From Thermophilibacter mediterraneus (GTDB lineage: Bacteria > Actinomycetota > Coriobacteriia > Coriobacteriales > Atopobiaceae): 64,000 nucleotides of DNA. Of the stretch, positions 1-64,000 are shown piece by piece. Position numbers and translations under genes: made by a program. The notes below the pieces were generated by a model. The model ran no database searches. It was not told where the DNA came from and was given only the letters and a program-made list of their open reading frames with translations. The stretch's first letter is position 1, and the number at the start of each line of letters is the position of its first letter. The stretch spans positions 474,382 to 538,381 of the forward strand of contig NZ_FPKO01000008.1 in the NCBI RefSeq assembly GCF_900119385.1, read 5' to 3'.

Positions 1-651
1 TCCTTCGCCCGCAAGCCCGGCGCGGACACCCGCATCGCCGCGGACGAGATCGCGCGCGACGTCATCGCCGACTCGCGCGTCTTCCACGTGGGCTCGCTCT
101 CCCTCACCGACGAGCCCGCCCGCTCCGCCACCCTCGCCGCGCTCGCGTGCGCCCGCGAGGCCGGCTGCGTCCTCTCCTACGACCCCAACTACCGCGCGAA
201 CCTCTGGCCCTCCGCCGAGGCCGCGATGGAGCAGATGCGCGCCGTGGTGCCGCAGATGGACCTCATGAAGCTCTCCGACGAGGAGTGCGAGCTGCTCACC
301 GGCGAGAAGGACCCGGAGGCAGCGGCGGCCGCCCTCATGGCGCGCGGCCCCAAGGTCGTGGCCGTGACGCTCGGCGCGGGCGGCGCGTACGTGCGCTGCG
401 CCGAGGGTAGCGCCGAGGTCCCGGGCTTCCCCGCGGACGCCGTGGACGCCACGGGCGCCGGCGACTCGTTCTGGGGCGGCTTCCTCGCGGGCTTCTGCGA
501 GAGCGGCAGGCGGCCCGAGGAGGTCACGCTCGAGGACGCCGTCTCGTTCGCGCGGCTCGGCAACGCCGTGGCCTCCCTCTGCGTGCGCAAGCGCGGCGCC
601 ATCCCGGCCATGCCGGAGCGCACCGACGTGGAGGCGCTGCTCGGGGAGTAG
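1..651 (+). CDS. PfkB-family sugar kinase (fructokinase-like), 5'-truncated by the window edge
   Basis: The frame is open from base 1, so the start lies outside the window; 216 codons are visible. The protein should phosphorylate a free sugar such as fructose with ATP in the cytoplasm. The C-terminal PfkB signature DATGAGDSFWGGF is intact and holds the catalytic base Asp and the anion hole. The upstream SLSLTDEP and SYDPNYR blocks are typical of the fructokinase/ribokinase branch. The substrate cannot be fixed from sequence, so no symbol is given. The gene runs towards a convergent glycosylase gene, with two hairpins between them. Confidence 0.85.
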   Translation, partial: SFARKPGADTRIAADEIARDVIADSRVFHVGSLSLTDEPARSATLAALACAREAGCVLSYDPNYRANLWPSAEAAMEQMRAVVPQMDLMKLSDEECELLTGEKDPEAAAAALMARGPKVVAVTLGAGGAYVRCAEGSAEVPGFPADAVDATGAGDSFWGGFLAGFCESGRRPEEVTLEDAVSFARLGNAVASLCVRKRGAIPAMPERTDVEALLGE

Positions 652-691
652 CGGGGCGGGTCTTGCCGCCGCGGCTGCGACCTTCCTGCAG

Positions 692-821
692 GCCCGGGAA
701 GCTGACGGACGTTCTCGCGGACCGAGACGTCCGCGGGCTTCCCGGGCTTGTCGTGTCTCGCGGGGGGGGCGGGAAGCGGCCGGACGTTCTTCTCGGCTGG
801 AGCGTCCGCGGGCTTCCCGGG
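692..821. repeat. Two tandem CGGGAAGC...GCTTCCCG hairpins
   Basis: Two imperfect palindromes lie 75 bp apart. Each opens with CGGGAAGC (695 and 770), contains CGGACGTTCT and then GTCCGCGGGCTTCCCGGG. They fill the gap between the convergent sugar kinase and glycosylase genes, so a bidirectional terminator or REP-like role is plausible. The second carries the recurrent TTCTTCTCGG motif in its loop. Confidence 0.6.
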
Positions 822-833
822 CCGGGGCCCGGC

Positions 834-1346
834 TCACTCCCCCAGCGCGGGGAGCAGCGCCGCGCGCCAGCGCTCCGTCAGGCGCGCAAGCGACCATGAG
901 GCGTTGGCGGGGCTCGTGGACGGCAGCACCTCGGCGCAAATCCCCGTCACGGGCTCGAGCCAGCGCCGGTAGAGCCGGCCGGCCGCGGCACCGTTGCAGA
1001 GGACGGCGCGAATCTTGGCCGCGCGCGTGATGCGCGCCACGTCCGCCGGGACGACGTTGCGGATGGAGGCGTCGGAGGACCCGCGCACGTCGCAGCTCTC
1101 TATCACGTCCCAGAGGGCGACGCCGTGGCGCAGGAGGAGCGCCCGCTTGGCGGGGACGTCGTCAACGGCGGGCGCGGGCTCGTCGAGGAGGTCCGCCATC
1201 ATCGGCCAGAAGCGGTTCCGGGGGTTGCCGTAGTAGAAGCGGTTCTCGCGCGAGAGCACCGAGGGGAACGACCCCAGCACGAGCACGCTGCTGCGCTCGT
1301 CGAAGATCGGCCCGAAGCCGTGGGATATGTGCGCGTACTCGGCCAT
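834..1346 (-). CDS. DNA-deoxyinosine (hypoxanthine-DNA) glycosylase, UDG superfamily
   Basis: A 170-aa cytoplasmic protein that matches what I know of the hypoxanthine-DNA glycosylase branch (UDG family 6). It would excise deaminated adenine from DNA in base-excision repair. Visible motifs are the LVLGSFPS loop near residues 22-29, YYGNPRNRFWP, GVALWDV and the late LPSTSPANA segment that corresponds to the HxS/PSPAN loop of UDGs. Length is usual for the family. The start is an ATG with no strong ribosome-binding site. It is a single gene, convergent with the kinase. Confidence 0.8.
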   Translation of the reverse strand: MAEYAHISHGFGPIFDERSSVLVLGSFPSVLSRENRFYYGNPRNRFWPMMADLLDEPAPAVDDVPAKRALLLRHGVALWDVIESCDVRGSSDASIRNVVPADVARITRAAKIRAVLCNGAAAGRLYRRWLEPVTGICAEVLPSTSPANASWSLARLTERWRAALLPALGE

Positions 1347-1570
1347 GGCCCCATGGTAGCGCGGCGGGACCCGGGAGCACGCGACGCGTCCTCGGCCCGG
1401 GCGGGCGGGGCCCGGCGAGCGCGCCCCGACCGCCGGCGCGGCCCGCCCGCGGCGGGGGCGCTACCGGCCGCCGAGCACACGTCGCGCGCTCGGCGAGTTG
1501 TTGGCGGGAGCGGACGCTCCTCCTCGTACAGTCAGGTGAGTTGGGGCAGGTCCCACCCCGAGAGGAACCC

Positions 1571-1825
1571 ATGCGAGAGCTCCCTTGCGACATCACCGAC
1601 CCGCTGGGGCTGCACGTACAGCTCGCGGTCCTGCTCGCCAGCGAGGCTGAGCGCTGGCGCAGCTCCGTGACGCTCGAGCACGCGGGCCGCACCGTCGACG
1701 CCAAGCAGGTCCTGGAGCTCATGATGCTCGGGGTGCGCCCTGGTGAGCACGTGGTCGTGCGCGTGAGCGGGGCCGACGAGGCGACCGCGGCCGCAGCGGT
1801 CGGCGCCATCCTCAAGACGTTCTAG
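1571..1825 (+). CDS. HPr-like phosphocarrier protein, atypical active site
   Basis: An 84-aa protein with the HPr fold. Start chosen at the ATG preceded by GAGAGGA. The numbering matches canonical HPr: His15 in GLHVQLA is kept, so phosphotransfer from EI is possible. Arg17 is Gln, Pro18 is Leu, and the regulatory Ser46 is Gln in AKQVLELM. Loss of Arg17 should weaken phosphate stabilisation, and loss of Ser46 would remove HPr-kinase control. It may be a specialised paralogue rather than the general PTS carrier. It stands alone, divergent from the upstream glycosylase gene. Confidence 0.8.
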   Translation: MRELPCDITDPLGLHVQLAVLLASEAERWRSSVTLEHAGRTVDAKQVLELMMLGVRPGEHVVVRVSGADEATAAAAVGAILKTF

Positions 1826-1892
1826 CCGGGCGCGGCGACTCCGCGCGGGCGGGCGGGGCGACCCCCCGGCCCGTCATCCCCGACCCCGGCCC

Positions 1893-2636
1893 CTAGCCGC
1901 GCACCCGAGACTCGAAGCGCCTGTAGAGCACGCCGCCGGCGGCCGCCAGCCCAACCGCGACGGCGACCGACGCGGCAGCAACGCCGTACTGCCCGCTCCC
2001 GAGGGCCGACGCCGCGACCGTCGAGGTGACGATCGAGGGAATGCGCCCGAGCGTGGCGATGGCAAGCACCGCCGAGAAGCGCATCGTCGTGAGACCGGCG
2101 AAGTAGGTGAGGAAGTCCTTGGGCGTGCCGGGGATGAGAAACACCACGAGCATCACGACCTCGAGGCGGCGGGCGTCGGCGAGCCAGCCGAAGCGCTCGA
2201 GGTGGCTCCGGTCGAAGAAGAGGCCCACGAGCGACCAGCCCCAGCGGCGCACCGCCCAGAAGATGGCGCTCGACGCCACGGCGCTCGCCACCATGCACAC
2301 GAGCGTCCCCTCGAGAAAGCCGAACGCGTAGCCGCTCGCCAGCTCGACGGGCTCGCCGGGCAGGAACGCCAGCGCGATCTGCAGCGCGTTGACCCCGCCC
2401 ACCGCCAGGCGCGAGAGCAGCGCATGCTCGGAGACGAAGGCGCGCACCGCCGCGGGGTCCGTCGCCCAGGCGTAGATGCCCGGCATCCAGCGCGCGCAGC
2501 ACACGGCGACGAGCGCGAGCGCAGCGACGAGCGCGACCACGACGGCGAGCCTGCGCCGGGCGAGGGAGTCACGACCGCGCCGTTGGGCGAGCGCGTCGTC
2601 GCCGTCGTCCAGGCGACCGTCCCCGTCGTCGATCAT
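1893..2636 (-). CDS. TVP38/TMEM64 family membrane protein (VTT/DedA-like)
   Basis: A 247-aa integral membrane protein. An acidic N-terminus is followed by a hydrophobic helix (about 29-48) and the VTT core: FLPGEPVELASGYAFG, FGWLADARRLEVVML, IPGTPKDFLTYFAG and a helix rich in Ala and Val at the end. The IPGxPKD block is typical of this family, whose members are proposed lipid scramblases or transporters; the function here is not established. Two tiny ORFs lie just upstream on the same strand and could be cotranscribed. Confidence 0.8.
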   Translation of the reverse strand: MIDDGDGRLDDGDDALAQRRGRDSLARRRLAVVVALVAALALVAVCCARWMPGIYAWATDPAAVRAFVSEHALLSRLAVGGVNALQIALAFLPGEPVELASGYAFGFLEGTLVCMVASAVASSAIFWAVRRWGWSLVGLFFDRSHLERFGWLADARRLEVVMLVVFLIPGTPKDFLTYFAGLTTMRFSAVLAIATLGRIPSIVTSTVAASALGSGQYGVAAASVAVAVGLAAAGGVLYRRFESRVRG

Positions 2637-2719
2637 GCGCCCCTCCCCTCTCTCGTCGCCATCATCTTGCCACGAACGCCGGACACGGCCCGCACCGACC
2701 GCCGACCCTTGCGCGAAGC

Positions 2720-2860
2720 TTACACGCGCCCGCGCGGGCGGCGCGCCCGCCGGGAGACCAGGACGAGCCCGACGGCCATCACGGCGATCGCGGCCTGGTA
2801 GAGCAGCGTCTCCGCCGCCGCTATCAGCATGCCGACGGGACCGTTGCAGCGCACTGCCAC
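2720..2860 (-). CDS. Putative 46-aa single-pass membrane micropeptide (GTG start)
   Basis: Starts at GTG (2858-2860), or at a second GTG 6 bases downstream, behind an AGGAGG that overlaps the stop codon of the preceding micro-ORF. It has one hydrophobic stretch (LLYQAAIAVMAVGLVLV) and a strongly basic Arg-rich tail, so the C-terminus should be cytoplasmic. No known family recognised. The support is the ribosome-binding site, coupling to the upstream ORF and a sensible membrane topology; it could still be chance. Confidence 0.4.
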   Translation of the reverse strand: MAVRCNGPVGMLIAAAETLLYQAAIAVMAVGLVLVSRRARRPRGRV

Positions 2861-2867
2861 CAGCCTC

Positions 2868-2975
2868 CTAGAGCGTCGCCGCGTGGGCGAGCATCGCGAG
2901 GCCGAGGCAGCCGAGCGTCGACGAGGCGGCTACGCAGCACAGCAGAACCACCCGCTCCGAGACCCTTGATGCCAT
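2868..2975 (-). CDS. Putative 35-aa membrane micropeptide
   Basis: ATG at 2973-2975 with an AAAGGGG ribosome-binding site. The peptide is almost all hydrophobic (VVLLCCVAASSTLGCLGLAM) with three Cys, ending in HAATL. Its TAG stop overlaps the AGGAGG of the next micro-ORF, suggesting translational coupling. Unknown family. Confidence 0.4.
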   Translation of the reverse strand: MASRVSERVVLLCCVAASSTLGCLGLAMLAHAATL

Positions 2976-3134
2976 GTCGACCCCTTTCCGTCGCAGATCG
3001 CTCCCGGCGACCGGGGCGCGGCCGAGTCAGCGCGCCCCGCGCCGGGACGTCTACGATTGTCGGGGTTCGGGTGCCGCGTGCCCATCGATTGGGCTTACGC
3101 ACGGGTGACGCTTTGGTAAGGTTGCGATCCTGCG

Positions 3135-3911
3135 TCAGGCGCCCGGGCAGTCGATCGCGCTGAGCGCCACGCGCACGGCCTCGTCCTCGTCGTCGGTCAC
3201 CACGACGAGCTCGGGGTCGAGCGGGGAGATCGCGCCGGCCTCGAGCACCGTGCCCTCGAGCCACTCCATGAGGCCGTGCCAGTACTCGCTGCCGAACAGG
3301 ACCACGGGGACCCGCGTGACCTTGTGGGTCTGCACGAGGGTGAGCAGCTCGAAGGCCTCGTCGAGCGTGCCGAAGCCACCCGGGAAGATGATGGCACCGC
3401 TCGAGTACTTGACGAACATCGTCTTGCGCACGAAGAAGTAGCGGAAGGTCATGCCGAGGTTGACCCACTTGTTGCTGCCCTGCTCGTGCGGCAGCTCGAT
3501 CCCCAGTCCCACAGACTTGCCGCCGGCCTTGGCCGCGCCGCAGTTGACCGCCTCCATGATGCCCGGGCCGCCGCCGGTGATCACGGCGACGCCGGCCTCG
3601 GCAAGCTTGCGGCCCACGTGGCGCGCGGCGCGGTACATCGGGTCCGTGCGCGGGGTGCGCGCCGAGCCGAAGCACGTGACGGCCGGACCCAGCTCCGCGA
3701 GCGCGCCGAACCCGTCGACGAACTCGGCCTGGATGCGCAGCACGCGCCAGGGGTCCATGTGCAGCCAGTCGGTGGACTCCTCCGGCGCGAGCAGGTTTCC
3801 GGTCGTGGTGCTGTCTGGGATCATCGGGCCGCGCATGATTACGGGGCCGCGGTGGTAGGTGGTGCCGAGGGGGTTGTCGTGGCTCTCGGCCGGGGTCTTC
3901 TCGTCTGCCAT
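3135..3911 (-). CDS. LOG family protein (TIGR00730 Rossmann fold nucleotide phosphoribohydrolase)
   Basis: A 258-aa cytoplasmic enzyme of the lysine-decarboxylase-like/LOG superfamily. In known members this fold removes ribose 5-phosphate from nucleoside monophosphates, for example cytokinin ribotides. The nucleotide-binding GGGPGIME (113-120) and the family signature PGGFGTLDE (177-185), which carries catalytic Arg/Glu partners, are intact. The N-terminal 50 residues are an extension often seen in actinobacterial members. Monocistronic; the natural substrate is unknown. Confidence 0.88.
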   Translation of the reverse strand: MADEKTPAESHDNPLGTTYHRGPVIMRGPMIPDSTTTGNLLAPEESTDWLHMDPWRVLRIQAEFVDGFGALAELGPAVTCFGSARTPRTDPMYRAARHVGRKLAEAGVAVITGGGPGIMEAVNCGAAKAGGKSVGLGIELPHEQGSNKWVNLGMTFRYFFVRKTMFVKYSSGAIIFPGGFGTLDEAFELLTLVQTHKVTRVPVVLFGSEYWHGLMEWLEGTVLEAGAISPLDPELVVVTDDEDEAVRVALSAIDCPGA

Positions 3912-4009
3912 GGCTGTCCTTTCGTCGGGTGCACAACGCTACGCGCGCCGCGTCAGCGGCGGGTAAGCGAGGCATATTCGTTGTGTACCCATTTGCGAGG
4001 CGCGCGGCT

Positions 4010-4036
4010 CTTCTCGCCGGCGTCATGGGCTCCCCC
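4010..4036 (-). pseudogene. Possible relic copy of the downstream gene's start region
   Basis: On the minus strand this 27-bp segment reads a GGGGGAG site, an ATG and codons for MTPARRA. It closely resembles the start of the adjacent secreted-protein gene (GGGAG, ATG, MTLARR near 4696). The frame then diverges and runs out of frame into the LOG gene. It looks like the 5' stub of a decayed tandem duplicate. Confidence 0.25.
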
Positions 4037-4696
4037 TTACGCCTCTGATACGGAAAGGCCCCGCCGTGCCCGCCACTCGTCCTCAAGGAGCCAGGTCAGC
4101 TGGTCGAGCGGTTCATCAGCGTCCTCGTACCACTCCGGGCGCAGCCCATCGTCGGCGCAGGCATCGGAGATCATGGAGTCCAGGCAGTCGCCCTCCGTCA
4201 TCGCAGTGCCCTCGACCAGGTAGACGCAGTCGTTTCGCCGCACGCAGAGAAAGCCGCCCGGGACGCTCGAGCCGCCCTCGCTCACCACGGCAAGCTCGTT
4301 TCCGTCCTCGTCGAGAAACGCGACGCCCGCGGAGTAGCCGCCCAACATGGGCTCCGGCGGAAAGAGCTCCTCGAGCAGGAGCTGTCCCGCGCGGCCGTCC
4401 CACCTGTCGAAGGAGGTGGACTCGAACGCGGCGAGCGCGTCAGAGATCACGGTCGGGTCGTCCGTGTAGCGGCACCCCTCCGGACCAAGCCGGGGATAGC
4501 AGTCCACGCGAATCGCCGAGACGCGCGCGGCGGCGTCGGCGCTCTCGAAGAGGCTCACCCGAGCGGGAGCGGCGGCCTGCTGCGCGGAAAGCTCCACAAA
4601 GCGCGTGAGCGGCGGCGTCAGCCAGAGGGCGAGCGCGACGAACACGGCCGCGATGCAGACGGCCAGGCCGATCTTGGTCCTTCTCGCCAGCGTCAT
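4037..4696 (-). CDS. Hypothetical secreted or membrane-anchored protein
   Basis: A 219-aa protein starting MTLARRTKIG behind GGGAG. A basic N-terminus is followed by one hydrophobic helix (about residues 10-27, LAVCIAAVFVALALWL). The remainder is hydrophilic and acidic, with several Cys (CYPRLGPEGC, CVRRNDC, GDC, DAC) that could form disulfides outside the cell. A signal anchor is likely since no clear cleavage site is seen. No family recognised. The gene stands alone, with a possible truncated duplicate of its start at its 3' end. Confidence 0.6.
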   Translation of the reverse strand: MTLARRTKIGLAVCIAAVFVALALWLTPPLTRFVELSAQQAAAPARVSLFESADAAARVSAIRVDCYPRLGPEGCRYTDDPTVISDALAAFESTSFDRWDGRAGQLLLEELFPPEPMLGGYSAGVAFLDEDGNELAVVSEGGSSVPGGFLCVRRNDCVYLVEGTAMTEGDCLDSMISDACADDGLRPEWYEDADEPLDQLTWLLEDEWRARRGLSVSEA

Positions 4697-4875
4697 GGGC
4701 GCTCCCTTCACAGGCGATTGAACCATCGTAGCGCGCGGCGAGGACGTGCTCGGGCAGTTGTCGGTCTCCGGCAAGGCCGGGCCCCGCGTCGCGTCGGGAA
4801 CGACACGACCCCGCGCGGCACCGCCCGCGAGCCCTCCGCGCGACCCCGCGTCTCCCGAAAGGCCCGTCTCGTCCG

Positions 4876-5040
4876 AAACCCCCTGCGATTGGGTGGCATC
4901 TTTGATATGACGGACGCCCGAGCATCAAAGATAGTGCCCAATCCCCGGAAAAACGTGGCTCAATGCGGCAAAAGCGGCGAGAAGGACGTTGCGGGACAGC
5001 GCTCGATATCAATGATGCCACCCAATCGCGCAGGGTTTGC
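4876..5040. repeat. Non-coding inverted-repeat element (MITE-like), about 160 bp
   Basis: Left arm 4881-4908 (CCCTGCGATTGGGTGGCATC...) is the near-perfect reverse complement of right arm 5004-5035 (...GATGCCACCCAATCGCGC). A third, partial copy (ATCAAAGAT...GCCCAATC) lies between. The element contains a CGGCGAGAAGGACG motif. The rest of the 4697-5254 gap holds a lone ACACCCAATCGC fragment (5080-5091) and imperfect direct repeats of GGCTCGCGGC between 5109 and 5180; I see no gene there. Confidence 0.55.
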
Positions 5041-5254
5041 GCCGCAGGGGGCATCGGGCGAGACGCAAGGTGCCGGAAACACCCAATCGCACGCGTTTTG
5101 TGGCAGCAGGCTCGCGGCAGCCGGCTCGCGGCGCCGGGCTCCGGCAGCCGGCTCGCGGCGCACCCGGCTCGCGGCGCACCGGGCCCCGCCGGGGTCGCGC
5201 CGCGGGACGCGAGGCGATGAAGCCGCACGTTCTTCTCGTCGGCGCGAACGCGCG

Positions 5255-7609
5255 CTACGCCAGGCCGAGCGCCGTCCCCACGAGCCGCACCGCGAGCGCC
5301 ACGACCCATGCCACGCCGCACTGCATGGCGATGATCGCCCACATCATCTTCGTCCCCAGCTCGTTTCTCACCGCGGAGACAGCCGCCACGCACGGCGTGT
5401 AGAGCAGCGTGAACGTGAGGAACACGAAGGCCGTGAGCGGCGTGAAGAGCCCGGCGAGCCCGGCCGTGGACCCGCCGAGCAGCACCGTCAGCGTGGCCAC
5501 GACGTTCTCCTTGGCGCCGAAGCCCGCCGCGAGCGCCGCGGAGGCCTGCCACGTGCCAAAGCCGAGCGGGGCAAAGACGGGCGCGAGCAGGGCGCCCAGC
5601 GCGGCGAGCATGCTCGCGCTCTGGTCGTCGACCACGTTGAGGCGCAGGTCGAAGGTCTGCAGGAACCAGATGACCACGCTCGCCACGAAGATGATCGTGA
5701 ACGCCTTGGTGGCGAACCCCTTGGCCTTGTCCCAGGCCAGCCGCAGCGTGGTCTTGGCGCTCGGCAGGCGGTAGTTGGGCAGCTCCATCACAAACGGCAC
5801 CGGGTCGCCTCGGAAGGCGGTTCGCTTGAGCACGAGCGCCACGAGCACGCCGACCACCATGCCCAGCAGGTACAGCGAGATCATCACGAGCGGCGCGTGG
5901 TCCGGGAAGAACGCCGCCGAGAAGAGCGCGTAGACCGGCAGCTTGGCCGAGCAGCTCATGAACGGCGTGAGCATCACCGTCATCTTGCGGTCGTGCTCGG
6001 AGGGAAGCGTGCGCGTGGCCATGATCGCCGGCACCGAGCAGCCGAACCCGATGAGCATGGGCACGAAGCTCCTCCCGGAGAGGCCGAGCTTGCGCAGCAG
6101 GCGGTCCATCACGAAGGCGACGCGCGCCATGTACCCGGAGTCCTCGAGCACCGAGAGCAGGATGAAGAGCACCACGATGATCGGCAGGAACGAGAGCACG
6201 CTCCCCACGCCCGCGAAGACGCCGTCGATCACGAGGGCGTGCACCACGGGGTTGAGGCCAAACGCGGTGAGCGCCGCGTCGACCTGCGCCGTCACCCACT
6301 GGATGCCGAGGTCGAGCAGGTCGGAGAGCCGCTGCCCGATGACGTCGAAGGTCAGCCAGAACACGAGCGCCATGATGCCGACGAAGACGGGGATGGCGGT
6401 GTAGCGGCCGGTGAGGACGCGGTCGGCGGCCACCGAGCGCGCGTGCTCGCGGCTCTCGCGCGGCTTGACCACGCACTCGGCGCAGACGCCCTCGATGAAC
6501 GAGAAGCGCATGTCCGCGAGGGCGGCCATGCGATCGCGACCGGACTCGCCCTCCATCTGCGTGATGATGTGCTCCACCGCGTCGAGCTCGTTCTGGTCGA
6601 GCCCGAGGGAGCCCATGACCAGGCGGTCGCCCTCGATGAGCTTGGTGGCGGCAAAGCGCACGGGAAGGCCCGCCGCCTCGGCGTGGTCCTGGATGATGTG
6701 GCAGATGCCGTGGATGCAGCGGTGCAGGGCGCCGCCGTCGGCGCCGCGCTCGTCGCAGAAGTCCACGCGCCCCGGGTGCTCGCGGAAGCGCGCCACGTGC
6801 AGCACGTGCTCGACGAGCTCCGAGATGCCCTCCTCGCGCGCGGCGGAGATGGGCACCACCGGGATGCCGAGCGCCGCCTCGAGGCGGTTGACGCTCACGG
6901 TCCCTCCGTTCGCCGTGAGCTCGTCCATCATGTTGAGCGCGAGCACCATCGGCCGGTCGAGCTCCATGAGCTGAAGGGTCAGGTAGAGGTTGCGCTCGAT
7001 GTTGGTTGCGTCGACGATGTCGATGATGGCGTCCGGCCCGTCCTCGAGGATGAAGCGGCGGGAGACCACCTCCTCGCTCGTGTAGGGGCTCAGCGAGTAG
7101 ATGCCCGGGAGGTCCGTGACCGTGGCCTCGGGGTGACCCTTGACCTGGCCGTCCTTGCGGTCCACGGTGACGCCGGGGAAGTTGCCCACGTGCTGGTTGG
7201 AGCCGGTGAGCGCGTTGAAGAGCGTCGTCTTTCCGCAGTTCTGGTTCCCGGCGAGGGCGAGCTTGAGCGGTGCCCCCTCGGGAATCGCCTTGCCCGCGCT
7301 GCGCGGCGCGTACTTCTCGCCGATCGCCGGGTGGGGCGACGCCTCGAGGCGCTCGCGGCCGCGCGGGAGGTCGTGCATGTCGTGCACGTCCGTGAGCGCG
7401 ATGTGCGCCGCGTCGTCGCGGCGCAGCGTGAGCTCGTAGCCGCGCAGGCGGATCTCGATCGGGTCGCCCATGGGCGCGCGCTTCATGAGCGTGACCTCCA
7501 CGCCCGGCGTCAGCCCCATGTCAAGGATGTGCTGGCGAAGCGACGGCTCGTCGCAGTTCACCGACGCGACGACCGCGTCCTTGCCGATTTCCAGCTCGTC
7601 TAGGTTCAT
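5255..7609 (-). CDS. feoB: Ferrous iron transporter, FeoA-FeoB fusion
   Basis: A 784-aa protein starting MNLDELEIG. Residues 1-75 are a complete FeoA (SH3-like) domain. From about 115 there is a FeoB GTPase with G1 GNQNCGKTT (121-129) and G3 DLPGIYSLSPYTSEE, followed by the GDI region and the membrane part with both Gate motifs (GFGCSVPAIMATR and a C-terminal FGTWQASAALAAGFGAKEN). It should import Fe2+ across the inner membrane under GTP control. The fusion makes a separate feoA unnecessary. Unlike the second feoB here it has no GTTA...TAAC box upstream. It is divergent from the transglutaminase/SLH gene. Confidence 0.93.
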   Translation of the reverse strand: MNLDELEIGKDAVVASVNCDEPSLRQHILDMGLTPGVEVTLMKRAPMGDPIEIRLRGYELTLRRDDAAHIALTDVHDMHDLPRGRERLEASPHPAIGEKYAPRSAGKAIPEGAPLKLALAGNQNCGKTTLFNALTGSNQHVGNFPGVTVDRKDGQVKGHPEATVTDLPGIYSLSPYTSEEVVSRRFILEDGPDAIIDIVDATNIERNLYLTLQLMELDRPMVLALNMMDELTANGGTVSVNRLEAALGIPVVPISAAREEGISELVEHVLHVARFREHPGRVDFCDERGADGGALHRCIHGICHIIQDHAEAAGLPVRFAATKLIEGDRLVMGSLGLDQNELDAVEHIITQMEGESGRDRMAALADMRFSFIEGVCAECVVKPRESREHARSVAADRVLTGRYTAIPVFVGIMALVFWLTFDVIGQRLSDLLDLGIQWVTAQVDAALTAFGLNPVVHALVIDGVFAGVGSVLSFLPIIVVLFILLSVLEDSGYMARVAFVMDRLLRKLGLSGRSFVPMLIGFGCSVPAIMATRTLPSEHDRKMTVMLTPFMSCSAKLPVYALFSAAFFPDHAPLVMISLYLLGMVVGVLVALVLKRTAFRGDPVPFVMELPNYRLPSAKTTLRLAWDKAKGFATKAFTIIFVASVVIWFLQTFDLRLNVVDDQSASMLAALGALLAPVFAPLGFGTWQASAALAAGFGAKENVVATLTVLLGGSTAGLAGLFTPLTAFVFLTFTLLYTPCVAAVSAVRNELGTKMMWAIIAMQCGVAWVVALAVRLVGTALGLA

Positions 7610-7680
7610 GAGCGTCCTCTCCTTGCTCCGTTCGGAGGCCATTGTACCCGCAGAGCGCGCGGCCGCGGGGAGCGCCCGCG

Positions 7681-7747
7681 CCGAGACGGAGCCTTTGACG
7701 TTTTTCTCGCCCTGGGAGGGCGGTTTTTCGTCAATCGCTCCGTTTCG
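7681..7747. repeat. 66-bp hairpin of the CGAAACGG family, copy 1, with GC-rich tail
   Basis: Outer arms CCGAGACGGAGC / GCTCCGTTTCGG, then TGACG / CGTCA, and a central CGCCCT / AGGGCG stem followed on the plus strand by TTTTT. It looks like a plus-oriented intrinsic terminator inside a longer palindrome. The tail (7748-7870) has a direct repeat GCGCGGAGTGGACGGCGC at about 7763 and 7811. The gap 7610-8011 holds no gene. Confidence 0.6.
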
Positions 7748-8011
7748 GAGCAGGGACGCGAGGCGCGGAGTGGACGGCGCGGGAGACGCGATGGCGCGGG
7801 GACGCGGGGGCGCGGAGTGGACGGCGCAGGACGCGGGAGCGCACGGGGCGCGCAGGGGACGGCGCGGGAGAACGGCCCGCGCCCGACCCAACGCGCCCCG
7901 CTCGTCGAGCGCACGGAACGCTGGCGCCGGCCTCGCGGCGCTCCGCGGCGACTTGGCCTACGATGCGGGCATGTTCAGCAAGCCAAGAAGGACGACCGAA
8001 CAGGAGGCCCC

Positions 8012-9499
8012 ATGAAACGACTCCTCAGAGCGCTGGCGGCGCTGCTGATCGCGCTGACGGCGGCGGCAACCGCGACCACCCTGCCCGGACCCTCGCTCGC
8101 GGACGGCCTCCTGGCGGCCGAGAGCCCCTCGACGGGTGCCGGGGAGGTTCGGCTCCACGCGACGCAGGCACGCCAGGACGTCAAGGACGCGCTGCTCGCC
8201 GGAATCAACGGCCTCGCGGACACGGTCGACTTGGAGCGCTTCGGCGCGTCGCTCGACGAGGTCTGGGCCGCGATGTACGCGGTCAAAGACGAGCACCCCG
8301 ACCTCTTCTTCTTTGAGAACGCGACGCTGTGGCACGTCGACGGGACCGTCGTCTACGCGGAGCTCCACTACCTGACGCAGGACAGGGCCGAGCTCTCCTC
8401 CATGAGGGCGAGGTTCGACGCGGCCATGAGCGAGGCCCTCTCGTGGACGAGCGCCACCATGACCGACCTGCAGAACGCCAAGGCGCTCCACGACTATCTG
8501 GTGAGAAACACGGTGTACGACTACAAGAACTACGCCAACAATACGATCCCGCCCGAGTCGTACAGCGCCTACGGCCCCCTGGTGCTCCGCACGGGCGTGT
8601 GCCAGGGCTACTCGGAGGCGTACGCGGCGCTGCTCGAGCGCGTGGGCATCGAGTCGACCATCACGTCGAGCGACGCCATGAACCACGCGTGGAACATCGT
8701 CACCATCGGTGACCACAACTATCACGTCGACGTGACGTGGGACGATCCGGTGAGCTTCTCGACCGGGCTCGACGGGGGCTTCTACGACGACGTCCGCGAC
8801 GACTACTTCATGATCTCCGACGCCGCCATGCTCTCCCGCAAGCACCACGGGTGGGACTCGGCGCTCTCGTGCGACGACCGAAGCCTCGACAACCGCCAGT
8901 GGGAGACCTACGACCGGGCGGTGCGGACCCCGTACGCGTTCAGCGACGTCACCTGGAGCGACTGGTTCGTGCGCGAGGGCGTGCTCGAGTGGGTCGTGGA
9001 CAACGGCGTGATGTCGGGGTTCGACGCGCGCACCTTCGGACCCGGGCACAAGATCACGCGCGCGCAGCTCGTCACCATGCTCTGGCGCCTGATCGACCCG
9101 AGCGAGCGCTACTCCTCGAGTTCCGGGCTCCTGCCCGACATCCCAGCGGGGGCGTACTACACCGAGGCGGCCAACTGGGCCGTCAGCGAGGGCGTCATCC
9201 GGGCGGATCGCTTCGACGCCGACAAGAACCTCAGTCGCGAGGAGCTCGTCGTCATCCTCATGAGGGCGGGCGTGGCCTCCTCGGGCACCATCCAGGGCTA
9301 CACCACCGAGGGGCAGCGCGAGTTCAGCGCCTTCCCGGACGGCTCGCAGACGAGCGACTGGGCGCGCACGGACGTCGTCTCCGCGCTGAGCCTCGACATC
9401 CTCAACGGCTCGGGCGGCAGGCTCTACCCCCAAGCGGAGTGCACGCGGGCGGAGGCGGCCGCCATGCTCAAGCGCGCGGTCGACGCGGACGTATTCTAG
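8012..9499 (+). CDS. Secreted transglutaminase-like protein with SLH domains
   Basis: A 495-aa exported protein behind AGGAGG. A signal peptide covers residues 1-30 (MKRLLRALAALLIALTAAAT...). A transglutaminase-like/cysteine-protease domain follows with its triad visible: Cys197 in GVCQGYSEAY, His225 in MNHAWN and Asp240 in YHVDVTWDD. From about residue 320 to the end there are S-layer homology repeats (ITRAQLVTMLWRL, LSREELVVILMRA, CTRAEAAAMLKRA), which would tether it to secondary wall polymers. It probably processes or cross-links cell-surface protein or peptidoglycan. The substrate is unknown. Confidence 0.85.
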   Translation: MKRLLRALAALLIALTAAATATTLPGPSLADGLLAAESPSTGAGEVRLHATQARQDVKDALLAGINGLADTVDLERFGASLDEVWAAMYAVKDEHPDLFFFENATLWHVDGTVVYAELHYLTQDRAELSSMRARFDAAMSEALSWTSATMTDLQNAKALHDYLVRNTVYDYKNYANNTIPPESYSAYGPLVLRTGVCQGYSEAYAALLERVGIESTITSSDAMNHAWNIVTIGDHNYHVDVTWDDPVSFSTGLDGGFYDDVRDDYFMISDAAMLSRKHHGWDSALSCDDRSLDNRQWETYDRAVRTPYAFSDVTWSDWFVREGVLEWVVDNGVMSGFDARTFGPGHKITRAQLVTMLWRLIDPSERYSSSSGLLPDIPAGAYYTEAANWAVSEGVIRADRFDADKNLSREELVVILMRAGVASSGTIQGYTTEGQREFSAFPDGSQTSDWARTDVVSALSLDILNGSGGRLYPQAECTRAEAAAMLKRAVDADVF

Positions 9500-9550
9500 C
9501 GCCGTGCCCGCCGGCCCGACGCGGCCGGCGGGCCGGCACCCCCGTGGGGG

Positions 9551-10405
9551 CTAGCTCCTCACGGCAAACGCGACGCCGATGGCGCCGGGCCCGCAGTGCG
9601 AGGTGATGACGTTGCCGGTGTCGTACCACTCGACCTCGCGGAAGCCCAGGTCGCGCGCATGGTCCTCCGCCAGCTTCCGCACCTGCTCGGGCAGGCCGGG
9701 CGACTTGACGAAGACGATGCGCGCGGGGTCGAAGTCCTCGCGCAGCGCGAGGTAGTCGACGAGCGCGACCGCAGCGGACCCCATGGAGCCGCGCAGCTTC
9801 TTCGTGGCGACCAGCTTTCCGTCGAGGAGCTCCACCACGGGCTTGATCTTGAGCAGCGTCGCGCCCACGAACGCGGCGTTGGAGAGGCGCCCGCCGGCGC
9901 GCAGGTAGCCCAGGTCGCCGGGGAGAAACGCCATGCGCACGCGGGCGGAGAGGCGCTGCGCGAAGTCGCGGGCGGCGCGGGCGTCGGCGTCGGGGTGCTC
10001 GTCGAGCCAGCAGCGCGTCTCGCGCACGACGAGGCCCTGCCCGATGGTCACGTGCCCCGTGTCGAGCGTCGTCACGTAGTCGCGACCCTGCGCGGCCGCC
10101 ACCGCGGACTCGAGCGAGCAGGTGGTGACGGCGGAGTACGCGACGTGAAGGATCTGCGCCTGCGGGTCCTCCTCGTGAATCCGGTCGAAGGCCAGCTGGA
10201 AGTCATGCGGCGTGCAGCCGCTCGTCTTGGGCAGCACGCCGAGCTGACGGCAGCGCTCGAGCATCTCCGCCGAGGAGAGCTCCCCATCGTCGATGGTTGC
10301 GTCCCCCATGGTGACGTGCATCGGAACGAGCACGATTCCCCGCTCGGCCGCCTCCGCGGCGGGAATGTCGCAGCCGGTCTCGGCAGTGATGACAACGCGT
10401 GGCAT
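9551..10405 (-). CDS. DegV family fatty-acid-binding protein
   Basis: A 284-aa protein starting MPRVVITAETGCDIP, which matches the DegV opening (I-T-D-S-x-x-D-L/I). Family features seen are the KTSGCTPHDF loop, the TLDTGHVTIGQG segment and the ...YLRAGGRLS... block near the middle. DegV/FakB proteins bind an acyl chain; FakB partners present fatty acids to the kinase FakA. No fakA is visible here, so its role in exogenous fatty-acid use is an inference from the family. Convergent with the transglutaminase/SLH gene and divergent from the Dxs-like gene. Confidence 0.88.
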   Translation of the reverse strand: MPRVVITAETGCDIPAAEAAERGIVLVPMHVTMGDATIDDGELSSAEMLERCRQLGVLPKTSGCTPHDFQLAFDRIHEEDPQAQILHVAYSAVTTCSLESAVAAAQGRDYVTTLDTGHVTIGQGLVVRETRCWLDEHPDADARAARDFAQRLSARVRMAFLPGDLGYLRAGGRLSNAAFVGATLLKIKPVVELLDGKLVATKKLRGSMGSAAVALVDYLALREDFDPARIVFVKSPGLPEQVRKLAEDHARDLGFREVEWYDTGNVITSHCGPGAIGVAFAVRS

Positions 10406-10617
10406 GGCGCCTCCCTGGCGTCGAGTTACATAAGCATGCAAGATTTTACTACGCGTGCCTCCCAGCCTGGAAGGTGCGGGTCGGACGCGCGGTCGGGCGG
10501 GGCGCCGCACCCGGCGGCCCGTCGCGGCGCGCGCTTTTCGCATACGCAACACAACTCGCGGGGCCAAATGTGAGATGGTATATGGTCGCAACCACAACGC
10601 TGACAAGGGAGGGCACC

Positions 10618-12375
10618 GTGTATCTCGAGCGCATCGGCTCGCCGGAGGACGTCCGTGCCCTCCCGGCCTCGGCGCTCCCCGCGCTCTGCGAGGAGATTCG
10701 CCGCGCCGTCATCACGAGCTCCGCCGCCATCGGCGGACACATGGGGTCCAACCTCGCCGTCGTGGAGCTCACCGTGGCGCTGCACCGCGTCTTTGAGACC
10801 CCGCGCGACAAGATCGTCTTCGACGTGTCGCACCAGACCTACCCCCACAAGATGCTCACCGGGCGCGCGCGGGCGTTTCTCGACGAGGGGCACTACGGGG
10901 ACGTCTCCGGCTTCTCGAACCCCGCGGAGTCCGAGCACGACCTCTTCGCGATGGGCCACACGTCGACCTCGGTGAGCCTGGCGTGCGGCCTCGCCGCCGC
11001 GCGCGACCTCGCGGGCGAGAAGTACGACGTGCTCGCCGTCATCGGCGACGGCTCGCTCTCCGGCGGGCTGGCCTTCGAGGGCCTCGACAACGCGGCCGCG
11101 CTCGGCAGCGGCATCATCGTCGTGGTCAACGACAACGAGTGGTCCATCGCCCCCAACCACGGGGGGATCTACCGCAACCTCGCCGAGCTTCGCGCCACGC
11201 GCGGGGCCGCAGCCGACAACGTGTTCCGCTCGCTCGGGTTCGAGTACCGCTACCTCGAGGACGGTCACGACGTCGCCGCGCTCGAGGCGGCGCTGCGCGA
11301 GCTCAAGGGCACCGACCGCCCCGTGGTGCTGCACGTCCACACCCAGAAGGGCCGCGGCTACGCGCCCGCCGTCGCAGATCCCGAGAGCTGGCACCACGCC
11401 GTGCCGTTCGACGTGGCTACGGGCGCCCCCGCCGTCCCCGGGGCGAGCGTGGACTACGCGAAGATCACGGGAGCGTACCTCATCGAGCGCATGAGAAGCG
11501 ACGAGGGCCTCGTCGCCGTGAGCGCGGCGACCCCCTACATCATGGGCTTCACGCCCGAGATGCGCGAGCGCGCCGGGCGTCGCTTCATCGACGTGGGCAT
11601 CGCCGAGGAGCATGCCGTCACGCTCGTGACCGGGCTCGCCCGCGGCGGCGCGCGCCCCGTCCTCGGCGTGTACGCGACCTTCCTGCAGCGCGGATACGAC
11701 GAGCTCTGGCACGACCTCTGCCTCAACGCCGCCCCCGCCGTGGTCCTGGTCTTCGGCGCCTCGGCCTTCGGGACCACCGACGCCACCCACCTCGGCTTCT
11801 TCGACATCCCCATGCTCGGCGCCATGCCCGGGCTCCCCTACCTCGCGCCCACCTGTCGCGAGGAGTACCTCGACATGCTCTCCTGGGCGCTCGACCGCAC
11901 CGAGGGGCCCGTCGCCATCCGCGTGCCGGTGGCGAGCGTGGAGTCGCGCCCCGACTTCGAGCGCCCCGCCGGCGGCTACGCGCGCGGCTGGGAGGTGCTG
12001 CGCCGCGGCTCCGGCGTGGCGCTTCTGGCGCTCGGCGACCTGCTGCCCCTCGGCGAGCGGGTCGCCGACGAGCTCGCGGCGCACGGCGTGAGCGCCACGC
12101 TCGTGAACCCGCGCCTCGCCACGTCCGTCGACGACGCGCTGCTCGGGAGGCTCTCCGCCGGGCATCGCGTCGTCGTCACGCTCGAGGACGGCATCCTCGA
12201 GGGGGGCTTCGGCGAGCGGGTGGCCCGCGCGCTCGCCTGCGACGACGTGCGCGTGCGCTGCTACGGGCTCCCACGGGCCTTCCAGGACCGCTATCGGCCC
12301 GAGGGGCTTCTCGCCGCGTGCGGCATGACCGCCGACGGCATCGCCGCCGACGCGCTCGCGCTGCTCGGCCGCTAG
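10618..12375 (+). CDS. dxs: 1-deoxy-D-xylulose-5-phosphate synthase-like (Dxs)
   Basis: A 585-aa thiamine-diphosphate enzyme, predicted to condense pyruvate and glyceraldehyde 3-phosphate as the first step of the MEP isoprenoid pathway. I chose the GTG at 10618 because AAGGGAGGG precedes it and MYLERIGSPED matches the family opening. Motifs: HQTYPHKMLTGR (72-83), GHTSTSVS, ThDP/Mg motif GDGSLSGG (143-150) and the catalytic Glu in IAEEHAVTL (about 331). It is about 35 residues shorter than usual, and the normally conserved GHQ is SHQ. It could be a divergent paralogue, but overall it is clearly of the Dxs family. Confidence 0.78.
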   Translation: MYLERIGSPEDVRALPASALPALCEEIRRAVITSSAAIGGHMGSNLAVVELTVALHRVFETPRDKIVFDVSHQTYPHKMLTGRARAFLDEGHYGDVSGFSNPAESEHDLFAMGHTSTSVSLACGLAAARDLAGEKYDVLAVIGDGSLSGGLAFEGLDNAAALGSGIIVVVNDNEWSIAPNHGGIYRNLAELRATRGAAADNVFRSLGFEYRYLEDGHDVAALEAALRELKGTDRPVVLHVHTQKGRGYAPAVADPESWHHAVPFDVATGAPAVPGASVDYAKITGAYLIERMRSDEGLVAVSAATPYIMGFTPEMRERAGRRFIDVGIAEEHAVTLVTGLARGGARPVLGVYATFLQRGYDELWHDLCLNAAPAVVLVFGASAFGTTDATHLGFFDIPMLGAMPGLPYLAPTCREEYLDMLSWALDRTEGPVAIRVPVASVESRPDFERPAGGYARGWEVLRRGSGVALLALGDLLPLGERVADELAAHGVSATLVNPRLATSVDDALLGRLSAGHRVVVTLEDGILEGGFGERVARALACDDVRVRCYGLPRAFQDRYRPEGLLAACGMTADGIAADALALLGR

Positions 12376-12394
12376 CCGCCGTCTCCCCCAAGTG

Positions 12395-12565
12395 CGTGCG
12401 GGTTCCGGTCACTCTGGGGCCCCGAACCGTCCGCAGCCCGCACGTTCCCCAAGTGCGTGCGGGTTCCGGTCACTCTGGGGCCCCGAACCGTCCGCAGCAC
12501 GCACGTACCCCAAGTGCGTGCGGGCTGCAGTCACTCTGGGGCCCCGAACCGTCCATAACCCGCAC
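12395..12565. repeat. Three tandem 61-bp hairpin repeats (array 1)
   Basis: Units start at 12395, 12456 and 12517, exactly 61 bp apart. Each is a 48-bp palindrome (GTGCGGGTTCCGGTC ... GTCCGCAGCCCGCAC, loop containing TCTGGGGCCCCGAA) plus a 13-bp linker. The array lies between convergent genes. Related arrays occur at 36065 and 59245 with the same period. Confidence 0.8.
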
Positions 12566-12607
12566 GCCCTTTGGAGCACGCCCCTCGGAGCGCGCGGGGC
12601 ACGCCCC

Positions 12608-14161
12608 CTACTCCACCTCGTCCGGCTCCAGCGCGTCGGGCTCGGGGGCGTCGGCGACGTCCCGCGCGCCCTCCCGCTCCGCCTCGGCGGCAGCGGCGCG
12701 GGCCTCCGCGAACTTCTCGCGCATCGTGGGGTTCTTCCAGGTGAGCTTCCTGATGGTCAGCTCGTCGGCCTTCTTGTTCGCGAGGCGCAGCTGGTTCTCC
12801 GACGAGGTGAGGTTGTCCTTGACCTTCTGCAGGCGCGCGATGGCCTTGTCGATCTCCTCGATGGCGTCGTTGAACTTGCGGCTCGCCGTCTCGTAGTTCT
12901 TGCCGAACTTTTCCTTGAAGTCGTCGAGCGCGTCCTCGAAGCGCGTGATGTCGATGTTCTGCTGCCTGATCTCGGCGAGCTCGCGCCGGTAGCCGACGGC
13001 GTTGAGCGCCGCGTTCCTGAGCAGCGTGATCATGGGGATGAAGAACTGCGGGCGTATGACGTACATCTTCTCGTACTCGTAGGAGACGTCGACGATCCCG
13101 GCGTTGTAGAGCTCGCTCTCGGGCTCGAGCATCGAGACGAGCACCGCGTACTCGCACCCCTTGTTGCGACGGTCCTGGTCGAGCTTGCGGAAGAAGTCGG
13201 CGTTCCTGTGGCGGTTGGCCGCCGCCGAGGCGTCGTCCTCGTTCTTCATCTCGAACATGATCGAGACGACCTCGACGCCGTCGGGCCCCGTCTCGCGGAA
13301 CACGTAGTCGCCCTTCGACCCGCCCACGACCTCGTTGTCCTTGTGGAACTCCGCGCTGCGGAAGCCCAGCGAGCGCCAGCGGTTGAACTCCATCTCGCAG
13401 TGCTGCTCGAGCGTCTCGCCGATGAGCTTGGTCGAGAGCCGGGAGCGCTGGTTGCGCAGGCGCTCGATCTCGTCCTCGCGGTCGCGGATGGTCTGGTCCT
13501 TGTACGCCGCCTGCTCGCTGAGCTGCTGCCTGAGCGATGCCTCGACCTGCTCCCGCTCGAGCTGGGCGGCGCGGACCCGACCCTCGAGCTCCACGATCCT
13601 TTTGCCCTGCTCGCCGGTCGCCTCGGTGACGGCGAGGGTCTTCTCCGTCTCGAACGCGGACTCGCGGGCCTTGAGCCGCGCCTCGAGCTCGGCGATGCGA
13701 CGGTCGCGGTCGGCGAGCTCGGCCTGGCGCTTCGTCGCGGACTCCGCGAGCGCCCGGTCGCGGCTCGCCCGCGCCTCGACGAGCGCGCGGTCCTGCTCCG
13801 CGATCTTCTGGTCGCGCGCGGCGAGGTCCGCCTCGAGCCTGCGCTCCGCCTCCGAGCGGGCGAGCGCCACCGCGTCCGCCCCGCGCTCGAGCTGGGCGCG
13901 CATGCGTGCGATCTCGGCCACCTTCTGCGCCGCCTCGCGCTGCGCCCGCTCGCGCTCCTGCGCGAGCTGCTCCTGGAGCTCCTGTCGCGCCCCGGCGACC
14001 GCGGCCTCGACCGCGCTCGCCCGCTCGCGCTCGGCCAGCCGGCCGCGCTCCTCGAGCTCGCGCGTGAACTCCGCGTCGCGCACCTGGCGCGCTATCTGCG
14101 CGTACTCCGTCTCGTCGACCTGGAACACCTCTCCGCAGTGCGGGCATCTGATCTCGGCCAT
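12608..14161 (-). CDS. DUF2130 domain-containing coiled-coil protein
   Basis: A 517-aa protein starting MAEIRCPHCGE, with one CPHC zinc-ribbon half at residues 6-9. A long Arg/Glu/Ala-rich coiled coil (about 20-265) follows, then the DUF2130 domain from about 270 (KLIGETLEQHCEMEFN, KGDYVFRE, IMFEMKNE, MYVIRPQFFIPMITLLR). The GDYVFRE...EMKNE pattern resembles a PD-(D/E)xK nuclease core, and such proteins often sit near restriction or DNA-repair genes, but the function is not known. The ATG was chosen because the Zn motif follows it directly. The end is acidic. Confidence 0.8.
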   Translation of the reverse strand: MAEIRCPHCGEVFQVDETEYAQIARQVRDAEFTRELEERGRLAERERASAVEAAVAGARQELQEQLAQERERAQREAAQKVAEIARMRAQLERGADAVALARSEAERRLEADLAARDQKIAEQDRALVEARASRDRALAESATKRQAELADRDRRIAELEARLKARESAFETEKTLAVTEATGEQGKRIVELEGRVRAAQLEREQVEASLRQQLSEQAAYKDQTIRDREDEIERLRNQRSRLSTKLIGETLEQHCEMEFNRWRSLGFRSAEFHKDNEVVGGSKGDYVFRETGPDGVEVVSIMFEMKNEDDASAAANRHRNADFFRKLDQDRRNKGCEYAVLVSMLEPESELYNAGIVDVSYEYEKMYVIRPQFFIPMITLLRNAALNAVGYRRELAEIRQQNIDITRFEDALDDFKEKFGKNYETASRKFNDAIEEIDKAIARLQKVKDNLTSSENQLRLANKKADELTIRKLTWKNPTMREKFAEARAAAAEAEREGARDVADAPEPDALEPDEVE

Positions 14162-14297
14162 GGCTCCCCCCGTCTCCGTCGGTTGGCAACAGCATACCCG
14201 CACCGCCGGACAGACCTCGGCGAGAAGGTCGCGGGGCCGCGGCCCACCTGGGCGTGCCCTGGTCGCGGCGCCGTGGGGCAGCGGGGACCCGGGCGCA

Positions 14298-14356
14298 CGA
14301 GAAGACCCGCGGCGCGCGGGATGCGCGTCGCGGGCCCCGAGTCGTCGTTCTTCTCG
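14298..14356 (-). terminator. Terminator-like hairpin bracketed by CGAGAAGA / TTCTTCTCG
   Basis: Directly after the htrA stop codon. CGAGAAGA (14298-14305) pairs with TTCTTCTCG (14348-14356) around a GC stem (CCCGCGGCGCGCGGG). On the minus strand the A-rich arm comes first and the U-rich arm last. The same motif pair brackets the stem after aspS. Confidence 0.55.
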
Positions 14357-14362
14357 CCGGCG

Positions 14363-15766
14363 CTACTGGCCGCCGAAGGGGTTCTGCTGGTACTGCTGGT
14401 AGAGGTTGATGAGGTCCTCGAGCGAGACGTCCTGGCCGTTGATGGTCACGGTCTGGTCCTGCTGCTGTTGCTGCTGGGCCTGCATCTCCTCGTCGGAGCC
14501 GAGCGTCACGTCGAAGGTCAGCTCCTCGCTGCCGCGCATGACGGTCACCGCGACGGTCTCCCCCTCGCTGTGGGAGCGCACCGCGAGGATTGCGGTGTCC
14601 GCGGAGGTCACTACCGTGTCGCCGATCTTGGTGATGACGTCGCCCTGCTGGATGCCCGCCGCCGCCGCGGGGCCGCCCTCGACGACCTCGACCACGTAGG
14701 CGCCCTCGTTGACGGAGAGGTTGTGACGGAAGGCGTTCTGCGCGTTCACGGTCTGCATGGTGAGGCCGATGTAGGCGTGGGTGACCGTCTCGCCGGCGAT
14801 GATCTTGTCGGCGATCTCGGTGGCGTAGTTGCCGGGGATGGCGTAGCCGATGCCCGCGAAGGACTCGGTGTCGGACGAGAAGAGCGTGCAGATGCCCACG
14901 AGCTTGCCCTCCGCGTCCACGAGCGCGCCGCCGGAGTTGCCCGGGTTGATCGTGGCGTCGGTCTGGATGAGGTTGGTGTAGAGCGTGTCGCCCTCGGAGT
15001 TCTCGAGCAGGGTGTTGCGCGAGAGCGCGGAGACGATGCCCTGCGAGACGGAGTTCTCGAGGCCGAAGGGGCTGCCCACGCTCATGACCCAGTCACCCAC
15101 CTGGAGCGCGTCGGAGTCGCCGACCTCGATGGGCGTCACCGACGCGCCCTGCAGGTCGGCCTTGATCACGGCGACGTCGCTCGAGGCGTCCGTGCCCACG
15201 AGGGTGGCGTCGTAGCTCTCGCCGTTGATGGTGACGGTGATGCTCTCGGCGTCCTCGATCACGTGGTTGTTGGTGATGATGTTGCCGTCGGTGTCGTAGA
15301 TGACGCCCGAGCCCATCCCCTCGCCGTTGGCATAGGTGCAGTAGACCGTGACCACGGACGGCAGCGCCTTGGCCGCGACGGCGTTGGCGACGGTGGTGTC
15401 CTCGTCGCTCGGGTCGATGGTGACCTGCTGGCCCGACGCCACGGAGCCGCCCTGCGAGGACGCGGAGCCGCCGATCAGGCCGCTCGCGTAGAGGCCGCCC
15501 GTGAGGACACCCGCCCCGAGCACGCCTCCGATCAGGCCCGCCACCACGGCGCGCGCGATGGCGCGGTTCCTCTTGGGGCCCTCGCCGCCGTCGCCCTTGC
15601 CCGCGCCGTCCCCGTCGGCGGGCACGAGGCCCTCGCCCGGCACCGGCGGGGTCTTGACCGTCGGCTGGGTCTGGTCGGGGCGCGGGGGCATTCCCTCGCC
15701 GTCCCGCTCACCGGACCCGCCCTGCTGATTGCCCGAAGCGTGGGCCCCAAACGGATACTCGCTCAT
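14363..15766 (-). CDS. htrA: HtrA/DegP-type S1C serine protease with PDZ domain
   Basis: A 467-aa membrane-anchored protease. A charged, disordered N-terminus (1-67) precedes one transmembrane helix (about 70-98). The trypsin-like domain shows the triad: His168 (ITNNHVIEDAE), Asp197 (SSDVAVIK) and Ser278 (NPGNSGGAL). A PDZ domain follows (about 350-430), then a Gln-rich tail (QQQQQQDQ). It should degrade misfolded proteins outside the membrane. Start MSEYPFGAH chosen because GAGGG lies just upstream. Monocistronic, with a terminator-like hairpin. Confidence 0.92.
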   Translation of the reverse strand: MSEYPFGAHASGNQQGGSGERDGEGMPPRPDQTQPTVKTPPVPGEGLVPADGDGAGKGDGGEGPKRNRAIARAVVAGLIGGVLGAGVLTGGLYASGLIGGSASSQGGSVASGQQVTIDPSDEDTTVANAVAAKALPSVVTVYCTYANGEGMGSGVIYDTDGNIITNNHVIEDAESITVTINGESYDATLVGTDASSDVAVIKADLQGASVTPIEVGDSDALQVGDWVMSVGSPFGLENSVSQGIVSALSRNTLLENSEGDTLYTNLIQTDATINPGNSGGALVDAEGKLVGICTLFSSDTESFAGIGYAIPGNYATEIADKIIAGETVTHAYIGLTMQTVNAQNAFRHNLSVNEGAYVVEVVEGGPAAAAGIQQGDVITKIGDTVVTSADTAILAVRSHSEGETVAVTVMRGSEELTFDVTLGSDEEMQAQQQQQQDQTVTINGQDVSLEDLINLYQQYQQNPFGGQ

Positions 15767-16004
15767 GATGCTCAGCCCTCTCTTGCCTCTCTGCGCCGCT
15801 GTCTGGCGCGGCTGTTTCCGTGACATCAGGGAATGTACCCCGCGCGCGGGCCGAGATGCGCCTGGGTCGGGAACGCCACCGCCCCGGCACGATGCTTTCC
15901 GTTACCTGAAAGGTCGTGCGGGACGCCTCGCCCGGCCGGGCCGGAGGGCGGGCGCGGCGGGGCTGACACGTGGGCTGGCGCCATGACCCGACGCCAGCGT
16001 CAGC

Positions 16005-16679
16005 CTAGACGCGGAAGAGGTAGCCGACGCCGCGGATGGTGACGATGTGGCTCGCCACCTGGGGGCCGACCTTGGACCTGACGCGACGGATGTGCACGTC
16101 GACCGTGCGGGTGCCGCCGCAGTACTCGAAGCCCCAGACGCGGTGGAGCAGCGTCTCGCGCGAGTAGGCGCGCGAGGGGTGCGTCGCGAGGAAGGAGAGC
16201 AGCGAGTACTCCATGAGGGTGAGGTCGACCGGCTTGTCGTCGATGTAGACCTGGTAGGTGGCGAGGTTGATCGTCATGTTGTCCACGGTCACGAGGTCCG
16301 CGGGGGCGCTCTCCTCCCCCGGCCAGAGCAGCAGCGTGCAGCGCAGCTCGAACTCCGCGTGGCCGGAGGTGGAGAGGATGAAGTCGTTCTTGCCCTGCGT
16401 GGGCATGTGCAGCGTGGAGAGCTTGTCCGGGTCCTGCACGAGCAGCATGGGGATGAAGCCGTTCTCGGCGACGAAGGAGTCCACGGCGTTCAGGATGTCC
16501 TGGCTCATGCCCTCGCCGTCGAGGATGACCAGGTCGAACTCGTGGCCGGAGGACACGGCCTGCGAGAAGGTCTCCTCGCTCGCGAGGGCGATGGAGACGT
16601 CGATGGCATGCGAGAGCTCCCTCATGCGATCGTGCAGACGCGTGGTGGCAGAAACGAGCAGGATGTTCTTGTGGTGCAT
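16005..16679 (-). CDS. Winged-helix response regulator with degenerate receiver (OmpR/PhoB type)
   Basis: A 224-aa DNA-binding regulator. The receiver (1-118) keeps a possible phosphoacceptor Asp54 (VILDGEG) but lacks the acidic pair near residue 10 (ILLVSATT instead of ILLVDDD). The C-terminal winged helix (about 128-224) is intact: DLTLMEYSLLSFLATHPSRAYSRETLLHRVWG, then TRTVDVHIRRVRSKV and a final GVGYLFRV. No histidine kinase gene is adjacent, so it may be controlled without phosphorylation. Start MHHKNILL chosen over an upstream in-frame codon by its AGG spacing. Confidence 0.85.
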   Translation of the reverse strand: MHHKNILLVSATTRLHDRMRELSHAIDVSIALASEETFSQAVSSGHEFDLVILDGEGMSQDILNAVDSFVAENGFIPMLLVQDPDKLSTLHMPTQGKNDFILSTSGHAEFELRCTLLLWPGEESAPADLVTVDNMTINLATYQVYIDDKPVDLTLMEYSLLSFLATHPSRAYSRETLLHRVWGFEYCGGTRTVDVHIRRVRSKVGPQVASHIVTIRGVGYLFRV

Positions 16680-16900
16680 CCTTTGTCCTCCCGGAAAATG
16701 CGCACATGTATTGGAAAAGATTAGCACAACGCCCCCGCGTCGCACGGGGGCGTTGTCAAGGACGCGTAAATAAAGCGCAGCTCGAACACGGTCCGGGAAT
16801 GCAGCGTAACGCGTCGGAAACGCTGTGTTTCAAACCGGGCGCAGGTGGGACGCCCCGTCGGGGGCGGACGGCCCACCGTCCGCGGGGGCGAGGGTGGCGC

Positions 16901-17764
16901 CTACTTGATCGACCCGAGGAACTCCGCCGTGCGCGCGTTCTCGGGCCGGTCGAAGACCTTCTCGGGCAGGCCCTGCTCGACCACGACGCCCTCCTCCATG
17001 AAGACCACGCGGTCGGCGACGTCGCGCGCGAACCCCATCTCGTGGGTCACGACGATCATCGTCATGCCGGAGTTCTCCGCGAGGTCGCGCATGACGTCGA
17101 GGACGCCGCGCACGAGCTCCGGGTCGAGCGCCGAGGTGGGCTCGTCGAAGAGAAGGACGTTGGGGTGCATGGCCACGGCGCGCGCGATGGCGACGCGCTG
17201 CTGCTGGCCGCCGGAGAGCTGCGCGGGCTTGAAGTCGGCGCGGTCGGCGAGCCCCACGGCGGCGAGCTGCTTGAGGGCCTCCGCCTCGGCCTCCTCCCGG
17301 GAGCGCCTGAGCACCTTCGTCTGGCCGATCATGACGTTCTCCTTGGCCGTGAGGTGCGGGAAGAGGTTGAACTGCTGGAAGACCATGCCCACGTCGCGGC
17401 GGAGCTTGTTGACCTCCGCGGCGCTCTTGTTGGTGATCTCGTCGTCCTCGATGAGGATGTGCCCCGCGCTCGGGGTCTCGAGCAGGTTGATGCAGCGAAG
17501 CATCGTCGACTTGCCCGAGCCGGACGGGCCCAGGACCACGACGACCTCGCCCGGCCACACGTTGAGGTTGACGTCCTTGAGCACGAGCGTGTCGTCGAAG
17601 CTCTTGTTGAGGTGCTCGATGCGCACGATGGGGTGCTCCCCGGGCGTGAAGTGGTGGCTCGTGAGGCCCTGGTCGTACTCGTAGGCGATGCGCGCCGCCT
17701 CGTCTGCGGGGAGCGCGGGCGGGACCTCGATGGCACGGGCGCGATGACGCAGCTTAGCAGGCAT
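16901..17764 (-). CDS. glnQ: Polar amino-acid ABC transporter, ATP-binding protein
   Basis: A 287-aa ATPase of the GlnQ/HisP type. Walker [10 protein letters not shown] at 79-87, Q-loop [10 protein letters not shown], signature LSGGQQQR, Walker [15 protein letters not shown] and the H-loop VTHEM are all intact. The N-terminal 45 residues are an extra extension. It is the last gene of a four-gene operon, and its ATG overlaps the permease stop by 11 bp, so translation is likely coupled. It powers uptake of a polar amino acid such as glutamine or glutamate; the substrate is inferred only from the family. Confidence 0.9.
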
Positions 17765-19133
17765 CGGCGGCGACCTCCTTCGCGACTACGGCGCGGGCGA
17801 CGCCCTCCTCGGCGACGCCGTTCTTCTCGGCAGCGCCCTTCCCCACGAGCGCGTCGGCGTTGTCGGCGATGTCCGCGCGCCTCTTGGGTCGCGGGCCGGC
17901 GCCGCGCTCGGAGCGGGCGATGTTCTCCTCGACGATGCCGACGACCTTGATGAGCGGCAGCGTCACGATGAGGTAGAAGATGCCCGCGGCCACGTACGGA
18001 GTGATGTTGCCCGTGACGGTGGTGAGGTTCTTGGAGAACATCATGAGCTCCATGACGCCCACCGAGGAGAGCAGCGACGTGTCCTTGAACGCGGTGATGA
18101 AGTCGCTCGTGACGGTGGGAATCACGCGGCGCACCGTCTGCGGAAGGATGACGTTGAACATCGTCTGCACGTAGTTCATGCCGAGCGAGCTCGCGGCCTC
18201 GTACTGGCCCTGCGGGATGGACTGGATGCCCGCGCGGAAGATCTCGGCGAGGTAGGCCGAGGAGTTGATGGCCATGACGATGATGCCCAGGACGTTGTTG
18301 TCGATGTTGATGTTGAGCATCGGCAGGCCGAAGAACATGATGTAGATCTGCAGGAAGAGCGGCGTTCCGCGCAGCACGTTGATGTAGACCACGGCCACGG
18401 CGCGCACGATCTTCCACTTGGAGATCTTGAGCATGGCGAACAGCAGGCCGAGCGCGATGGCAAACGGGTACGCCGCCACCACGATGCCCAGGCACAGCAG
18501 CCAGCCCGGCGCCAGGGACGAGAAGGACGTCACGAGCAGCTGCGGGCGCAGGAACATGCCGAGGAACTGGTTGGAGTTCCAGGCCTCCACCCAGGGCTGC
18601 TCGTCGAGCCAGTTGACGAGCGACTGCAGCGGGGTGTTGGCGATGGTGGCGATCGCGGGCGAGTCCGCGAGATCGTGGGTGCCGTCGGCCGCCTCGTAGC
18701 TGCCGGAGACCACCACGTCGCCGCCCTTGGAGGGGAACTGCATGTTCGTGATCTCGAGGCGCAGCAGCGAGCCCTCGGGGATGGCCTGGTCGAAGGTCAC
18801 CGTGATGGAGTCGCCCGCGGGGACGGCCTCCCCGGTGACGTCCATGCGGCTGAGGCCGTCGAGCGCGGTGATGCGCGTCGTGGAGTGGTCGAACGTGGAG
18901 CCCTCGGGCAGCGTCAGCGTGACGGAGGTGACCTCCTCGCCCGGCTCGACCGTGCCCTCCCAGGTGAGGCGCGTGTCCATGCCGCCGATCACGCTCGACC
19001 CGCCGTCCTCGTTGGGGCGCGCGGTGGCCTTCTCGGTGGTGAGCGCCTGAGCGGGCCGCGGCGCCGCGAGCGCGAAGGCGCCCGTGAGCGCCAGGGCGAG
19101 CGCGACGAGAAGTGCTCCCCGTCTGTGCTGCAT
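17754..19133 (-). CDS. Amino-acid ABC permease with N-terminal secreted domain
   Basis: A 459-aa protein, about twice the usual length. It starts behind GGAGGAAGC. Residues 1-30 look like a signal peptide ([24 protein letters not shown]). Residues 31-190 form an extracytoplasmic, beta-rich looking domain ([30 protein letters not shown]). A HisM/GlnP-type permease follows (about 210-415), with the EAA-loop region [21 protein letters not shown]. The tail is charged and Ala-rich. A fused second binding protein is common in this family, but this domain does not look like one, so it is unusual. Confidence 0.85.
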
Positions 19134-19150
19134 GCTTCCTCCGTTTCGTA

Positions 19151-19226
19151 CCGTGCAAAGGGGACAGTCACTTTTGCACGGTGTCGCTGCGGCGACCGTG
19201 CAAAAGTGACTGTCCCCTTTGCACGG
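19151..19226. repeat. Inverted pair of GTGCAAAAG elements (BIME-like)
   Basis: Copy A (19151-19181) reads CCGTGCAAAGGGGACAG...CTTTTGCACGG. Copy B (19196-19226) is its exact reverse complement, with a TGTCGCTGCGGCGA loop between. Each copy is itself palindromic at the ends (GTGCAAA / TTTGCAC). It lies between the SBP and permease genes of one operon. Related single copies occur at 20108, 27514 and 28034. Confidence 0.75.
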
Positions 19227-19246
19227 CCGCCGCAGGTTCTTCTCGC

Positions 19247-20086
19247 TTAGATCTCGGTGGTGCCGAACCACTTCTGCTTGATCTCGTCCATCGTGCCGTC
19301 CTCCTCGATCTGGGCGAGGGCGTCGTTGACGGCCGCCAGCAGCTCCGGGTTGTCCTTGGAGACGGCGATGCCGTACTGCTCGCCGGTGGGGATCTCCTCC
19401 AGGACCTTGAGGTCCGAGAAGGACTGCGCGAGCATGTTCTGGGCGACGGGCAGGTCGATGACCATGGCCTGGTAGGAGCCCGTGGAGACGCCCATCATGC
19501 CGGCCGTGACGTCGGCGAGCGGCACGCGCGTGGCGTTGGGCAGGTTCTCCTGGATCCACTCGTCGCCGGTGGTGCCGGTCTGGCAGGCGATCTGGACCTC
19601 CGCGGCGTTGAGGCTCTCGGTGGTGGCGTCGGAGCTGGCGGCCACGATGAGCGCCTGGTTGGAGTTGAGGTAGGGGTCGGAGAAGTCGACGGACTCGAGG
19701 CGCTCGTCGGTGATGGTCATGCCGGCGATGCAGATGTCGGCCTTGCCGCCCTGCTGAATCGTGGGCACCAGGGTGTCGAAGGCCTGGTTGGGCAGCCACT
19801 CGCAGGTAAGGCCCATCTTCTCGGCGATGGCGTTGGAGAGGTCCACGTCAAAGCCCACGGTGGTGCCCTCGTCGTCGATGTACTCGAACGGCGAGAAGCC
19901 GAGCTCGGCGACGTTGGTGAGCACGCCCTCCTTCACGAGGGTGTAGGAGGCCTCGTCGGTGGACTCGGCGGCGTCGTCGGCCGCGGGCTCCTGCTCGGCG
20001 GTGTCGTTGGAGCAGCCGGCAAGAAGGGCCGCGGAGCCCGCGATGCCGAGGGTGGCGATGAAGTTGCGCCTGTTCATGGTGGTCAT
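19247..20086 (-). CDS. Amino-acid ABC substrate-binding lipoprotein (second of two)
   Basis: A 279-aa solute-binding protein. The N-terminus MTTMNRRNFIATLGIAGSAA has a twin-Arg pattern followed by a lipobox LAGC, so it may go through Tat before lipidation. The SBP_bac_3 fold shows at TIQQGGKADICIAGMTITDER and at IPTGEQYGIAVSKDN. It captures a polar amino acid outside the membrane and hands it to the permease encoded next. It resembles the upstream binding protein, which suggests tandem duplication. Confidence 0.88.
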   Translation of the reverse strand: MTTMNRRNFIATLGIAGSAALLAGCSNDTAEQEPAADDAAESTDEASYTLVKEGVLTNVAELGFSPFEYIDDEGTTVGFDVDLSNAIAEKMGLTCEWLPNQAFDTLVPTIQQGGKADICIAGMTITDERLESVDFSDPYLNSNQALIVAASSDATTESLNAAEVQIACQTGTTGDEWIQENLPNATRVPLADVTAGMMGVSTGSYQAMVIDLPVAQNMLAQSFSDLKVLEEIPTGEQYGIAVSKDNPELLAAVNDALAQIEEDGTMDEIKQKWFGTTEI

Positions 20087-20107
20087 GTCTTTTCCTCCCG
20101 TTGTGAT

Positions 20108-20134
20108 GTGCAAAAGTGCCTGTCCCCTTTGCAC
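20108..20134. repeat. Single GTGCAAAAG palindromic element
   Basis: GTGCAAAAGTGCCTGTCCCC followed by TTTGCAC, a 27-bp element with GTGCAAA / TTTGCAC ends. It lies between the two binding-protein genes of the amino-acid operon. Repeats with a GTGCCTGTCCCC core are widespread in bacteria and are often linked to REP-associated transposases. Confidence 0.65.
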
Positions 20135-20142
20135 GCTTACGA

Positions 20143-20973
20143 CTAGAGCTCGGCGCCGAGCCACTTGACCTCGAGCTCGGAGATGTAGCCCTCCTCCTCG
20201 AGCTCGGCCAGCGCGCCGTTGATGGCCTCGGTGAGGCCGGGGTTGTCCTTGTTGACGGCGATGCCGTACTGCTCGCCCGTGGGGATCTCGATGGCGACCT
20301 GGCAGTCGGTGAACGAGTTCGAGCAGAGGTAGGTCATGACGGGCAGGTCCGCCACGGCGGCCGCGTAGAGGCCGGTCTGCACGCCAGTCACGGCCACGAC
20401 GGGGTCGTCGAGCGCCACGATCTCGGCGTTGGGAAGGTTCTCCTCGGCCCAGGCGGCGCCGGTCGTGCCGGCCTGGACGGCGACCTTGGTCCCCTCGACG
20501 TTGAGCGCGTCCTCGGTCACGGCGGAGGCGTCGGCGCGGGTCACGAGGCCCTGGTTGGAGTCCATGTAGGAGTCGGTGAAGTCGACCTGCTCCCAGCGCT
20601 CGTCGGTGATGGTGATGTTGGAGACGCCCACGTCGGCGCGGCCGCCCTGCTGGATGAGCGGGACGATGGTGTCGAACTTCATCGCGGGCAGGACCTCGCA
20701 CTCGAGGCCGAGCTTGTCGGCGACGGCGTTGATGAGGTCGATCTCGAAGCCCTGGGCCTCGCCGGTGGACTCGTCCACGAAGTCGAGCGGGGCGTTGGCA
20801 AGGTCGGAGGCGACGGTGATCGTCCCGTCCTCCACGAGGGTGTAGCTCGCCTGGTCGGCGTCATCGGTGACGGAGGGGGTGTCGGTCTGCCCTCCCCCGC
20901 TGCATCCCGCGATAGTCACGGCTAGCGCGCAGGCGACGGCAAGGCCGCCCGCAAAACGGCTGGAGAGCTTCAT
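20143..20973 (-). CDS. Amino-acid ABC substrate-binding lipoprotein (first of two)
   Basis: A 276-aa solute-binding protein starting MKLSSRFAGG. A lipoprotein signal ends at TIAGC, so the mature Cys anchors it to the outer leaflet. The SBP_bac_3 features are IQQGGRADVGVSNITITDERWEQVDF and IPTGEQYGIAVNKDN. It is the first gene of the operon, followed by a paralogous binding protein, the permease and the ATPase. Two binding proteins with one translocator could widen the substrate range. The 294-bp gap before glnA holds the glnA terminator and no further gene. Confidence 0.88.
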   Translation of the reverse strand: MKLSSRFAGGLAVACALAVTIAGCSGGGQTDTPSVTDDADQASYTLVEDGTITVASDLANAPLDFVDESTGEAQGFEIDLINAVADKLGLECEVLPAMKFDTIVPLIQQGGRADVGVSNITITDERWEQVDFTDSYMDSNQGLVTRADASAVTEDALNVEGTKVAVQAGTTGAAWAEENLPNAEIVALDDPVVAVTGVQTGLYAAAVADLPVMTYLCSNSFTDCQVAIEIPTGEQYGIAVNKDNPGLTEAINGALAELEEEGYISELEVKWLGAEL

Positions 20974-21182
20974 GTCAGGGTTCCTTCCCCCGTGCTTCGG
21001 CGCGTGGTCACGCCCTTTCCCGACAGAGGGCACGGGGTCTTCCCCGTGTCGAGGCCGCGGCCTCGCCTGTCGCCAAGTGCCCAGTTTGGTCCTTGCCAGG
21101 GCCGAATATTCAGAGAGGGGACATTCTTAACAGGATTGACACGTATTCGGCGAGAAGGACCTGGGGCCGGGCGCCGATGCGA

Positions 21183-21218
21183 CGGGGCCGCGCGGACGAC
21201 GTCGTCCGCGCGGCCCCG
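21183..21218. terminator. Perfect 36-bp GC palindrome downstream of glnA
   Basis: CGGGGCCGCGCGGACGAC and its exact reverse complement abut at 21200/21201. It lies about 50 bp after the glnA stop. On the minus strand it is followed by GGTCCTTCTCGCCG, the same U-rich motif found after other genes. It is a strong stem but has no long U run. Confidence 0.55.
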
Positions 21219-21267
21219 CGATCACGGCGAGTTGACGCTTTGCCCTGACGCCAGCGTCAAGCTGACG

Positions 21268-22608
21268 CTAGAAGCCGCCGTAGTAGTGCTCGCGCTCCCA
21301 GTCGGTGACGGCGGTGCAGTACTCGTACCACTCCGCGCGCTTCTCGCGGACGAGGTACTCGAAGATGTGGTCGCCGAGGACGTCGCGCATGAGGTCGGAG
21401 GCCTCGAAGCGCTCGACCGCCTCGCCGAGGGTGCGCGGCAGGCGCTCGATGCCGCGCGCCGCGAGCTCGCGCTCGGAGAGCGCCAGCGTCTCGTTGCCGA
21501 CCTCCTCCGGCAGCGGCAGCTCGTCCTCGATGCCCTTGAGGCCCGCGGCGATGGTCGCGGCGAGCGCGAGGTACGGGTTCGCCGTCGGGTCGGGGCTGCG
21601 CAGCTCGACGCGCGTCGCGATGTGCTTGCCGGGCTTGTGCGTGGGGACCCTCACGAGCGCCGAGCGGTTCTTGCGCCCCCAGGTGGCGTAGGTCGGGACC
21701 TCGCCGGTCGAGATGAAGCGCTTGTAGGAGTTCACGGTCGGGTTGGTGACCAGCGTGAACTCGGGCGCGTACCTGAGGATGCCCGCGACGTAGTGCTGCG
21801 CGAGCTCCGAGAGGTGCGCCTCGTGGAACTCCTTGGGGGCCCAGAAGAGGTTCTCGCCGTCGTGGTCGAGCAGCGACTGGTAGAGGAACATCGCCGAGCC
21901 CGGCGCGGTGGTGATGGGCTTGGGCATGAACGACGCGTACATGCCCTGCTCGGCCGCCTCCTGCTTGATGACCAGGCGAGCGGTCATGATGTTGTCGGCG
22001 CAGCTCACCGCCTCGGTGAAGCGCAGCTCGACGCCGTTCTGCGACGGGCCGGCGGCGTGGTAGGAGTACTGCACCGGGATGGACATCTTCTCGAGCGTCA
22101 GCGTGGTCTGGCGACGCAGGTCGTTCGCCGTGTCCATGGGCGTGAGGTCGAAGTAGCCCGCGTTGTCGAGCGGCACGGGGTCGAGGTCGTTGTCAAAGTA
22201 GAAGTACTCCATCTTGGGGCCGACGTTGGGGACGAAGCCCGCCTCCTCGGCCGCCTGGAAGACCTTCTTGAGGCAGCGTCGCGGGTCCCCCTCGAAGGGC
22301 TCGCGCGACGGGGTGTAGACGTCGCAGAAGACGCGCGCGACGCCGGACTCCTTGGGGCGCCACGGAAGCAGCGCGAACGTGTCGGGGTCCGGGAAGGCGA
22401 GCATGTCGGACTCCTCGAGCGAGGCGAAGCCGTCGACGGCCGACCCGTCGAAGCCGATGCCCTCCTCGAACGCCTCCTCAAGCTCCTCGGGCGAGATGGC
22501 GAAGGACTTGAGATTTCCGAGCACGTCGGAGAACCACAGCCTCACAAAACGGATGTCACGCTTCTCGACCGTCCGTAGGACGAAGTCGATGTCCTTATCG
22601 CTGCTCAT
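21268..22608 (-). CDS. glnA: Glutamine synthetase type I
   Basis: A 446-aa enzyme that makes glutamine from glutamate and ammonia using ATP. Family motifs seen: GFDGSAVDGF with EESDMLAFPD in the N-terminal beta-grasp region, the metal-binding KMEYFYF and ...HAAGPSQNGVELRF segments, NPTVNSYKR and RVELRSPDPTANPYLAL near the end. Length and the lack of a C-terminal adenylylation Tyr loop fit the GSI-alpha subclass, controlled by feedback rather than GlnE. The ATG at 22606-22608 was chosen because GGGAGG lies 10 bases upstream. Confidence 0.93.
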   Translation of the reverse strand: MSSDKDIDFVLRTVEKRDIRFVRLWFSDVLGNLKSFAISPEELEEAFEEGIGFDGSAVDGFASLEESDMLAFPDPDTFALLPWRPKESGVARVFCDVYTPSREPFEGDPRRCLKKVFQAAEEAGFVPNVGPKMEYFYFDNDLDPVPLDNAGYFDLTPMDTANDLRRQTTLTLEKMSIPVQYSYHAAGPSQNGVELRFTEAVSCADNIMTARLVIKQEAAEQGMYASFMPKPITTAPGSAMFLYQSLLDHDGENLFWAPKEFHEAHLSELAQHYVAGILRYAPEFTLVTNPTVNSYKRFISTGEVPTYATWGRKNRSALVRVPTHKPGKHIATRVELRSPDPTANPYLALAATIAAGLKGIEDELPLPEEVGNETLALSERELAARGIERLPRTLGEAVERFEASDLMRDVLGDHIFEYLVREKRAEWYEYCTAVTDWEREHYYGGF

Positions 22609-22797
22609 GTGTGGCAATCCTCCCGGTCGTCAGACGTGGGCCTCGTATAGTCCCGAGAAGAGTCTCACATGAGTGTTTCGCCGTTGTTTCCCGTTGGCGG
22701 GTCGGCGGGAGGCGAGAAGAACGCGGGGCCGCCGCCGGGCCGCGGGGCCGCGCACGCCCTCCCGCGCACGCCCCTCTCGCGCACGCCCCTCCCGCAG

Positions 22798-22863
22798 CGA
22801 AACGGAGCATCTGACGAAACCGCGCCCCCAGAAGGGGCATTTTTTGCACATCGCTCCGTTTCG
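22798..22863. repeat. 66-bp hairpin of the CGAAACGG family, copy 2, with GC-rich tail
   Basis: CGAAACGGAGC / GCTCCGTTTCG outer arms and a GCCCC / GGGGC core followed by TTTTTT on the plus strand. A decaying GC-rich tail follows (22864-23000). The rest of the 22609-23027 gap has a GAGAAGAACGCGG motif and tandem CGCACGCCCCTC repeats; I see no gene. Confidence 0.6.
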
Positions 22864-23027
22864 GCGCGGGGACCCTTGCGCGGGGGCGCTGTGCGGGAAT
22901 GCACGGGGCGCGGGACGCTACGCGCGGTGCGGGGCCCTCGCGCGGGGGCACTGCGCGCTGCGCGGGAACGCGCGGTGCGGCGCCCCGCGCGCCCGCGCCC
23001 CGCCGGCATCGGCCCCTCCGCCCGCGG

Positions 23028-23228
23028 CTACCTCTTGCGGAGGGCGCGCTCCGCGTCGCGCAGCATGCGGTCGGCCGCCGAGCACGATCCACCCGAGGCG
23101 CAGGCGGAGCAGCCCCCGTCGTCCCCGCAGCCCGCGCACCCGCCCGCGCCGCCGCGGACGACCGAGCGGACCGCCAGCACGACGAGCGCGACGACAACAG
23201 CGACGATGACGACGTCCGCGATTCCCAT
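23028..23228 (-). CDS. FeoB-associated Cys-rich membrane protein
   Basis: A 66-aa protein. One N-terminal transmembrane helix (residues 3-22) is followed by a Cys/Gly-rich cluster (CAGCGDDGGCSACASGGSC) and a basic tail. This arrangement matches the small family found next to feoB in Firmicutes and Actinobacteria; its biochemical role is unclear, perhaps metal handling. Here it is separate from both feoB genes, but a GTTA...AAC dyad of the type seen at feoB lies just upstream. Confidence 0.7.
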   Translation of the reverse strand: MGIADVVIVAVVVALVVLAVRSVVRGGAGGCAGCGDDGGCSACASGGSCSAADRMLRDAERALRKR

Positions 23229-23257
23229 GACGACCTCCTCGCAGAGGAAAGTTCAAT

Positions 23258-23273
23258 GTTAACCATAGGCAAC
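23258..23273. promoter_or_regulatory. Possible iron-regulator (DtxR-like) dyad
   Basis: GTTAACCATAGGCAAC, an imperfect 16-bp dyad of the GTTA...AAC type, 30 bp upstream of the Cys-rich protein gene and 80 bp upstream of gpmA. It shares the half-site with the dyads at 24389 and 30773. The iron link is inferred from the neighbours. Confidence 0.35.
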
Positions 23274-23352
23274 TATACCCAATGCGTCATACTATAGGAT
23301 GCCGGGCGGCATACGCCGCACAAAGTTCGCATCGAGAAGGGACGTGTCTCCA

Positions 23353-24117
23353 ATGAACGACGATCAGACCATGCAGCTCGTCATCGTCCGTCACGGCGAG
23401 TCCGAGTGGAACAAGCTCAACCTCTTCACCGGCTGGACCGACGTCGACCTCACCGACACCGGCCGCGAGGAGGCCCACGCCGGCGGCAAGGCCCTCAAGG
23501 AGGCCGGCTACGACTTCGACGTCTGCTACACGTCGCTGCTCAAGCGCGCCATCCACACCCTCAACTGCGTGCTCGACGAGCTCGACCGCAACTGGCTGCC
23601 CGTCCACAAGGCCTGGCAGCTCAACGAGCGTCACTACGGCGCCCTCCAGGGCCTGAACAAGGCCGACGCCGCCGCCGAGCACGGCGAGGACCAGGTCAAG
23701 ATCTGGCGCCGCTCCTTCGACGTCCAGCCGCCCGCCCTCGAGCCCGGCGACGAGCGCGACCCGCACGTCCAGGAGATGTTCCGCGACGTGCCCAAGGAGG
23801 ACCTCCCCTACACCGAGTGCCTCAAGGACACCATCGCCCGCGCCTGGCCGTACTTCGAGCAGGAGATCAAGCCGCAGATGGAGGCCGGCAAGCGCGTGCT
23901 GATCGCCGCTCACGGCAACTCCCTGCGCGCCCTCGTCATGCAGTTCGAGAAGCTGACCCCCGAGCAGATCCTCGAGGTCAACATCCCGACCGGCGTCCCG
24001 TGCTCCTACACCTTCGACAAGGACTGGAACGTCATCGACAAGCACTACATCGGTGACCCGGCCACCATCGAGGCCAAGATCAACGCCGTCGCCAACCAGG
24101 GCAAGGTCAAGAAGTAG
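23353..24117 (+). CDS. gpmA: 2,3-bisphosphoglycerate-dependent phosphoglycerate mutase
   Basis: A 254-aa glycolytic enzyme that interconverts 3- and 2-phosphoglycerate through a phosphohistidine. The motif VRHGESEWN places the catalytic His at residue 14. NERHYGALQGLNK and the second-site HGNSLRALVM are intact. Start MNDDQTMQL has GAAGGG upstream; an internal ATG at codon 7 has none. Codon use is highly regular (GCC, CTC, AAG), as expected for a strongly expressed gene. A strong hairpin follows. Confidence 0.95.
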   Translation: MNDDQTMQLVIVRHGESEWNKLNLFTGWTDVDLTDTGREEAHAGGKALKEAGYDFDVCYTSLLKRAIHTLNCVLDELDRNWLPVHKAWQLNERHYGALQGLNKADAAAEHGEDQVKIWRRSFDVQPPALEPGDERDPHVQEMFRDVPKEDLPYTECLKDTIARAWPYFEQEIKPQMEAGKRVLIAAHGNSLRALVMQFEKLTPEQILEVNIPTGVPCSYTFDKDWNVIDKHYIGDPATIEAKINAVANQGKVKK

Positions 24118-24145
24118 GCCGCACCCGACCCCAACGCGAGGCCAG

Positions 24146-24209
24146 AGGCCCCCGGGGCTGCGCGCGGAATCGCTCTTCGGAGCCTTCCACACGGCAGTCC
24201 CGGGGGCCT
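24146..24209 (+). terminator. Terminator-like hairpin after gpmA
   Basis: AGGCCCCCGGGG (24146-24157) pairs with TCCCGGGGGCCT (24198-24209) around a 40-base loop, followed by TCTCG rather than a U run. It starts 28 bp after the stop. Confidence 0.5.
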
Positions 24210-24256
24210 TCTCGTGCCTCGAGGGCAGCCGGGCGCGCAGGGCGCCGAACACGAGG

Positions 24257-24292
24257 GCGCCGCCTGCCAAAGAGGGGGTTGGCAGGCGGCGC
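24257..24292. repeat. Perfect 14-bp-stem hairpin
   Basis: GCGCCGCCTGCCAA, loop AGAGGGGG, then TTGGCAGGCGGCGC. It is a second strong stem between the convergent gpmA and ZIP genes. The remaining 24293-24548 stretch holds a TTCTTCTCGG motif and the orphan dyad at 24389, but no gene that I can support. Confidence 0.55.
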
Positions 24293-24388
24293 GAGGGTTC
24301 GCCGTCGCGGCGGGGAGAGGGTCCGCCGCATCAGGCAGGGTTAAACGCGGTGCGCCGTCCGTGAGTCGCTTGTTCTTCTCGGCGCATT

Positions 24389-24404
24389 GTTAGAATAGGT
24401 TAAC
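24389..24404. promoter_or_regulatory. Orphan GTTA...TAAC dyad (DtxR-like)
   Basis: GTTAGAATAGGTTAAC matches 13 of 16 bases of the feoB dyad (30773-30788, read on the other strand). A TAGGATATC that could be a -10 element follows 25 bp later. Both flanking genes end here, so it controls nothing visible; it may be a relic promoter. Confidence 0.3.
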
Positions 24405-24548
24405 TCAGATACAATTCCTAACACGATCGTAGGATATCACATCTTCTCCACAAGTCAGACGAGGCTTACTTTTCTCCGGAGGGTCGCCGACGAGGCAGCG
24501 CGGCCCAGTCTCCGCCGGGACGTCGCCCCGACAGCGCGGGCCGACCCC

Positions 24549-25358
24549 CTACCCCAGCGCCACGTCGAGCACCATCATCACCACAAACCCGAAGATGAAG
24601 CCGAGGGTGCCGACGTTGGAGTGTTCTCCGAGGTGCGCCTCGGGAATGAGCTCCTCGACCACGACGTAGATCATCGCGCCGGCGGCAAACGAGAGAAGCC
24701 ACGGCATGAACGGGGCGATCCAGCCGCTCGCGAGCACCACGAGCACGCCGAAGACCGGCTCGACGAGCCCCGAGAGGCTCCCCGCGGCAAAGGCGCGCCC
24801 CCGGCTCATGCCCTCGCGCGCGAGCGGCAGCGAGATGGCCGCGCCCTCGGGGAAGTTCTGCAGGCCGATGCCCGCCGCCAGGGCGACCGCCATGCCGAGG
24901 TACGCCTCCCCCGCCGCGCCCGCCGACTGCGCGGACATGGCGAAGAGCAGGCCCACGGACATGCCCTCGGGGATGTTGTGGAGCGTCACGGCCGACACGA
25001 GCAGCGTCGTACGCTTCCAGTCGGTGGGCACGCCCTCGGGCTCGTCCGAGTCGGCGTGGAGGTGCGGCAGCAGCGTGTCGAGCGCCATGAGGAAGGCCAC
25101 GCCCAGCAGGAAGCCGCCCGCGGCCGGAAGCCAGCCGGGGACCCCCTGCCCCTCCGCCTGCTCGATCGCGGGGTTGAGGAGCGACCACACGCTCGCCGCG
25201 ACCATGACGCCGGCGGCGAAGCCGAGGAAGATGTGGTGCATGAGCTTGCGCTCGGACTTGAAGAAGAACACGACCGCGGAGCCCGCCGTGGTCATGAGCC
25301 AGGTGAAGCCGCAGCCGAACGCGGCCCAGAGCAGCGCCTGCGGGAGATTCTCTATCAC
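24549..25358 (-). CDS. ZIP family divalent metal transporter
   Basis: A 269-aa membrane protein with about eight helices. Both metal-site signatures are intact: TLHNIPEGMSVG in helix IV and QNFPEGAAISLPL in helix V. An acidic/His cytoplasmic loop (PHLHADSDEPEG) lies between helices III and IV. It imports Zn2+, Fe2+ or Mn2+ down the metal gradient. The neighbourhood (feo genes, Cys-rich proteins) favours iron or a broad range, but the substrate is not shown by the sequence. The 222-bp gap upstream of it holds no recognised feature. Confidence 0.88.
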   Translation of the reverse strand: MIENLPQALLWAAFGCGFTWLMTTAGSAVVFFFKSERKLMHHIFLGFAAGVMVAASVWSLLNPAIEQAEGQGVPGWLPAAGGFLLGVAFLMALDTLLPHLHADSDEPEGVPTDWKRTTLLVSAVTLHNIPEGMSVGLLFAMSAQSAGAAGEAYLGMAVALAAGIGLQNFPEGAAISLPLAREGMSRGRAFAAGSLSGLVEPVFGVLVVLASGWIAPFMPWLLSFAAGAMIYVVVEELIPEAHLGEHSNVGTLGFIFGFVVMMVLDVALG

Positions 25359-25580
25359 TGCGCCCTCCTTGCACGGGGTTTCGCCCCGTCGGCTGACGGG
25401 GACGGCCCCTCAAGTATCACCTCTCCGGTGGCATTTTTCCACCCCGCGTCCGGGACGCGGCGCACGCGGGACGCGGCGCACGGCCGCGCGGCGCCATGGA
25501 AACGGGGCCCGGGCGCCCCGTCGGAGCACCCGGGCGCCGCGCGTCAGACGGGCCCGTCCCAGCGCGCCGCCGGCGACGCG

Positions 25581-27401
25581 CTACGCGACGTAGTTCTTCG
25601 GGCGCAGGACGCCGTCCCACGGGTAGTCGTAGTAGGGGCGCACCCAGATCTCGCGGCCGGTCTGGTCGCCGGGCTCGCCGCCCGTCGCCTCGCCGTTCTC
25701 GTTGCCCGAGGCGTTGGCGAGCAGGCCGCCGCCTAGGTAGATGCCCGTGTGGTAGGTCTCGTTGAGCAGGATGTCGCCGCGCTGGAGCTCCGTGGGGTTC
25801 TCGATCCACACGAAGTCGAGCCCGGTGAGGGAGTCCCGCATGTTGCCGGTGTAGGTCGCGCCGCCCGTGGCGAGCCCGGCCTCGCGCAGGCAGGTGATGA
25901 CGAGGGACGAGCAGTCGTAGTCGCCCTTCTCGCCCCAGCGGAAGGTCTGGTCGTAGCCGTGCGTGTCGTCGAGCGCGTACGCCACGATGCGCGACACGTA
26001 GCTGTTCACGAGGCGCGAGTAGTCGGACTCGTCGGGCGAGAGCACGCCGTCGTTGTCGGCGAGCAGCCACTCCGCGGTGTAGTCGCCCTCGTCGAGTCGC
26101 CACGCGTGGGCGTTGCGCCGCACGTACCCCTCGCGGTGGTCGCCGAAGTACGAGCTCCCGGCGACGTCGAAGAAGTCGACGAGGGCGCCGAAGTAGCCGT
26201 CCTCGCCCTCGATCTCGGCGATCCAGTAGCGCTGCAGCGCGCCCCCGTCGTAGGCGCCGGTCACGAGCCAGCCGGGAGCCGTCTCGAGCAGCCCGTCGTT
26301 ATTTGCGAGAAGGACGTGCGTGCCGCCCCACGCGAGCTTGCCGCGCAGGACGTACCCCAGGCCGCTGACGCCGCAGTAGCGCGCGCCGTCGACGGTGAAG
26401 AGCCCGAGCGCGGCCACGTGGGTCAGGGGGTCGACGTAGTAGCGCTGCATGACGCCGCCGTCGTAGTCGCCGGTCACATGCCAGCCGGCGCTCGCGGTGC
26501 GCCCGTCGTTGTCCGCGAGGGCGACGGTACCGTCGTCGTCGACGGACTTGCCGCGCGCGACGTAGCCCTCGTCGGTGACGTAGTGGCCGTAGCCGCCCGT
26601 CTCGGCGTAGCCGCGGTGGATGGCGTGGTCGTCCTCGACGTAGTAGCGCTGGAGCTCGCCGCCGGTGAACTCGCCGGTGACCGTCCAGCCGCAGTCGAGC
26701 AGGCGGCCGTCGTTGTTGGCGAGGTAGATGAGGTTGCCCACGTCGTGACGGCCGCGAAGCACCCACCCGAGGTCCGAGAGCGCATAGCCCCAGCCGTCAG
26801 CGCCCGCGTCGAAGAGGCCGCCGCGGAACTTCTGGCCGTCGACCACCCAGTAGCGCTGGAGCCCCTGGCCGTCGTGGTCGTCGATCACCCAGCCGGTGTA
26901 GGGCCGCGCGGTGCCGTCGGCGTTGGTCGTGCCGTCCCAGTAGGAGTCGCCGGTCCAGCCCACGGCGGGCAGGCTCGAGGAGGCGAGAAGGTCGGTCGGG
27001 TCGGAGCCCCCGTCGTCGGGCGCCGCCTCCGCGCCGGTGCCCTCGTCGGCCGCGGCGTCCTCGTCGGCGGGCGCCTCGCCGGAGGTCGCGTCCCCCGCGC
27101 CCGCGTCGGCGCCCCCCTCGATAGCCCCGTCGGCGCCCTCGGCCGTCGCGTCAGCCGCGCCCGCGTCGGCTCCGGTCACGTCCACGCCGGCCGAGCCGGG
27201 CGTCCCGGTCGCGTCCTCGTCCGCGGCGACCCCCGCGTCGTCGGCACCGTCCGCGGGCGAGACGCCCTCGGAGAGCGCCGTCACGGCGGCCGGCTCCTCG
27301 CTGACGGTCGCGAGCTCGTCGGCGAGCGCCACCCCCGGCGCGCACGCGAGCGCGAGTCCCAGCCCGGCGGCGACGGCCACCGCCCTTGTCTTGAAGCTCA
27401 T
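25581..27401 (-). CDS. Secreted NlpC/P60-like cell-wall hydrolase with wall-binding repeats
   Basis: A 606-aa exported protein behind GGAGGAACG. Residues 1-28 are a signal peptide ending ALA. Residues about 35-140 form a low-complexity Asp/Ala/Glu/Thr linker. Four imperfect repeats of about 65 residues follow (each with LADNDG, GW.VTG.YDGG and QRYYV blocks), which resemble cell-wall-binding repeats. The C-terminal 140 residues form an NlpC/P60-like domain: Cys in YDCSSLVITCLRE, His in YHTGIYLGGG. It probably cleaves peptidoglycan. Phage origin was considered, but no phage genes lie nearby. Confidence 0.78.
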   Translation of the reverse strand: MSFKTRAVAVAAGLGLALACAPGVALADELATVSEEPAAVTALSEGVSPADGADDAGVAADEDATGTPGSAGVDVTGADAGAADATAEGADGAIEGGADAGAGDATSGEAPADEDAAADEGTGAEAAPDDGGSDPTDLLASSSLPAVGWTGDSYWDGTTNADGTARPYTGWVIDDHDGQGLQRYWVVDGQKFRGGLFDAGADGWGYALSDLGWVLRGRHDVGNLIYLANNDGRLLDCGWTVTGEFTGGELQRYYVEDDHAIHRGYAETGGYGHYVTDEGYVARGKSVDDDGTVALADNDGRTASAGWHVTGDYDGGVMQRYYVDPLTHVAALGLFTVDGARYCGVSGLGYVLRGKLAWGGTHVLLANNDGLLETAPGWLVTGAYDGGALQRYWIAEIEGEDGYFGALVDFFDVAGSSYFGDHREGYVRRNAHAWRLDEGDYTAEWLLADNDGVLSPDESDYSRLVNSYVSRIVAYALDDTHGYDQTFRWGEKGDYDCSSLVITCLREAGLATGGATYTGNMRDSLTGLDFVWIENPTELQRGDILLNETYHTGIYLGGGLLANASGNENGEATGGEPGDQTGREIWVRPYYDYPWDGVLRPKNYVA

Positions 27402-27513
27402 CGTTCCTCCCCATGTCGAGCCGTATTTCACCAGCCGCCCAGTCTAGCCCTCTTGGGGAACGATAATTTGCGCAACTTTCGCCGCGGCGCGCCGCCGACA
27501 GGACCTGCCCGGC

Positions 27514-27540
27514 GTGCAAAAGTGCCTGTCACTTTTGCAC
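27514..27540. repeat. Single GTGCAAAAG palindromic element
   Basis: GTGCAAAAGTG...CACTTTTGCAC, an almost perfect 27-bp palindrome between the Cys-rich/HMA gene and the NlpC/P60 gene. The 10 bases after it (GCTACGCGAG) also follow the copy at 28034, where they contain the feoB stop codon. Confidence 0.65.
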
Positions 27541-27581
27541 GCTACGCGAGCGCGGCGAGGCCGTCCCCGCCCACGCGCGGC

Positions 27582-27947
27582 CTACCCCGCCACGCGGTAG
27601 CCCGCCGCCTCCACGGCCGCCGCGAGCACCGCCCGGTCGACGGGGTCCTTGGAGAGGACGCGCACCCTGTCCGGCAGGCTGGCACGTGCCCAGACGCCGC
27701 CGAGCCCGTCGAGAGAGGCCTCCACGGAGGCCAGGCAGTGCTCGCAGTGCATGCCCTCCACCGTGAGGTCCACGGAATAGGGGTAGTGCGCCTCGTTGGT
27801 GTCAGCCACCGCGGGGCGCGCGACGCTCTCGTCTCCCCCGCCCGAGCACCCACAGCCACACCCGCCGCGACGCAGCGTGCGCACATAGCGGCTCGCCGCT
27901 GCGACGACCACGACGACCACCGCGAGAAAGATGACCATATCAATCAC
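27582..27947 (-). CDS. FeoB-associated Cys-rich protein fused to a heavy-metal-associated (HMA) domain
   Basis: A 121-aa protein. The GTG at 27945-27947 was chosen because AGGAGG lies 5 bases upstream; the next ATG is too far. One transmembrane helix (2-20) leads to RRGGCGCGCSGGG, the Cys cluster of the FeoB-associated family. Residues 56-121 are a ferredoxin-like HMA domain with the metal site GMHCEHC. The HMA part would face the cytoplasm and could bind Cu+, Zn2+ or Fe2+. It is the last gene of the feoA-feoA-feoB operon, which suggests a metal-handling role beside FeoB. Confidence 0.75.
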   Translation of the reverse strand: MIDMVIFLAVVVVVVAAASRYVRTLRRGGCGCGCSGGGDESVARPAVADTNEAHYPYSVDLTVEGMHCEHCLASVEASLDGLGGVWARASLPDRVRVLSKDPVDRAVLAAAVEAAGYRVAG

Positions 27948-28017
27948 GGAAACCTCCTATGAGGAGGGCGCGCCGCCGGCGAGAAGTACCGACGGCGCGC
28001 CCGACGCGGAAAAGTGT

Positions 28018-28060
28018 GTGCAAAGGTGCCCGTGTGCAAAGGTGCCTGTCACTTTTGCAC
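28018..28060. repeat. One full and one partial GTGCAAAGG element
   Basis: A partial copy (GTGTGCAAAGGTGCCC, 28016-28031) runs into a full 27-bp element at 28034-28060 (GTGCAAAGGTGCCTGTCACT ... GCAC). It abuts the feoB stop codon. A separate 10-bp-stem hairpin (27966-28002) with CGGCGAGAAGTACC in its loop lies upstream. Confidence 0.6.
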
Positions 28061-28061
28061 G

Positions 28062-30725
28062 CTACGCGAGCTGGGTGAGGATCTTGTCGTCCTCCTGCTC
28101 CCGCTTGGGCATCGGCCGCACGATCTGGAAGATCATGCCCGCGAGCAGCACGAACGCGACGACCGTCCACAGCCCGAAGTTACCCAGCGCGAAGAGCTCC
28201 CAGAGCTGGTTGATGATGAGGCCCACGCACCAGGCGAAGACGCACTGGTAGCCGATAGCGAACCAGAACCACTTGGGGCTGTCCATCTGGCGACGGATGG
28301 TGCCGATGGCGGCGAAGCACGGGGCGTCGAGCATGTTGAAGGCAACAAACGCGCACATCGCACCCACGTGCAGGACCCCGGCGGCGTCCGTGAACATGCC
28401 CGCGAAGCCGCTCCACATGGTAACGGAGTTCTCGGTCGCGTCGCCGATGCCGTAGATGACGCCGAAGGTGGAGACGAGGTTCTCCTTGGCGATCAGGGCG
28501 TTGATGGACGCGGCGGCAGCCTGCCAGGAGTCGGCGCCGAGCGGGGCGAAGATCCAGGCGATCGCGTTGCCCACGATGGCGAGCAGCGAGTAGTCGGTGT
28601 AGTACTCGGGCGCGCCCTCCATGAGCGACATGAAGCCAAAGGCCCCGTTGCCGCCCTCCCAGTTGGCAAAGCCAAACTCAAGCAGGAACCACACCACGAC
28701 GGACGCCGCGAAGATGATCGTGGTCGCCTTCTTGAGGTACGCGGAGATGCGCTCCCAGACGTGCAGCCACCAGCTCTTGAGCGTCGGGAAGTGGTAGTTG
28801 GGGAGCTCCATCACGAACGGGGCGGGGTCGCCGGCGAACATCTTGGTCTTCTTGAGCATGAGCGCCGAGACGATGATGGCGGCGAGGCCGAGGAAGTAGA
28901 ACATCGGCGCGACCCACCACGCGTCGGAGCCGCCGATGAGCACGCCCATGACCAGGGCGATGATCGGGGTCTTGGCGCCGCACGGAATCATCGTGGTGAG
29001 CATCGCCGTCATGCGACGGTCCTTCTCGTTCTCGATGGTCTTGGTCGCCATGACGCCCGGCACGCCGCAGCCCGAGGAGATGAGCATCGGGATGAACGAC
29101 TTTCCGGAGAGGCCGAAGCGACGGAACACGCGGTCCATGACGAAGGCCACGCGGCTCATGTAGCCGCAGTCCTCGAGGAAGCACAGCATGACAAAGAGCA
29201 CGAGCATCTGCGGGATGAAGCCGAGGACCGCGCCCACGCCGGCCACGATGCCGTCGAGCACGAGGGCGCTCACGAACTCGGACGCGCCCGCGGCGGAGAG
29301 CCAGCCCTCGATCACGGACGGGATCGAGGGGACGAAGCTGCCGTAGTCATCGAGCGCCGGCGCGCTCTCCTGCGCGGCCACCGCCTCCTCGAAGTCGGCC
29401 GCGGTCACGGTGTCGATGACCGCGAGCTCCTGCCCGTCGGCGAGCACCGGGTCGCCGTTGGCGTCGATGCGCGTGACGACCTCCTCGTTCGCGTCGAGGA
29501 AGTTCCCGTCTCCGTCGTGCATGGGGACGTCGGTGGCGACGACGCCCGCCGCCTGCGCCTCGGCGACGAAGTCGGTCACGACGGCCTGCGCGTCTGCGTC
29601 CTCCGGGTCCTCGGCGAGCGTCTCCACGGCGGCGCTCACGTCCGCGGTGTCGATGCCGTCGGCCTCGGCGGCGGCCATGAAGCCGTCGATCTTGTCGCCG
29701 TAGTAGCCGGCGTCGTACTCCTCGGTGGCCGCCTCGTAGGCCGCCTGGTCCGAGGGGTTCCACAGCCACCCGTCGCCAAAGACGCCGTCGTTGGCCCAGT
29801 CGGTCCCCCAGGTGCCCACCGTGGAGACCGCGACGTAGTAGACGAAAAACATCACGACCACGAAGATCGGCAGGCCGAGGACGCGGTTCGTGACCACGCG
29901 GTCGATCTTCTCGGAGAGCGTGAGGGTCTTGGGCGCCCTCTTCACGCAGGCGTCCATGACGGTCGCGATCCAGTCGTAGCGGTCGGAGGTGACGATGGAC
30001 TCCGCGTCGTCGTCACGGCTCTTCTCGACCGCCCCGATGATCTTCTCGGCCTGGTTGAGCTGTGCGGAGCTGAGGTGCAGCCGCTTGATGGACTCCGCGT
30101 CGCGCTCGAAGACCTTGACGGAGTACCAGCGCACGAGACCGGCGTCGCAGCTGCCCGAGATGATCTGCGCGATCTGGTGGAGCGCGTCCTCGACCTCCGG
30201 CGAGAAGCACTTGGCGCCCGCCGGCACCGAGCCCGCCTCGCCGGCGGACACAGCCTTCCCGACGAGCTCGTCGAGGTTGGTCCCGCGCAGCGCGGACACC
30301 TCGACCACCGGGACGCCGAGCGCGGACGAGAGCTTCTTGACGTCGACCACGTCGCCGCGCTCCTTGAGCAGGTCGCACATGTTGAGGCCCACGACCATGG
30401 GTCGGCCCGCCTCGAGCAGCTGGGTGGTGAGGTAGAGGTTGCGCTCGAGGTTGGTCACGTCGACGAGGTTGATCACTGCGTCGGGGCGCTCGTCGACGAG
30501 GTAGTCGCGCGAGACGACCTCCTCGGGGGTGTACGGGGAGAGCGAGTAGATGCCGGGCAGGTCGACGAAGGTGACGGACCTGTTGGCGCGCCACGTCGCC
30601 TGCTTCTTCTCGACGGTGACCCCGGGCCAGTTGCCGACGTAGCCGTTTGAGCCCGTGAGCTCGTTGAACAGCGTGGTCTTGCCGCAGTTTGGGTTTCCCG
30701 CGAGACCGATGGTGGTGTCTGCCAT
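28062..30725 (-). CDS. feoB: Ferrous iron transporter FeoB with large acidic loop
   Basis: An 887-aa membrane GTPase that imports Fe2+. G1 GNPNCGKTT, G3 DLPGIYSLSPYTPEE and G4 NMCD are intact, as are the two Gate motifs (SSGCGVPGVMATKT and PCFAAIGTIRRQM). About 150 residues between the first and second transmembrane helices (roughly 325-475) are acidic and Ala/Asp-rich and are not part of the usual FeoB, so the protein is longer than normal. It is preceded by two feoA genes and followed by the Cys-rich/HMA gene. A GTTAGATTATTCTAAC dyad lies 48 bp upstream. Confidence 0.94.
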   Translation of the reverse strand: MADTTIGLAGNPNCGKTTLFNELTGSNGYVGNWPGVTVEKKQATWRANRSVTFVDLPGIYSLSPYTPEEVVSRDYLVDERPDAVINLVDVTNLERNLYLTTQLLEAGRPMVVGLNMCDLLKERGDVVDVKKLSSALGVPVVEVSALRGTNLDELVGKAVSAGEAGSVPAGAKCFSPEVEDALHQIAQIISGSCDAGLVRWYSVKVFERDAESIKRLHLSSAQLNQAEKIIGAVEKSRDDDAESIVTSDRYDWIATVMDACVKRAPKTLTLSEKIDRVVTNRVLGLPIFVVVMFFVYYVAVSTVGTWGTDWANDGVFGDGWLWNPSDQAAYEAATEEYDAGYYGDKIDGFMAAAEADGIDTADVSAAVETLAEDPEDADAQAVVTDFVAEAQAAGVVATDVPMHDGDGNFLDANEEVVTRIDANGDPVLADGQELAVIDTVTAADFEEAVAAQESAPALDDYGSFVPSIPSVIEGWLSAAGASEFVSALVLDGIVAGVGAVLGFIPQMLVLFVMLCFLEDCGYMSRVAFVMDRVFRRFGLSGKSFIPMLISSGCGVPGVMATKTIENEKDRRMTAMLTTMIPCGAKTPIIALVMGVLIGGSDAWWVAPMFYFLGLAAIIVSALMLKKTKMFAGDPAPFVMELPNYHFPTLKSWWLHVWERISAYLKKATTIIFAASVVVWFLLEFGFANWEGGNGAFGFMSLMEGAPEYYTDYSLLAIVGNAIAWIFAPLGADSWQAAAASINALIAKENLVSTFGVIYGIGDATENSVTMWSGFAGMFTDAAGVLHVGAMCAFVAFNMLDAPCFAAIGTIRRQMDSPKWFWFAIGYQCVFAWCVGLIINQLWELFALGNFGLWTVVAFVLLAGMIFQIVRPMPKREQEDDKILTQLA

Positions 30726-30740
30726 ACCTTGCCTTTCTGA

Positions 30741-30788
30741 GTTAGCCAATTGCTACTTGCGCGGTGGCATTTGTTAGATTATTCTAAC
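30741..30788 (-). promoter_or_regulatory. Putative iron-regulator (DtxR-like) operator upstream of feoB
   Basis: GTTAGATTATTCTAAC (30773-30788) is a 16-bp dyad with 6-bp arms. A weaker partner, GTTAGCCAATTGCTAC (30741-30756), starts 32 bp away on the same helix face. They lie between feoA and feoB, so feoB may have its own promoter. No regulator gene is in the window. Confidence 0.45.
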
Positions 30789-30847
30789 TTTAGCGGCGAG
30801 AAAAACGGCCTCTCGGCCAGATGGCGCGCCCGCCCCGCGCCGCCGGG

Positions 30848-31099
30848 CTATCGCGCCGGCACCTCGCCTTGCGCGACGTTGCCGACCTCGACGCTCGCCG
30901 CCTCGTCCTTGCGGATCGAGAGCTCGTAGCCTCGAACCGTGATCTCGATGGGGTCTCCGAGCGGGGCCACCTTGCGCACGTAGACGCCCGTGCCCTTGGT
31001 GAGGCCCATGTCCATGATCCGGCGCTTGAGGGCGCCCGTGCCCGTGAGCCTCGTCACGGTCGCGCTCTCCCCCACCCTCACGTCCTTTAGCGTTGTCAT
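30848..31099 (-). CDS. feoA: FeoA protein (adjacent to feoB)
   Basis: An 83-aa SH3-like protein that modulates FeoB GTPase activity at the membrane. The family pattern is visible: RLTGTGALKRRIMDMGLTKG, then APLGDPIEITVRGYELSIRKDEA. GAAGG precedes the ATG. It is the second of two feoA genes, 42 bp after the first and 122 bp before feoB. It resembles the FeoA domain fused to the other FeoB. Confidence 0.9.
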   Translation of the reverse strand: MTTLKDVRVGESATVTRLTGTGALKRRIMDMGLTKGTGVYVRKVAPLGDPIEITVRGYELSIRKDEAASVEVGNVAQGEVPAR

Positions 31100-31141
31100 C
31101 TACCTTCCTTTCTTCCTGGCCGACGAGGGGACACCCCTTCG

Positions 31142-31375
31142 TCAGAGCGTCACGGTGACGCGGCTCGCCATCGAGCGGTTGAGCGCGAGGCGCGCGCCCT
31201 TCACGCTCACGATGACGTCCCCCGCGGCACGCGAGATGACCTTGACCTCTGCACCCTCAACAAAGCCGAGCTCGGCGAGGTGCTGTCGAAGGTCGGCGTC
31301 GCCGCGCACGTGCGCAACGCGGGCAGACTCGTCCGGGCCCACCATGGCCAGCGGGAGCTGGGCGACTGATGCCAT
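31142..31375 (-). CDS. feoA: FeoA protein, divergent (first gene of the feo operon)
   Basis: A 77-aa FeoA-like protein with GAGGAGGGG before its ATG. The core RVAHVRGDADLRQHLAELGFVEGAEVKVISR and VSVKGARLALNRSMA matches the fold, but it lacks the APLGDP loop of the second FeoA. Tandem feoA genes before feoB are common, and the divergence suggests non-identical roles. Upstream sequence (31420-31436) has a CCCTAACTC half-site that could belong to an iron box, but the match is weak. Confidence 0.85.
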   Translation of the reverse strand: MASVAQLPLAMVGPDESARVAHVRGDADLRQHLAELGFVEGAEVKVISRAAGDVIVSVKGARLALNRSMASRVTVTL

Positions 31376-31529
31376 GTCCCCTCCTCACAAGTTATCCTAC
31401 GCGAACTCGACACAAGTAATATAGCCCTAACTCAGACGAGCGCAAGGGCCGTCGGCCGATTGAGTTACACGATGGTGACTTTTTTGCCGCCGGGGCGCAT
31501 GGGAGGTCGGGCAGCCGCGGGACCGTCAG

Positions 31530-31595
31530 CGAAACGGGGCCGTTGACGAAACGCGCCCCCCGAGGGGGTCGTTTTTCGTCAGCGGCTCCGTTTCG
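31530..31595. repeat. 66-bp hairpin of the CGAAACGG family, copy 3
   Basis: CGAAACGGGGCC / GGCTCCGTTTCG outer arms, TTGACGAAA / TTTCGTCA next, and a CCCCC / GGGGG core followed by TCGTTTTT on the plus strand. A GC-rich tail follows. It lies between the feo operon and ppc. Confidence 0.65.
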
Positions 31596-31653
31596 AGGAG
31601 GCGGCTCGCGCGGGACGGCGACGCGGGGGGCGCGGGCTCCCCCGCCGCGCCCG

Positions 31654-34362
31654 TCAGCCGGTGTTCTGGAGGCCGGCGGCCACGCCGGAGACGGTGCACA
31701 GGATCAGGTAGATGAACCGCTCCCGCTCCTCCGGCGCGAGCGCCTCGCCCTCGGTCCTCAGCCTCCGCAGCGCGAGCGCCTGCGTCACGGAGAGCACGTT
31801 CACGAACGGGAGGCGCATCCGGATGACCGGCCCGAGCACGCGGCGGCGCTGCAGCGGCCACTCGTCGTCCACGATGGCGAGCACCCAGCGGCGCGTGAGC
31901 TCCATCTCCTCGAGGACCTTGGCGGCGAGGTCGTCGCGGTCGCCCAGCGAGAGGTACAGCCGCGCGATGCGCTCGTCGACCTTCGAGAGGGACATCTCGA
32001 CGTTGTCGACGAACGTGGTGAACAGCGGCCACTCCGCGTACGCGCGGCGCAGCAGGTCGAGGTCGCCGACGCGCTCGCAGGCGGTTCCGAGGCCGTACCA
32101 GGCGGCGAGGTTGATGCGCGCCTGGCTCCACGAGAAGATCCACGGGATCGTGCGCAGGTCGTCGAGGGACTTGGCGCCCAGCCCGCGCTTCGCCGGGCGG
32201 CTTCCGATGGGCATGAGGCCGATCTCGGCGAGCGGCGTGCAGCGCGAGAACCACTCCGCGAATCCCTCGGCGTGCAGCAGGTCGAGGTAGCGCTCGCGCG
32301 AGGCGGCGTCGAGGGACGCCGCGAGCCCCGCGTACTTCTCGGTCGTCTCGGTGTTCACCCACTCGATGGAGGGGGCGGACTGCAGCAGCGTGGCGCCCGC
32401 GACGGACTCGACGTGGCGGCGCGCCAGCGTGGGGTCGCCGTAGCGCGCGAAGATGACCTCGCCCTGCTCCGTGAGCTTGAAGCAGCAGTTGACCGAGCCC
32501 TTGGGCTGCGAGAGCACCGCGCGGTTGGCCGGGCCGCCCCCGCGCCCCACCGCGCCGCCGCGGCCGTGCATGAGCACGAGGTCGATGCTGTTCTGCTCCG
32601 CCCAGCGCGCGATCGCGCACTGCGTGGCGTGCAGCACGAGCGTGGCGGAGGTCGGGCCGGCGTCCTTGGACGAGTCGGAGTAGCCGAGCATGACCTCGAG
32701 GCGGCGCCCCGTCTGGTCGAGCCTGCGCTGGACCTCGGGCAGCGAGATCATGGCGTCGAGCGTCCCGACCGCGTTCTCGAGGTCCTCGACCTGCTCGAAC
32801 AGCGGCACCACGTCGAGCACGGGCACGTCCGCCTCGTGGGCGAAGGCGAGGTGCGCCAGGCGGTAGACGTTGGCCACGTCCTCGGCCGACTTGGTGAAGG
32901 AGATGATGTAGCGTCGCGCCGCGTCCACGCCGTTGCGCCGCTGGATCTGGGCGATGGCGCGGAACGTGTCGAGCACCTCGCGCGTCATGGGCGCCAGCTC
33001 GCCGCGCTCGCCCCAGCGGCCGTGCTCCTCGATGTCCGCGAGCGCGCGGCTGTGCACGAGCGAGTGCTGGCGGAACTCCATCTCGACGAGGTGGAAGCCG
33101 AAGGTCTGCGCCTGCCAGATGAGGCGCTGCACCGGCCCGTAGGCCGCGCGCACGGCACCGGAGCGCGCGAGCGAGGACTGCACGACGCGCAGGTCGGCGA
33201 TGAAGTCCTCCGCGCAGGCGTACATGACGTCCGCGGTGCGCTCGACGGTGGCGCGCAGGCGCTCGGCCATCACGAGCATGGCGGCGCGGTGCAGCTCGCT
33301 CGCGGAGATGCCGAGCGCGCGGGCGGTGAGCGCCTCGCTCATCTCCACCTGGTGGTTCCAGAGGTTCACGAGCTGGTCGGAGGGGGGCGTCGACACCGCG
33401 TCGAGCGTGAGGTTGCGCCCCACCGTCTGCGTCGCGTCCGCGAGGCGCCCCAGCACGTGGCTGCGGAACTTCTCAGCGACCTGCCGGCTCACGCGCGCGG
33501 TGACGTTGGGGTTGCCGTCGCGGTCCGACCCGATCCAGCTGCCGGGGTGGAAGAACGCCGGGCACACGGGCTGGACGGTGCCGGCCTTCTCGCCGAGCTC
33601 CCAGTCGTCGAAGCGCCGGTAGACGTCCGGCACCATGTCGAAGAGGGTGTTGTCGAAGATGTCGACGATGGTGTCGGCCTCCTCGACGGGCGTGGGCTTC
33701 TTGTGCGCGATGGGAGAGGTGCGGAAGAGCGCGTCGATCTCCTGCAGGAGGCGGCGCTCGTTCTCGGCCAGCGCCGCGCCCGCCAGGCCCGCGCGCTGCT
33801 CGAGCAGCCCCGCGATGCGGCGGATCTTGCCCTCGACCGCCTTGCGGCGCGCCTCGGTGGGGTGCGCGGTGAAGACCGGGCGAAACTCCAGCCGCTGCAG
33901 CAGCGCGATGGCGCGGCCGCGGCCGCACTCGTCGACGAGCTGGCGGTACGCGACGGTGAGGTCGTTGATCGGGTCCTCGCGCTCGGAGGTGTCCACCGTG
34001 CTCTCCCGCGCGCGCAGCGAGCCGACGCGGTAGTTCTCCTCGCAGATGTTGGCGAGGTGGAAATAGGCCACGAAGGCGCGCATCACGAGCGTCGTCGACC
34101 GCTCGTCGAGGCCGTCGATGATGCGCTCGAGCTCGGCAAACGCGGCTCGCTCGTCCTCGGTCTCCGCGGCCTCGTCGGCGTTGGCCCGGATCGCGTCGGC
34201 GAGAAGGACGTCGAAGGTGGAGCGCAGGCCCGGGTCAAACTCCTCGAGCACCTTGCGCACGAGGCGCAGGAACAGCTCCATGTGCTCCGCGATGCTCTCG
34301 GGAACGTTAAGGGCGGGAATAATAGCGGAATCGCTTCCGGAGATGAGGTTCTTCTCGGCCAA
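31654..34362 (-). CDS. ppc: Phosphoenolpyruvate carboxylase
   Basis: A 902-aa enzyme that carboxylates PEP to oxaloacetate, an anaplerotic step. The catalytic His lies in FTAHPTEARR. The Lys/Arg loops VMLGYSDSSKDAGP and HGRGGAVGRGGGP and the C-terminal end QNTG are intact. I chose a TTG start at 34360-34362 because GAGGAG lies 5 bases upstream and no ATG is suitably placed. Monocistronic and divergent from the flippase gene. Confidence 0.94.
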   Translation of the reverse strand: MAEKNLISGSDSAIIPALNVPESIAEHMELFLRLVRKVLEEFDPGLRSTFDVLLADAIRANADEAAETEDERAAFAELERIIDGLDERSTTLVMRAFVAYFHLANICEENYRVGSLRARESTVDTSEREDPINDLTVAYRQLVDECGRGRAIALLQRLEFRPVFTAHPTEARRKAVEGKIRRIAGLLEQRAGLAGAALAENERRLLQEIDALFRTSPIAHKKPTPVEEADTIVDIFDNTLFDMVPDVYRRFDDWELGEKAGTVQPVCPAFFHPGSWIGSDRDGNPNVTARVSRQVAEKFRSHVLGRLADATQTVGRNLTLDAVSTPPSDQLVNLWNHQVEMSEALTARALGISASELHRAAMLVMAERLRATVERTADVMYACAEDFIADLRVVQSSLARSGAVRAAYGPVQRLIWQAQTFGFHLVEMEFRQHSLVHSRALADIEEHGRWGERGELAPMTREVLDTFRAIAQIQRRNGVDAARRYIISFTKSAEDVANVYRLAHLAFAHEADVPVLDVVPLFEQVEDLENAVGTLDAMISLPEVQRRLDQTGRRLEVMLGYSDSSKDAGPTSATLVLHATQCAIARWAEQNSIDLVLMHGRGGAVGRGGGPANRAVLSQPKGSVNCCFKLTEQGEVIFARYGDPTLARRHVESVAGATLLQSAPSIEWVNTETTEKYAGLAASLDAASRERYLDLLHAEGFAEWFSRCTPLAEIGLMPIGSRPAKRGLGAKSLDDLRTIPWIFSWSQARINLAAWYGLGTACERVGDLDLLRRAYAEWPLFTTFVDNVEMSLSKVDERIARLYLSLGDRDDLAAKVLEEMELTRRWVLAIVDDEWPLQRRRVLGPVIRMRLPFVNVLSVTQALALRRLRTEGEALAPEERERFIYLILCTVSGVAAGLQNTG

Positions 34363-34555
34363 CGTTGCTCCTCTGACGGTTGGGCGGTCGCTTCTATGAC
34401 AATACCTTGTGATGGCGCGATCGGCCAAGACCCCACGAGCGAGAAACGCACTATTCACGCACGCGCGCCCGCGCGCCCCGACCCGACGCCGCGGACGGCT
34501 ACAATCGGGTGCGAGCGAGCGGGTCTGCCGGACCCAGAGAGGAGCGCGAGCGCAC

Positions 34556-36025
34556 ATGCCGAACAATCCCCTCGGACGCCTCGTGCGCCGGCGCGAGGCA
34601 ACCCCCGTCCGAGCCGCGAACCAGACGTCGAGGACCCCGCGCTACGGCGTGGTTACCAAGTCCCGGCGCCGCGCGCGGGCGGAGCGGCCCGCGCGGCAGC
34701 CGGGGTTTCTCGCCCGCGTGGTGAACGGCTGGTGGAACCGCCTCATCTCGGCGGTCTTCGGCGGGACGTTCTCCGAGCAGACGGAGCAGTACCTCGCGCA
34801 CCAGACCAAGCGCGACTACGTGTGCAACACCATCGGGCAGGCGGCGTGGGGCATGCTCTTCCCCGCGCTCACGATGGTCGCCACGTGGCTCGTGGGCGCG
34901 GAGCAGGCGGGCCTGTTCTCCATGGCCTTCACCGTGGGGACGCTGCTGCTGTTCCTGGCGAACTACGGCGTGCGCACCTACCAGGTCTCGGACCTCGACG
35001 ACATGCGCTCGTTCCTCGACTACCAGGTCAACCGCTTCATCACGTGCGCGGCGATGCTCGTGGTGGGGTGGCTGTGGTGCCAGGTGCGCGGCTACGACGC
35101 CACCATGTTCGCGATCTGCATGGGCGTGCTGGTGTTTCGCGCCGTCGACGGCCTCGCCGACGTCTACGAGGGGCGCCTCCAGCAGAAGGACAAGCTCTAC
35201 CTCGCCGGGCTCTCGCAGGCGGCGCGCTGCGTGCTGGGGCTCGTCGCCTTCTCCGTCATACTGTTCCTCACGCGGAGCCTCCCCGCGGCGAGCCTCGCCA
35301 TGGCGGCGGGCGGCGTGGCGTCGCTCGTGCTGCTCACGGTGCCGCTCGCCTACTTCGAGACCGAGCGGAGCCTGCCGGCGAGCGTCCGCGGCGTGAGGGA
35401 GCTCTTCGTCGAGTGCTTCCCGCTCTTCCTGGCGCTCTTCCTCTACAACCTCATCGACTCGGTGCCCAAGTTCGCGATGGAGGGCGCCCTCTCCTACGAC
35501 AACCAGCTCTACTACAACGCCATGTACTTCCCCGCGCACTCGATCCTCATGATGGCGGGCTTCATCTACAAGCCGCAGCTCGTGCGCCTGGCGCGCATCT
35601 GGGACGACCCCGAGAAGCACCGCCGCTTCGACCTTCTGGTCCTCGCGATGGTGGGCGTCATCGCGCTCATCACGGCGGGGATGGCGCTCGTGATGGGAAC
35701 GGTGGGCATCCCGCTCATGGGGCTCATGTACGGGCTCGACTTCGAGCAGTTCCGGGGGCTCGTCTACGTGATGGTCGCCACCGGCGGCGTCTGCGCGTGC
35801 ATCGACTTCCTCTACCAGATCGTCACGGTGCTGCGCGCCCAGGGGGAGGTCTCGCGCCTCTACCTCATCGCGTTCGCGTTCTCGGTGCCCGTCTCGCTGC
35901 TGCTGGTGAACTTCGCCGGGCTCTCCGGCGCGGTGGTGGGGGCGCTCGTCTCCATGGCGATCCTGCTCACGCTGCTGGTCATGGAGTACGCGGCCATCAG
36001 GCGGCGCATGAGCCGCGGCTACTAG
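34556..36025 (+). CDS. Polysaccharide/lipid flippase (MOP superfamily, Wzx-like)
   Basis: A 489-aa membrane protein behind GAGAGGAGCG. A basic 50-residue cytoplasmic N-terminus rich in Arg precedes about 12-14 transmembrane helices. The oligosaccharide-flippase pattern shows at KRDYVCNTIGQAAWGMLFP, LANYGVRTYQVSDLD and VYEGRLQQKDKLYLAG. It should move an undecaprenyl-linked sugar unit to the outer face. No glycosyltransferase genes are adjacent, so the glycan is unknown. Confidence 0.8.
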   Translation: MPNNPLGRLVRRREATPVRAANQTSRTPRYGVVTKSRRRARAERPARQPGFLARVVNGWWNRLISAVFGGTFSEQTEQYLAHQTKRDYVCNTIGQAAWGMLFPALTMVATWLVGAEQAGLFSMAFTVGTLLLFLANYGVRTYQVSDLDDMRSFLDYQVNRFITCAAMLVVGWLWCQVRGYDATMFAICMGVLVFRAVDGLADVYEGRLQQKDKLYLAGLSQAARCVLGLVAFSVILFLTRSLPAASLAMAAGGVASLVLLTVPLAYFETERSLPASVRGVRELFVECFPLFLALFLYNLIDSVPKFAMEGALSYDNQLYYNAMYFPAHSILMMAGFIYKPQLVRLARIWDDPEKHRRFDLLVLAMVGVIALITAGMALVMGTVGIPLMGLMYGLDFEQFRGLVYVMVATGGVCACIDFLYQIVTVLRAQGEVSRLYLIAFAFSVPVSLLLVNFAGLSGAVVGALVSMAILLTLLVMEYAAIRRRMSRGY

Positions 36026-36064
36026 CGCGTGCGGGCCCGCTGCCGCGTGCGGGTCCCGTTGCCA

Positions 36065-36357
36065 CGTGCGGGCTGCGGACGGTTTCTGGTTGGATTTCGA
36101 CCATAACCCGCACGTACCTCGGACTCGTGCGGGTTGCGGTCGGTCTGGGGCAGGATTCCGTCCAGAACCCGCACGTTCTTCAAACACGTGCGGGTTGCGG
36201 TCGGTCTGGGGCAGGATTCCGACCAGAACCTGCACGTACTTCAAACACGTGCGGGTTGCGGACGGTTTCTGGTTGGATTTCGACCAGAACCCGCACGTAC
36301 TCCGGACACGTGCGGGTTGCGGTCGGTCTGGGACCGGATTCCGTCCAGAACCCGCAC
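36065..36357. repeat. Five tandem 61-bp hairpin repeats (array 2)
   Basis: Units start at 36065, 36126, 36187, 36248 and 36309, all exactly 61 bp apart. Each has GTGCGGGTTGCGG(T/A)C ... AACCCGCAC arms. Two loop types occur: GGTTTCTGGTTGGATTTC (units 1 and 4) and GGTCTGGGGCAGGATTCC or close variants (2, 3 and 5). Two 5'-truncated fragments lie at 36027-36060. The array fills the 352-bp gap between the convergent flippase and flavin-reductase genes; there is no ORF of note. Confidence 0.85.
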
Positions 36358-36377
36358 GTACTCCGAACGCGCGCACC

Positions 36378-36965
36378 TCAGCGACGGCGACCCCTCGCCG
36401 CGCGCTTGCGCACCGAGTAGCCAAACGTCCCCAGGCGCCGACCCAGCTCGAAGTACTCGCCGTGGCTGTAGGCGGTGAGGCCCGCGCGGGCGAGGTCGAG
36501 CCTGCCGCGCTCGTCGAGCAGGGACTCCTCCACCTGCACCGCGGTCACGTCGGCGAGGAACATGTGGTGGCTCCCGAGCTCGAGCACGTCGCGCACCCGG
36601 CACTCGACGCTCACCGGCGACTGCTCGATCGCGGGCGCCAGCTCGAGGGTCGCGGCGGGCGCGGGGGTGAGGCGGCACTCCTCCCACTTGTCGTAGTCGC
36701 GCCCCGAGCGCACCCCGCACCAGTCGCAGGCGCGCTGGAGCCGCGCGGTCACGAGGTTCACGACGAACTCGCCCGACTCGCGGACGATGTGGTAGCTGTG
36801 GCGCTCCGGTCGCAGCGAGATCGAGAGCATCGGCGGGTTGGTGCACACCGTCCCGGCCCACGCCACGGTCACGATGTCCTTCTCGCCGGCCTCGTTCGCG
36901 CAGCTCACCATAACCGCCGGCAGCGGGTAGAGCATGTTGCCGCCCTGCCAGACCTGCTTTGCCAT
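36378..36965 (-). CDS. Flavin reductase-like (FMN-binding split barrel) protein
   Basis: A 195-aa protein starting MAKQVWQGGNMLYPLPAVMVSC. The family pattern of the FMN-binding split barrel shows at IVTVAWAGTVCTNPPMLSISLRPERHSYHIV and ESGEFVVNL. The C-terminus is very basic (RKRAARGRRR). It would bind FMN and may reduce it or pass electrons to a partner. It starts 11 bp after the crcB stop and is probably cotranscribed. Confidence 0.85.
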   Translation of the reverse strand: MAKQVWQGGNMLYPLPAVMVSCANEAGEKDIVTVAWAGTVCTNPPMLSISLRPERHSYHIVRESGEFVVNLVTARLQRACDWCGVRSGRDYDKWEECRLTPAPAATLELAPAIEQSPVSVECRVRDVLELGSHHMFLADVTAVQVEESLLDERGRLDLARAGLTAYSHGEYFELGRRLGTFGYSVRKRAARGRRR

Positions 36966-36976
36966 GTCCGCTCCCC

Positions 36977-37351
36977 TCACGCCGCGAGCGCCGCGCCGGC
37001 GCGCGTGCCCGCCCACACGGCCACGAGGCACGTGGCCACGTTCACCAGCACGTTCGTCGCAGCGGACGCGACCTGTCCCGCCTCGATCAGCTGGAACGTC
37101 TCGTTCGAGAAGGTCGAGAAGGTCGAGAGGCCGCCGCAGAGCCCCACCGTGAGGAGGAGGCGCACGGGCTCCGGCAGCGGCGCGACCGAGTTCGCGCCCG
37201 TCACCAGGCCGATCACCAGCCCCGCGACCACGTTTGCCACGAGGGTCCCCGCGGGCAGGCCGGGCAGCGCGGACGACAGCGCCGCCCCGATGCCCCAGCG
37301 CAGGACGCTGCCCGCAGCGCCTCCCAGGGCCACGGCGAGAAGCTCGGCCAC
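36977..37351 (-). CDS. crcB: Fluoride channel CrcB/Fluc
   Basis: A 124-aa four-helix membrane protein that exports fluoride as a dual-topology dimer. The signatures GGAAGSVLRWGIG, GTLVANVVAGLVIG and GLCGGLSTFSTFSNET are intact. The start is uncertain: GTG at 37349-37351 with GGGGGAG very close, or a GTG 13 codons upstream. Many genomes carry two crcB genes, and only one is visible here. I looked for a fluoride riboswitch upstream and found none. Confidence 0.88.
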   Translation of the reverse strand: MAELLAVALGGAAGSVLRWGIGAALSSALPGLPAGTLVANVVAGLVIGLVTGANSVAPLPEPVRLLLTVGLCGGLSTFSTFSNETFQLIEAGQVASAATNVLVNVATCLVAVWAGTRAGAALAA

Positions 37352-37471
37352 GTCTCCCCCAATCGTCGTCGTGCGATGTCCGCCAACCACTGTACCCGAT
37401 GAGGCGCGTCAGAAAGGGGGACGCCGGCGCCGCGGCACTCGCGCCGCGACACTCGCGCCGCGGCCCCGCCC

Positions 37472-39310
37472 CTAGTCGAGCTCCTTCGCGCCGGTCCAGA
37501 GCTGCCAGTACTCCCCGCGCTGGGCCAGCAGCTCCTCGTGCGTCCCGCGCTCCACGATCCTCCCGTGCTCGAGCACCATGATCGCGTCGGCGTTGCGCAC
37601 CGTGCTCAGTCGGTGCGCGATCACGAAGACCGTGCGCCCCGCCATGAGCGCGTCCATGCCGCGCTGGATGAGCGCCTCGGTGCGCGTGTCGATGCTCGAC
37701 GTCGCCTCGTCCAGGATCAGCACCGGCGGGTCGGCCACCGCGGCGCGCGCGATGGCGAGCAGCTGCCGCTGCCCCTGGGAGAGGTTCGCGCCGTCGGCCA
37801 CCACGGGCGTGTCGTACCCCCGCGGCAGGCGCCGGATGAAGCCGTCCGCGTTGGCCACGCGCGCCGCCGCGCGGACCTCCTCGTCCGTCGCGTCGAGCTT
37901 GCCGAAGCGGATGTTGTCCGCGATGCTGCCCGCGAAGAGGTGCGTGTCCTGCAGCACGATGCCGAGCGAGCGGCGCAGCGACGCCTTCTCTATGTCGCGC
38001 ACGTCGATGCCGTCGTAGGTGATCACGCCGGAGCGCGTCTCGTAGAAGCGGTTGATGAGGTTGGTGATCGTGGTCTTGCCCGCGCCGGTCGATCCGACGA
38101 AGGCGATCTTCTGGCCCGGCTTGGCGTAGAGCGTGAGGTCCTTGAGGACCGTCTGCCCCTCGTCGTAGCCAAAGTCGACGTCGTAGAAGCGCACGTCTCC
38201 CTGGAGCGGGACGTGCTCCCCGCAGATCTGCCACGCCCACCCCGCCGCGCCCGCGGCGACGCGCGCGGCCTCCACGTCGCTCGCATGCACCAGGCGCACC
38301 TCCCCCTCGTCCACCTCAGGTGCGAGCTCCATCACGGCGAAGATGCGCTCCGCGCCGGCAAGCGCCGTGAGCAGGAAGTTGCCCTGCTGCGTGAACTGGT
38401 TGATCGGCGCCACGGCCTGTCGCACAAAGACGAGGTAGCTCGCGAGCGACCCCACGTCCATCGTCCCGCCCAGGGCGAGCAGCGCGCCCGCGATGGTCAC
38501 GATGGCGTAGTTGACGTAGCCCACGCACACGGTGACGGGCACCATCGTCGAGGCGTAGGCCTGCGCGGAGGTCCCCGCCTCGCGCAGGCGCTCGTTGAGC
38601 TCGCGGAAGCGCACGAGGTTGGCCGCCTCGTGGTTGAAGACCTTCACGACCTTCTGGCCCGATATCATCTCCTCCACGTAGCCGTCGAGCCCGCCGAGCT
38701 CCGCCTGCTGGCGCGTGAAGTATCTCCGGCTGCGCCCGCCCGAGAAGCGCACATAGAGCGCGATCGCGAGGTCGCAGGCAACGGTGATGAGCGTGAGGCG
38801 CCAGTCGAGCACGAAGAGCAGCGTGAGCGTGCCCACAATCTGCACCGCCGCCTGGACGAGGTTGGCAAAGCTGTTGTTGAGCGCCTCGGAGACCGTGTCC
38901 ACGTCGTTGGTGAAGTAGCTCATCACGTCGCCGTGGCGCGCGCGGTCAAAGAAGGAGAGCGGCAGCCGCTCGATGTGCGCGAAGAGGTCGCGGCGGATGT
39001 CGAAGACCACCTTCTGCGCCGCGCGCACCATGGTCTGCGTGTAGCCCGCCGCGCTGGCCACGCCAAGGGCATAGATCAAGGCGGTCGCGGCCACGCCGCG
39101 GACGAAGGCCTCGTAGTCGCCCTCCCCCACCGCGTTCACGATGGGCTTGATCATGTACGTGCCGAGCAGGTTGGCGAGCCCGGCCACGGTCACGAGCACC
39201 GCCACCACGAGCAGCATCCAGCGGGCGTGGCTCATGTAGGCGAGCAGGCTCCGCAGCGTCGAGAGCAGGTTCTTGGGCCGCGCGGGCGCGGCAGACTGGC
39301 GCGAGGGCAT
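37472..39310 (-). CDS. ABC exporter half-transporter B (fused membrane and ATPase domains)
   Basis: A 612-aa half-transporter of the heterodimeric MDR type. Six helices lie in residues 20-330. The nucleotide-binding domain has Walker A GSTGAGKTT, signature LSQGQRQ, Walker B VLILDEATSSID and H-loop IAHRLST. Its ATPase site is canonical while its partner's differs, as is usual in such pairs. It starts directly after the stop codon of the partner gene (39311), in the marR operon. The substrate is unknown; drugs or lipids are likely. Confidence 0.9.
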   Translation of the reverse strand: MPSRQSAAPARPKNLLSTLRSLLAYMSHARWMLLVVAVLVTVAGLANLLGTYMIKPIVNAVGEGDYEAFVRGVAATALIYALGVASAAGYTQTMVRAAQKVVFDIRRDLFAHIERLPLSFFDRARHGDVMSYFTNDVDTVSEALNNSFANLVQAAVQIVGTLTLLFVLDWRLTLITVACDLAIALYVRFSGGRSRRYFTRQQAELGGLDGYVEEMISGQKVVKVFNHEAANLVRFRELNERLREAGTSAQAYASTMVPVTVCVGYVNYAIVTIAGALLALGGTMDVGSLASYLVFVRQAVAPINQFTQQGNFLLTALAGAERIFAVMELAPEVDEGEVRLVHASDVEAARVAAGAAGWAWQICGEHVPLQGDVRFYDVDFGYDEGQTVLKDLTLYAKPGQKIAFVGSTGAGKTTITNLINRFYETRSGVITYDGIDVRDIEKASLRRSLGIVLQDTHLFAGSIADNIRFGKLDATDEEVRAAARVANADGFIRRLPRGYDTPVVADGANLSQGQRQLLAIARAAVADPPVLILDEATSSIDTRTEALIQRGMDALMAGRTVFVIAHRLSTVRNADAIMVLEHGRIVERGTHEELLAQRGEYWQLWTGAKELD

Positions 39311-41050
39311 CTATGCCACCTCCCCGCTGATCCCAGAGCCAATCTGGGACTCGTATATCTCCTGGTAGATGGGGTCGCTGGCGAGAAGTTCCTCGTGGGT
39401 GCCCTGCGCGTGCACCCGCCCCTCGTCCAGCACCACGATCTTGTCGGCGTCCATGACCGAGGCCACGCGCTGCGCGATGACGATCTTCGTCACGTCGGTG
39501 AGCGTCGCGAGGTTGGCGCGGATCGCGGCGTCGGTCGCCATGTCGACGGCGCTCGTCGAGTCGTCGAAGATGAGGACGCGCGGGTGCTTGAGCAGGGTCC
39601 TCGCGATGCAGAGGCGCTGCTTCTGACCGCCCGAGACGCCCGCGCCGCCCTGGCCGAGGTCGCCGTCGAGCCCGCCGATGCGGTCCAGGAACTCGTCGGC
39701 GCACGCGAGCCGGCACGCCTCGAGCATCTGCTCGTCGGTCGCGCCCGCGTCGCCCCAGGCGAGGTTCTCGCGCACCGTGCCCGAGAAGAGCACGTTCTTC
39801 TGCAGGACCACCCCCACGGCGTCGCGCAGGGCGGCGAGGTCGTAGTCGCGCACGTCGTGCCCGCCCACGGAGACGCTGCCCGAGCTCGCGTCGTACAGTC
39901 GCGCCACGAGCTGCACGAGCGTGGTCTTGCCCGAGCCCGTCCCGCCGAGCACCCCCACCGTCGAGCCCGGCTCGAGGCGCAGGCACACGTCCTCCAGCAC
40001 GTTCCTCTCCGCGTCCTGCGCGTACTTGAAGCTCACGTGGTCGAAGACCACCGAGCCGTCCGGGACCTCGCGCACCGCCCCCTCGGGCGAGAGGATCGTG
40101 GGACGCTCGTCGAGGACCTCGCTCACGCGCTCCACGCTCGTGACGGCGCGGGCGAGCAGCAGGAAGACGTTGGAGATCATCATGAGCGAGTTCACGATCT
40201 GCAGCACGTAGCTCATGAAGCCGGTGAAGGTGCCCACGGTGAGCGACCCCGCCATGATCATCTGCCCGCCGAACCAGAGGATCCCCACGCAGGTGACGTA
40301 CATCGTCGCCTGGAAGATCGGCACGTTGAGCACGGCGGTGCGGAAGGTGCGCGCCCCCGTGGAGGCGAGCAGGCCGTTGACGCGCGCGAAGCGGTCGGCG
40401 ACGTGCCCCTCGCGAACGTACGCCTTGATCACGCGGATGGCGGCGAGGTCCTCCTGGAGCGCGTCGTTGAGCTGGTCCATCACGCCCTGGAGGACGCGGT
40501 AGAGCGGGCCGACGCGCCTCACCACGGAGAACGTGGCGACGGCGAGCACCGGCAGGACCACGAAGAAGACCACCGCGAGCTCGGCGGACATGAAGGCGGC
40601 GCAGACGAGGCCCATCACCAGGATGACGGGTCCGCGCACGAGGGGTCGCGTGCCCGAGACGAGCGCGTTCTGGATCACGGTGACGTCGGTGGTGAGGCGC
40701 GTGACGAGCGAGGAGCTCTCGAAGTCGTCGAGGTTCGCGAACGAGAACCCCTGCAGGTGCGCGTACTCGGCGTCGCGCAGGTTGGCGCCGAGCCCCATGG
40801 CGGCGCGGGCCGAGAAGCGCGCGTAGAGAAGCCCGAGCCCCAGCGAGACGAGCGCGCACGCGAGCATCAGGGCGCCGCCGGTGACCACCGTCTCCAGGCT
40901 CGACGCCATGATGCCCTCGTCGACGACCCATGCCATGAGCACCGGAATCACGATCTCGAGCGAGGTCTCCAGGGCCACGCAGGCCACGGCGAGCAAAAAG
41001 TCGCGGCGGTAGCCGCCCAGGTGGCGGGCGATGAGGCGCACGCCGTCCAT
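39311..41050 (-). CDS. ABC exporter half-transporter A (degenerate ATPase site)
   Basis: A 579-aa half-transporter. The membrane part covers about 15-300. Walker A is GGTGSGKTT, the signature VSGGQKQR is intact, but Walker B is VLIFDDSTSAVD with Asp in place of the catalytic Glu, and the H-loop is IAQRVAS with Gln for His. This is the usual non-catalytic half of a heterodimer. Its ATG overlaps the stop of the marR gene (TGATG), so translation is coupled. Confidence 0.9.
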   Translation of the reverse strand: MDGVRLIARHLGGYRRDFLLAVACVALETSLEIVIPVLMAWVVDEGIMASSLETVVTGGALMLACALVSLGLGLLYARFSARAAMGLGANLRDAEYAHLQGFSFANLDDFESSSLVTRLTTDVTVIQNALVSGTRPLVRGPVILVMGLVCAAFMSAELAVVFFVVLPVLAVATFSVVRRVGPLYRVLQGVMDQLNDALQEDLAAIRVIKAYVREGHVADRFARVNGLLASTGARTFRTAVLNVPIFQATMYVTCVGILWFGGQMIMAGSLTVGTFTGFMSYVLQIVNSLMMISNVFLLLARAVTSVERVSEVLDERPTILSPEGAVREVPDGSVVFDHVSFKYAQDAERNVLEDVCLRLEPGSTVGVLGGTGSGKTTLVQLVARLYDASSGSVSVGGHDVRDYDLAALRDAVGVVLQKNVLFSGTVRENLAWGDAGATDEQMLEACRLACADEFLDRIGGLDGDLGQGGAGVSGGQKQRLCIARTLLKHPRVLIFDDSTSAVDMATDAAIRANLATLTDVTKIVIAQRVASVMDADKIVVLDEGRVHAQGTHEELLASDPIYQEIYESQIGSGISGEVA

Positions 41051-41532
41051 CAGCGCTCGCCCCCCTCCGCGCGCTCGCGCGCCGCGGCGGAGCGCAGGTT
41101 CGCGCGGGCTCGCTCGAGATAGCCCATGAAGGCCTCGCGCTCCTCGGGCGCAAAGCCGGCGAGCATGGCCTCCCGCTCCTCGTCGCACACGAGCTCCCAC
41201 GCCCGCGCAGTCTCCAAGCCGCGCCCCGTGACGGTCACGGACTTGGAGCGCCTGTCGCGACCCGGCGCGCAGGCCACGAGGCCGGCGCGCTCGAGCGCGT
41301 CGAGCGACCGGGAGACCGCCGCCGGGTCGAGCTCGAAGAAGTCGGCTATCTCGCGCTGCGACACGGGCCCGTGCGCCGCCACGAACACGAGGATCTTGGG
41401 CTGGCCCTGGCCGATGCCCAGCTCCGCCGCGCGCGGGCGGAGGTAGCCGCACTGCGCGGCGTAGGCGCGCATGAGGCGCATGTGCGGGTCGCTCAGCGCG
41501 CGGCCGACGGCGCCCTCGTCCTTCTCTGTCAT
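41050..41532 (-). CDS. MarR family transcriptional regulator
   Basis: A 160-aa winged-helix repressor. The MarR core is visible at GQGQPKILVFVAAHGPVSQREIADFFELDPAAVSRSLDALERAGLV with the wing APGRDRRSKSVTVTGRG. It is the first gene of an operon with an ABC exporter pair, which it probably represses until a ligand binds. A TTGATGCATCAA palindrome overlaps its ribosome-binding site and fits autoregulation. Start MTEKDEG has AAGGAG upstream. Confidence 0.9.
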   Translation of the reverse strand: MTEKDEGAVGRALSDPHMRLMRAYAAQCGYLRPRAAELGIGQGQPKILVFVAAHGPVSQREIADFFELDPAAVSRSLDALERAGLVACAPGRDRRSKSVTVTGRGLETARAWELVCDEEREAMLAGFAPEEREAFMGYLERARANLRSAAARERAEGGER

Positions 41533-41541
41533 GAAAACTCC

Positions 41542-41595
41542 TTGATGCATCAACTGTTGTCAGGGCAAGAATACACCGAGCCGTTGACGTGTCAA
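41542..41595 (-). promoter_or_regulatory. Promoter and MarR-type operator of the exporter operon
   Basis: On the minus strand: -35 TTGACA (41590-41595), 16-bp spacer, -10 TATTCT (41568-41573). The perfect palindrome TTGATGCATCAA (41542-41553) lies downstream and abuts AAGGAG. The -35 box sits within a second imperfect dyad TTGACACGTCAA (41584-41595). Both are good MarR operator candidates. Confidence 0.6.
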
Positions 41596-41651
41596 GCGGT
41601 ACGCGCCAAGAGCGGACCCGCCCCGCCGCCGCAGCCCTCCCTGCACAACCC

Positions 41652-41762
41652 GTAGGAGCAAAACGACACTTTGAACCAAAAAAGTGTCGCCAAGCTCCTA
41701 CAGACCCGCAACGTAGGAGCAAAACGACACTTTGGCCCGAAAATGTGTCGCCAAGCTCCTAC
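41652..41762. repeat. Two GTAGGAGC hairpins with 61-bp period
   Basis: Units 41652-41701 and 41713-41762. Each is a 50-bp palindrome: GTAGGAGC ... GCTCCTAC outer arms and CGACACTTT ... GTGTCG inner arms. The unit-to-unit distance is 61 bp, as in the unrelated GTGCGGG arrays. They lie between the exporter promoter and the aspS terminator. Confidence 0.75.
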
Positions 41763-41771
41763 GTTAGGGCG

Positions 41772-41842
41772 CGGCGAGAAGAACGGACCCGCCCCCGCGA
41801 CGGTGCGGGGACGGGCCCGGACATGGACGTTCTTCTCGCCGG
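41772..41842 (-). terminator. Terminator-like stem of aspS, bracketed by the CGGCGAGAAGAACG motif
   Basis: CGGCGAGAAGAACG (41772-41785) is the exact reverse complement of CGTTCTTCTCGCCG (41828-41841). A GC-rich stem (GGACCCGCCCC ... GGGGACGGGCCC) lies between. It is 7 bp after the aspS stop. On the minus strand the U-rich arm TTCTT comes last. Confidence 0.6.
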
Positions 41843-41848
41843 CGCGCG

Positions 41849-43618
41849 CTAGAGCAGGCGCAGGCCGACCTCCTTGAGCTGCGCGCCCGAGACCTCGCTC
41901 GGGGCGTTGGACATGAGGTCGGAGCCGCTTGACGTCTTGGGGAACGCCATGACGTCGCGGATGGAGTCCTCACCGGCGAGCAGCATGCACACGCGGTCGA
42001 GGCCGAGCGCGAAGCCGCCCATCGGGGGCGCGCCGTACTCGAGCGCGTCCATGAGGAAGCCGAACTGCTCGCGGGCGCGCTCCTCGGAGAAGCCCATGAG
42101 CTCGAGCATGTCCATCTGCATCTGGGCGTTGTGGATTCGCATGCCGCCGCCGCCCGCCTCGCAGCCGTCCATGACGAAGTCGTAGGTGGCGGACCCGATC
42201 GAGAGCGGGTCGGCCTTGATCTTCTCGACGTCGAGCTCGGTGGGCAGGGTGAACGGCTGGTGCTCGGCCTCGTAGCGCTTGGCCTCGTCATCCCAGTGGA
42301 AGAGCGGGAAGTTCACGACCCAGAGGAAGTCGTGGCCCTCGCGCGGGACGTTCAGGGCGCTCGCCATGTGCAGGCGCATGCCGCCCAGGATCTCGTCGGC
42401 CCCCTTGCGGTCGGCGACGGCAAACATCACGAGGTCGCCCAGCTCGACGCCCATCTCCTCGCGCAGCGCCGCCATCTCCTCGTCGCTGAAGAACTTGACG
42501 ATGGGGCTGTTGACGGAGCCGTCCTCGCGGAAGGCGATCCAGGCGAGGCCCTTGGCGCCGAACTCTGCGGCGACGTTCGCCAGCTTGTCGATCTGCGCGC
42601 GCGGCCAGGCGCCGGCGCCCTTGGCGTTGATGGCCTTCACGTACTGGCCCTCGGTGGCCGCCGCGCTCGCGAAGAGCTTGAACTTGGAGGCCGAGAAGAT
42701 CTCGGTCACGTCGTGGAGCTCCATGCCGATGCGGGTGTCGGGCTTGTCGGAGCCGTAGGTGTCCATGGCGTCCCAGTAGTCCAGGCGACGCAGCGGGCGG
42801 GGCATCTCGACGCCCATGCGACCGAAGGCGTCGGCGAGCACGTCCTCGAGCTCGGACATGACGTCGTCCTGCTCCACGAAGCTCATCTCGATGTCCACCT
42901 GCGTGAACTCGGGCTGGCGGTCGGCGCGCAGGTCCTCGTCGCGGAAGCACTTGGCGACCTGGTAGTAGCGCTCGACGCCGCCCACCATGAGCAGCTGCTT
43001 GAGCAGCTGCGGGGACTGCGGCAGCGCGTAGAAGTGGCCGGGCTGGGTGCGGCTCGGCACGAGGAAGTCGCGCGCACCCTCCGGGGTGGACTTGAAGAGG
43101 GCCGGGGTCTCGACCTCCATGAAGTCGCGGCCGTGCAGCGCCTCGCGCAGGGCGAAGGTGAAGTCGGAGCGGAGCTTCAGGTTGGCCATCATGCACGGGC
43201 GGCGCAGGTCGAGGTAGCGGTAGCGCAGGCGGACGTCCTCGGCGGTGTCCACGTGGTCCTCGATCTGGAAGGGCGGCGTCTTGGAGGAGTTGAGGACGTC
43301 GATGTGGTCGATGAGGACCTCGATCTCGCCGGTGGCGAGCTTGGGGTTCTCCATGCCCTCGGGGCGCTCCCGCACGACGCCGGTGACCTTGATGGGCCAC
43401 TCGGAGCGGATGGTCTCGGCCGCGTGGAAGGCGTCGCCGCCGGAGTGCTCCGGGTCAAAGGAGACCTGCGTCACGCCGTCGCGGTCGCGCAGGTCGACGA
43501 AGATCAGGCCGCCGTGGTCGCGGCGGTGCCAGACCCAGCCGGTCAGCGTGACCGTCTGGCCGATGTGGTCGCGGCGCAGCTCGCCGCAGGTGTGGGTGTG
43601 CATGGTGTGGTTGTCCAT
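41849..43618 (-). CDS. aspS: Aspartyl-tRNA synthetase (bacterial type)
   Basis: A 589-aa class II synthetase that charges tRNA(Asp), and tRNA(Asn) too if no AsnRS exists. The N-terminal OB fold (10-105) has GWVWHRRDHGGLIFVDLRD. Motif 2 (KCFRDEDLRADRQPEFTQ), the bacterial GAD insertion and the motif 3 region (GGFALGLDR) are intact. Length is typical. ATG at 43616-43618 with AAGAAAGG 10 bases upstream. Its upstream sequence ends at an adapter artefact at 43800, so its true 5' neighbour is unknown. Confidence 0.95.
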   Translation of the reverse strand: MDNHTMHTHTCGELRRDHIGQTVTLTGWVWHRRDHGGLIFVDLRDRDGVTQVSFDPEHSGGDAFHAAETIRSEWPIKVTGVVRERPEGMENPKLATGEIEVLIDHIDVLNSSKTPPFQIEDHVDTAEDVRLRYRYLDLRRPCMMANLKLRSDFTFALREALHGRDFMEVETPALFKSTPEGARDFLVPSRTQPGHFYALPQSPQLLKQLLMVGGVERYYQVAKCFRDEDLRADRQPEFTQVDIEMSFVEQDDVMSELEDVLADAFGRMGVEMPRPLRRLDYWDAMDTYGSDKPDTRIGMELHDVTEIFSASKFKLFASAAATEGQYVKAINAKGAGAWPRAQIDKLANVAAEFGAKGLAWIAFREDGSVNSPIVKFFSDEEMAALREEMGVELGDLVMFAVADRKGADEILGGMRLHMASALNVPREGHDFLWVVNFPLFHWDDEAKRYEAEHQPFTLPTELDVEKIKADPLSIGSATYDFVMDGCEAGGGGMRIHNAQMQMDMLELMGFSEERAREQFGFLMDALEYGAPPMGGFALGLDRVCMLLAGEDSIRDVMAFPKTSSGSDLMSNAPSEVSGAQLKEVGLRLL

Positions 43619-43799
43619 GGGCAACGTGCCTTTCTTCCCTGCCGCCCCGTGTCGTACGGGCGGCGACTGACGGAGAGCGGCGACGTGGCGTAGACAGCGC
43701 AGCGTCGCGCGCGTGGCGATTGTACTACGGGGACGTGCGCGGCGCGCGTGCGGAAAGCATTCGGAAACCTCGGGGGTGGTGGGGCAAGAGGGACGGAGG

Positions 43800-43830
43800 C
43801 TGTCGCGTATACACATCTGACGCTGCCGAG
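43800..43830 (-). other. Illumina Nextera adapter sequence (assembly artefact)
   Basis: TATACACATCTGACGCTGCC at 43808-43827 matches the reverse complement of the Nextera transposase end plus i5 adapter (mosaic end CTGTCTCTTATACACATCT, then GACGCTGCCGACGA). With the flanks, about 27 of 31 bases agree. A frame across it encodes QRQMCIRDS, a peptide typical of adapter contamination. A G-rich run follows. The rest of the 43619-44131 gap holds the palindromes and 23-bp repeats listed next. Confidence 0.92.
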
Positions 43831-43876
43831 GGGGCGGGGGGCCGCGGCCAAGACCCGTCGGCGCCCTCCCATGCAT

Positions 43877-43929
43877 CTGGCAGCCCAGCTCTGCCATTTT
43901 TCCCAAAATTGGCAGCCCAACTCTGCCAA
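43877..43929. promoter_or_regulatory. Paired TTGGCAG-N7-CTGCCAA palindromes, left of the ATPase cassette
   Basis: TGGCAGCCCAGCTCTGCCA (43878-43896) and TTGGCAGCCCAACTCTGCC plus AA (43909-43929). Each is a dyad with a 7-base centre, and the two are offset by 32 bp. The same pair with the same 32-bp offset occurs at 46717-46769 on the other side of the two ATPase genes. Confidence 0.65.
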
Positions 43930-44016
43930 TTTCAGATACTGCCGAGTCAAGAAGGACGATGCACCAGGGGCCGTGCCCCCGCCAATGCGCCGAGCGCCTA
44001 CCTTTGCGACGATTCG

Positions 44017-44131
44017 TCAGTAGAACTTGTGCTAATCCGTCAGTAAAAAGCGCGCTAATTCATCAGTGGAGTCTGTGTTAAACTATCAATAGAAACTGCG
44101 CAAATCAGTCAGTGCGACTTGGGAGGATGCG
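44017..44131 (+). repeat. Five tandem 23-bp imperfect direct repeats upstream of the ATPase gene
   Basis: TCAGT or TCAAT occurs at 44017, 44040, 44063, 44086 and 44109, exactly 23 bp apart. The first two units share TCAGTANAANNNGNGCTAAT; later units decay, and the last contains the GGGAGG ribosome-binding site. The block ends at the ATG (44132). It resembles an iteron-type operator. Confidence 0.65.
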
Positions 44132-45310
44132 ATGATCGACCGAGAAATGCACTCTAAACTGCACGAACTTGCCGGTAAATATCCCATCCTCTCCGTCACC
44201 GGACCGCGCCAGGGAGGCAAGACCACGCTCGTGCGCAGCGCGTTTGCGGACTACGAGTACCTCTCCATGGAGGACCCGGACGTCCGCAGCGAGTTTGAGG
44301 ACGACCCCCGGCTCTTCCTCTCCCGGCACGCCTCCCACATCATCTTCGACGAAGCACAGCGCACGCCCGAACTCTTCTCGTACCTCCAGGGCATCGTCGA
44401 CGAGACGCGCCAGCCCGGACAGTTCGTCATCACGGGATCACAGAACTTCCTGCTCATGAAGTCAATCGGCCAGTCGCTCGCCGGGCGGGTGGCCCTCTTC
44501 ACGCTGCTCCCCCTCTCCCACCACGAGCTCTCGGAGGCCGGCCAGGAGCCGGAGGGCCTGTTCGACTGGCTGTACCAAGGCGGCTACCCCCGACTCGTCG
44601 CGGACGGAATCGACCCGCTCGACTTTTTCCCCGACTATGTGAGCACCTACCTTGAGCGCGACGTTCGGGCGGAGCTCGGCGTTCGCAACCTCTCCGCCTT
44701 CCAGACGTTTCTGAAGCTCTGCGCCCTCAGGGTAGGTCAGCTCCTCAACGTCTCCTCGCTTGCGTCAGATTGCGGCATCTCGCCCAACACGGCAAAGGAG
44801 TGGCTGTCAATCCTGGAGGCAAGCCATCTGGTGTTCCTCCTGCGCCCTCACTGTGCCAGCCCAACCAAGAGACTCGTAAAGTCCCCGAAGCTGTACTTCT
44901 GTGACACGGGCCTCGCCGCCCACCTCATGGGCATCTCCAGCAGCGAGGAGCTGTCCGGAAGCCCCCTCAAGGGCCCCCTCTTCGAGTGCGCCGTCATCTC
45001 CGAACTCAAGAAGCGCGGCTACGCGCGCAAGCGAGACCCCCAGCTCACCTTCTGGCGCGACGGCCGCAAACGAGAGATCGACGTCCTCGTGGAGCGGGGC
45101 ACGAGCGTCGTGCGAGCCGTGGAGTGCAAGTCCTCCACCACGTACCAGTCGCGCTACTTCGACGTCCTCAACAAGATTGCGCGGGACGAGCTCTCCCTGG
45201 ACGTCCGGCAGCAGGCCGTCGTGTACGGTGGGGAGGCCGAGGCGCACACGCCCCGGGGCGACATGGTGCCCTACACCCGCATCGGGACGCTCCTCGGGCT
45301 TGACGGCTGA
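44132..45310 (+). CDS. AAA family ATPase with DUF4143 domain (first)
   Basis: A 392-aa protein of the large AAA_14/DUF4143 family. Walker A GPRQGGKTT at 24-32, Walker B HIIFDEAQRTPEL, then VITGSQNFLLM (sensor). The C-terminal DUF4143 domain shows at PKLYFCDTGLAAHLMG and FWRDGRKREIDVLVERG ... AVECKSS, which resembles a PD-(D/E)xK nuclease core (D...ExK). The family is common in accessory DNA and its cellular role is unknown. Preceded by 23-bp repeats and paired palindromes; convergent with a second ATPase of the same class. Confidence 0.82.
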   Translation: MIDREMHSKLHELAGKYPILSVTGPRQGGKTTLVRSAFADYEYLSMEDPDVRSEFEDDPRLFLSRHASHIIFDEAQRTPELFSYLQGIVDETRQPGQFVITGSQNFLLMKSIGQSLAGRVALFTLLPLSHHELSEAGQEPEGLFDWLYQGGYPRLVADGIDPLDFFPDYVSTYLERDVRAELGVRNLSAFQTFLKLCALRVGQLLNVSSLASDCGISPNTAKEWLSILEASHLVFLLRPHCASPTKRLVKSPKLYFCDTGLAAHLMGISSSEELSGSPLKGPLFECAVISELKKRGYARKRDPQLTFWRDGRKREIDVLVERGTSVVRAVECKSSTTYQSRYFDVLNKIARDELSLDVRQQAVVYGGEAEAHTPRGDMVPYTRIGTLLGLDG

Positions 45311-45349
45311 CTCGATCGCGTGGCAGAGCGCCCGGCGAGAAATACAACG

Positions 45350-46702
45350 CTACGCGGCGGCGCCGTTCAGCAGCCACTTCCACGCCGGCACCTGGACGAT
45401 GCGCCCTCCGTCCTTCTCGAGCACCGCATCGGGACCCCTGCCCACAATGAGCGTGGCCTCCTCGCGGCGGCTCTCCGCGAGGGCCTCCCAGAGCGCGCGG
45501 ACCTCGCGCTCGTACGTACCACCCTGGTCGACGTTAGCGCACACCTGGTAAAGGTCGTAGAGCTCACCCGAGAGCGCGTCGCCAACGACAAAGTCGACCT
45601 CGTAGCCATGTCCCTTTGTGCGCAGAGACGAGATCGCCTCACGGCGCATCCCCGGCATTCGCCTGCGAAGCTCGAGGTACACGATGTCCTCGAGCCTCTG
45701 ACCCTCGTCGACCGCGTGAGCCGTCCCACCCGCAAGGGCAAGTCCCGGGTCGATCGCGTAGAGCTTGGGCTGGCTCGTAGTCGACTCGGAAAGCGAGAAG
45801 GAGAGCTCGCGAACGGTAAAGACGAGATATGCCTCCTGATAGTACGCAAGGAGGTCCCCGAGCGTCTCCTTGGTGGTAGACAGCCCCGCTGCCTTGAGGT
45901 CGCTGGTGGCCCTGCGCAGGGACAGCTGCCGTGCGTTGAGCCCAAGGAGGCGCTGCGCGAAGAGCGCGGCCACCCGTGGCTGCCTCACGTTATGGCGCTC
46001 GATGACGTCGCGGGCCACGACACGCTGGACGTAGGACTGCAGCAGGGCGACCGACTGGGTCGCCGGCAGGTCGAGCGTCGCCGGAAAGCCGCCGTCCTGG
46101 AGGTACGTCCGGAACGCCCCCTCAAGCAGCATCGTCTCCTCAGTGGAGCGCGCGACGGCATCGACCCCCGGAATGCCCTTCGCAAGGACATATTCTCTAA
46201 ACGAGAAGGGCAGGAGCTCGAAGTCGAGGGCACGACCGCGAAACTCCGTCGCGATCTCCGTCGAGAGCATCTTTGACGAGGATCCACTCACGTAGATGGT
46301 TGCCCTTCGGGTCGCGACGATGCGCCTGAGCCACGCACCCCAGTCAGACATCTCCTGGAGCTCGTCAAAGAAGAGATAGGCGCCCTCCGAGAGCGCCGAC
46401 GGGTTGATGGCGTAGAAGGCCTCGAGCACCGTGTCCCCCGTCGCAGGGGTGATGGGCTTGAGACGGTCATCGTCGAAGTCGAAGTAGCAGATGCGCTCCG
46501 AGGGCACGCCGGATGAGAGCAGGCGGTCCATCTCCTGGAACAGCCGATAGGACTTTCCGCTGCGCCGCATTCCAATGACGACCTTGACCAGGTTGCCGGC
46601 ACGAGGCACCAACGGTTCCCCAAGGTCGAGCTCGCGGGGGATTATGGGCCTGTACGCGTCGAGCGAGAAGTCCCGGAGCGTGGCAGCGATGATCTCGTTC
46701 AT
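45350..46702 (-). CDS. AAA family ATPase with DUF4143 domain (second)
   Basis: A 450-aa ATPase of the same broad family as its neighbour but clearly divergent. Walker A is IGMRRSGKSY, Walker B AYLFFDELQEM, sensor YVSGSSSKML. The C-terminal DUF4143 part shows at PKLYAIDPGLALA and RTKGHGYEVDFVVGD. The stop lies 39 bp from that of the first ATPase. Paired TTGGCAG...CTGCCAA palindromes lie 15-67 bp upstream of the ATG, a position that fits an operator. Confidence 0.82.
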   Translation of the reverse strand: MNEIIAATLRDFSLDAYRPIIPRELDLGEPLVPRAGNLVKVVIGMRRSGKSYRLFQEMDRLLSSGVPSERICYFDFDDDRLKPITPATGDTVLEAFYAINPSALSEGAYLFFDELQEMSDWGAWLRRIVATRRATIYVSGSSSKMLSTEIATEFRGRALDFELLPFSFREYVLAKGIPGVDAVARSTEETMLLEGAFRTYLQDGGFPATLDLPATQSVALLQSYVQRVVARDVIERHNVRQPRVAALFAQRLLGLNARQLSLRRATSDLKAAGLSTTKETLGDLLAYYQEAYLVFTVRELSFSLSESTTSQPKLYAIDPGLALAGGTAHAVDEGQRLEDIVYLELRRRMPGMRREAISSLRTKGHGYEVDFVVGDALSGELYDLYQVCANVDQGGTYEREVRALWEALAESRREEATLIVGRGPDAVLEKDGGRIVQVPAWKWLLNGAAA

Positions 46703-46716
46703 GGAGGACCTCCATA

Positions 46717-46769
46717 TTGGCAGTCTTACTCTGCCAATATTATCAAAATTGGCAGAGTAAGACTGCCAA
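46717..46769. promoter_or_regulatory. Paired TTGGCAG-N7-CTGCCAA palindromes, right of the ATPase cassette
   Basis: Two 21-bp dyads at 46717-46737 (centre TCTTACT) and 46749-46769 (centre AGAGTAAGA region), offset by 32 bp. The second is the exact reverse complement of the first, so the pair also forms one 53-bp cruciform. They sit upstream of the second ATPase gene, mirroring the pair at 43877. Confidence 0.7.
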
Positions 46770-46896
46770 TTTTGAATCCATCAGTATGCGGTCCCACACC
46801 GCCGAGGAGTCAAACCCAAGCGACACTGACTGAGCTGCGGTATAGCTCTGGCGAGACGAGCGCGAGGAATCTCGATTCGTATTCCTGAATGAAGCT

Positions 46897-47568
46897 CTAG
46901 AGCCTAAACGCCCTATAAGTGTCAACTAGAAAGCGCCGCTTCGGGTCGATTGAGTAGCTCCTCACCCACTCCAGGTCACTTGACCACCGCTCGACCGCCC
47001 TTTTTCGATCAGAGCGCTTTCGCGCGTTTGATATATCAAACTCTAAATATCTCTCAATCTGCATCTTGCTGACAACCCCACGATCCATGAGACTTGCCAG
47101 AATGAGCCTACGCTGACCCATCTTGAGGTCGTCCGTCCTGCTCACGGTGTAGCCATACCGCTTGAGCACAGACTCTTCCGCCAGCGAGCTGAATCTTCCT
47201 TCCTGCGCGCCCCCAGTCCGGGGGAACTTGTACCTGCCCAACAGTGGACCGTGAGCTTCGCGACGGGCCGCGAACGCCTTCGCGCTGACGAAGTACTTCT
47301 TGCATCTCTGACAATAGTCGACCGGCAGACGCACGGGCTTCCCGCCCAACGAGACCAAGACGCCAGTTACCCGTTCGACGGGATGCCCCCTCCTGCGACA
47401 AGCGTCGGCGGCTTCGCTTACGATTAGCATGTACCTGTTGTCATCAAACACAACGGGATCGGGCGAGATTCGCCTTATCGAAGTGGCGGCAGTATCAGAC
47501 TGAGCCCTTCGGGCGGCAGCGCAACCGTCCTCTCCAACCAGAGGCTGCTTGCGAATGTACACAGCCAT
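46897..47568 (-). CDS. Zinc-ribbon protein of unknown function in the defence cassette
   Basis: A 223-aa protein with GGAGG before its ATG. Half of a zinc ribbon is visible (YCQRCKKYFV, Cys86 and Cys89); other Cys and His in the N-terminal half could complete the site. The C-terminal 70 residues (LILASLMDRGVVSKMQIERYLE...) look like a winged-helix-like module. I do not recognise the family. It follows the HEPN-DUF499 gene by 98 bp on the same strand with no obvious terminator, so it is probably the last gene of that operon. Confidence 0.6.
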   Translation of the reverse strand: MAVYIRKQPLVGEDGCAAARRAQSDTAATSIRRISPDPVVFDDNRYMLIVSEAADACRRRGHPVERVTGVLVSLGGKPVRLPVDYCQRCKKYFVSAKAFAARREAHGPLLGRYKFPRTGGAQEGRFSSLAEESVLKRYGYTVSRTDDLKMGQRRLILASLMDRGVVSKMQIERYLEFDISNARKRSDRKRAVERWSSDLEWVRSYSIDPKRRFLVDTYRAFRL

Positions 47569-47666
47569 GGCTTACCTCCAGACATAGCAGCGAACCCAGC
47601 AAGTGTCTTAGCCCAGAACCAAAGCCCTTGCTCGACGGAAGCGACTCCACCGCAAGCCTCCGGACG

Positions 47667-50600
47667 CTACCCGTCAAAGCGATAGTCGCTGATATGCAAG
47701 GTGTTGCAGTTCTCGGACACCGCACGCTGCGTGGGTACGGGAATGCCGGACTCGGCTCGTGAGCGCACCTCAAGCGTAAGCTCCACCTCGGCACCGTCGA
47801 CCTGCTCAAGCTGGGACACGATCTCTTCCACGATAGTGCGCACGTTGAGAATCACGCGCGTGTTGTCCAGCTTGGTGCTCATGGTGAACGAGGTGGGCAT
47901 GTTCCGGGCAGGGACACCTCCCGCGCTCGTCGCGTCCCCACCATGCCCGGCACCACCGGAGCCGCCTCCCGCGGTGCCTGGCCCACCGCCCAGCGGGCCC
48001 CCGGGCGAATCGGGCACCTCAGCACCCTCGCCTCCGCCCCAGGGCTTTCCGCCGGCCGCACCTTTCCCAGCCTCACGTTCGATTTGCTCCTCCGCAACGG
48101 CAGGCTTCACGAGGAAGTCGCTCTGGTTCACCTGTGCTCGAGCCTCGCCAAACGAAAGGTTGAGATAGCGGTCCTCACCAACGCCGTCCGCGATGCCAAA
48201 GTACTCGCGCGGGCCCAGGCCCTGCAGAATCGCCGACTCGAGCACGCTGTAGCCAGCAAGGCGCGGCAGGTAGCAATACGTGCACAGGTACTCCCAAAGC
48301 TGCTTGATCTGAATGTCGCGCCTGTCCTTCCACAGCACCTTGTCAAGTTCCATGCGAAGAAGCGCCGGAGCCCACTGCGTGATTGCGGCCTCGTTGGACA
48401 CGAGCTTGCTCGCGGCCTTGTGCACGACGTCCTCGCCGCCGCCAGCGATGCGATCAGTCTCCCAAACAATATCCATCGAACCGGAGATCAGGTCGACACG
48501 CGGCGCCATGAGCCAGCTATACGCCTCTTGGATGCGCGTCGAAAGCGTCTGGTCGGCACGGCGCACACCCTGCTCCGTCTCACGCTGCTGTGCCATGTCC
48601 AAGTTCAGCTGCTCGCGATCATCGGAGATGCTCCGCCACGCCAGGTATGTGCGCGCCGCCTGCTCGAGCGCCCCGGCGGAACCCCCGTCGCACGCCACGA
48701 ACGTCAGCATGTTCTTGAAGCGTCGGGGCGTCGTCCCCCGCATGGAGAGAAGCTCGTCTGCCAGCTTGATGGCAGCGGAGTCCTCCGACCCACCACGATG
48801 CGGTGCGCTCGGCGGGAGCACCACCAAACGAAGCGTCATCTCATCTGGCACGTCCAACGTGTTCGTAGGACACACGTGCAGGCCCGAGAAGGGCGCGGTC
48901 TTCCGCAGACCCTTCAGCCTCTGCTCAATCTCATACAGCGCATCGGCACGGTTCAGCTGCTGGGCACGGTCCTCCATCACCTTGCGCAGGGTCGGACGCG
49001 TGTCGTACCAGTACCGGTTGCTGCTCCCATCGCTGTAGAGGAAGGACGATGACGCCTGAAGCGTGCTGAGCGCGTCGTTGAAGACGGCGATGTTCTCCCC
49101 TGGCTGCACGACGCCCAGACGGATGTGGGTTCGCTCGATGCCGCGCGCGTTCTGGCCGCTCACGTCGGGAGCCGATCCCAGCATGATGGTGCGAGAAACG
49201 CGACGCGAGGCCAGAACGCGCCCGTACCGCGAGTTCGCCTGGTCGTTCTTGTACGGCACCGAGCTCTTGCCGTCAATCTCTGAGTCAACCACGCCGTTCC
49301 AGTTCTCGTCCAGATAGCGCGTCAGCTCGTCACGCACGTTGGGCACGTCGAGCGGAAGCGACCCCGGCATGATCATCGGGCTCTCGTCGTGCGACATCCA
49401 AAGCTCGTGGATGACGGCGGCCATGAGGCGCAGGACGCCGCGCGTGCGCTGGAAGGTCTCGAGGGTCGCCCAGTCCTCGTAGAGGCGGTCGAACACCTCC
49501 GGATGGATGGGATAGCAGCTCACCATGCGGTCACGGTACTCCAGCTCCCGCGCGTCAACGGGAAAGTCCACAGAGTTTGCGGCATACATTTTAGAGAAGG
49601 CGTTGCACACGGCGTCCCGCGCGGCAACGTCCTTGCAGTCCAGGAACAGCCTACGGCGCACCACCTCAAAGCCCTCGCTCGCGCTCACGGGCTTCCAGAT
49701 AGACTCCATACGCCCGAAGGTATGCTCGATGGCCTCCAGGGCGCGCTGGCCGCTCTCGCCCCCAATCTCGCGGTCGCTCTCGGGGATGGACGCTACCACG
49801 ATGCTCCTCTTGCTCGCGCGGGCTGCCTCGGTAAGCTCCTGGACGAACGTAATGAAGTTATCGAAGGTGCCGGCAGGCAGCTTTTCTACCCCGAAGAGCT
49901 TTTTTGCGTAAGCCACGAGCTCATCCACGAGCACGAGCGCGCACCCACAAGCGTCGAACATCTCCGCAAGTGCCTCGGAACCGGGAGAAACCCCGCGCCG
50001 GTCAGCCTCGCGCACGTATTCGTAGAGCTCCGGCTTGCCCGAAGATTTGGAGAGCTGATAGGCAATCTCGCCCCAAATGGTATTCACCGTGATACCCGAC
50101 ATGTCGGCCGGACGCTTTGCCTTCGCGGGGTTGAGCGCCGTGCCCACGATAACGGCAACGTGCACCTCGGGCACCTCGGAGAGACCTGCCGCATCGAGCA
50201 CGGGGGCAACGTTGGGAATCTGATTCAGGAGCGTGCGGCTACGCAGCATGTGGTAGAGCGCCAACATGCTGTGGGTCTTACCTCCACCGAACGCGGTCTT
50301 GAGCTGAATGACCGGCTCGCCATCGAGACCAGCCACACGCCGAAGGGCCTGAACGAGCAGCCCCTTCATGCCCTCGGTCACATACGTGCGCCCGAAGAAC
50401 TCGACCGGATCACGATACTCAAGGGACCCCTCGTTGCGCGCCACCTGCGCAAGATCGGCGGCGAATTCCGCATTGCGGTAGCGTCCCTCGGCCACATCCT
50501 GATGCGGCTCCATGACGTCTCGCCAGCTGGGAAGCCCCGTCACCGACACGGTCTCGGGAACTTTCCTCGACCTGGCCGCAGGCGTCTGAGCGTTGCTCGT

Positions 50601-51068
50601 GGCTGCCACCGACCCCTGCTCGCTCCCGTAACGAGCCTGACGCAGGAGCGCGTTGATGTGTGCCTCCGCCTCGGTATTGATCTGGCCACAGAGACGGCTC
50701 ATCGTATCGAGAGCACGCCACGTGTCGCTGTCACTGATGCCGTCAATGCCCGGATGCGCCCACTTGTTGCGGGTACCCTTGAGCTCGATAGCCCAGTTCT
50801 TGCAGTCGCGCGGCAAGACCTTTCGGAAGACCTCGTTCCAGTTAATCTCTATGAGGAGCAGTGCCTTGGCCATATCAAGCGATGCAGCCAGTTCCTTGAG
50901 CTGGCCGCTCTCTGGCAAGTCACGGCGCTGATCCTCATATAGCTTTCCGTACACGCCAAGTTGCCACCAGTCCTGGCCAAACGCCTTCACAAGCTCCTGC
51001 ACTTCAAAGGGCACGATCGCCTTGAGCAGAGCGTCAAATCCCTTAGTGATGAGCGTGTGGTTATCCAT
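47667..51068 (-). CDS. HEPN (Swt1-type) - DUF499 ATPase
   Basis: An 1133-aa protein. Residues 1-125 resemble the Swt1-type HEPN domain and hold the RNase-like motif R-x4-H (Arg100 ... His105 in TRNKWAH). From about 180 it is a DUF499 (COG1483) P-loop ATPase: Walker A TAFGGGKTHS (258-267) and Walker B ALVLVDELVAYA. A Gly-rich linker (about 1005-1050) leads to a conserved C-terminal domain. DUF499 proteins occur beside DUF1156 methylases and helicases in defence islands. Its ATG follows the methylase stop by 9 bp. It could use ATP to control RNA or DNA attack; this is inference. Confidence 0.82.
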   Translation of the reverse strand: MDNHTLITKGFDALLKAIVPFEVQELVKAFGQDWWQLGVYGKLYEDQRRDLPESGQLKELAASLDMAKALLLIEINWNEVFRKVLPRDCKNWAIELKGTRNKWAHPGIDGISDSDTWRALDTMSRLCGQINTEAEAHINALLRQARYGSEQGSVAATSNAQTPAARSRKVPETVSVTGLPSWRDVMEPHQDVAEGRYRNAEFAADLAQVARNEGSLEYRDPVEFFGRTYVTEGMKGLLVQALRRVAGLDGEPVIQLKTAFGGGKTHSMLALYHMLRSRTLLNQIPNVAPVLDAAGLSEVPEVHVAVIVGTALNPAKAKRPADMSGITVNTIWGEIAYQLSKSSGKPELYEYVREADRRGVSPGSEALAEMFDACGCALVLVDELVAYAKKLFGVEKLPAGTFDNFITFVQELTEAARASKRSIVVASIPESDREIGGESGQRALEAIEHTFGRMESIWKPVSASEGFEVVRRRLFLDCKDVAARDAVCNAFSKMYAANSVDFPVDARELEYRDRMVSCYPIHPEVFDRLYEDWATLETFQRTRGVLRLMAAVIHELWMSHDESPMIMPGSLPLDVPNVRDELTRYLDENWNGVVDSEIDGKSSVPYKNDQANSRYGRVLASRRVSRTIMLGSAPDVSGQNARGIERTHIRLGVVQPGENIAVFNDALSTLQASSSFLYSDGSSNRYWYDTRPTLRKVMEDRAQQLNRADALYEIEQRLKGLRKTAPFSGLHVCPTNTLDVPDEMTLRLVVLPPSAPHRGGSEDSAAIKLADELLSMRGTTPRRFKNMLTFVACDGGSAGALEQAARTYLAWRSISDDREQLNLDMAQQRETEQGVRRADQTLSTRIQEAYSWLMAPRVDLISGSMDIVWETDRIAGGGEDVVHKAASKLVSNEAAITQWAPALLRMELDKVLWKDRRDIQIKQLWEYLCTYCYLPRLAGYSVLESAILQGLGPREYFGIADGVGEDRYLNLSFGEARAQVNQSDFLVKPAVAEEQIEREAGKGAAGGKPWGGGEGAEVPDSPGGPLGGGPGTAGGGSGGAGHGGDATSAGGVPARNMPTSFTMSTKLDNTRVILNVRTIVEEIVSQLEQVDGAEVELTLEVRSRAESGIPVPTQRAVSENCNTLHISDYRFDG

Positions 51069-51077
51069 CGTTTCCCC

Positions 51078-53840
51078 CTATAGGCCCGCGTCGTTGAAAG
51101 CAAACGTGCCCTGAGCCGGCATCTGTGCCGCTCGACTCTGAATCTCGGGCCATGCCGTCACGAGCGAGTTGTATGCGTACGCCTCGGCATTCCACCCCTT
51201 GCGCTCAGCGACGGTGTACAGACGGTACGCGAGGACTCTGGTATTTTCGGCAGGACTGTTGAAGTCGCGAACCATCTGTGCGCACGCCTCCACGCCTCCG
51301 GTCTCCATCGCACGCGTGAGCTGCTGGGTGAAGAGCCAGCAGAAAGCCGGTTCGGGCACCTCCTTCAGCTCATCCCGCGTGAGCAGACGAACCTGCCCCT
51401 TGCTCGAGCTGAGCGCTCCGCGCTCGACAAGCCCCGGTATGGAGGTGTTCTTGGCGCGCGCAAGCACGTCCGCCTCGCCGAAGCGCATCTCGTTGAACGC
51501 GCACTGGGTGTAGAGGTCCACGCAGAAGCGACTCTCGCGGTCGAGGTCACTGTCCTGGTCCGAGAAGTACAGGTCAAGCTCCTGATTGATGATCTGCAGC
51601 GCGGAGCGCACCGACATCTCAGATCCGTCCGCCTCGAGCACCTTCGAGAAGCGCGAGTACACCCCGATGCCCGGGCCGATGGCGCTCTGCGCCAGGTCAA
51701 CCGGGGCAATGTTGCTCGTTCGGAGCTTGTCGAGAGCGGGGCGCAGCTCACGCTTGAGCGCGGCAAGGAAGTCTCGACGGGTCACCATGGGGGCATCGAC
51801 CGGACGCTTGCGGCAGACAAGGACGATGGAGGATGCCAGGGCGTTGGTGCCGGAAGCAATCATCCTCGAACCCATCTCGGTGCGCATAGGCCAGGTACCC
51901 GTAATGACAAATCCTGCCCTAATGATGGCTGAAAGCATGGTCTCCCAACCGGTAGAGGCCGTAGCCCCGGCGGCATTTCGTGTCTCCGTTTCGCTCTGCT
52001 TAAAGGCGTAGTAAATGGTCACAGGTACCTTGTCGCAGGCGCAGTGGTTTACCTGCCTGAAGGCCTGGAACATACCTTCCTCAAAGAAGTTGCGCGCACC
52101 CTCCTTACCGCGGTTCTCGCGATAGGGCGTAGCCACCAGCTCCTCCGCTTTGGGAACGAGCAGGGTGCTGAAGAGCTCCGGATAGGTACCCTTGAGCGAC
52201 TGACGCAGCCACACATAGAAGAAATCCGAGAGATCTGCATAACCGATGTTGTCATAGTAGGGAGGGTCAGTACTCACAATGATATTGCGCATCCCATTAT
52301 CAGACTGCGCATCAAACTGCGAAGCAACACCAGGATGATTCCTAGAAAAGTTAAATGAATCCGCCGTCAAATTTCGAACCTCATTGTTAAGGAGCACCTG
52401 CCAAGATCCGGAACTCGAGCCGAGAATATTCCCTTCCGCATGATCCCAGACCATTGGAATCGCCTGCCTAGCAAACAACTGACGAGGACACTGCGCATTT
52501 GGCTCCCATCGATTTAAGGCATTACCAAGGTCGGCCTGCTTATCCAGCACGAAGGCAAGGTAGACACCGATTGCCTGACCATAGGCAAGAGCGCCGGAAC
52601 CGTCATCGGCAAGACCCACCCCATCGTCGGGCATACCAGCTGCCACGGCATCCTCGTAGGCACGCTGCTGAGCCTCCCCTACCAGCGCCGAGAGCGTCGT
52701 CAGCGCGGTGAGCTGACGGTTGGTGAAGAGCTTCCAAAACTCATCGAGGCCATACACGTTGGTATTGAGGTGTCCCGGATAGTAAGCGAGTCGACCCTGC
52801 GGATAATCAGCAGGCAGCTCAACATTCGCAGCATCTGCCTGCGCTTGGTTGGGCGTGAAATAGAGACGACCACGATTCCCCTCCGCAACGATCGCCATGA
52901 GCATTGAGCCCATCCTGCCTTCACAGGATTCCGCTCGAATATGTTCAAACCCAATCGGTTGCCCACAGTGCACACAGGTCGCGCCGCGACGATTCACAGT
53001 GCCCTCGCGCTCGCTCTTGCCGGGCTTCACCTCAAAGCGGATGTCCCCACCCTCGCAGATGGGCTCCACATGCCACTCCTTGCCCTTTTTCTTGGAGAGG
53101 TCAAAGGAACGCACGAGGATCGTCTCGTGGCCGCACGCAGGGTTGGGGCACTTCACGGTGCGCGCCCAGATCCATGCGATGACCGTGGCATCGCTGCCAT
53201 CCTCCAGCTGCACCTTGGGATACAGGTGCCCGATGCGGCGCTCGGCCTCATCGCGCATCCAGGTGCCGTAGTACTCCACGTCGGCAGCGAGGCCTGCGTT
53301 GCCCTTCCATGATTCCAAGCCGCGCCGTGCTTGAGCATCGGGATTCACCGCCGGTTTATCAGCAAAGATCGGCGGAATCTCAATCATGGCCTTGTTGATG
53401 GTCACAGCAACGGGGTTCAGGTCTTGCGCGTATGCCTTGAGTCCCAAGCGCTGCGCCTCGAGCGGGATAGCCCCACCGCCTGCAAAGGGATCCAGCAGGG
53501 GCGGAAGTTCATCGCCCATTGACTTCTTGATCTCTGCCCTTGCCGCGTCGAGCACACGCTCATCGTTGGAGTTCTCCCACACCACCAGCTCGCGCAGGAT
53601 GTTGAAGAGCCGTTTGCGCTCGGCTGCCTGGTCCTGCTCGGTCGGAAACTCCTCGGGATGCGAGGAAGGGTCGTCCACGAGCGACGACCAGATGACCGCG
53701 CGCGCCGCAGCAAGCGGACGACGCGCCCACCACAAGTGCAGCGTGGAGGGGTGCCCGTGACGGATGGACTTCTCGCGGGCCGACGCCGCGTTGATGTCAT
53801 CGAGCGGCAGGGCCACCTCGATGAGCTTCTTTACTGCCAT
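51078..53840 (-). CDS. DUF1156 adenine-specific DNA methylase with Zn ribbon (COG1743)
   Basis: A 920-aa methyltransferase. The N-terminal DUF1156 block (HPSTLHLWWARRPLAAARAV) is followed by the SAM motif DPFAGGGAIPLEA (117-129). Zinc-ribbon Cys pairs lie near 230-300 (CPNPACG and CVHCGQ). The amino-methylase catalytic motif is STDPPYYDN near 525. It probably marks host DNA at adenine or cytosine N4. Its ATG overlaps the helicase stop by 10 bp. The segment 52230-52560 is clearly more AT-rich than its surroundings and may be an exchanged recognition region. Confidence 0.85.
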   Translation of the reverse strand: MAVKKLIEVALPLDDINAASAREKSIRHGHPSTLHLWWARRPLAAARAVIWSSLVDDPSSHPEEFPTEQDQAAERKRLFNILRELVVWENSNDERVLDAARAEIKKSMGDELPPLLDPFAGGGAIPLEAQRLGLKAYAQDLNPVAVTINKAMIEIPPIFADKPAVNPDAQARRGLESWKGNAGLAADVEYYGTWMRDEAERRIGHLYPKVQLEDGSDATVIAWIWARTVKCPNPACGHETILVRSFDLSKKKGKEWHVEPICEGGDIRFEVKPGKSEREGTVNRRGATCVHCGQPIGFEHIRAESCEGRMGSMLMAIVAEGNRGRLYFTPNQAQADAANVELPADYPQGRLAYYPGHLNTNVYGLDEFWKLFTNRQLTALTTLSALVGEAQQRAYEDAVAAGMPDDGVGLADDGSGALAYGQAIGVYLAFVLDKQADLGNALNRWEPNAQCPRQLFARQAIPMVWDHAEGNILGSSSGSWQVLLNNEVRNLTADSFNFSRNHPGVASQFDAQSDNGMRNIIVSTDPPYYDNIGYADLSDFFYVWLRQSLKGTYPELFSTLLVPKAEELVATPYRENRGKEGARNFFEEGMFQAFRQVNHCACDKVPVTIYYAFKQSETETRNAAGATASTGWETMLSAIIRAGFVITGTWPMRTEMGSRMIASGTNALASSIVLVCRKRPVDAPMVTRRDFLAALKRELRPALDKLRTSNIAPVDLAQSAIGPGIGVYSRFSKVLEADGSEMSVRSALQIINQELDLYFSDQDSDLDRESRFCVDLYTQCAFNEMRFGEADVLARAKNTSIPGLVERGALSSSKGQVRLLTRDELKEVPEPAFCWLFTQQLTRAMETGGVEACAQMVRDFNSPAENTRVLAYRLYTVAERKGWNAEAYAYNSLVTAWPEIQSRAAQMPAQGTFAFNDAGL

Positions 53841-56800
53841 GTGTCTGTCCTTTCAAGCACGACCTCGGCCGACGCGCGCAAACGCGCAAGGTCATAGGTG
53901 ACGCTGTTCTCGGTGAATGCAGGGGAATGGAGCGCGGGCTTGCGCAGGTAGGTGGTGTGGGCGCGCGGCCCGTCAACCTCAACGACAGCAAGCAGCCATC
54001 CATCGGGGCGGTTGAGCGCGCAGAGGATCTCGTTCTTGGAGAGCGTCACGGTGTCGGCTCCCGCAGCACGGCCCTTGACCTCAATGAGCCTCAGCGCCGG
54101 AGCGTCGCCCTCGCGAGCGCCCTCCGGCACGGCGGACTCGATGTCGTAGCCAATCTTTCGCTGCGCACTCACGTCACGAGGAAGGTTGCCGAGCTCGCGC
54201 TCGATTGATGAGACGACATCCATCGCGCGGAGCTCCACCATGCGACGGGCGTCAGCGTCGATGGCGGGGTTCGCCGCCGTCTCGCCAGCACGGAGCATCG
54301 AGGCGGGGAGTATGAGGGCGCCGCCCACCACGCGAGGCGGAGCGGGCGAGAGCTGCTGCTGCAGGTCGAGCTGCGCGGTTCTCCTCCGAAGCCGCTCAGC
54401 AAGCTCGTTCGCGCGCTTCTCTGCCTGCGCTGAGTTCAGCCGCGCGTTGCGCTTGCCCGCATCCTCGCGCTCCTTGAGCTCCCAGGCGCGGGCGTCCCAG
54501 TACTGAATCTCCGCGCGAAGGCGCTTCTCGACCGCGCGGCGAACCTTGTCCACCTGAGCGCAGACGCGCTTGCGAACCTCGGAGAGGTGCTGGGGAAGGA
54601 TTCGCTGGATGGCATAGTCCGTGGCGATGCCCTCCGGATCGCCCTCCAGCCAGGCCAGCTCCTCGGCCAGGGCATCCGTACGCGCAAGCTCGGCCTTGGT
54701 AGGCGCGCGGTAATCGAGGTAGGGAGCATAGCCCGCATCGGAGGCGTTCCCGTCGTAGTCAATCTCCACGAAGTGCACGGCTCTGCTGACGACGTGCTTC
54801 GTGCCGTCAGCCACCGTCGTCCCGTCGCTCACGGAGCTCTCCACGTAGAAGAGAAGTCGCGGGACAGAAGCCGTGGGGTCATCGTCCACGAGCACGCTGC
54901 CGCTCCTGAGCGTCCCCATCCCCGGATCAAGGATCACCGAGACCAAGGAGTCCAGCAACGGATGCCCCGGGCACACGAGGTCGGCGGGCACGCCGCCCGC
55001 GGGAGCCGGGCAGAGGTCCTTCTCGAAGCATATCCGCTCGTAGCTGCGCAGCACTGGGTCGGCTACGCCAACCTTTGCGTCGCGCGTGCGCACCGCGAAA
55101 GGCACCTCCACGACCTCGTAGCGCCCCGGCTCGCGCTCGGCAACGCTGCCGCCGAGCTTGCGCACGGCCTCCAGGAAGAACGCCTCGATGAAGTGGGGCT
55201 CGAGCTTGCGCGCCTCCATGCGCTCCATGTCCTCGCGGATGCGCATCACCTGGTGCACGTCCATCACATCGGCGGTGAGCGCGTACTCGTCGAGCAGCTT
55301 CCTCAGCGACTCGGCGTTGACGGAGCTGTCCACCGCTTGGTTCAGGCGCTCGCGGACCTCGGGGCTGTCGCCGTAGCGGATCGCCTCCACGAGGAGCTCG
55401 CGCAGGGGCCGGTCCTCAAAGGTCACGCGGCCCAGTATGTCGAATACACGCCCGCCGAGCGCCGTGCGCTCCTCCTCAAGCTTCCGAAAGAGCCGATCGA
55501 ACACCTGGCCCTCACGGGTCTCCCGAGCCACGAGGTTCCAGAGGTGGCAGACTTCCGTCTGACCGATGCGGTGGATGCGGCCGAAGCGCTGCTCGATGCG
55601 ATTGGGGTTCCAAGGCAGGTCGTAGTTCACCATGAGGTGTGCGCGCTGCAGGTTAATTCCCTCACCGGCAGCGTCCGTCGCCACCAGGATGCGCACCTCT
55701 CCATCCTGCCGGAACCGCTCCTCCGCCCGATGGCGCTCGTCCCGCGGCATGCCCCCCTTGATGGTGAGCACGACATCATGGCTACCCAGGAGCTGGCGAA
55801 TCTTGGCTGCAAGATATTCCAGCGTATCCTTGTGCTCGGTGAAGACGATGAGCTTCTCGCGCCTGCCGTCCTTGGAAAACATCGACGCGTTCTCCTGTAG
55901 GAGGCGAGAGAACTCGTCCCACTTGCGGTCCTCCCCGCTTATGCGGACGTCATTCGCGCGTCGCTCAAGCTGCTTGAGTGTCGCAATCTCGACCCCGAGC
56001 TCAGCGGCGGTCGCAGAGGCAGACGCCGAGTCCATGACGTCATCCTCAAGACCCTCGAGCTCCTCTGGCGTGAAGTCATCCTCGTCGAAATCTTCGTCGA
56101 ACGAGACCGCGCTGGCATACGCGCCAGCACCACGCACCTGATCGTTCATCTCGGCTAGGCGCGCTTCAAGGCGCTCGCGCCTGCGCCGAAGCGACTGATA
56201 GATCGCCTCGGGCGACGAGGCCAGGCGTCGCTGCAGGATGGTGAGTGCAAAGCCAACGCTGTTCTTGCGCTTACCATCAAGCCGGTCGGCACGGTTGAAC
56301 TCGTTTGTCACGTAGTCGGTCACGGCCTCGTAGAGGCCTGCCTCGGCGGGCGAGAGCGTGTAGCTCACCGTATACGCACGGCGCTCCGGGAAGAGCGGCC
56401 GACCGTCAAAGCGCAGCAGCTCCTCCTTCACGAGCCGGCGCATCACGTCCGAAACGTCGGGGACGCCTCGCTTTGTCTCGGGCGGCAACGCCTGCGGGGA
56501 GCCGGCGCGCCCCCTCGGCCTCATGTGCCGCGCACCCTCAAAGCGGTCCGGATCGACGAGGGCCATGAAGAGCTGGAAGTCCTCGGGCTTCCCGTTGTGC
56601 GGCGTCGCCGTGAGCAGCAGCAGATTCTCAGTGACGGTGCCGAGAAGCCTTCCCAGCAGATATCGCTTGGTGTACTTGACCTCACCGCCAAAGACAGTTG
56701 CGCTCATCTTGTGGGCCTCGTCGCACACGACGAGATCCCAGCTTGACTCCCTGAGGAGCTCGCGGACGTCATCGTTTCTCGCGAGCTTGTCTAGGCGCGC

Positions 56801-57412
56801 GATGCAGAGGTTCTTCTCGACGAAGGCGTTGCGCGTGAGGGATGCCTCGAGAAGGTCGTTTGTGAGAATGTCAAAGTTGAGGCTGAACTTGCGACGAAGC
56901 TCGTCCTGCCACTGCTCGACGAGATTCCCGGGGCACACAATCAGGCAGCGCCTGAGGTCGCCACGAGCGATCATCTCCTTGATGAGCAGGCCCGTCATGA
57001 TGGTCTTTCCCGCGCCGGGGTCGTCCGCAAGAACGAAGCGAAGCGGCATCTTGGGGAGCATGTCCTGATAGACGGCTGAAATCTGATGCGGCAGGGGATC
57101 AATTGATGAGGTCCGAATTGCCAGGTAGGGGTCGAACAAGTGCGCGAGATGAATGCGGTATGCCTCGGAGGCGAGCTTGAGGTCGTCCGCATCCGCGTCA
57201 AAGGTCCAGGCCGAGGCGCCCTCCAGCGAGAGGCGTTCCTCGTCGTATCGATAGAGCATCGTCTCGCCGAGTGCTCCGGAATCTGCGCGATAGGCGAGCT
57301 CGAGGCACATGTTTCCGTGCCACGTGACCGCCACCGCAGTAACGGGGGCATCCCCGGTGACGCCAAGAAGCCGTGCACCGGGACGAATGTCCTCAAGCCT
57401 TGTCGCACTCAT
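53831..57412 (-). CDS. SNF2-type helicase with C-terminal DUF3883 nuclease-like domain
   Basis: A 1193-aa protein from the ATG that opens MSATRLEDIRPG, the usual family start; an ATG 14 codons upstream (57454) is also possible, and neither has a strong ribosome-binding site. Walker A DDPGAGKT (131-138), DEAH (231-234), LLTATPHNG and QRFGRIHRIGQ are intact. The C-terminal DUF3883 domain has GYDIES ... LRLIEVKGR (Glu1111, Lys1113), a possible PD-(D/E)xK core. It should translocate on double-stranded DNA. First gene of the cassette, controlled by paired palindromes shared with the XRE gene. Confidence 0.87.
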   Translation of the reverse strand: MSATRLEDIRPGARLLGVTGDAPVTAVAVTWHGNMCLELAYRADSGALGETMLYRYDEERLSLEGASAWTFDADADDLKLASEAYRIHLAHLFDPYLAIRTSSIDPLPHQISAVYQDMLPKMPLRFVLADDPGAGKTIMTGLLIKEMIARGDLRRCLIVCPGNLVEQWQDELRRKFSLNFDILTNDLLEASLTRNAFVEKNLCIARLDKLARNDDVRELLRESSWDLVVCDEAHKMSATVFGGEVKYTKRYLLGRLLGTVTENLLLLTATPHNGKPEDFQLFMALVDPDRFEGARHMRPRGRAGSPQALPPETKRGVPDVSDVMRRLVKEELLRFDGRPLFPERRAYTVSYTLSPAEAGLYEAVTDYVTNEFNRADRLDGKRKNSVGFALTILQRRLASSPEAIYQSLRRRRERLEARLAEMNDQVRGAGAYASAVSFDEDFDEDDFTPEELEGLEDDVMDSASASATAAELGVEIATLKQLERRANDVRISGEDRKWDEFSRLLQENASMFSKDGRREKLIVFTEHKDTLEYLAAKIRQLLGSHDVVLTIKGGMPRDERHRAEERFRQDGEVRILVATDAAGEGINLQRAHLMVNYDLPWNPNRIEQRFGRIHRIGQTEVCHLWNLVARETREGQVFDRLFRKLEEERTALGGRVFDILGRVTFEDRPLRELLVEAIRYGDSPEVRERLNQAVDSSVNAESLRKLLDEYALTADVMDVHQVMRIREDMERMEARKLEPHFIEAFFLEAVRKLGGSVAEREPGRYEVVEVPFAVRTRDAKVGVADPVLRSYERICFEKDLCPAPAGGVPADLVCPGHPLLDSLVSVILDPGMGTLRSGSVLVDDDPTASVPRLLFYVESSVSDGTTVADGTKHVVSRAVHFVEIDYDGNASDAGYAPYLDYRAPTKAELARTDALAEELAWLEGDPEGIATDYAIQRILPQHLSEVRKRVCAQVDKVRRAVEKRLRAEIQYWDARAWELKEREDAGKRNARLNSAQAEKRANELAERLRRRTAQLDLQQQLSPAPPRVVGGALILPASMLRAGETAANPAIDADARRMVELRAMDVVSSIERELGNLPRDVSAQRKIGYDIESAVPEGAREGDAPALRLIEVKGRAAGADTVTLSKNEILCALNRPDGWLLAVVEVDGPRAHTTYLRKPALHSPAFTENSVTYDLARLRASAEVVLERTDTWQ

Positions 57413-57481
57413 AGCAGCCCATTTCGGCGGAAGGAGGCTGGCGGGGCTCGCCATGAGCCCACCATCTTCTGCCGCTCATAT

Positions 57482-57542
57482 GTCGGATATATCCGACGAT
57501 GAGTTTAAAGCATCTGCCCGCATCTGTCGGGTTTACCCGACA
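57482..57542. promoter_or_regulatory. Two TGTCGG...CCGACA operators between the helicase and XRE genes
   Basis: GTCGGATATATCCGAC (57482-57497, perfect) and TGTCGGGTTTACCCGACA (57525-57542, one central mismatch pair). Their centres are 44 bp apart, about four helical turns. They sit in the 162-bp divergent promoter region and are natural targets for the adjacent XRE protein. Confidence 0.7.
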
Positions 57543-57574
57543 GCCAATCTGCGAGTGGCCCATAGCATGAAGTC

Positions 57575-57883
57575 ATGGACACAGGCAAGACGTGCACATA
57601 CGTCCGCAGGCACGTGGGCGGAAGAATCGAGGAGCTGCGCGAGCGAAGTGGCGTCAGCCAGACGCAGCTTGCCAAGATGATTCCCATGAACCGCACGTAC
57701 TACAACGACCTCGTGCTCGGGAAGGCAAATCCAACACTCGACAAGCTCGTCAAGATCGCCGACTCACTCGACGTTCCCCTGACCGAGCTCTTCTTCGGGC
57801 TCGGAGACGTGCCGCCCCATCAGCTCGTGGAGTACGACGGTACGGAGGGCGCGAGGGCCACCCAGGCCCGGGAGCGGTCGTAG
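57575..57883 (+). CDS. XRE family transcriptional regulator of the defence cassette
   Basis: A 102-aa protein with a Cro/C1-type helix-turn-helix at about 15-72 (RIEELRERSGVSQTQLAKMIPMNRTYYNDLVLGKANPTLDKLVKIAD in essence), followed by a short acidic tail. It is transcribed away from the helicase and probably represses both directions by binding the palindromes 33-93 bp upstream. Such control genes often time expression of modification and attack functions. The 196-bp gap after it holds no recognised feature. Confidence 0.85.
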   Translation: MDTGKTCTYVRRHVGGRIEELRERSGVSQTQLAKMIPMNRTYYNDLVLGKANPTLDKLVKIADSLDVPLTELFFGLGDVPPHQLVEYDGTEGARATQARERS

Positions 57884-58079
57884 CCCAGGCCGCCGCCCTC
57901 CCCTGCTCGCCCCGGGCCCGCGGGGGCGCCGGCATCGTCACCGACGGATGGGCGTGGCACCAATTCGAGCTCGCGCTGGTTAATTTGCCCCGAAGTGCGC
58001 CCCCTGTTCCGGCAAACCATCGCGCCGCCGGACGCGGCGACGTGCTACCCTTGCGTGCGGCCAGCGATAGGAGACGTTC

Positions 58080-58748
58080 ATGCCCGCATACAAGACCGTG
58101 GTGTTCGACCTCGACGGAACCCTGCTCAACACGCTCGAGGACCTCTGGATCTCCACCAACGCGGCGCTCGCCGCGCACGGAATGCCCAAGCACACCATCG
58201 ATGACGTGCGCCGCTTCGTTGGCAACGGCATCGCCCTGCTCATCCACCGAGCCGTGCCCGCCGGAACCCCGGCCGACGTCGAGGCGGCGGTGCTCGAGGA
58301 GTTCAAGCGCCACTACGGGGCGCACTGCGAGGACCACACGGCGCCCTATCCCGGCATCCCGCAGATGCTCTCGCGCCTGCACGAGGCGGGCGTGGGACTC
58401 GCGGTCGTCTCCAACAAGGCCGACTTCGCCGTGCAGGAGCTCGTGAGCCGGCAGTTTCCCGGGACCTTCGACGCGGTCCTGGGAGAGAACGAGGCCGCGG
58501 GCATCCGGAAGAAGCCGGCCCCGGACATGGTCGAGGCGGCGCTCGAGCGCATGGGCCGCGACCGCGACGGGCTCGTCTACGTGGGGGACTCCGAGGTCGA
58601 CGTGCAGACCGCGGCAAGCGCCGCGTGCCCGTGCGTCACGTGCACGTGGGGCTTTCGCACCCGCGGGGAGCTGGCGGAGGCGGGCGCCACGACCTATGTG
58701 GACAGTCCCCGTGAGCTGGAGCTCGTTCTTCTCGGCAGCGCTCGCTGA
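58080..58748 (+). CDS. gph: HAD-family phosphatase, phosphoglycolate phosphatase-like
   Basis: A 222-aa cytoplasmic hydrolase behind ATAGGAGA. HAD motif I DLDGTLLNT (Asp10 and Asp12), motif II VVSNKAD, the Lys in KKPAPDM and motif III GDSEVD are intact. The cap and length match the Gph/PgmB group, so phosphoglycolate or another small phosphate ester is the likely substrate. The last codons lie within a CGTTCTTCTCGGC motif. Stands alone. Confidence 0.85.
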   Translation: MPAYKTVVFDLDGTLLNTLEDLWISTNAALAAHGMPKHTIDDVRRFVGNGIALLIHRAVPAGTPADVEAAVLEEFKRHYGAHCEDHTAPYPGIPQMLSRLHEAGVGLAVVSNKADFAVQELVSRQFPGTFDAVLGENEAAGIRKKPAPDMVEAALERMGRDRDGLVYVGDSEVDVQTAASAACPCVTCTWGFRTRGELAEAGATTYVDSPRELELVLLGSAR

Positions 58749-58856
58749 CCTCGCATCGTACGCTCGCCTAACAATTTGAAAACACCCGAATAACCGAGGC
58801 CCGCACGGGTTATAGTCTTGCTAACGTCCGTTTGGCATCCGAAGAAAGGAACAGCC

Positions 58857-59165
58857 ATGGGAAAGAAGGCAGCCGAGGCGCTCGATATCAACTACGAGGG
58901 TCTGGTCGAGTACCTCCACTGTAACCACTCCATCTACATGAAGATCGGCTCGGCCGTCTATTACCTCACCGATTGCAACTTCGAGTCTTGGCGCGCCCAG
59001 GACACGAGCCGCCGCAACGAGAAGAACCACTTCGTCGACTGCTCCGAGCTCGTCCCGACCGTTGACGAGTTCCTCGCCCTTCCCTTCGTGAACGGCAAGA
59101 CCATCAAGGACGTCTTCGACCACGCCACGTTCTACGCCTCCCTCTCCGGCGAGAAGGACGCATAG
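58857..59165 (+). CDS. Conserved small protein of unknown function
   Basis: A 102-aa protein behind AAGAAAGGA. It starts MGKKAAEALDINYEGLVEYL and has two Cys (HCNHSIYMKIGSAVYYLTDCN, DCSEL) and an aromatic, mixed-charge composition without membrane segments. I do not recognise a family. A good ribosome-binding site, regular codon use and a clear intrinsic terminator show that it is a real, probably well-expressed gene. It ends in SGEKDA, inside a CGGCGAGAAGGACG motif. Confidence 0.65.
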   Translation: MGKKAAEALDINYEGLVEYLHCNHSIYMKIGSAVYYLTDCNFESWRAQDTSRRNEKNHFVDCSELVPTVDEFLALPFVNGKTIKDVFDHATFYASLSGEKDA

Positions 59166-59191
59166 GTCGCAGTCGCCACCATGCAGACGCA

Positions 59192-59226
59192 ACGGGGCCG
59201 GCTCCACGTGAGTCGGCCCCGTTTTT
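59192..59226 (+). terminator. Intrinsic terminator of the small conserved gene
   Basis: ACGGGGCCGGCTC, loop CACGT, GAGTCGGCCCCGT, then TTTTT. A classical Rho-independent terminator 27 bp after the stop. Confidence 0.88.
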
Positions 59227-59244
59227 CATGCGCGCCGAGAAGAA

Positions 59245-59354
59245 CGTGCGGGTTGTGGACGGTTTTTGGGCTCGAATCGTCCGCAACCCGCACCTATCCC
59301 GAACGCGTGCGGGTTGCGGACGAAATCTGAGTCGGAACCGTCCGCAACCCGCAC
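59245..59354. repeat. Two tandem 61-bp hairpin repeats (array 3)
   Basis: Units start at 59245 and 59306, 61 bp apart. Arms GTGCGGGTTGTGGAC / GTCCGCAACCCGCAC and GTGCGGGTTGCGGAC / GTCCGCAACCCGCAC, the latter a perfect 15-bp match. It lies between convergent genes and directly after a GAGAAGAACG motif, like arrays 1 and 2. Confidence 0.82.
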
Positions 59355-59366
59355 CAAGTGACCGGT

Positions 59367-60458
59367 CTACTCCGCCAGCGCGGCGCGGCCGTAGGCGTCG
59401 GCGGCGAGCATGGCTGCGGCGACCTTCTCGGGCGTGACCTCGAACGGCATGTTGCCGAGCGTGTCGGTGGGCGCGCAGGCCAGCTTGGCGACCTCGAGCA
59501 CGCGCTCGTAGCTCGCGTCCTCGACGCCGAGCTGCGCGAAGGTCACGGGCAGGCCGACCTCGACGCAGAAGTCGAGCACCTCGTAGAGCTCGTCCGCGTT
59601 CTCGAGGACGAGCTGGGTGAGCGTGCCAAACGCGACCTTCTCGCCGTGGTAGTAGTCGTGGGTCTCGGGCATGGCGGTCATGCCGTTGTGGATGGCGTGC
59701 GCGCCCGCGAGGCCCGCGGACTCGAAGCCCAGGCCGGAGAGCAGCGTGTTGGCCTCGATGATCTTCTCCACGGACTCGGTGCAGGCGCCGGCCTCGAGGG
59801 CGAGCTTGGCCTTGAGGCCGTCCTCGATCAGCGTCTCGTAGCAGAGGCGCGCGAGGGCCATGGCGGCCTCGGTCACGTGACCGCCGGCGCAGGTGGTGGC
59901 GTCGGAGCGCTTGCACGCGCGGGCCTCGAAGTAGGTCGCCAGGGCGTCGCCCATGCCGGAGACCGTCAGGCGCACCGGGCTCTTCGAGATGACGTCGGTG
60001 TCCATGAGGACGAGGTTGGGGTTCTGCTTGAAGAACTGGTACTCCTTGAACTGGCCCTCGTCGGTGTAGATGACGGAGAGCGCGGAGCACGGGGCGTCGG
60101 TGGCGGCGATGGTCGGAACGATCACCACGGGGGCGTCCACCACGGCGGCGACGGCCTTGGCGGTGTCGAAGATCTTGCCGCCGCCGACGCCCACGACGAC
60201 GTCGGTCCCGGCGGCGCGGTAGACCTCGACGAGGCGGTCGATCTCGCCCTGGGAGCACTCGCCGTTGAAGTTGTCGTAGGTGCAGGCCACGCCCGCGGCC
60301 TCGAGGCTCTGGGAGATGACGTCGCCGGAGCGGCGCAGGCCGCCGGCGGAGATGACGACGAGGGCGTGCGAGCCGTACGCCTTGACGTACTCGCCGAGGC
60401 GGCCGAGCTCGCCGGGGCCCTGGACGTACTTGGACGGGCTGATGAAGATGCGTGCCAT
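59367..60458 (-). CDS. gldA: Glycerol dehydrogenase
   Basis: A 363-aa iron-containing-alcohol-dehydrogenase-family enzyme that oxidises glycerol to dihydroxyacetone with NAD+. NAD site GVGGGKIFDTAK, VPTIAATDAPCSALSVIY, metal ligands in GMGDALATY (Asp) and GAHAIHNG and THDYYHGEKVAFG (His) match GldA closely. Start MARIFISP has GAGAGAGGAA upstream. Monocistronic. The upstream 180 bp hold a run of short dyads that could be an operator but nothing firm. Confidence 0.9.
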   Translation of the reverse strand: MARIFISPSKYVQGPGELGRLGEYVKAYGSHALVVISAGGLRRSGDVISQSLEAAGVACTYDNFNGECSQGEIDRLVEVYRAAGTDVVVGVGGGKIFDTAKAVAAVVDAPVVIVPTIAATDAPCSALSVIYTDEGQFKEYQFFKQNPNLVLMDTDVISKSPVRLTVSGMGDALATYFEARACKRSDATTCAGGHVTEAAMALARLCYETLIEDGLKAKLALEAGACTESVEKIIEANTLLSGLGFESAGLAGAHAIHNGMTAMPETHDYYHGEKVAFGTLTQLVLENADELYEVLDFCVEVGLPVTFAQLGVEDASYERVLEVAKLACAPTDTLGNMPFEVTPEKVAAAMLAADAYGRAALAE

Positions 60459-60638
60459 GCTGTTCCTCTCTCTCCTGATGAGCCGATGCGCGCCGGGACG
60501 CGCCGCCCGAGGCCCGCTCCGTGCGGACCTCGAACCATACCAAGGGCCCCGCACGCTCAGACATTACGCACGGAGCCCTGTGTGGTTTCTATCGTAACAC
60601 CTTGTGGTATCGCTCGGTAGTAATGTCGCGTGCCGACG

Positions 60639-61202
60639 CTACTTCTTGGCGACGAGCAGCGGGTCGCCAATCTTGACGAGCGGCCTGCCGCCGAGGAGCG
60701 TCCCGGTCTCGCCGACGTGCTCGATGGCCGAGAAGCTGTCCGGGTTGGAGATGACGCACGCGATGACCTCCTCGTGGCCGGCGAGCTTGATGGCGTCGAC
60801 GTCAAAGGTCATGAGCGGCTGCCCGGCGCGAACCTCCTGGTTGGACTCGACGAGGCGGGTGAAGCCCCTGCCATTCATGTTGACGGTGCCGATGCCGATG
60901 TGGATGAGCACCTCCATGCCGTCGTCGGTGGCGATGGCGATGGAGTGGTTGGTCACCGTGGTGGCACCGATGCGGCCGTTAACCGGCGAGTAGAGGACGT
61001 TGGAGCCGGTGGGCAGGATGCCGTAGCCGTCACCGAGCAGGCCGGCGGAGATGACCTCGTCGTTGACCTCCTTGAGGCTCACGAGCACGCCGGAGACCGG
61101 GGCGTACACCGTGTCCGGGCGCGTGGCGAACGAGGCCTCGGGGGGCGTCAGCTTGCCGTCGGAAGAGACGAACGCGCTCTTGATCTTGTCGAACAGTCCC
61201 AT
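60639..61202 (-). CDS. crr: PTS glucose-type EIIA component
   Basis: A 187-aa soluble phosphocarrier starting MGLFDKIKSAF behind AGGAGG. The active His101 (VLIHIGIGTVNMNGRGF) and the helper His86 (VTNHSIAI) are present. APVSG and the GHEEVIA region fit EIIA-Glc. It accepts phosphate from HPr and passes it to a sugar EIIB domain. No EIIBC gene is beside it, so its partner lies elsewhere; a global regulatory role is possible. Confidence 0.9.
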   Translation of the reverse strand: MGLFDKIKSAFVSSDGKLTPPEASFATRPDTVYAPVSGVLVSLKEVNDEVISAGLLGDGYGILPTGSNVLYSPVNGRIGATTVTNHSIAIATDDGMEVLIHIGIGTVNMNGRGFTRLVESNQEVRAGQPLMTFDVDAIKLAGHEEVIACVISNPDSFSAIEHVGETGTLLGGRPLVKIGDPLLVAKK

Positions 61203-61338
61203 GGCAACCTCCTGCGGTAGCGTTTCGTGTCCATTACGACATGGTACCCGCGAAGGCACGCGCGCCCACCCGTTGGGCGAGGGCATTCGGCAAGCGGCCT
61301 GCCGGCGCGACGGCGCGGGCTGGGCGGTGAGCAAGGGC

Positions 61339-61475
61339 GGCGGCCGCACAATTTCGAAATTGTGCGGCCGCCGGGGCTCGGGGAGACGCGTTTTCCCAGT
61401 TGAGCCGCCGATGCGGAGAAGAAAGCCGCCCAATGCGCGCTCCGTTTCGCACAATTCCGAAATTGTGCGAAACGG
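61339..61475. repeat. Two long palindromes with GCACAATTTCGAAATTGTGC core
   Basis: 61339-61372 is a perfect 34-bp palindrome (arm GGCGGCCGCACAATTTC). 61442-61475 has 15-bp perfect arms CCGTTTCGCACAATT / AATTGTGCGAAACGG around CCGA. The core is shared while the outer arms differ. They lie in the 573-bp gap 61203-61775, which has no gene. Confidence 0.7.
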
Positions 61476-61597
61476 GGGCCGTGCGAACCGGGGGCCGTGC
61501 GAACCGGGGGCCGCGCGAAACGGGGGGCCACGCGAGCCGGGGGCCGTGCGAGCCGAAACCGACCGCGCCCCCGGTTCGCACGGCCCCCTGTTCGCAC
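61475..61597. repeat. Tandem GGGGGCCGTGCGAACC repeats (about 16-17 bp)
   Basis: About five imperfect copies of GGGGGCCGTGCGAACC or GGGGGCCACGCGAGCC, then an inverted block (GGTTCGCACGGCCCCC). Part of the run is duplicated after the adapter at 61597, so copy number is unreliable. Confidence 0.6.
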
Positions 61598-61651
61598 GGC
61601 ATACGAGCTGGAGAAGAGGCTCGGGGGCTCGGAGATGAGTATAAGAGCCAG
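61597..61651 (+). other. Illumina Nextera i7 adapter sequence followed by a 74-bp duplication (assembly artefact)
   Basis: CGGCATACGAG (61597-61607), two bases, an 8-base slot, then GGCTCGGGGGCTCGG, then AGATGAGTATAAGAGCCAG (61633-61651). Compare the i7 adapter: CGGCATACGAGAT, 8-base index, GTCTCGTGGGCTCGG, AGATGTGTATAAGAGACAG. The layout fits base for base with few mismatches. Bases 61651-61724 then repeat 61501-61574 exactly. Confidence 0.93.
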
Positions 61652-61775
61652 AACCGGGGGCCGCGCGAAACGGGGGGCCACGCGAGCCGGGGGCCGTGCG
61701 AGCCGAAACCGACCGCGCCCCCGGCGCCCGCGCGCCCGCGCCCCCGGCGCGCCCGCACGCCCCGCGCCCGCGACG

Positions 61776-63872
61776 CTACGCGCGGACCAGGCTGCGGGAG
61801 GTCAGGTACGTCACGAGGAAGTACCCGCCGTAGAGCACCACCACGAAGCAGACCGTGCCCACGAGCGCCGTCCCGATCTGGTACCCCGTGAGCAGCGCCA
61901 CGATGTCGTTCACCACGCTGAGCGCCACCGCCGCGTGCGCCACGGCGACCACGAGCGGGAACAGGAAGTAGACCCCCACCTGGGCGAGCAGCGCCCGGTC
62001 GATCATGGACCGCTCGGCGCCGAGCTCGGCGAGCACGCGGTAGCGCCCCACGTTGTCGGCGGCCTCGGAGAGCTGCTGCAGGGCGAGCACGGTCGCGCAG
62101 CACACGAGCAGGACCACGCCGATGTAGATCGCCAGGTAGGTCACGACGACCGTGGTGCCGGAGGACTGGTCGAGAAGCCCCTGGGCGTTGATGGGGTTCC
62201 AGACCGGCCAGGCCTCGATCGTCTCGCCCTGGCCCATGATGTCACCGTAGGCCTCGTCGATCGCGGACGTCGCCGCCTCGTTCATCTCCTCGCGGGAGCC
62301 GTTGTACATGAGGTTCACCACGGTCGTGCTCGGCCCGAGGCCCTCGGGGATAACGTCGTCTGGCACGATGAGCGCGCCGGAGACCGTGCCGCCCGCGCCG
62401 GTGTCCGAGAACGGGACGCTCACCACGGCCTCGTCGGAGAAGCGCAGCGTCCGCCCCTGGATCTCGAGCTCCGGGTTCTGCTCGGCCGCCGCGCGCCAGA
62501 AGTCGTCCAGCGACGACATGTCGTTCCACCACACGCACCCGTCGCTGCCAAGATCCACGCCCTTCTCGCCCAGCATGGCGCACAGGGCGTTGTACTCGGA
62601 GGCCCGCACGAGCGTCACGGCGGTCTCGCTGCTGCCCAGCATCATCTGCTTGACCGTGGCGCTGCCGTCGAAGTCGGTGCTCTCCACGAACCACTCCACG
62701 GTGTAGCCCGACAGCGGCTCGCCGCTCGCGTCGTAGTCGTAGGTGTTGACCTGGACCGCCTCGCGGAAGAGCTCGTCGAACTCCGGGATGTCGGCGCGCA
62801 GCCGGGCGATGGCGTCGTAGCCGTCGGCCGCGGCCGGACCCTGCGCGTTGCGCTCGCCGAGCATGCCCGTGGGGTAGCTCACGAGCGACATGTCGTAGCG
62901 CGTGCCCGCGACGAGCGCCTCGTTCATGCCCGTCGCCACCGAGAAGCCCGTGCACACGCCGCAGATGGCCAGGAACAGCATCGCGCAGACCAGGCTGATC
63001 GACAGCCACGCGGTGTTGATGCGGCTGTTGAGCTGGCGCATCACGAACATGTTGAGGCCACTCAGGTAGGCGCGCGGGCTCGCCTGGAGCGCCCGCAGCA
63101 GAAAGCCCGAGATCGAGAAGAAGAACAGCAGCGTCCCCACCGTGACGAGCCCCGTGGCGATCGCGAAGTAGGGCCCCTCCTCCATCATGCCGTGCTCGAG
63201 GAGCACGCGGTAGGCAACGCCGATCAGCGCGACGGAGACCACGAACAGCGCGACGGAGAGCGGCAGGCTGCGCAGACGGACCTTCTCGCTCACCTTGTCG
63301 GCGTTGATGAGGTCGATCAGCTTGTAGCGGCTCACCGTGGTCACGTTGAAGACGAGCGTCACGAGGAAGATGCCGGCGAAGCACGCGACCGTGTTGACGC
63401 ACGCCGACGGGGAGAACGCGAAGACGAACCCCTTGATCGTGGCCTCGAAGAGCCCCGCCGTCACGTACATCATGACCTGCGACAGCCCAACGCCCAGCAG
63501 CAGCCCCACGGCGAGCGCGACGGCGCCCACGGCGAGCGTCTCGAAGACGATGATCGTCGAGACGTGGCGGATGTCCATGCCCAGGGTGAGGTAGATGCCG
63601 AACTCCCGCTTGCGGCGCCGGATGAGGAAGCGGTTGGCGTACACCACGAGGAAGCCGAGGATGATCACGACGAAGACGGAGAGGCCCGACAGGATGTCCG
63701 TGAGCGTCTGCACCATGCGACGCTGGTCGCTGGCCATGTCGATGACCGCGGCCTGGTCGGTGATGGACCCGAAGGCGTAGAACACGCACACGCCGAAGGC
63801 CAGCGTGAGGAAGAAGACCGAGAAGTCCCTGAAGGACTTGCGGACGTTGCCGAGCGCGATCTTAGCGTACAT
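61776..63872 (-). CDS. FtsX-like ABC transporter permease (BceB type)
   Basis: A 698-aa permease. ATG at 63870-63872 with GGGGAGG 6 bases upstream, preferred over an in-frame GTG two codons earlier. The N-terminal part (about 20-110, LTLAFGVCVFYAFGS ... RKREFGIYLTLGM) and a C-terminal FtsX block (about 575-695) flank a roughly 200-residue extracellular domain (about 340-555). This is the layout of BceAB-type antimicrobial-peptide or bacitracin-sensing exporters. It overlaps the upstream ATPase gene by 11 bp. Confidence 0.85.
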   Translation of the reverse strand: MYAKIALGNVRKSFRDFSVFFLTLAFGVCVFYAFGSITDQAAVIDMASDQRRMVQTLTDILSGLSVFVVIILGFLVVYANRFLIRRRKREFGIYLTLGMDIRHVSTIIVFETLAVGAVALAVGLLLGVGLSQVMMYVTAGLFEATIKGFVFAFSPSACVNTVACFAGIFLVTLVFNVTTVSRYKLIDLINADKVSEKVRLRSLPLSVALFVVSVALIGVAYRVLLEHGMMEEGPYFAIATGLVTVGTLLFFFSISGFLLRALQASPRAYLSGLNMFVMRQLNSRINTAWLSISLVCAMLFLAICGVCTGFSVATGMNEALVAGTRYDMSLVSYPTGMLGERNAQGPAAADGYDAIARLRADIPEFDELFREAVQVNTYDYDASGEPLSGYTVEWFVESTDFDGSATVKQMMLGSSETAVTLVRASEYNALCAMLGEKGVDLGSDGCVWWNDMSSLDDFWRAAAEQNPELEIQGRTLRFSDEAVVSVPFSDTGAGGTVSGALIVPDDVIPEGLGPSTTVVNLMYNGSREEMNEAATSAIDEAYGDIMGQGETIEAWPVWNPINAQGLLDQSSGTTVVVTYLAIYIGVVLLVCCATVLALQQLSEAADNVGRYRVLAELGAERSMIDRALLAQVGVYFLFPLVVAVAHAAVALSVVNDIVALLTGYQIGTALVGTVCFVVVLYGGYFLVTYLTSRSLVRA

Positions 63873-64000
63873 CCGCACCCTCCCCTCCCAGGAAGGAGAC
63901 GACGTCCATGATCTCGTCGAAGAACTGCTTGCGCGTCTTGGTGCCGCGGACGATCTCGGAGAAGATCCTGCCGTCCTTGAGGAAGAGCGCGCGCCGCGCG
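63862..64000 (-). CDS. ABC transporter ATP-binding protein (BceA type), C-terminal end only
   Basis: The last 45 codons of a gene that begins beyond the window. The visible tail (ALFLKDGRIFSEIVRG, then TRKQFFDEIMDVVSFLGG) matches the C-terminus of BceA/YxdL-type ATPases. Its TAA overlaps the start of the FtsX-like permease, so the two form a coupled exporter. Catalytic motifs lie outside the window. Confidence 0.8.
   Translation of the reverse strand, partial: ARRALFLKDGRIFSEIVRGTKTRKQFFDEIMDVVSFLGGEGADVR

Follow-up and report, generated by a model that had tools for sequence, protein, structure and literature searches.

Judged from their sequences, the three large genes of the putative defense cassette in the window (the whole 64-kb stretch of DNA that was analyzed) are an Hma system of the HEPN-fused, Type-1 BREX-related form. 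The best explanation for the locus as a whole, to which we assign a probability of roughly 80%, is this Hma core under the control of an XRE regulator acting through two operators, O1 and O2, with an accessory protein, ZnR, encoded in a variable slot. The five open reading frames were found exactly where a preliminary description had placed them (46897-57883), and their coordinates agree with the gene order and the divergent XRE gene that it had reported.

Using PADLOC, Pfam and motif alignments, we assigned hmaA (53831-57454, minus strand, 1207 aa) to an SNF2 helicase with a C-terminal PD-(D/E)XK domain, hmaB (51078-53840, minus strand, 920 aa) to a DUF1156 DNA methylase, and hmaC (47667-51068, minus strand, 1133 aa) to a Swt1-like HEPN domain fused to a DUF499 AAA+ ATPase. 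The three proteins matched the PADLOC models for HmaA (1525 bits, residues 19-1197), HmaB (1142 bits, residues 3-910) and HmaC (1034 bits, residues 179-1132), which bears out the claim of a defense cassette. As the Hma definition demands of HmaA, HmaB and HmaC, they are encoded in one operon, adjacent and on one strand; hmaA and hmaB overlap by 10 nt, and 9 nt separate hmaB from hmaC. The N-termini of HmaA at sister loci suggest that hmaA may start at Met15 (about 57412) and not at 57454. Two NCBIfam antiphage equivalogs were far from their cut-offs (177 of 1200 bits for DUF499 and 95.5 of 1000 bits for DUF1156).

Pfam confirmed the domains previously called in these proteins (HEPN, DUF499, DUF1156, SNF2 and DUF3883). 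HmaA contains SNF2, Helicase_C and NOV_C (that is, DUF3883) domains, the last at 53957-54238, where motif alignment located D1104, E1125 and K1127. HmaB has the motifs DPFAGGG and DPPY in addition to an internal CxxxxC/CxxC zinc motif. In HmaC the HEPN domain (50676-51044, Pfam HEPN_Swt1) precedes DUF499 and lies N-terminal to the stretch covered by the PADLOC model; both its R-x4-H motif and the Walker A motif of the protein are intact. When sister loci were aligned, DPPY was conserved in all 14 HmaB rows, Walker A in 13/13 HmaC rows and the D...ExK residues of HmaA in 11/11 close rows. The HEPN R-x4-H motif was present in 11 of the 12 HEPN-bearing rows, the exception (L043) having Tyr in place of His. 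Gene order was A-B-C in each of the 10 complete close loci. The distribution of HmaB is patchy, with matches, several of them distant, in 22/296 Coriobacteriia genomes including its own.

Hma (helicase-methylase-ATPase) is a PADLOC system that was named in 2021 (PMC8565338), and the combination of HEPN-DUF499 with SNF2-DUF3883 was already in print in 2013. The system was reclassed in 2026 as Type-1 BREX-related, a group characterized by a DUF499 ATPase, a DUF1156 N6-MTase and an SNF2 helicase with no DUF3780 gene; the helicase has a C-terminal PD-(D/E)XK domain in 79% of taxa (PMC12839542). Compared by architecture only, the domains and motifs of the locus agree with this description, including the HEPN-DUF499 ATPase, DUF1156 methylase and PD-(D/E)XK-bearing helicase of the HEPN-fused form (PMC12839542). 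The profile-HMM search that had been proposed as a check identified the core as PADLOC Hma. The suggestion that the core is an under-described variant is not supported, since the Hma models match nearly end to end and the architecture has been published (PMC3710099, PMC7641849, PMC8565338, PMC12839542). The three core genes belong to a standard named system, an outcome that the preliminary description had listed as refuting its proposal, whereas the XRE gene and ZnR are additional to it. Although the window locus shares with published Hma all three proteins at nearly full length and in the order A-B-C, the three-gene system as outlined in PMC8565338 has neither XRE nor ZnR, and the Type-1 section of PMC12839542 does not name them for Type-1 BREX-related systems. 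The only additional gene of the hma operon is ZnR, which has no Pfam match above cut-off. In the open-licence literature searched, we found no description of XRE control of Hma.

The cassette had previously been compared with DISARM. If it were a DISARM variant, a DrmD-like helicase and a DrmMI-like methylase would be accompanied by the HEPN-DUF499 ATPase and the Zn-ribbon protein in place of drmA, drmB and drmC. HmaA does match the PADLOC profiles for DrmD (408 bits) and DrmA (211 bits), all of these being SNF2-type helicases, but its score against its own model is 1525 bits and it missed the NCBIfam DrmD cut-off (355 of 610). DISARM also calls for DrmB (DUF1998/MZB) and DrmC (PLD). Neither a DrmB-like nor a DrmC-like protein was matched among the window proteins tested, in agreement with the reported absence of drmB and drmC, and the MZB domain (formerly DUF1998) is missing from the entire genome; as a control, the same search gave matches in 8/14 genomes. 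The locus thus shares SNF2 helicase ancestry and a DNA methylase with class 1 DISARM (DrmD, DrmMI) but differs in lacking DrmB and DrmC and in a DrmD score below the curated cut-off. Kinship beyond the helicase superfamily was not borne out, membership in DISARM is refuted, and we consider the variant reading highly improbable. BREX membership was likewise rejected, as the seven proteins tested included no PglZ match and gave only 11.5 bits for BrxC.

The XRE regulator (57575-57883, plus strand, 102 aa; Pfam HTH_3) has the RM control protein family (Control_protein) as its best PADLOC match, at 41.5 bits. The paired operators that had been proposed between it and hmaA were confirmed. The cassette-side operator O1 (57480-57499) encloses a perfect palindrome, GTCGGATA/TATCCGAC, at 57482-57497, and the XRE-side operator O2 (57524-57543) is itself the palindrome CTGTCGGGT/ACCCGACAG. 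They agree at 17/20 and 19/20 positions, respectively, with a 20-bp consensus that was built afterwards from the window sites and the sister loci, the same loci that it scores. By this post hoc consensus, O1 and O2 are the only sites of at least 17/20 in the 64-kb window. The window type of site has CCGAC where the sister type has CCAAC, a difference that may go with a pattern in the XRE recognition helix. A small C-protein-like HTH protein, an adjoining RM operon and an operator pair, the features of an RM control protein, are all present. Like RM control (C) proteins and RptR, the XRE protein is a small regulator of the DNA-binding type with palindromic sites before a restriction operon (PMC12255303). 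RptR differs in its fold, has a 6-bp palindrome and accompanies Type I RM as described in that report, whereas the window has 20-bp sites, a divergent gene and an XRE-type unit that faces an Hma or a Type IIG-like cassette. From these features we infer that the XRE protein may bind O1 and O2; the direction of regulation is likewise a prediction from sequence.

The XRE gene occupies a variable slot, the length and content of which differ between genomes. Its left border is a gene that we take to be aspS (41849-43906, minus strand), a name given from its sequence without a profile search, and its right border is a gph-like HAD phosphatase gene (58080-58748, plus strand; Pfam HAD_2). Outside Hma, the island border also holds two genes for DUF4143 AAA ATPases (PADLOC candidate PDC-S01), at 44132-45310 on the plus strand and 45350-46702 on the minus strand; a near-identical copy of the second was found in the same slot in L078 and L087. 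The window contains no tRNA that could provide an attachment site. In sister species, the XRE homologue in this slot stands opposite a split Type IIG-like restriction cassette; a relative (G278) retains a scar of hmaC there. What the window holds is a known Hma system under a putative control unit common to another restriction system, together with an unnamed restriction-linked family.

XRE homologues were located at 17 places in 14 of the 31 genomes of the genus, and all 17 were inspected. Two operator sites were observed at each of the 10 places with a cassette; at the 7 cassette-less places the XRE-side site alone remains, at -51/-52. The weakest sites (15/20) score no better than the best shuffled sequences (15-17) and are supported by their position only. 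Outside the genus, XRE homologues mostly lack both operator sites and a restriction cassette. Among eight such places inspected by eye, a Type IIG-like cassette adjoins only in G707; another (L134) has a short ORF that presumably resembles a piece of a C5-cytosine methylase. None of the 13 other Coriobacteriia Hma loci scanned has an XRE homologue, and none of 10 other Hma loci has a site above 15/20 in the 1.3 kb around hmaA.

ZnR (46897-47568, minus strand, 223 aa) lies 98 nt behind hmaC, and promoter and terminator signals in this gap were no better than in shuffles. Alignments revealed C-x4-H and C-x2-C motifs followed by a helical region, and ZnR was placed in an unnamed restriction-linked family from alignments and the neighborhoods of its relatives. 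In line with its description as an unrecognized Zn-binding-looking protein, no family in PHROGs, NCBIfam, PADLOC or Pfam matched above cut-off (best Pfam match DUF5771, sub-threshold, E 0.068). A PDB profile search gave weak matches only (best E 0.018, RIG-I), and an AlphaFold model from a 3-row alignment had a mean pLDDT of 53. No ZnR homologue was found in the 13 other Coriobacteriia Hma loci scanned. We rejected ZnR as a fixed fourth gene of Hma, given that it is missing from all 14 Hma regions fetched from the class, and the notion of a conserved five-gene unit fails as well, since XRE and ZnR are not kept with Hma in other loci.

These absences bear on the possibility that Hma alone is functional, and that XRE, the operators and ZnR play no part in it but were left behind by previous occupants of the slot. 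Such a history would fit the variable length and content of the slot, the persistence of XRE at 7 cassette-less places, the broken ZnR of L135, the lack of ZnR from the class Hma regions and the lack of either homologue in 13 of these 14. It fits poorly with O1, whose position immediately before hmaA and absence from all 7 cassette-less places make it look retained for use. Moreover, the XRE and ZnR frames are intact in the window, and in G770, whose ZnR falls in a different clade of the family tree, ZnR again follows HmaC. We regard the leftover explanation as unlikely.

ZnR might instead be a mobile gene in its own right, or one derived from phage, that only happens to settle in restriction islands. 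Relatives occur in phage records, on two unannotated human-faecal contigs, and 5/13 chromosomal loci have no restriction gene nearby. On the other hand, at 6/13 loci ZnR lies directly behind a same-strand restriction gene, of which four different kinds were seen (HmaC, McrC, HsdR or a Type IIG-like gene), plasmids gave no match and viral contigs no confirmed match. A scan of genome contigs gave two loci. A mobile origin of this kind is conceivable but doubtful. The neighborhoods suggest that ZnR is perhaps a general accessory of Hma, type I, McrBC/GmrSD and Type IIG-like systems, as a shared adaptor or fail-safe; any role is predicted from sequence.

For the Hma core with XRE control and accessory ZnR, the proposed mechanism follows suggestions in PMC12839542 and PMC3710099, and each biochemical step is put forward conditionally. 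The role of HmaB would be to methylate host DNA at a target site. HmaC, as an Orc/Cdc6-like AAA+ ATPase, would help a scanning complex assemble on unmodified incoming DNA, along which HmaA would translocate and which its PD-(D/E)XK domain would cut. The HEPN RNase of HmaC may act as a back-up that attacks RNA when restriction fails. The RM-control-protein-like XRE would bind O1 and O2 and set the expression of hmaABC and of itself, and ZnR, a putative accessory encoded last in such operons, is probably a nucleic-acid- or complex-binding partner. Payne et al. labelled HmaB an m5C methylase and left Hma untested against phage in their account (PMC8565338); the DPPY motif and later papers point to a putative adenine methylase.

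The Hma core is a named system and does not count as a novelty. With its occurrence behind restriction genes of four kinds, the ZnR family offers a concrete candidate for an accessory that restriction systems share. More tentatively, and in our view with odds against it, the XRE gene and its two operators may form, in this genus, a socket into which unrelated restriction systems (Hma or a split Type IIG-like RM) can plug, and ZnR may be a general accessory at operon ends. It has long been asked what prevents a newly acquired restriction system from harming the host that it enters. A slot with one regulator type and operator pair before two unrelated systems allows a direct test of this. If the socket exists, a newly arrived system would come under control at once.

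The five open reading frames of the cassette (46897-57883), a tight minus-strand operon of hmaA, hmaB, hmaC and the gene for the 223-amino acid protein ZnR with the XRE regulator gene divergent, lie where the preliminary description placed them, and the two palindromes it reported between the XRE and helicase genes (O1, 57480-57499; O2, 57524-57543) are present in the sequence. PADLOC profiles matched HmaA over residues 19-1197 (1525 bits), HmaB over 3-910 (1142 bits) and HmaC over 179-1132 (1034 bits). The defence nature of the cassette had been correctly recognized, its core being Hma. The proposed link to DISARM was wrong: the second-best profile for HmaA was DISARM DrmD at 408 bits, against 1525 bits, and the NCBIfam cut-off for DrmD was missed (355 of 610 bits). 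The NCBIfam antiphage equivalog cut-offs were also missed for DUF499 (177 of 1200 bits) and DUF1156 (95.5 of 1000 bits). Pfam domains are SNF2, Helicase_C and NOV_C (DUF3883) in HmaA, DUF1156 in HmaB, and Swt1-like HEPN and DUF499 in HmaC. In a motif alignment, the window shows intact D1104, E1125 and K1127 in HmaA, DPPY in HmaB, the Walker motif in HmaC and R-x4-H in its HEPN domain. All are retained in sister loci, except that the distant locus L047 is without the nuclease motif and without HEPN, and L043 has Tyr for the HEPN His. Judged by sequence, the core is the known system Hma, a HEPN-fused Type-1 BREX-related system.

Hma is presented in PMC8565338 as a candidate three-gene system, named without testing, with 1,638 instances in 26 phyla. 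The DUF499 ATPase-HEPN fusion, in an operon with RM parts and an SNF2 helicase fused to DUF3883, figures in PMC3710099, and an operon of COG1743, DUF499 and SWI2/SNF2-nuclease is described in PMC7641849. Such operons were reclassed as Type-1 BREX-related systems in PMC12839542 (2446 taxa, with HEPN in 1370 and the helicase nuclease in 1921), which cites phage defence by a Halomonas Snf2-nuclease as its reference 112.

HmaB was matched in 22 of 296 Coriobacteriia genomes, its own included, several matches being merely distant. Fourteen Hma regions were fetched and 13 scanned with all five proteins (phmmer, E 1e-3); the 3.1-kb L016 entered only six-frame ZnR profile scans, which gave no ZnR in any of the 14. 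Complete close HmaA-HmaB-HmaC, in that order, was found in 10 of the 13. The L045 locus is truncated by a contig end, and L046 and L047 are distant relatives, the latter with the order C-B-A. No homologue of XRE or ZnR was found in the 13 regions at this threshold. Genes embedded within Hma operons are mentioned in PMC12111858. Here, in L040 (6935-8250), L041 (same place) and L045 (1550-2822), hmaB and hmaC are separated by three genes that resemble MqsR, MqsA and a SecB-like chaperone, the make-up of a toxin-antitoxin-chaperone module; MqsA alone passes the Pfam cut-off in L045, and the other two trios were assigned by sequence likeness. A GmrSD_N (DUF262-type) restriction gene lies between hmaA and hmaB in L040 (11108-12949, by Pfam) and L041 (11301-13142, by its identical N-terminus). 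L044 has a DUF4143 ATPase gene between hmaB and hmaC (4811-6136), of the same kind that borders the window's island. There, nested TTGGCAG...CTGCCAA palindromes (46711-46775 and 43890-43933) lie just upstream of the DUF4143 ATPase genes at 45350-46702 and 44132-45310. Related copies adjoin the same genes in relatives; within this genome the exact pattern occurs at the first place alone.

The island (44-58 kb) has a GC content of 0.59-0.66 against 0.66-0.75 in the remaining 2-kb bins of the window, and is bordered by the aspartyl-tRNA synthetase gene (aspS) and a gph-like HAD gene. Both flanks were matched on one contig in 23 of 25 genus relatives searched (aspS partially in G278 and G182), spaced about 0.07-1.2 kb apart in 13, 1.8-3.7 kb in 3 and 6-20 kb in 7; the window's spacing is 14 kb. 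The seven long slots (L078-L084) encode two methylases (224-226 and 505-551 amino acids) and a large protein (846-988 amino acids), with nearly identical N-termini. Profile searches of all three L084 proteins and the large one of L080 returned Eco57I/MmeI-type methylases and a T5orf172 domain. Because a single Type IIG model is matched in one part by the large protein of L084 and in another by its second methylase, we call these cassettes split Type IIG-like. In G278, an approximately 100-bp hmaC 3' piece lies beside aspS, next to such a cassette. Compared with five HmaC genes it shows 74-82% identity, and 82% with that of the window. Another species of the genus therefore probably once carried Hma in this slot.

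XRE homologues (E 1e-15) occur in 14 of 31 genus genomes at 17 places, all inspected; one published regulator compared with XRE is RptR (PMC12255303). Ten face a cassette, namely Hma in the window and nine Type IIG-like ones (L078-L084, L135 with an in-frame stop in its first methylase, and L136, whose contig ends ahead of the large gene). Seven are without one (L088, L090, L091, two in L093, L100, L137). At all ten cassette-bearing places one candidate site lies at -86 to -95 and a second at -46 to -52, counted from the start of XRE, and they match 15-20 of 20 positions of the consensus CTGTYGGNTATANCCRACAG, which was derived from the very loci scored. At the cassette-less places the best site, at -51/-52, scores 15-18, with at most 13 elsewhere, apart from one L093 copy whose -127 site reaches 15. 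Since 300 mononucleotide shuffles per locus gave best scores of 15-17, score by itself does not lift the weakest sites above chance, and the argument is their fixed position. A DRSHLN recognition helix goes with the O2 half-site CCAAC in 11 of 12 places (CCCAC in L088); other residues go with CCGAC in the window, L080, L090 and L135 and CCAAC in the second L093 copy. Helix and site vary together, in rows that are related and so not independent.

Within 1.3 kb around hmaA, none of ten other Hma loci has a site scoring above the shuffle level of 15. Together with the sister XRE genes facing Type IIG-like cassettes, this puts the window's Hma behind a control unit shared with another system. The unit may be a resident regulator. 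The window XRE is nearest to that of G015 (79%; gph 78%), whereas G659, G280, G278 and G182 are closer by gph (84-85%) with XRE at just 53-54%. The XRE allele thus does not track the species, so the control unit too has been exchanged, and this weakens the resident reading; import of an XRE-Hma-ZnR block is just as possible. Outside the genus, an XRE homologue in G707 (another family) faces the same Type IIG-like cassette without a clear operator pair; by eye, no such cassette lies beside the other seven.

ZnR has no name or family in PADLOC, Pfam, NCBIfam or the other profile libraries searched. With its own genome counted, matches came from 3 of 296 genomes in the class by single-protein query (one weak), 2 of 396 in the phylum (one weak), 8 of 140 in the family and 9 of 377 in the order (one weak), as well as from one frame-shifted copy in a Clostridiales bin and two faecal contigs labelled phage. 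Most family members have 500-760 amino acids, the ZnR module lying at their C-terminus. We compared 13 chromosomal loci (window, L135, L147-L153, L154 (= L048 = L002), L165, L166, L049), leaving aside L003 and L051, whose hits are weak and contain stops. ZnR lies directly behind a same-strand restriction gene in six: HmaC (window, L149, L153), McrC (L151), HsdR (L154/L048) and, as a broken copy, a Type IIG-like protein (L135). Two further loci, L147 and L148, have McrBC or Mrr no more than 3 kb away. No restriction gene was seen nearby in L150 (ZnR at the contig edge), L165 (contig just 4.8 kb), L152 (OLD-like gene nearby), L166 and L049. These are raw tallies of neighbours, and L149 and L153, from a single bin with 8% contamination, may represent one event. 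A GmrSD - NADAR/DUF6508 - Mrr trio follows ZnR behind McrBC in L151 (3904-12650) and behind Hma in L149 (3462-7400, after one opposite-strand gene), a further sign of swapping between restriction operons.

In a 13-row tree, the window ZnR shares a clade (96/98) with forms that neighbour type I, McrBC or Mrr genes, and the Hma-linked forms of G770 fall in another part. If the tree, with one strongly supported inner branch and several long end branches, is right, the ZnR-Hma association arose twice. The conserved signature [C/H]-x4-5-H ... C-x2-C precedes a helical region, read from a low-confidence structure model, and ZnR is predicted to bind zinc. On this comparative evidence, XRE with its operators and ZnR, the terminal gene, are lineage additions to Hma, and these are the parts that merit work at the bench.
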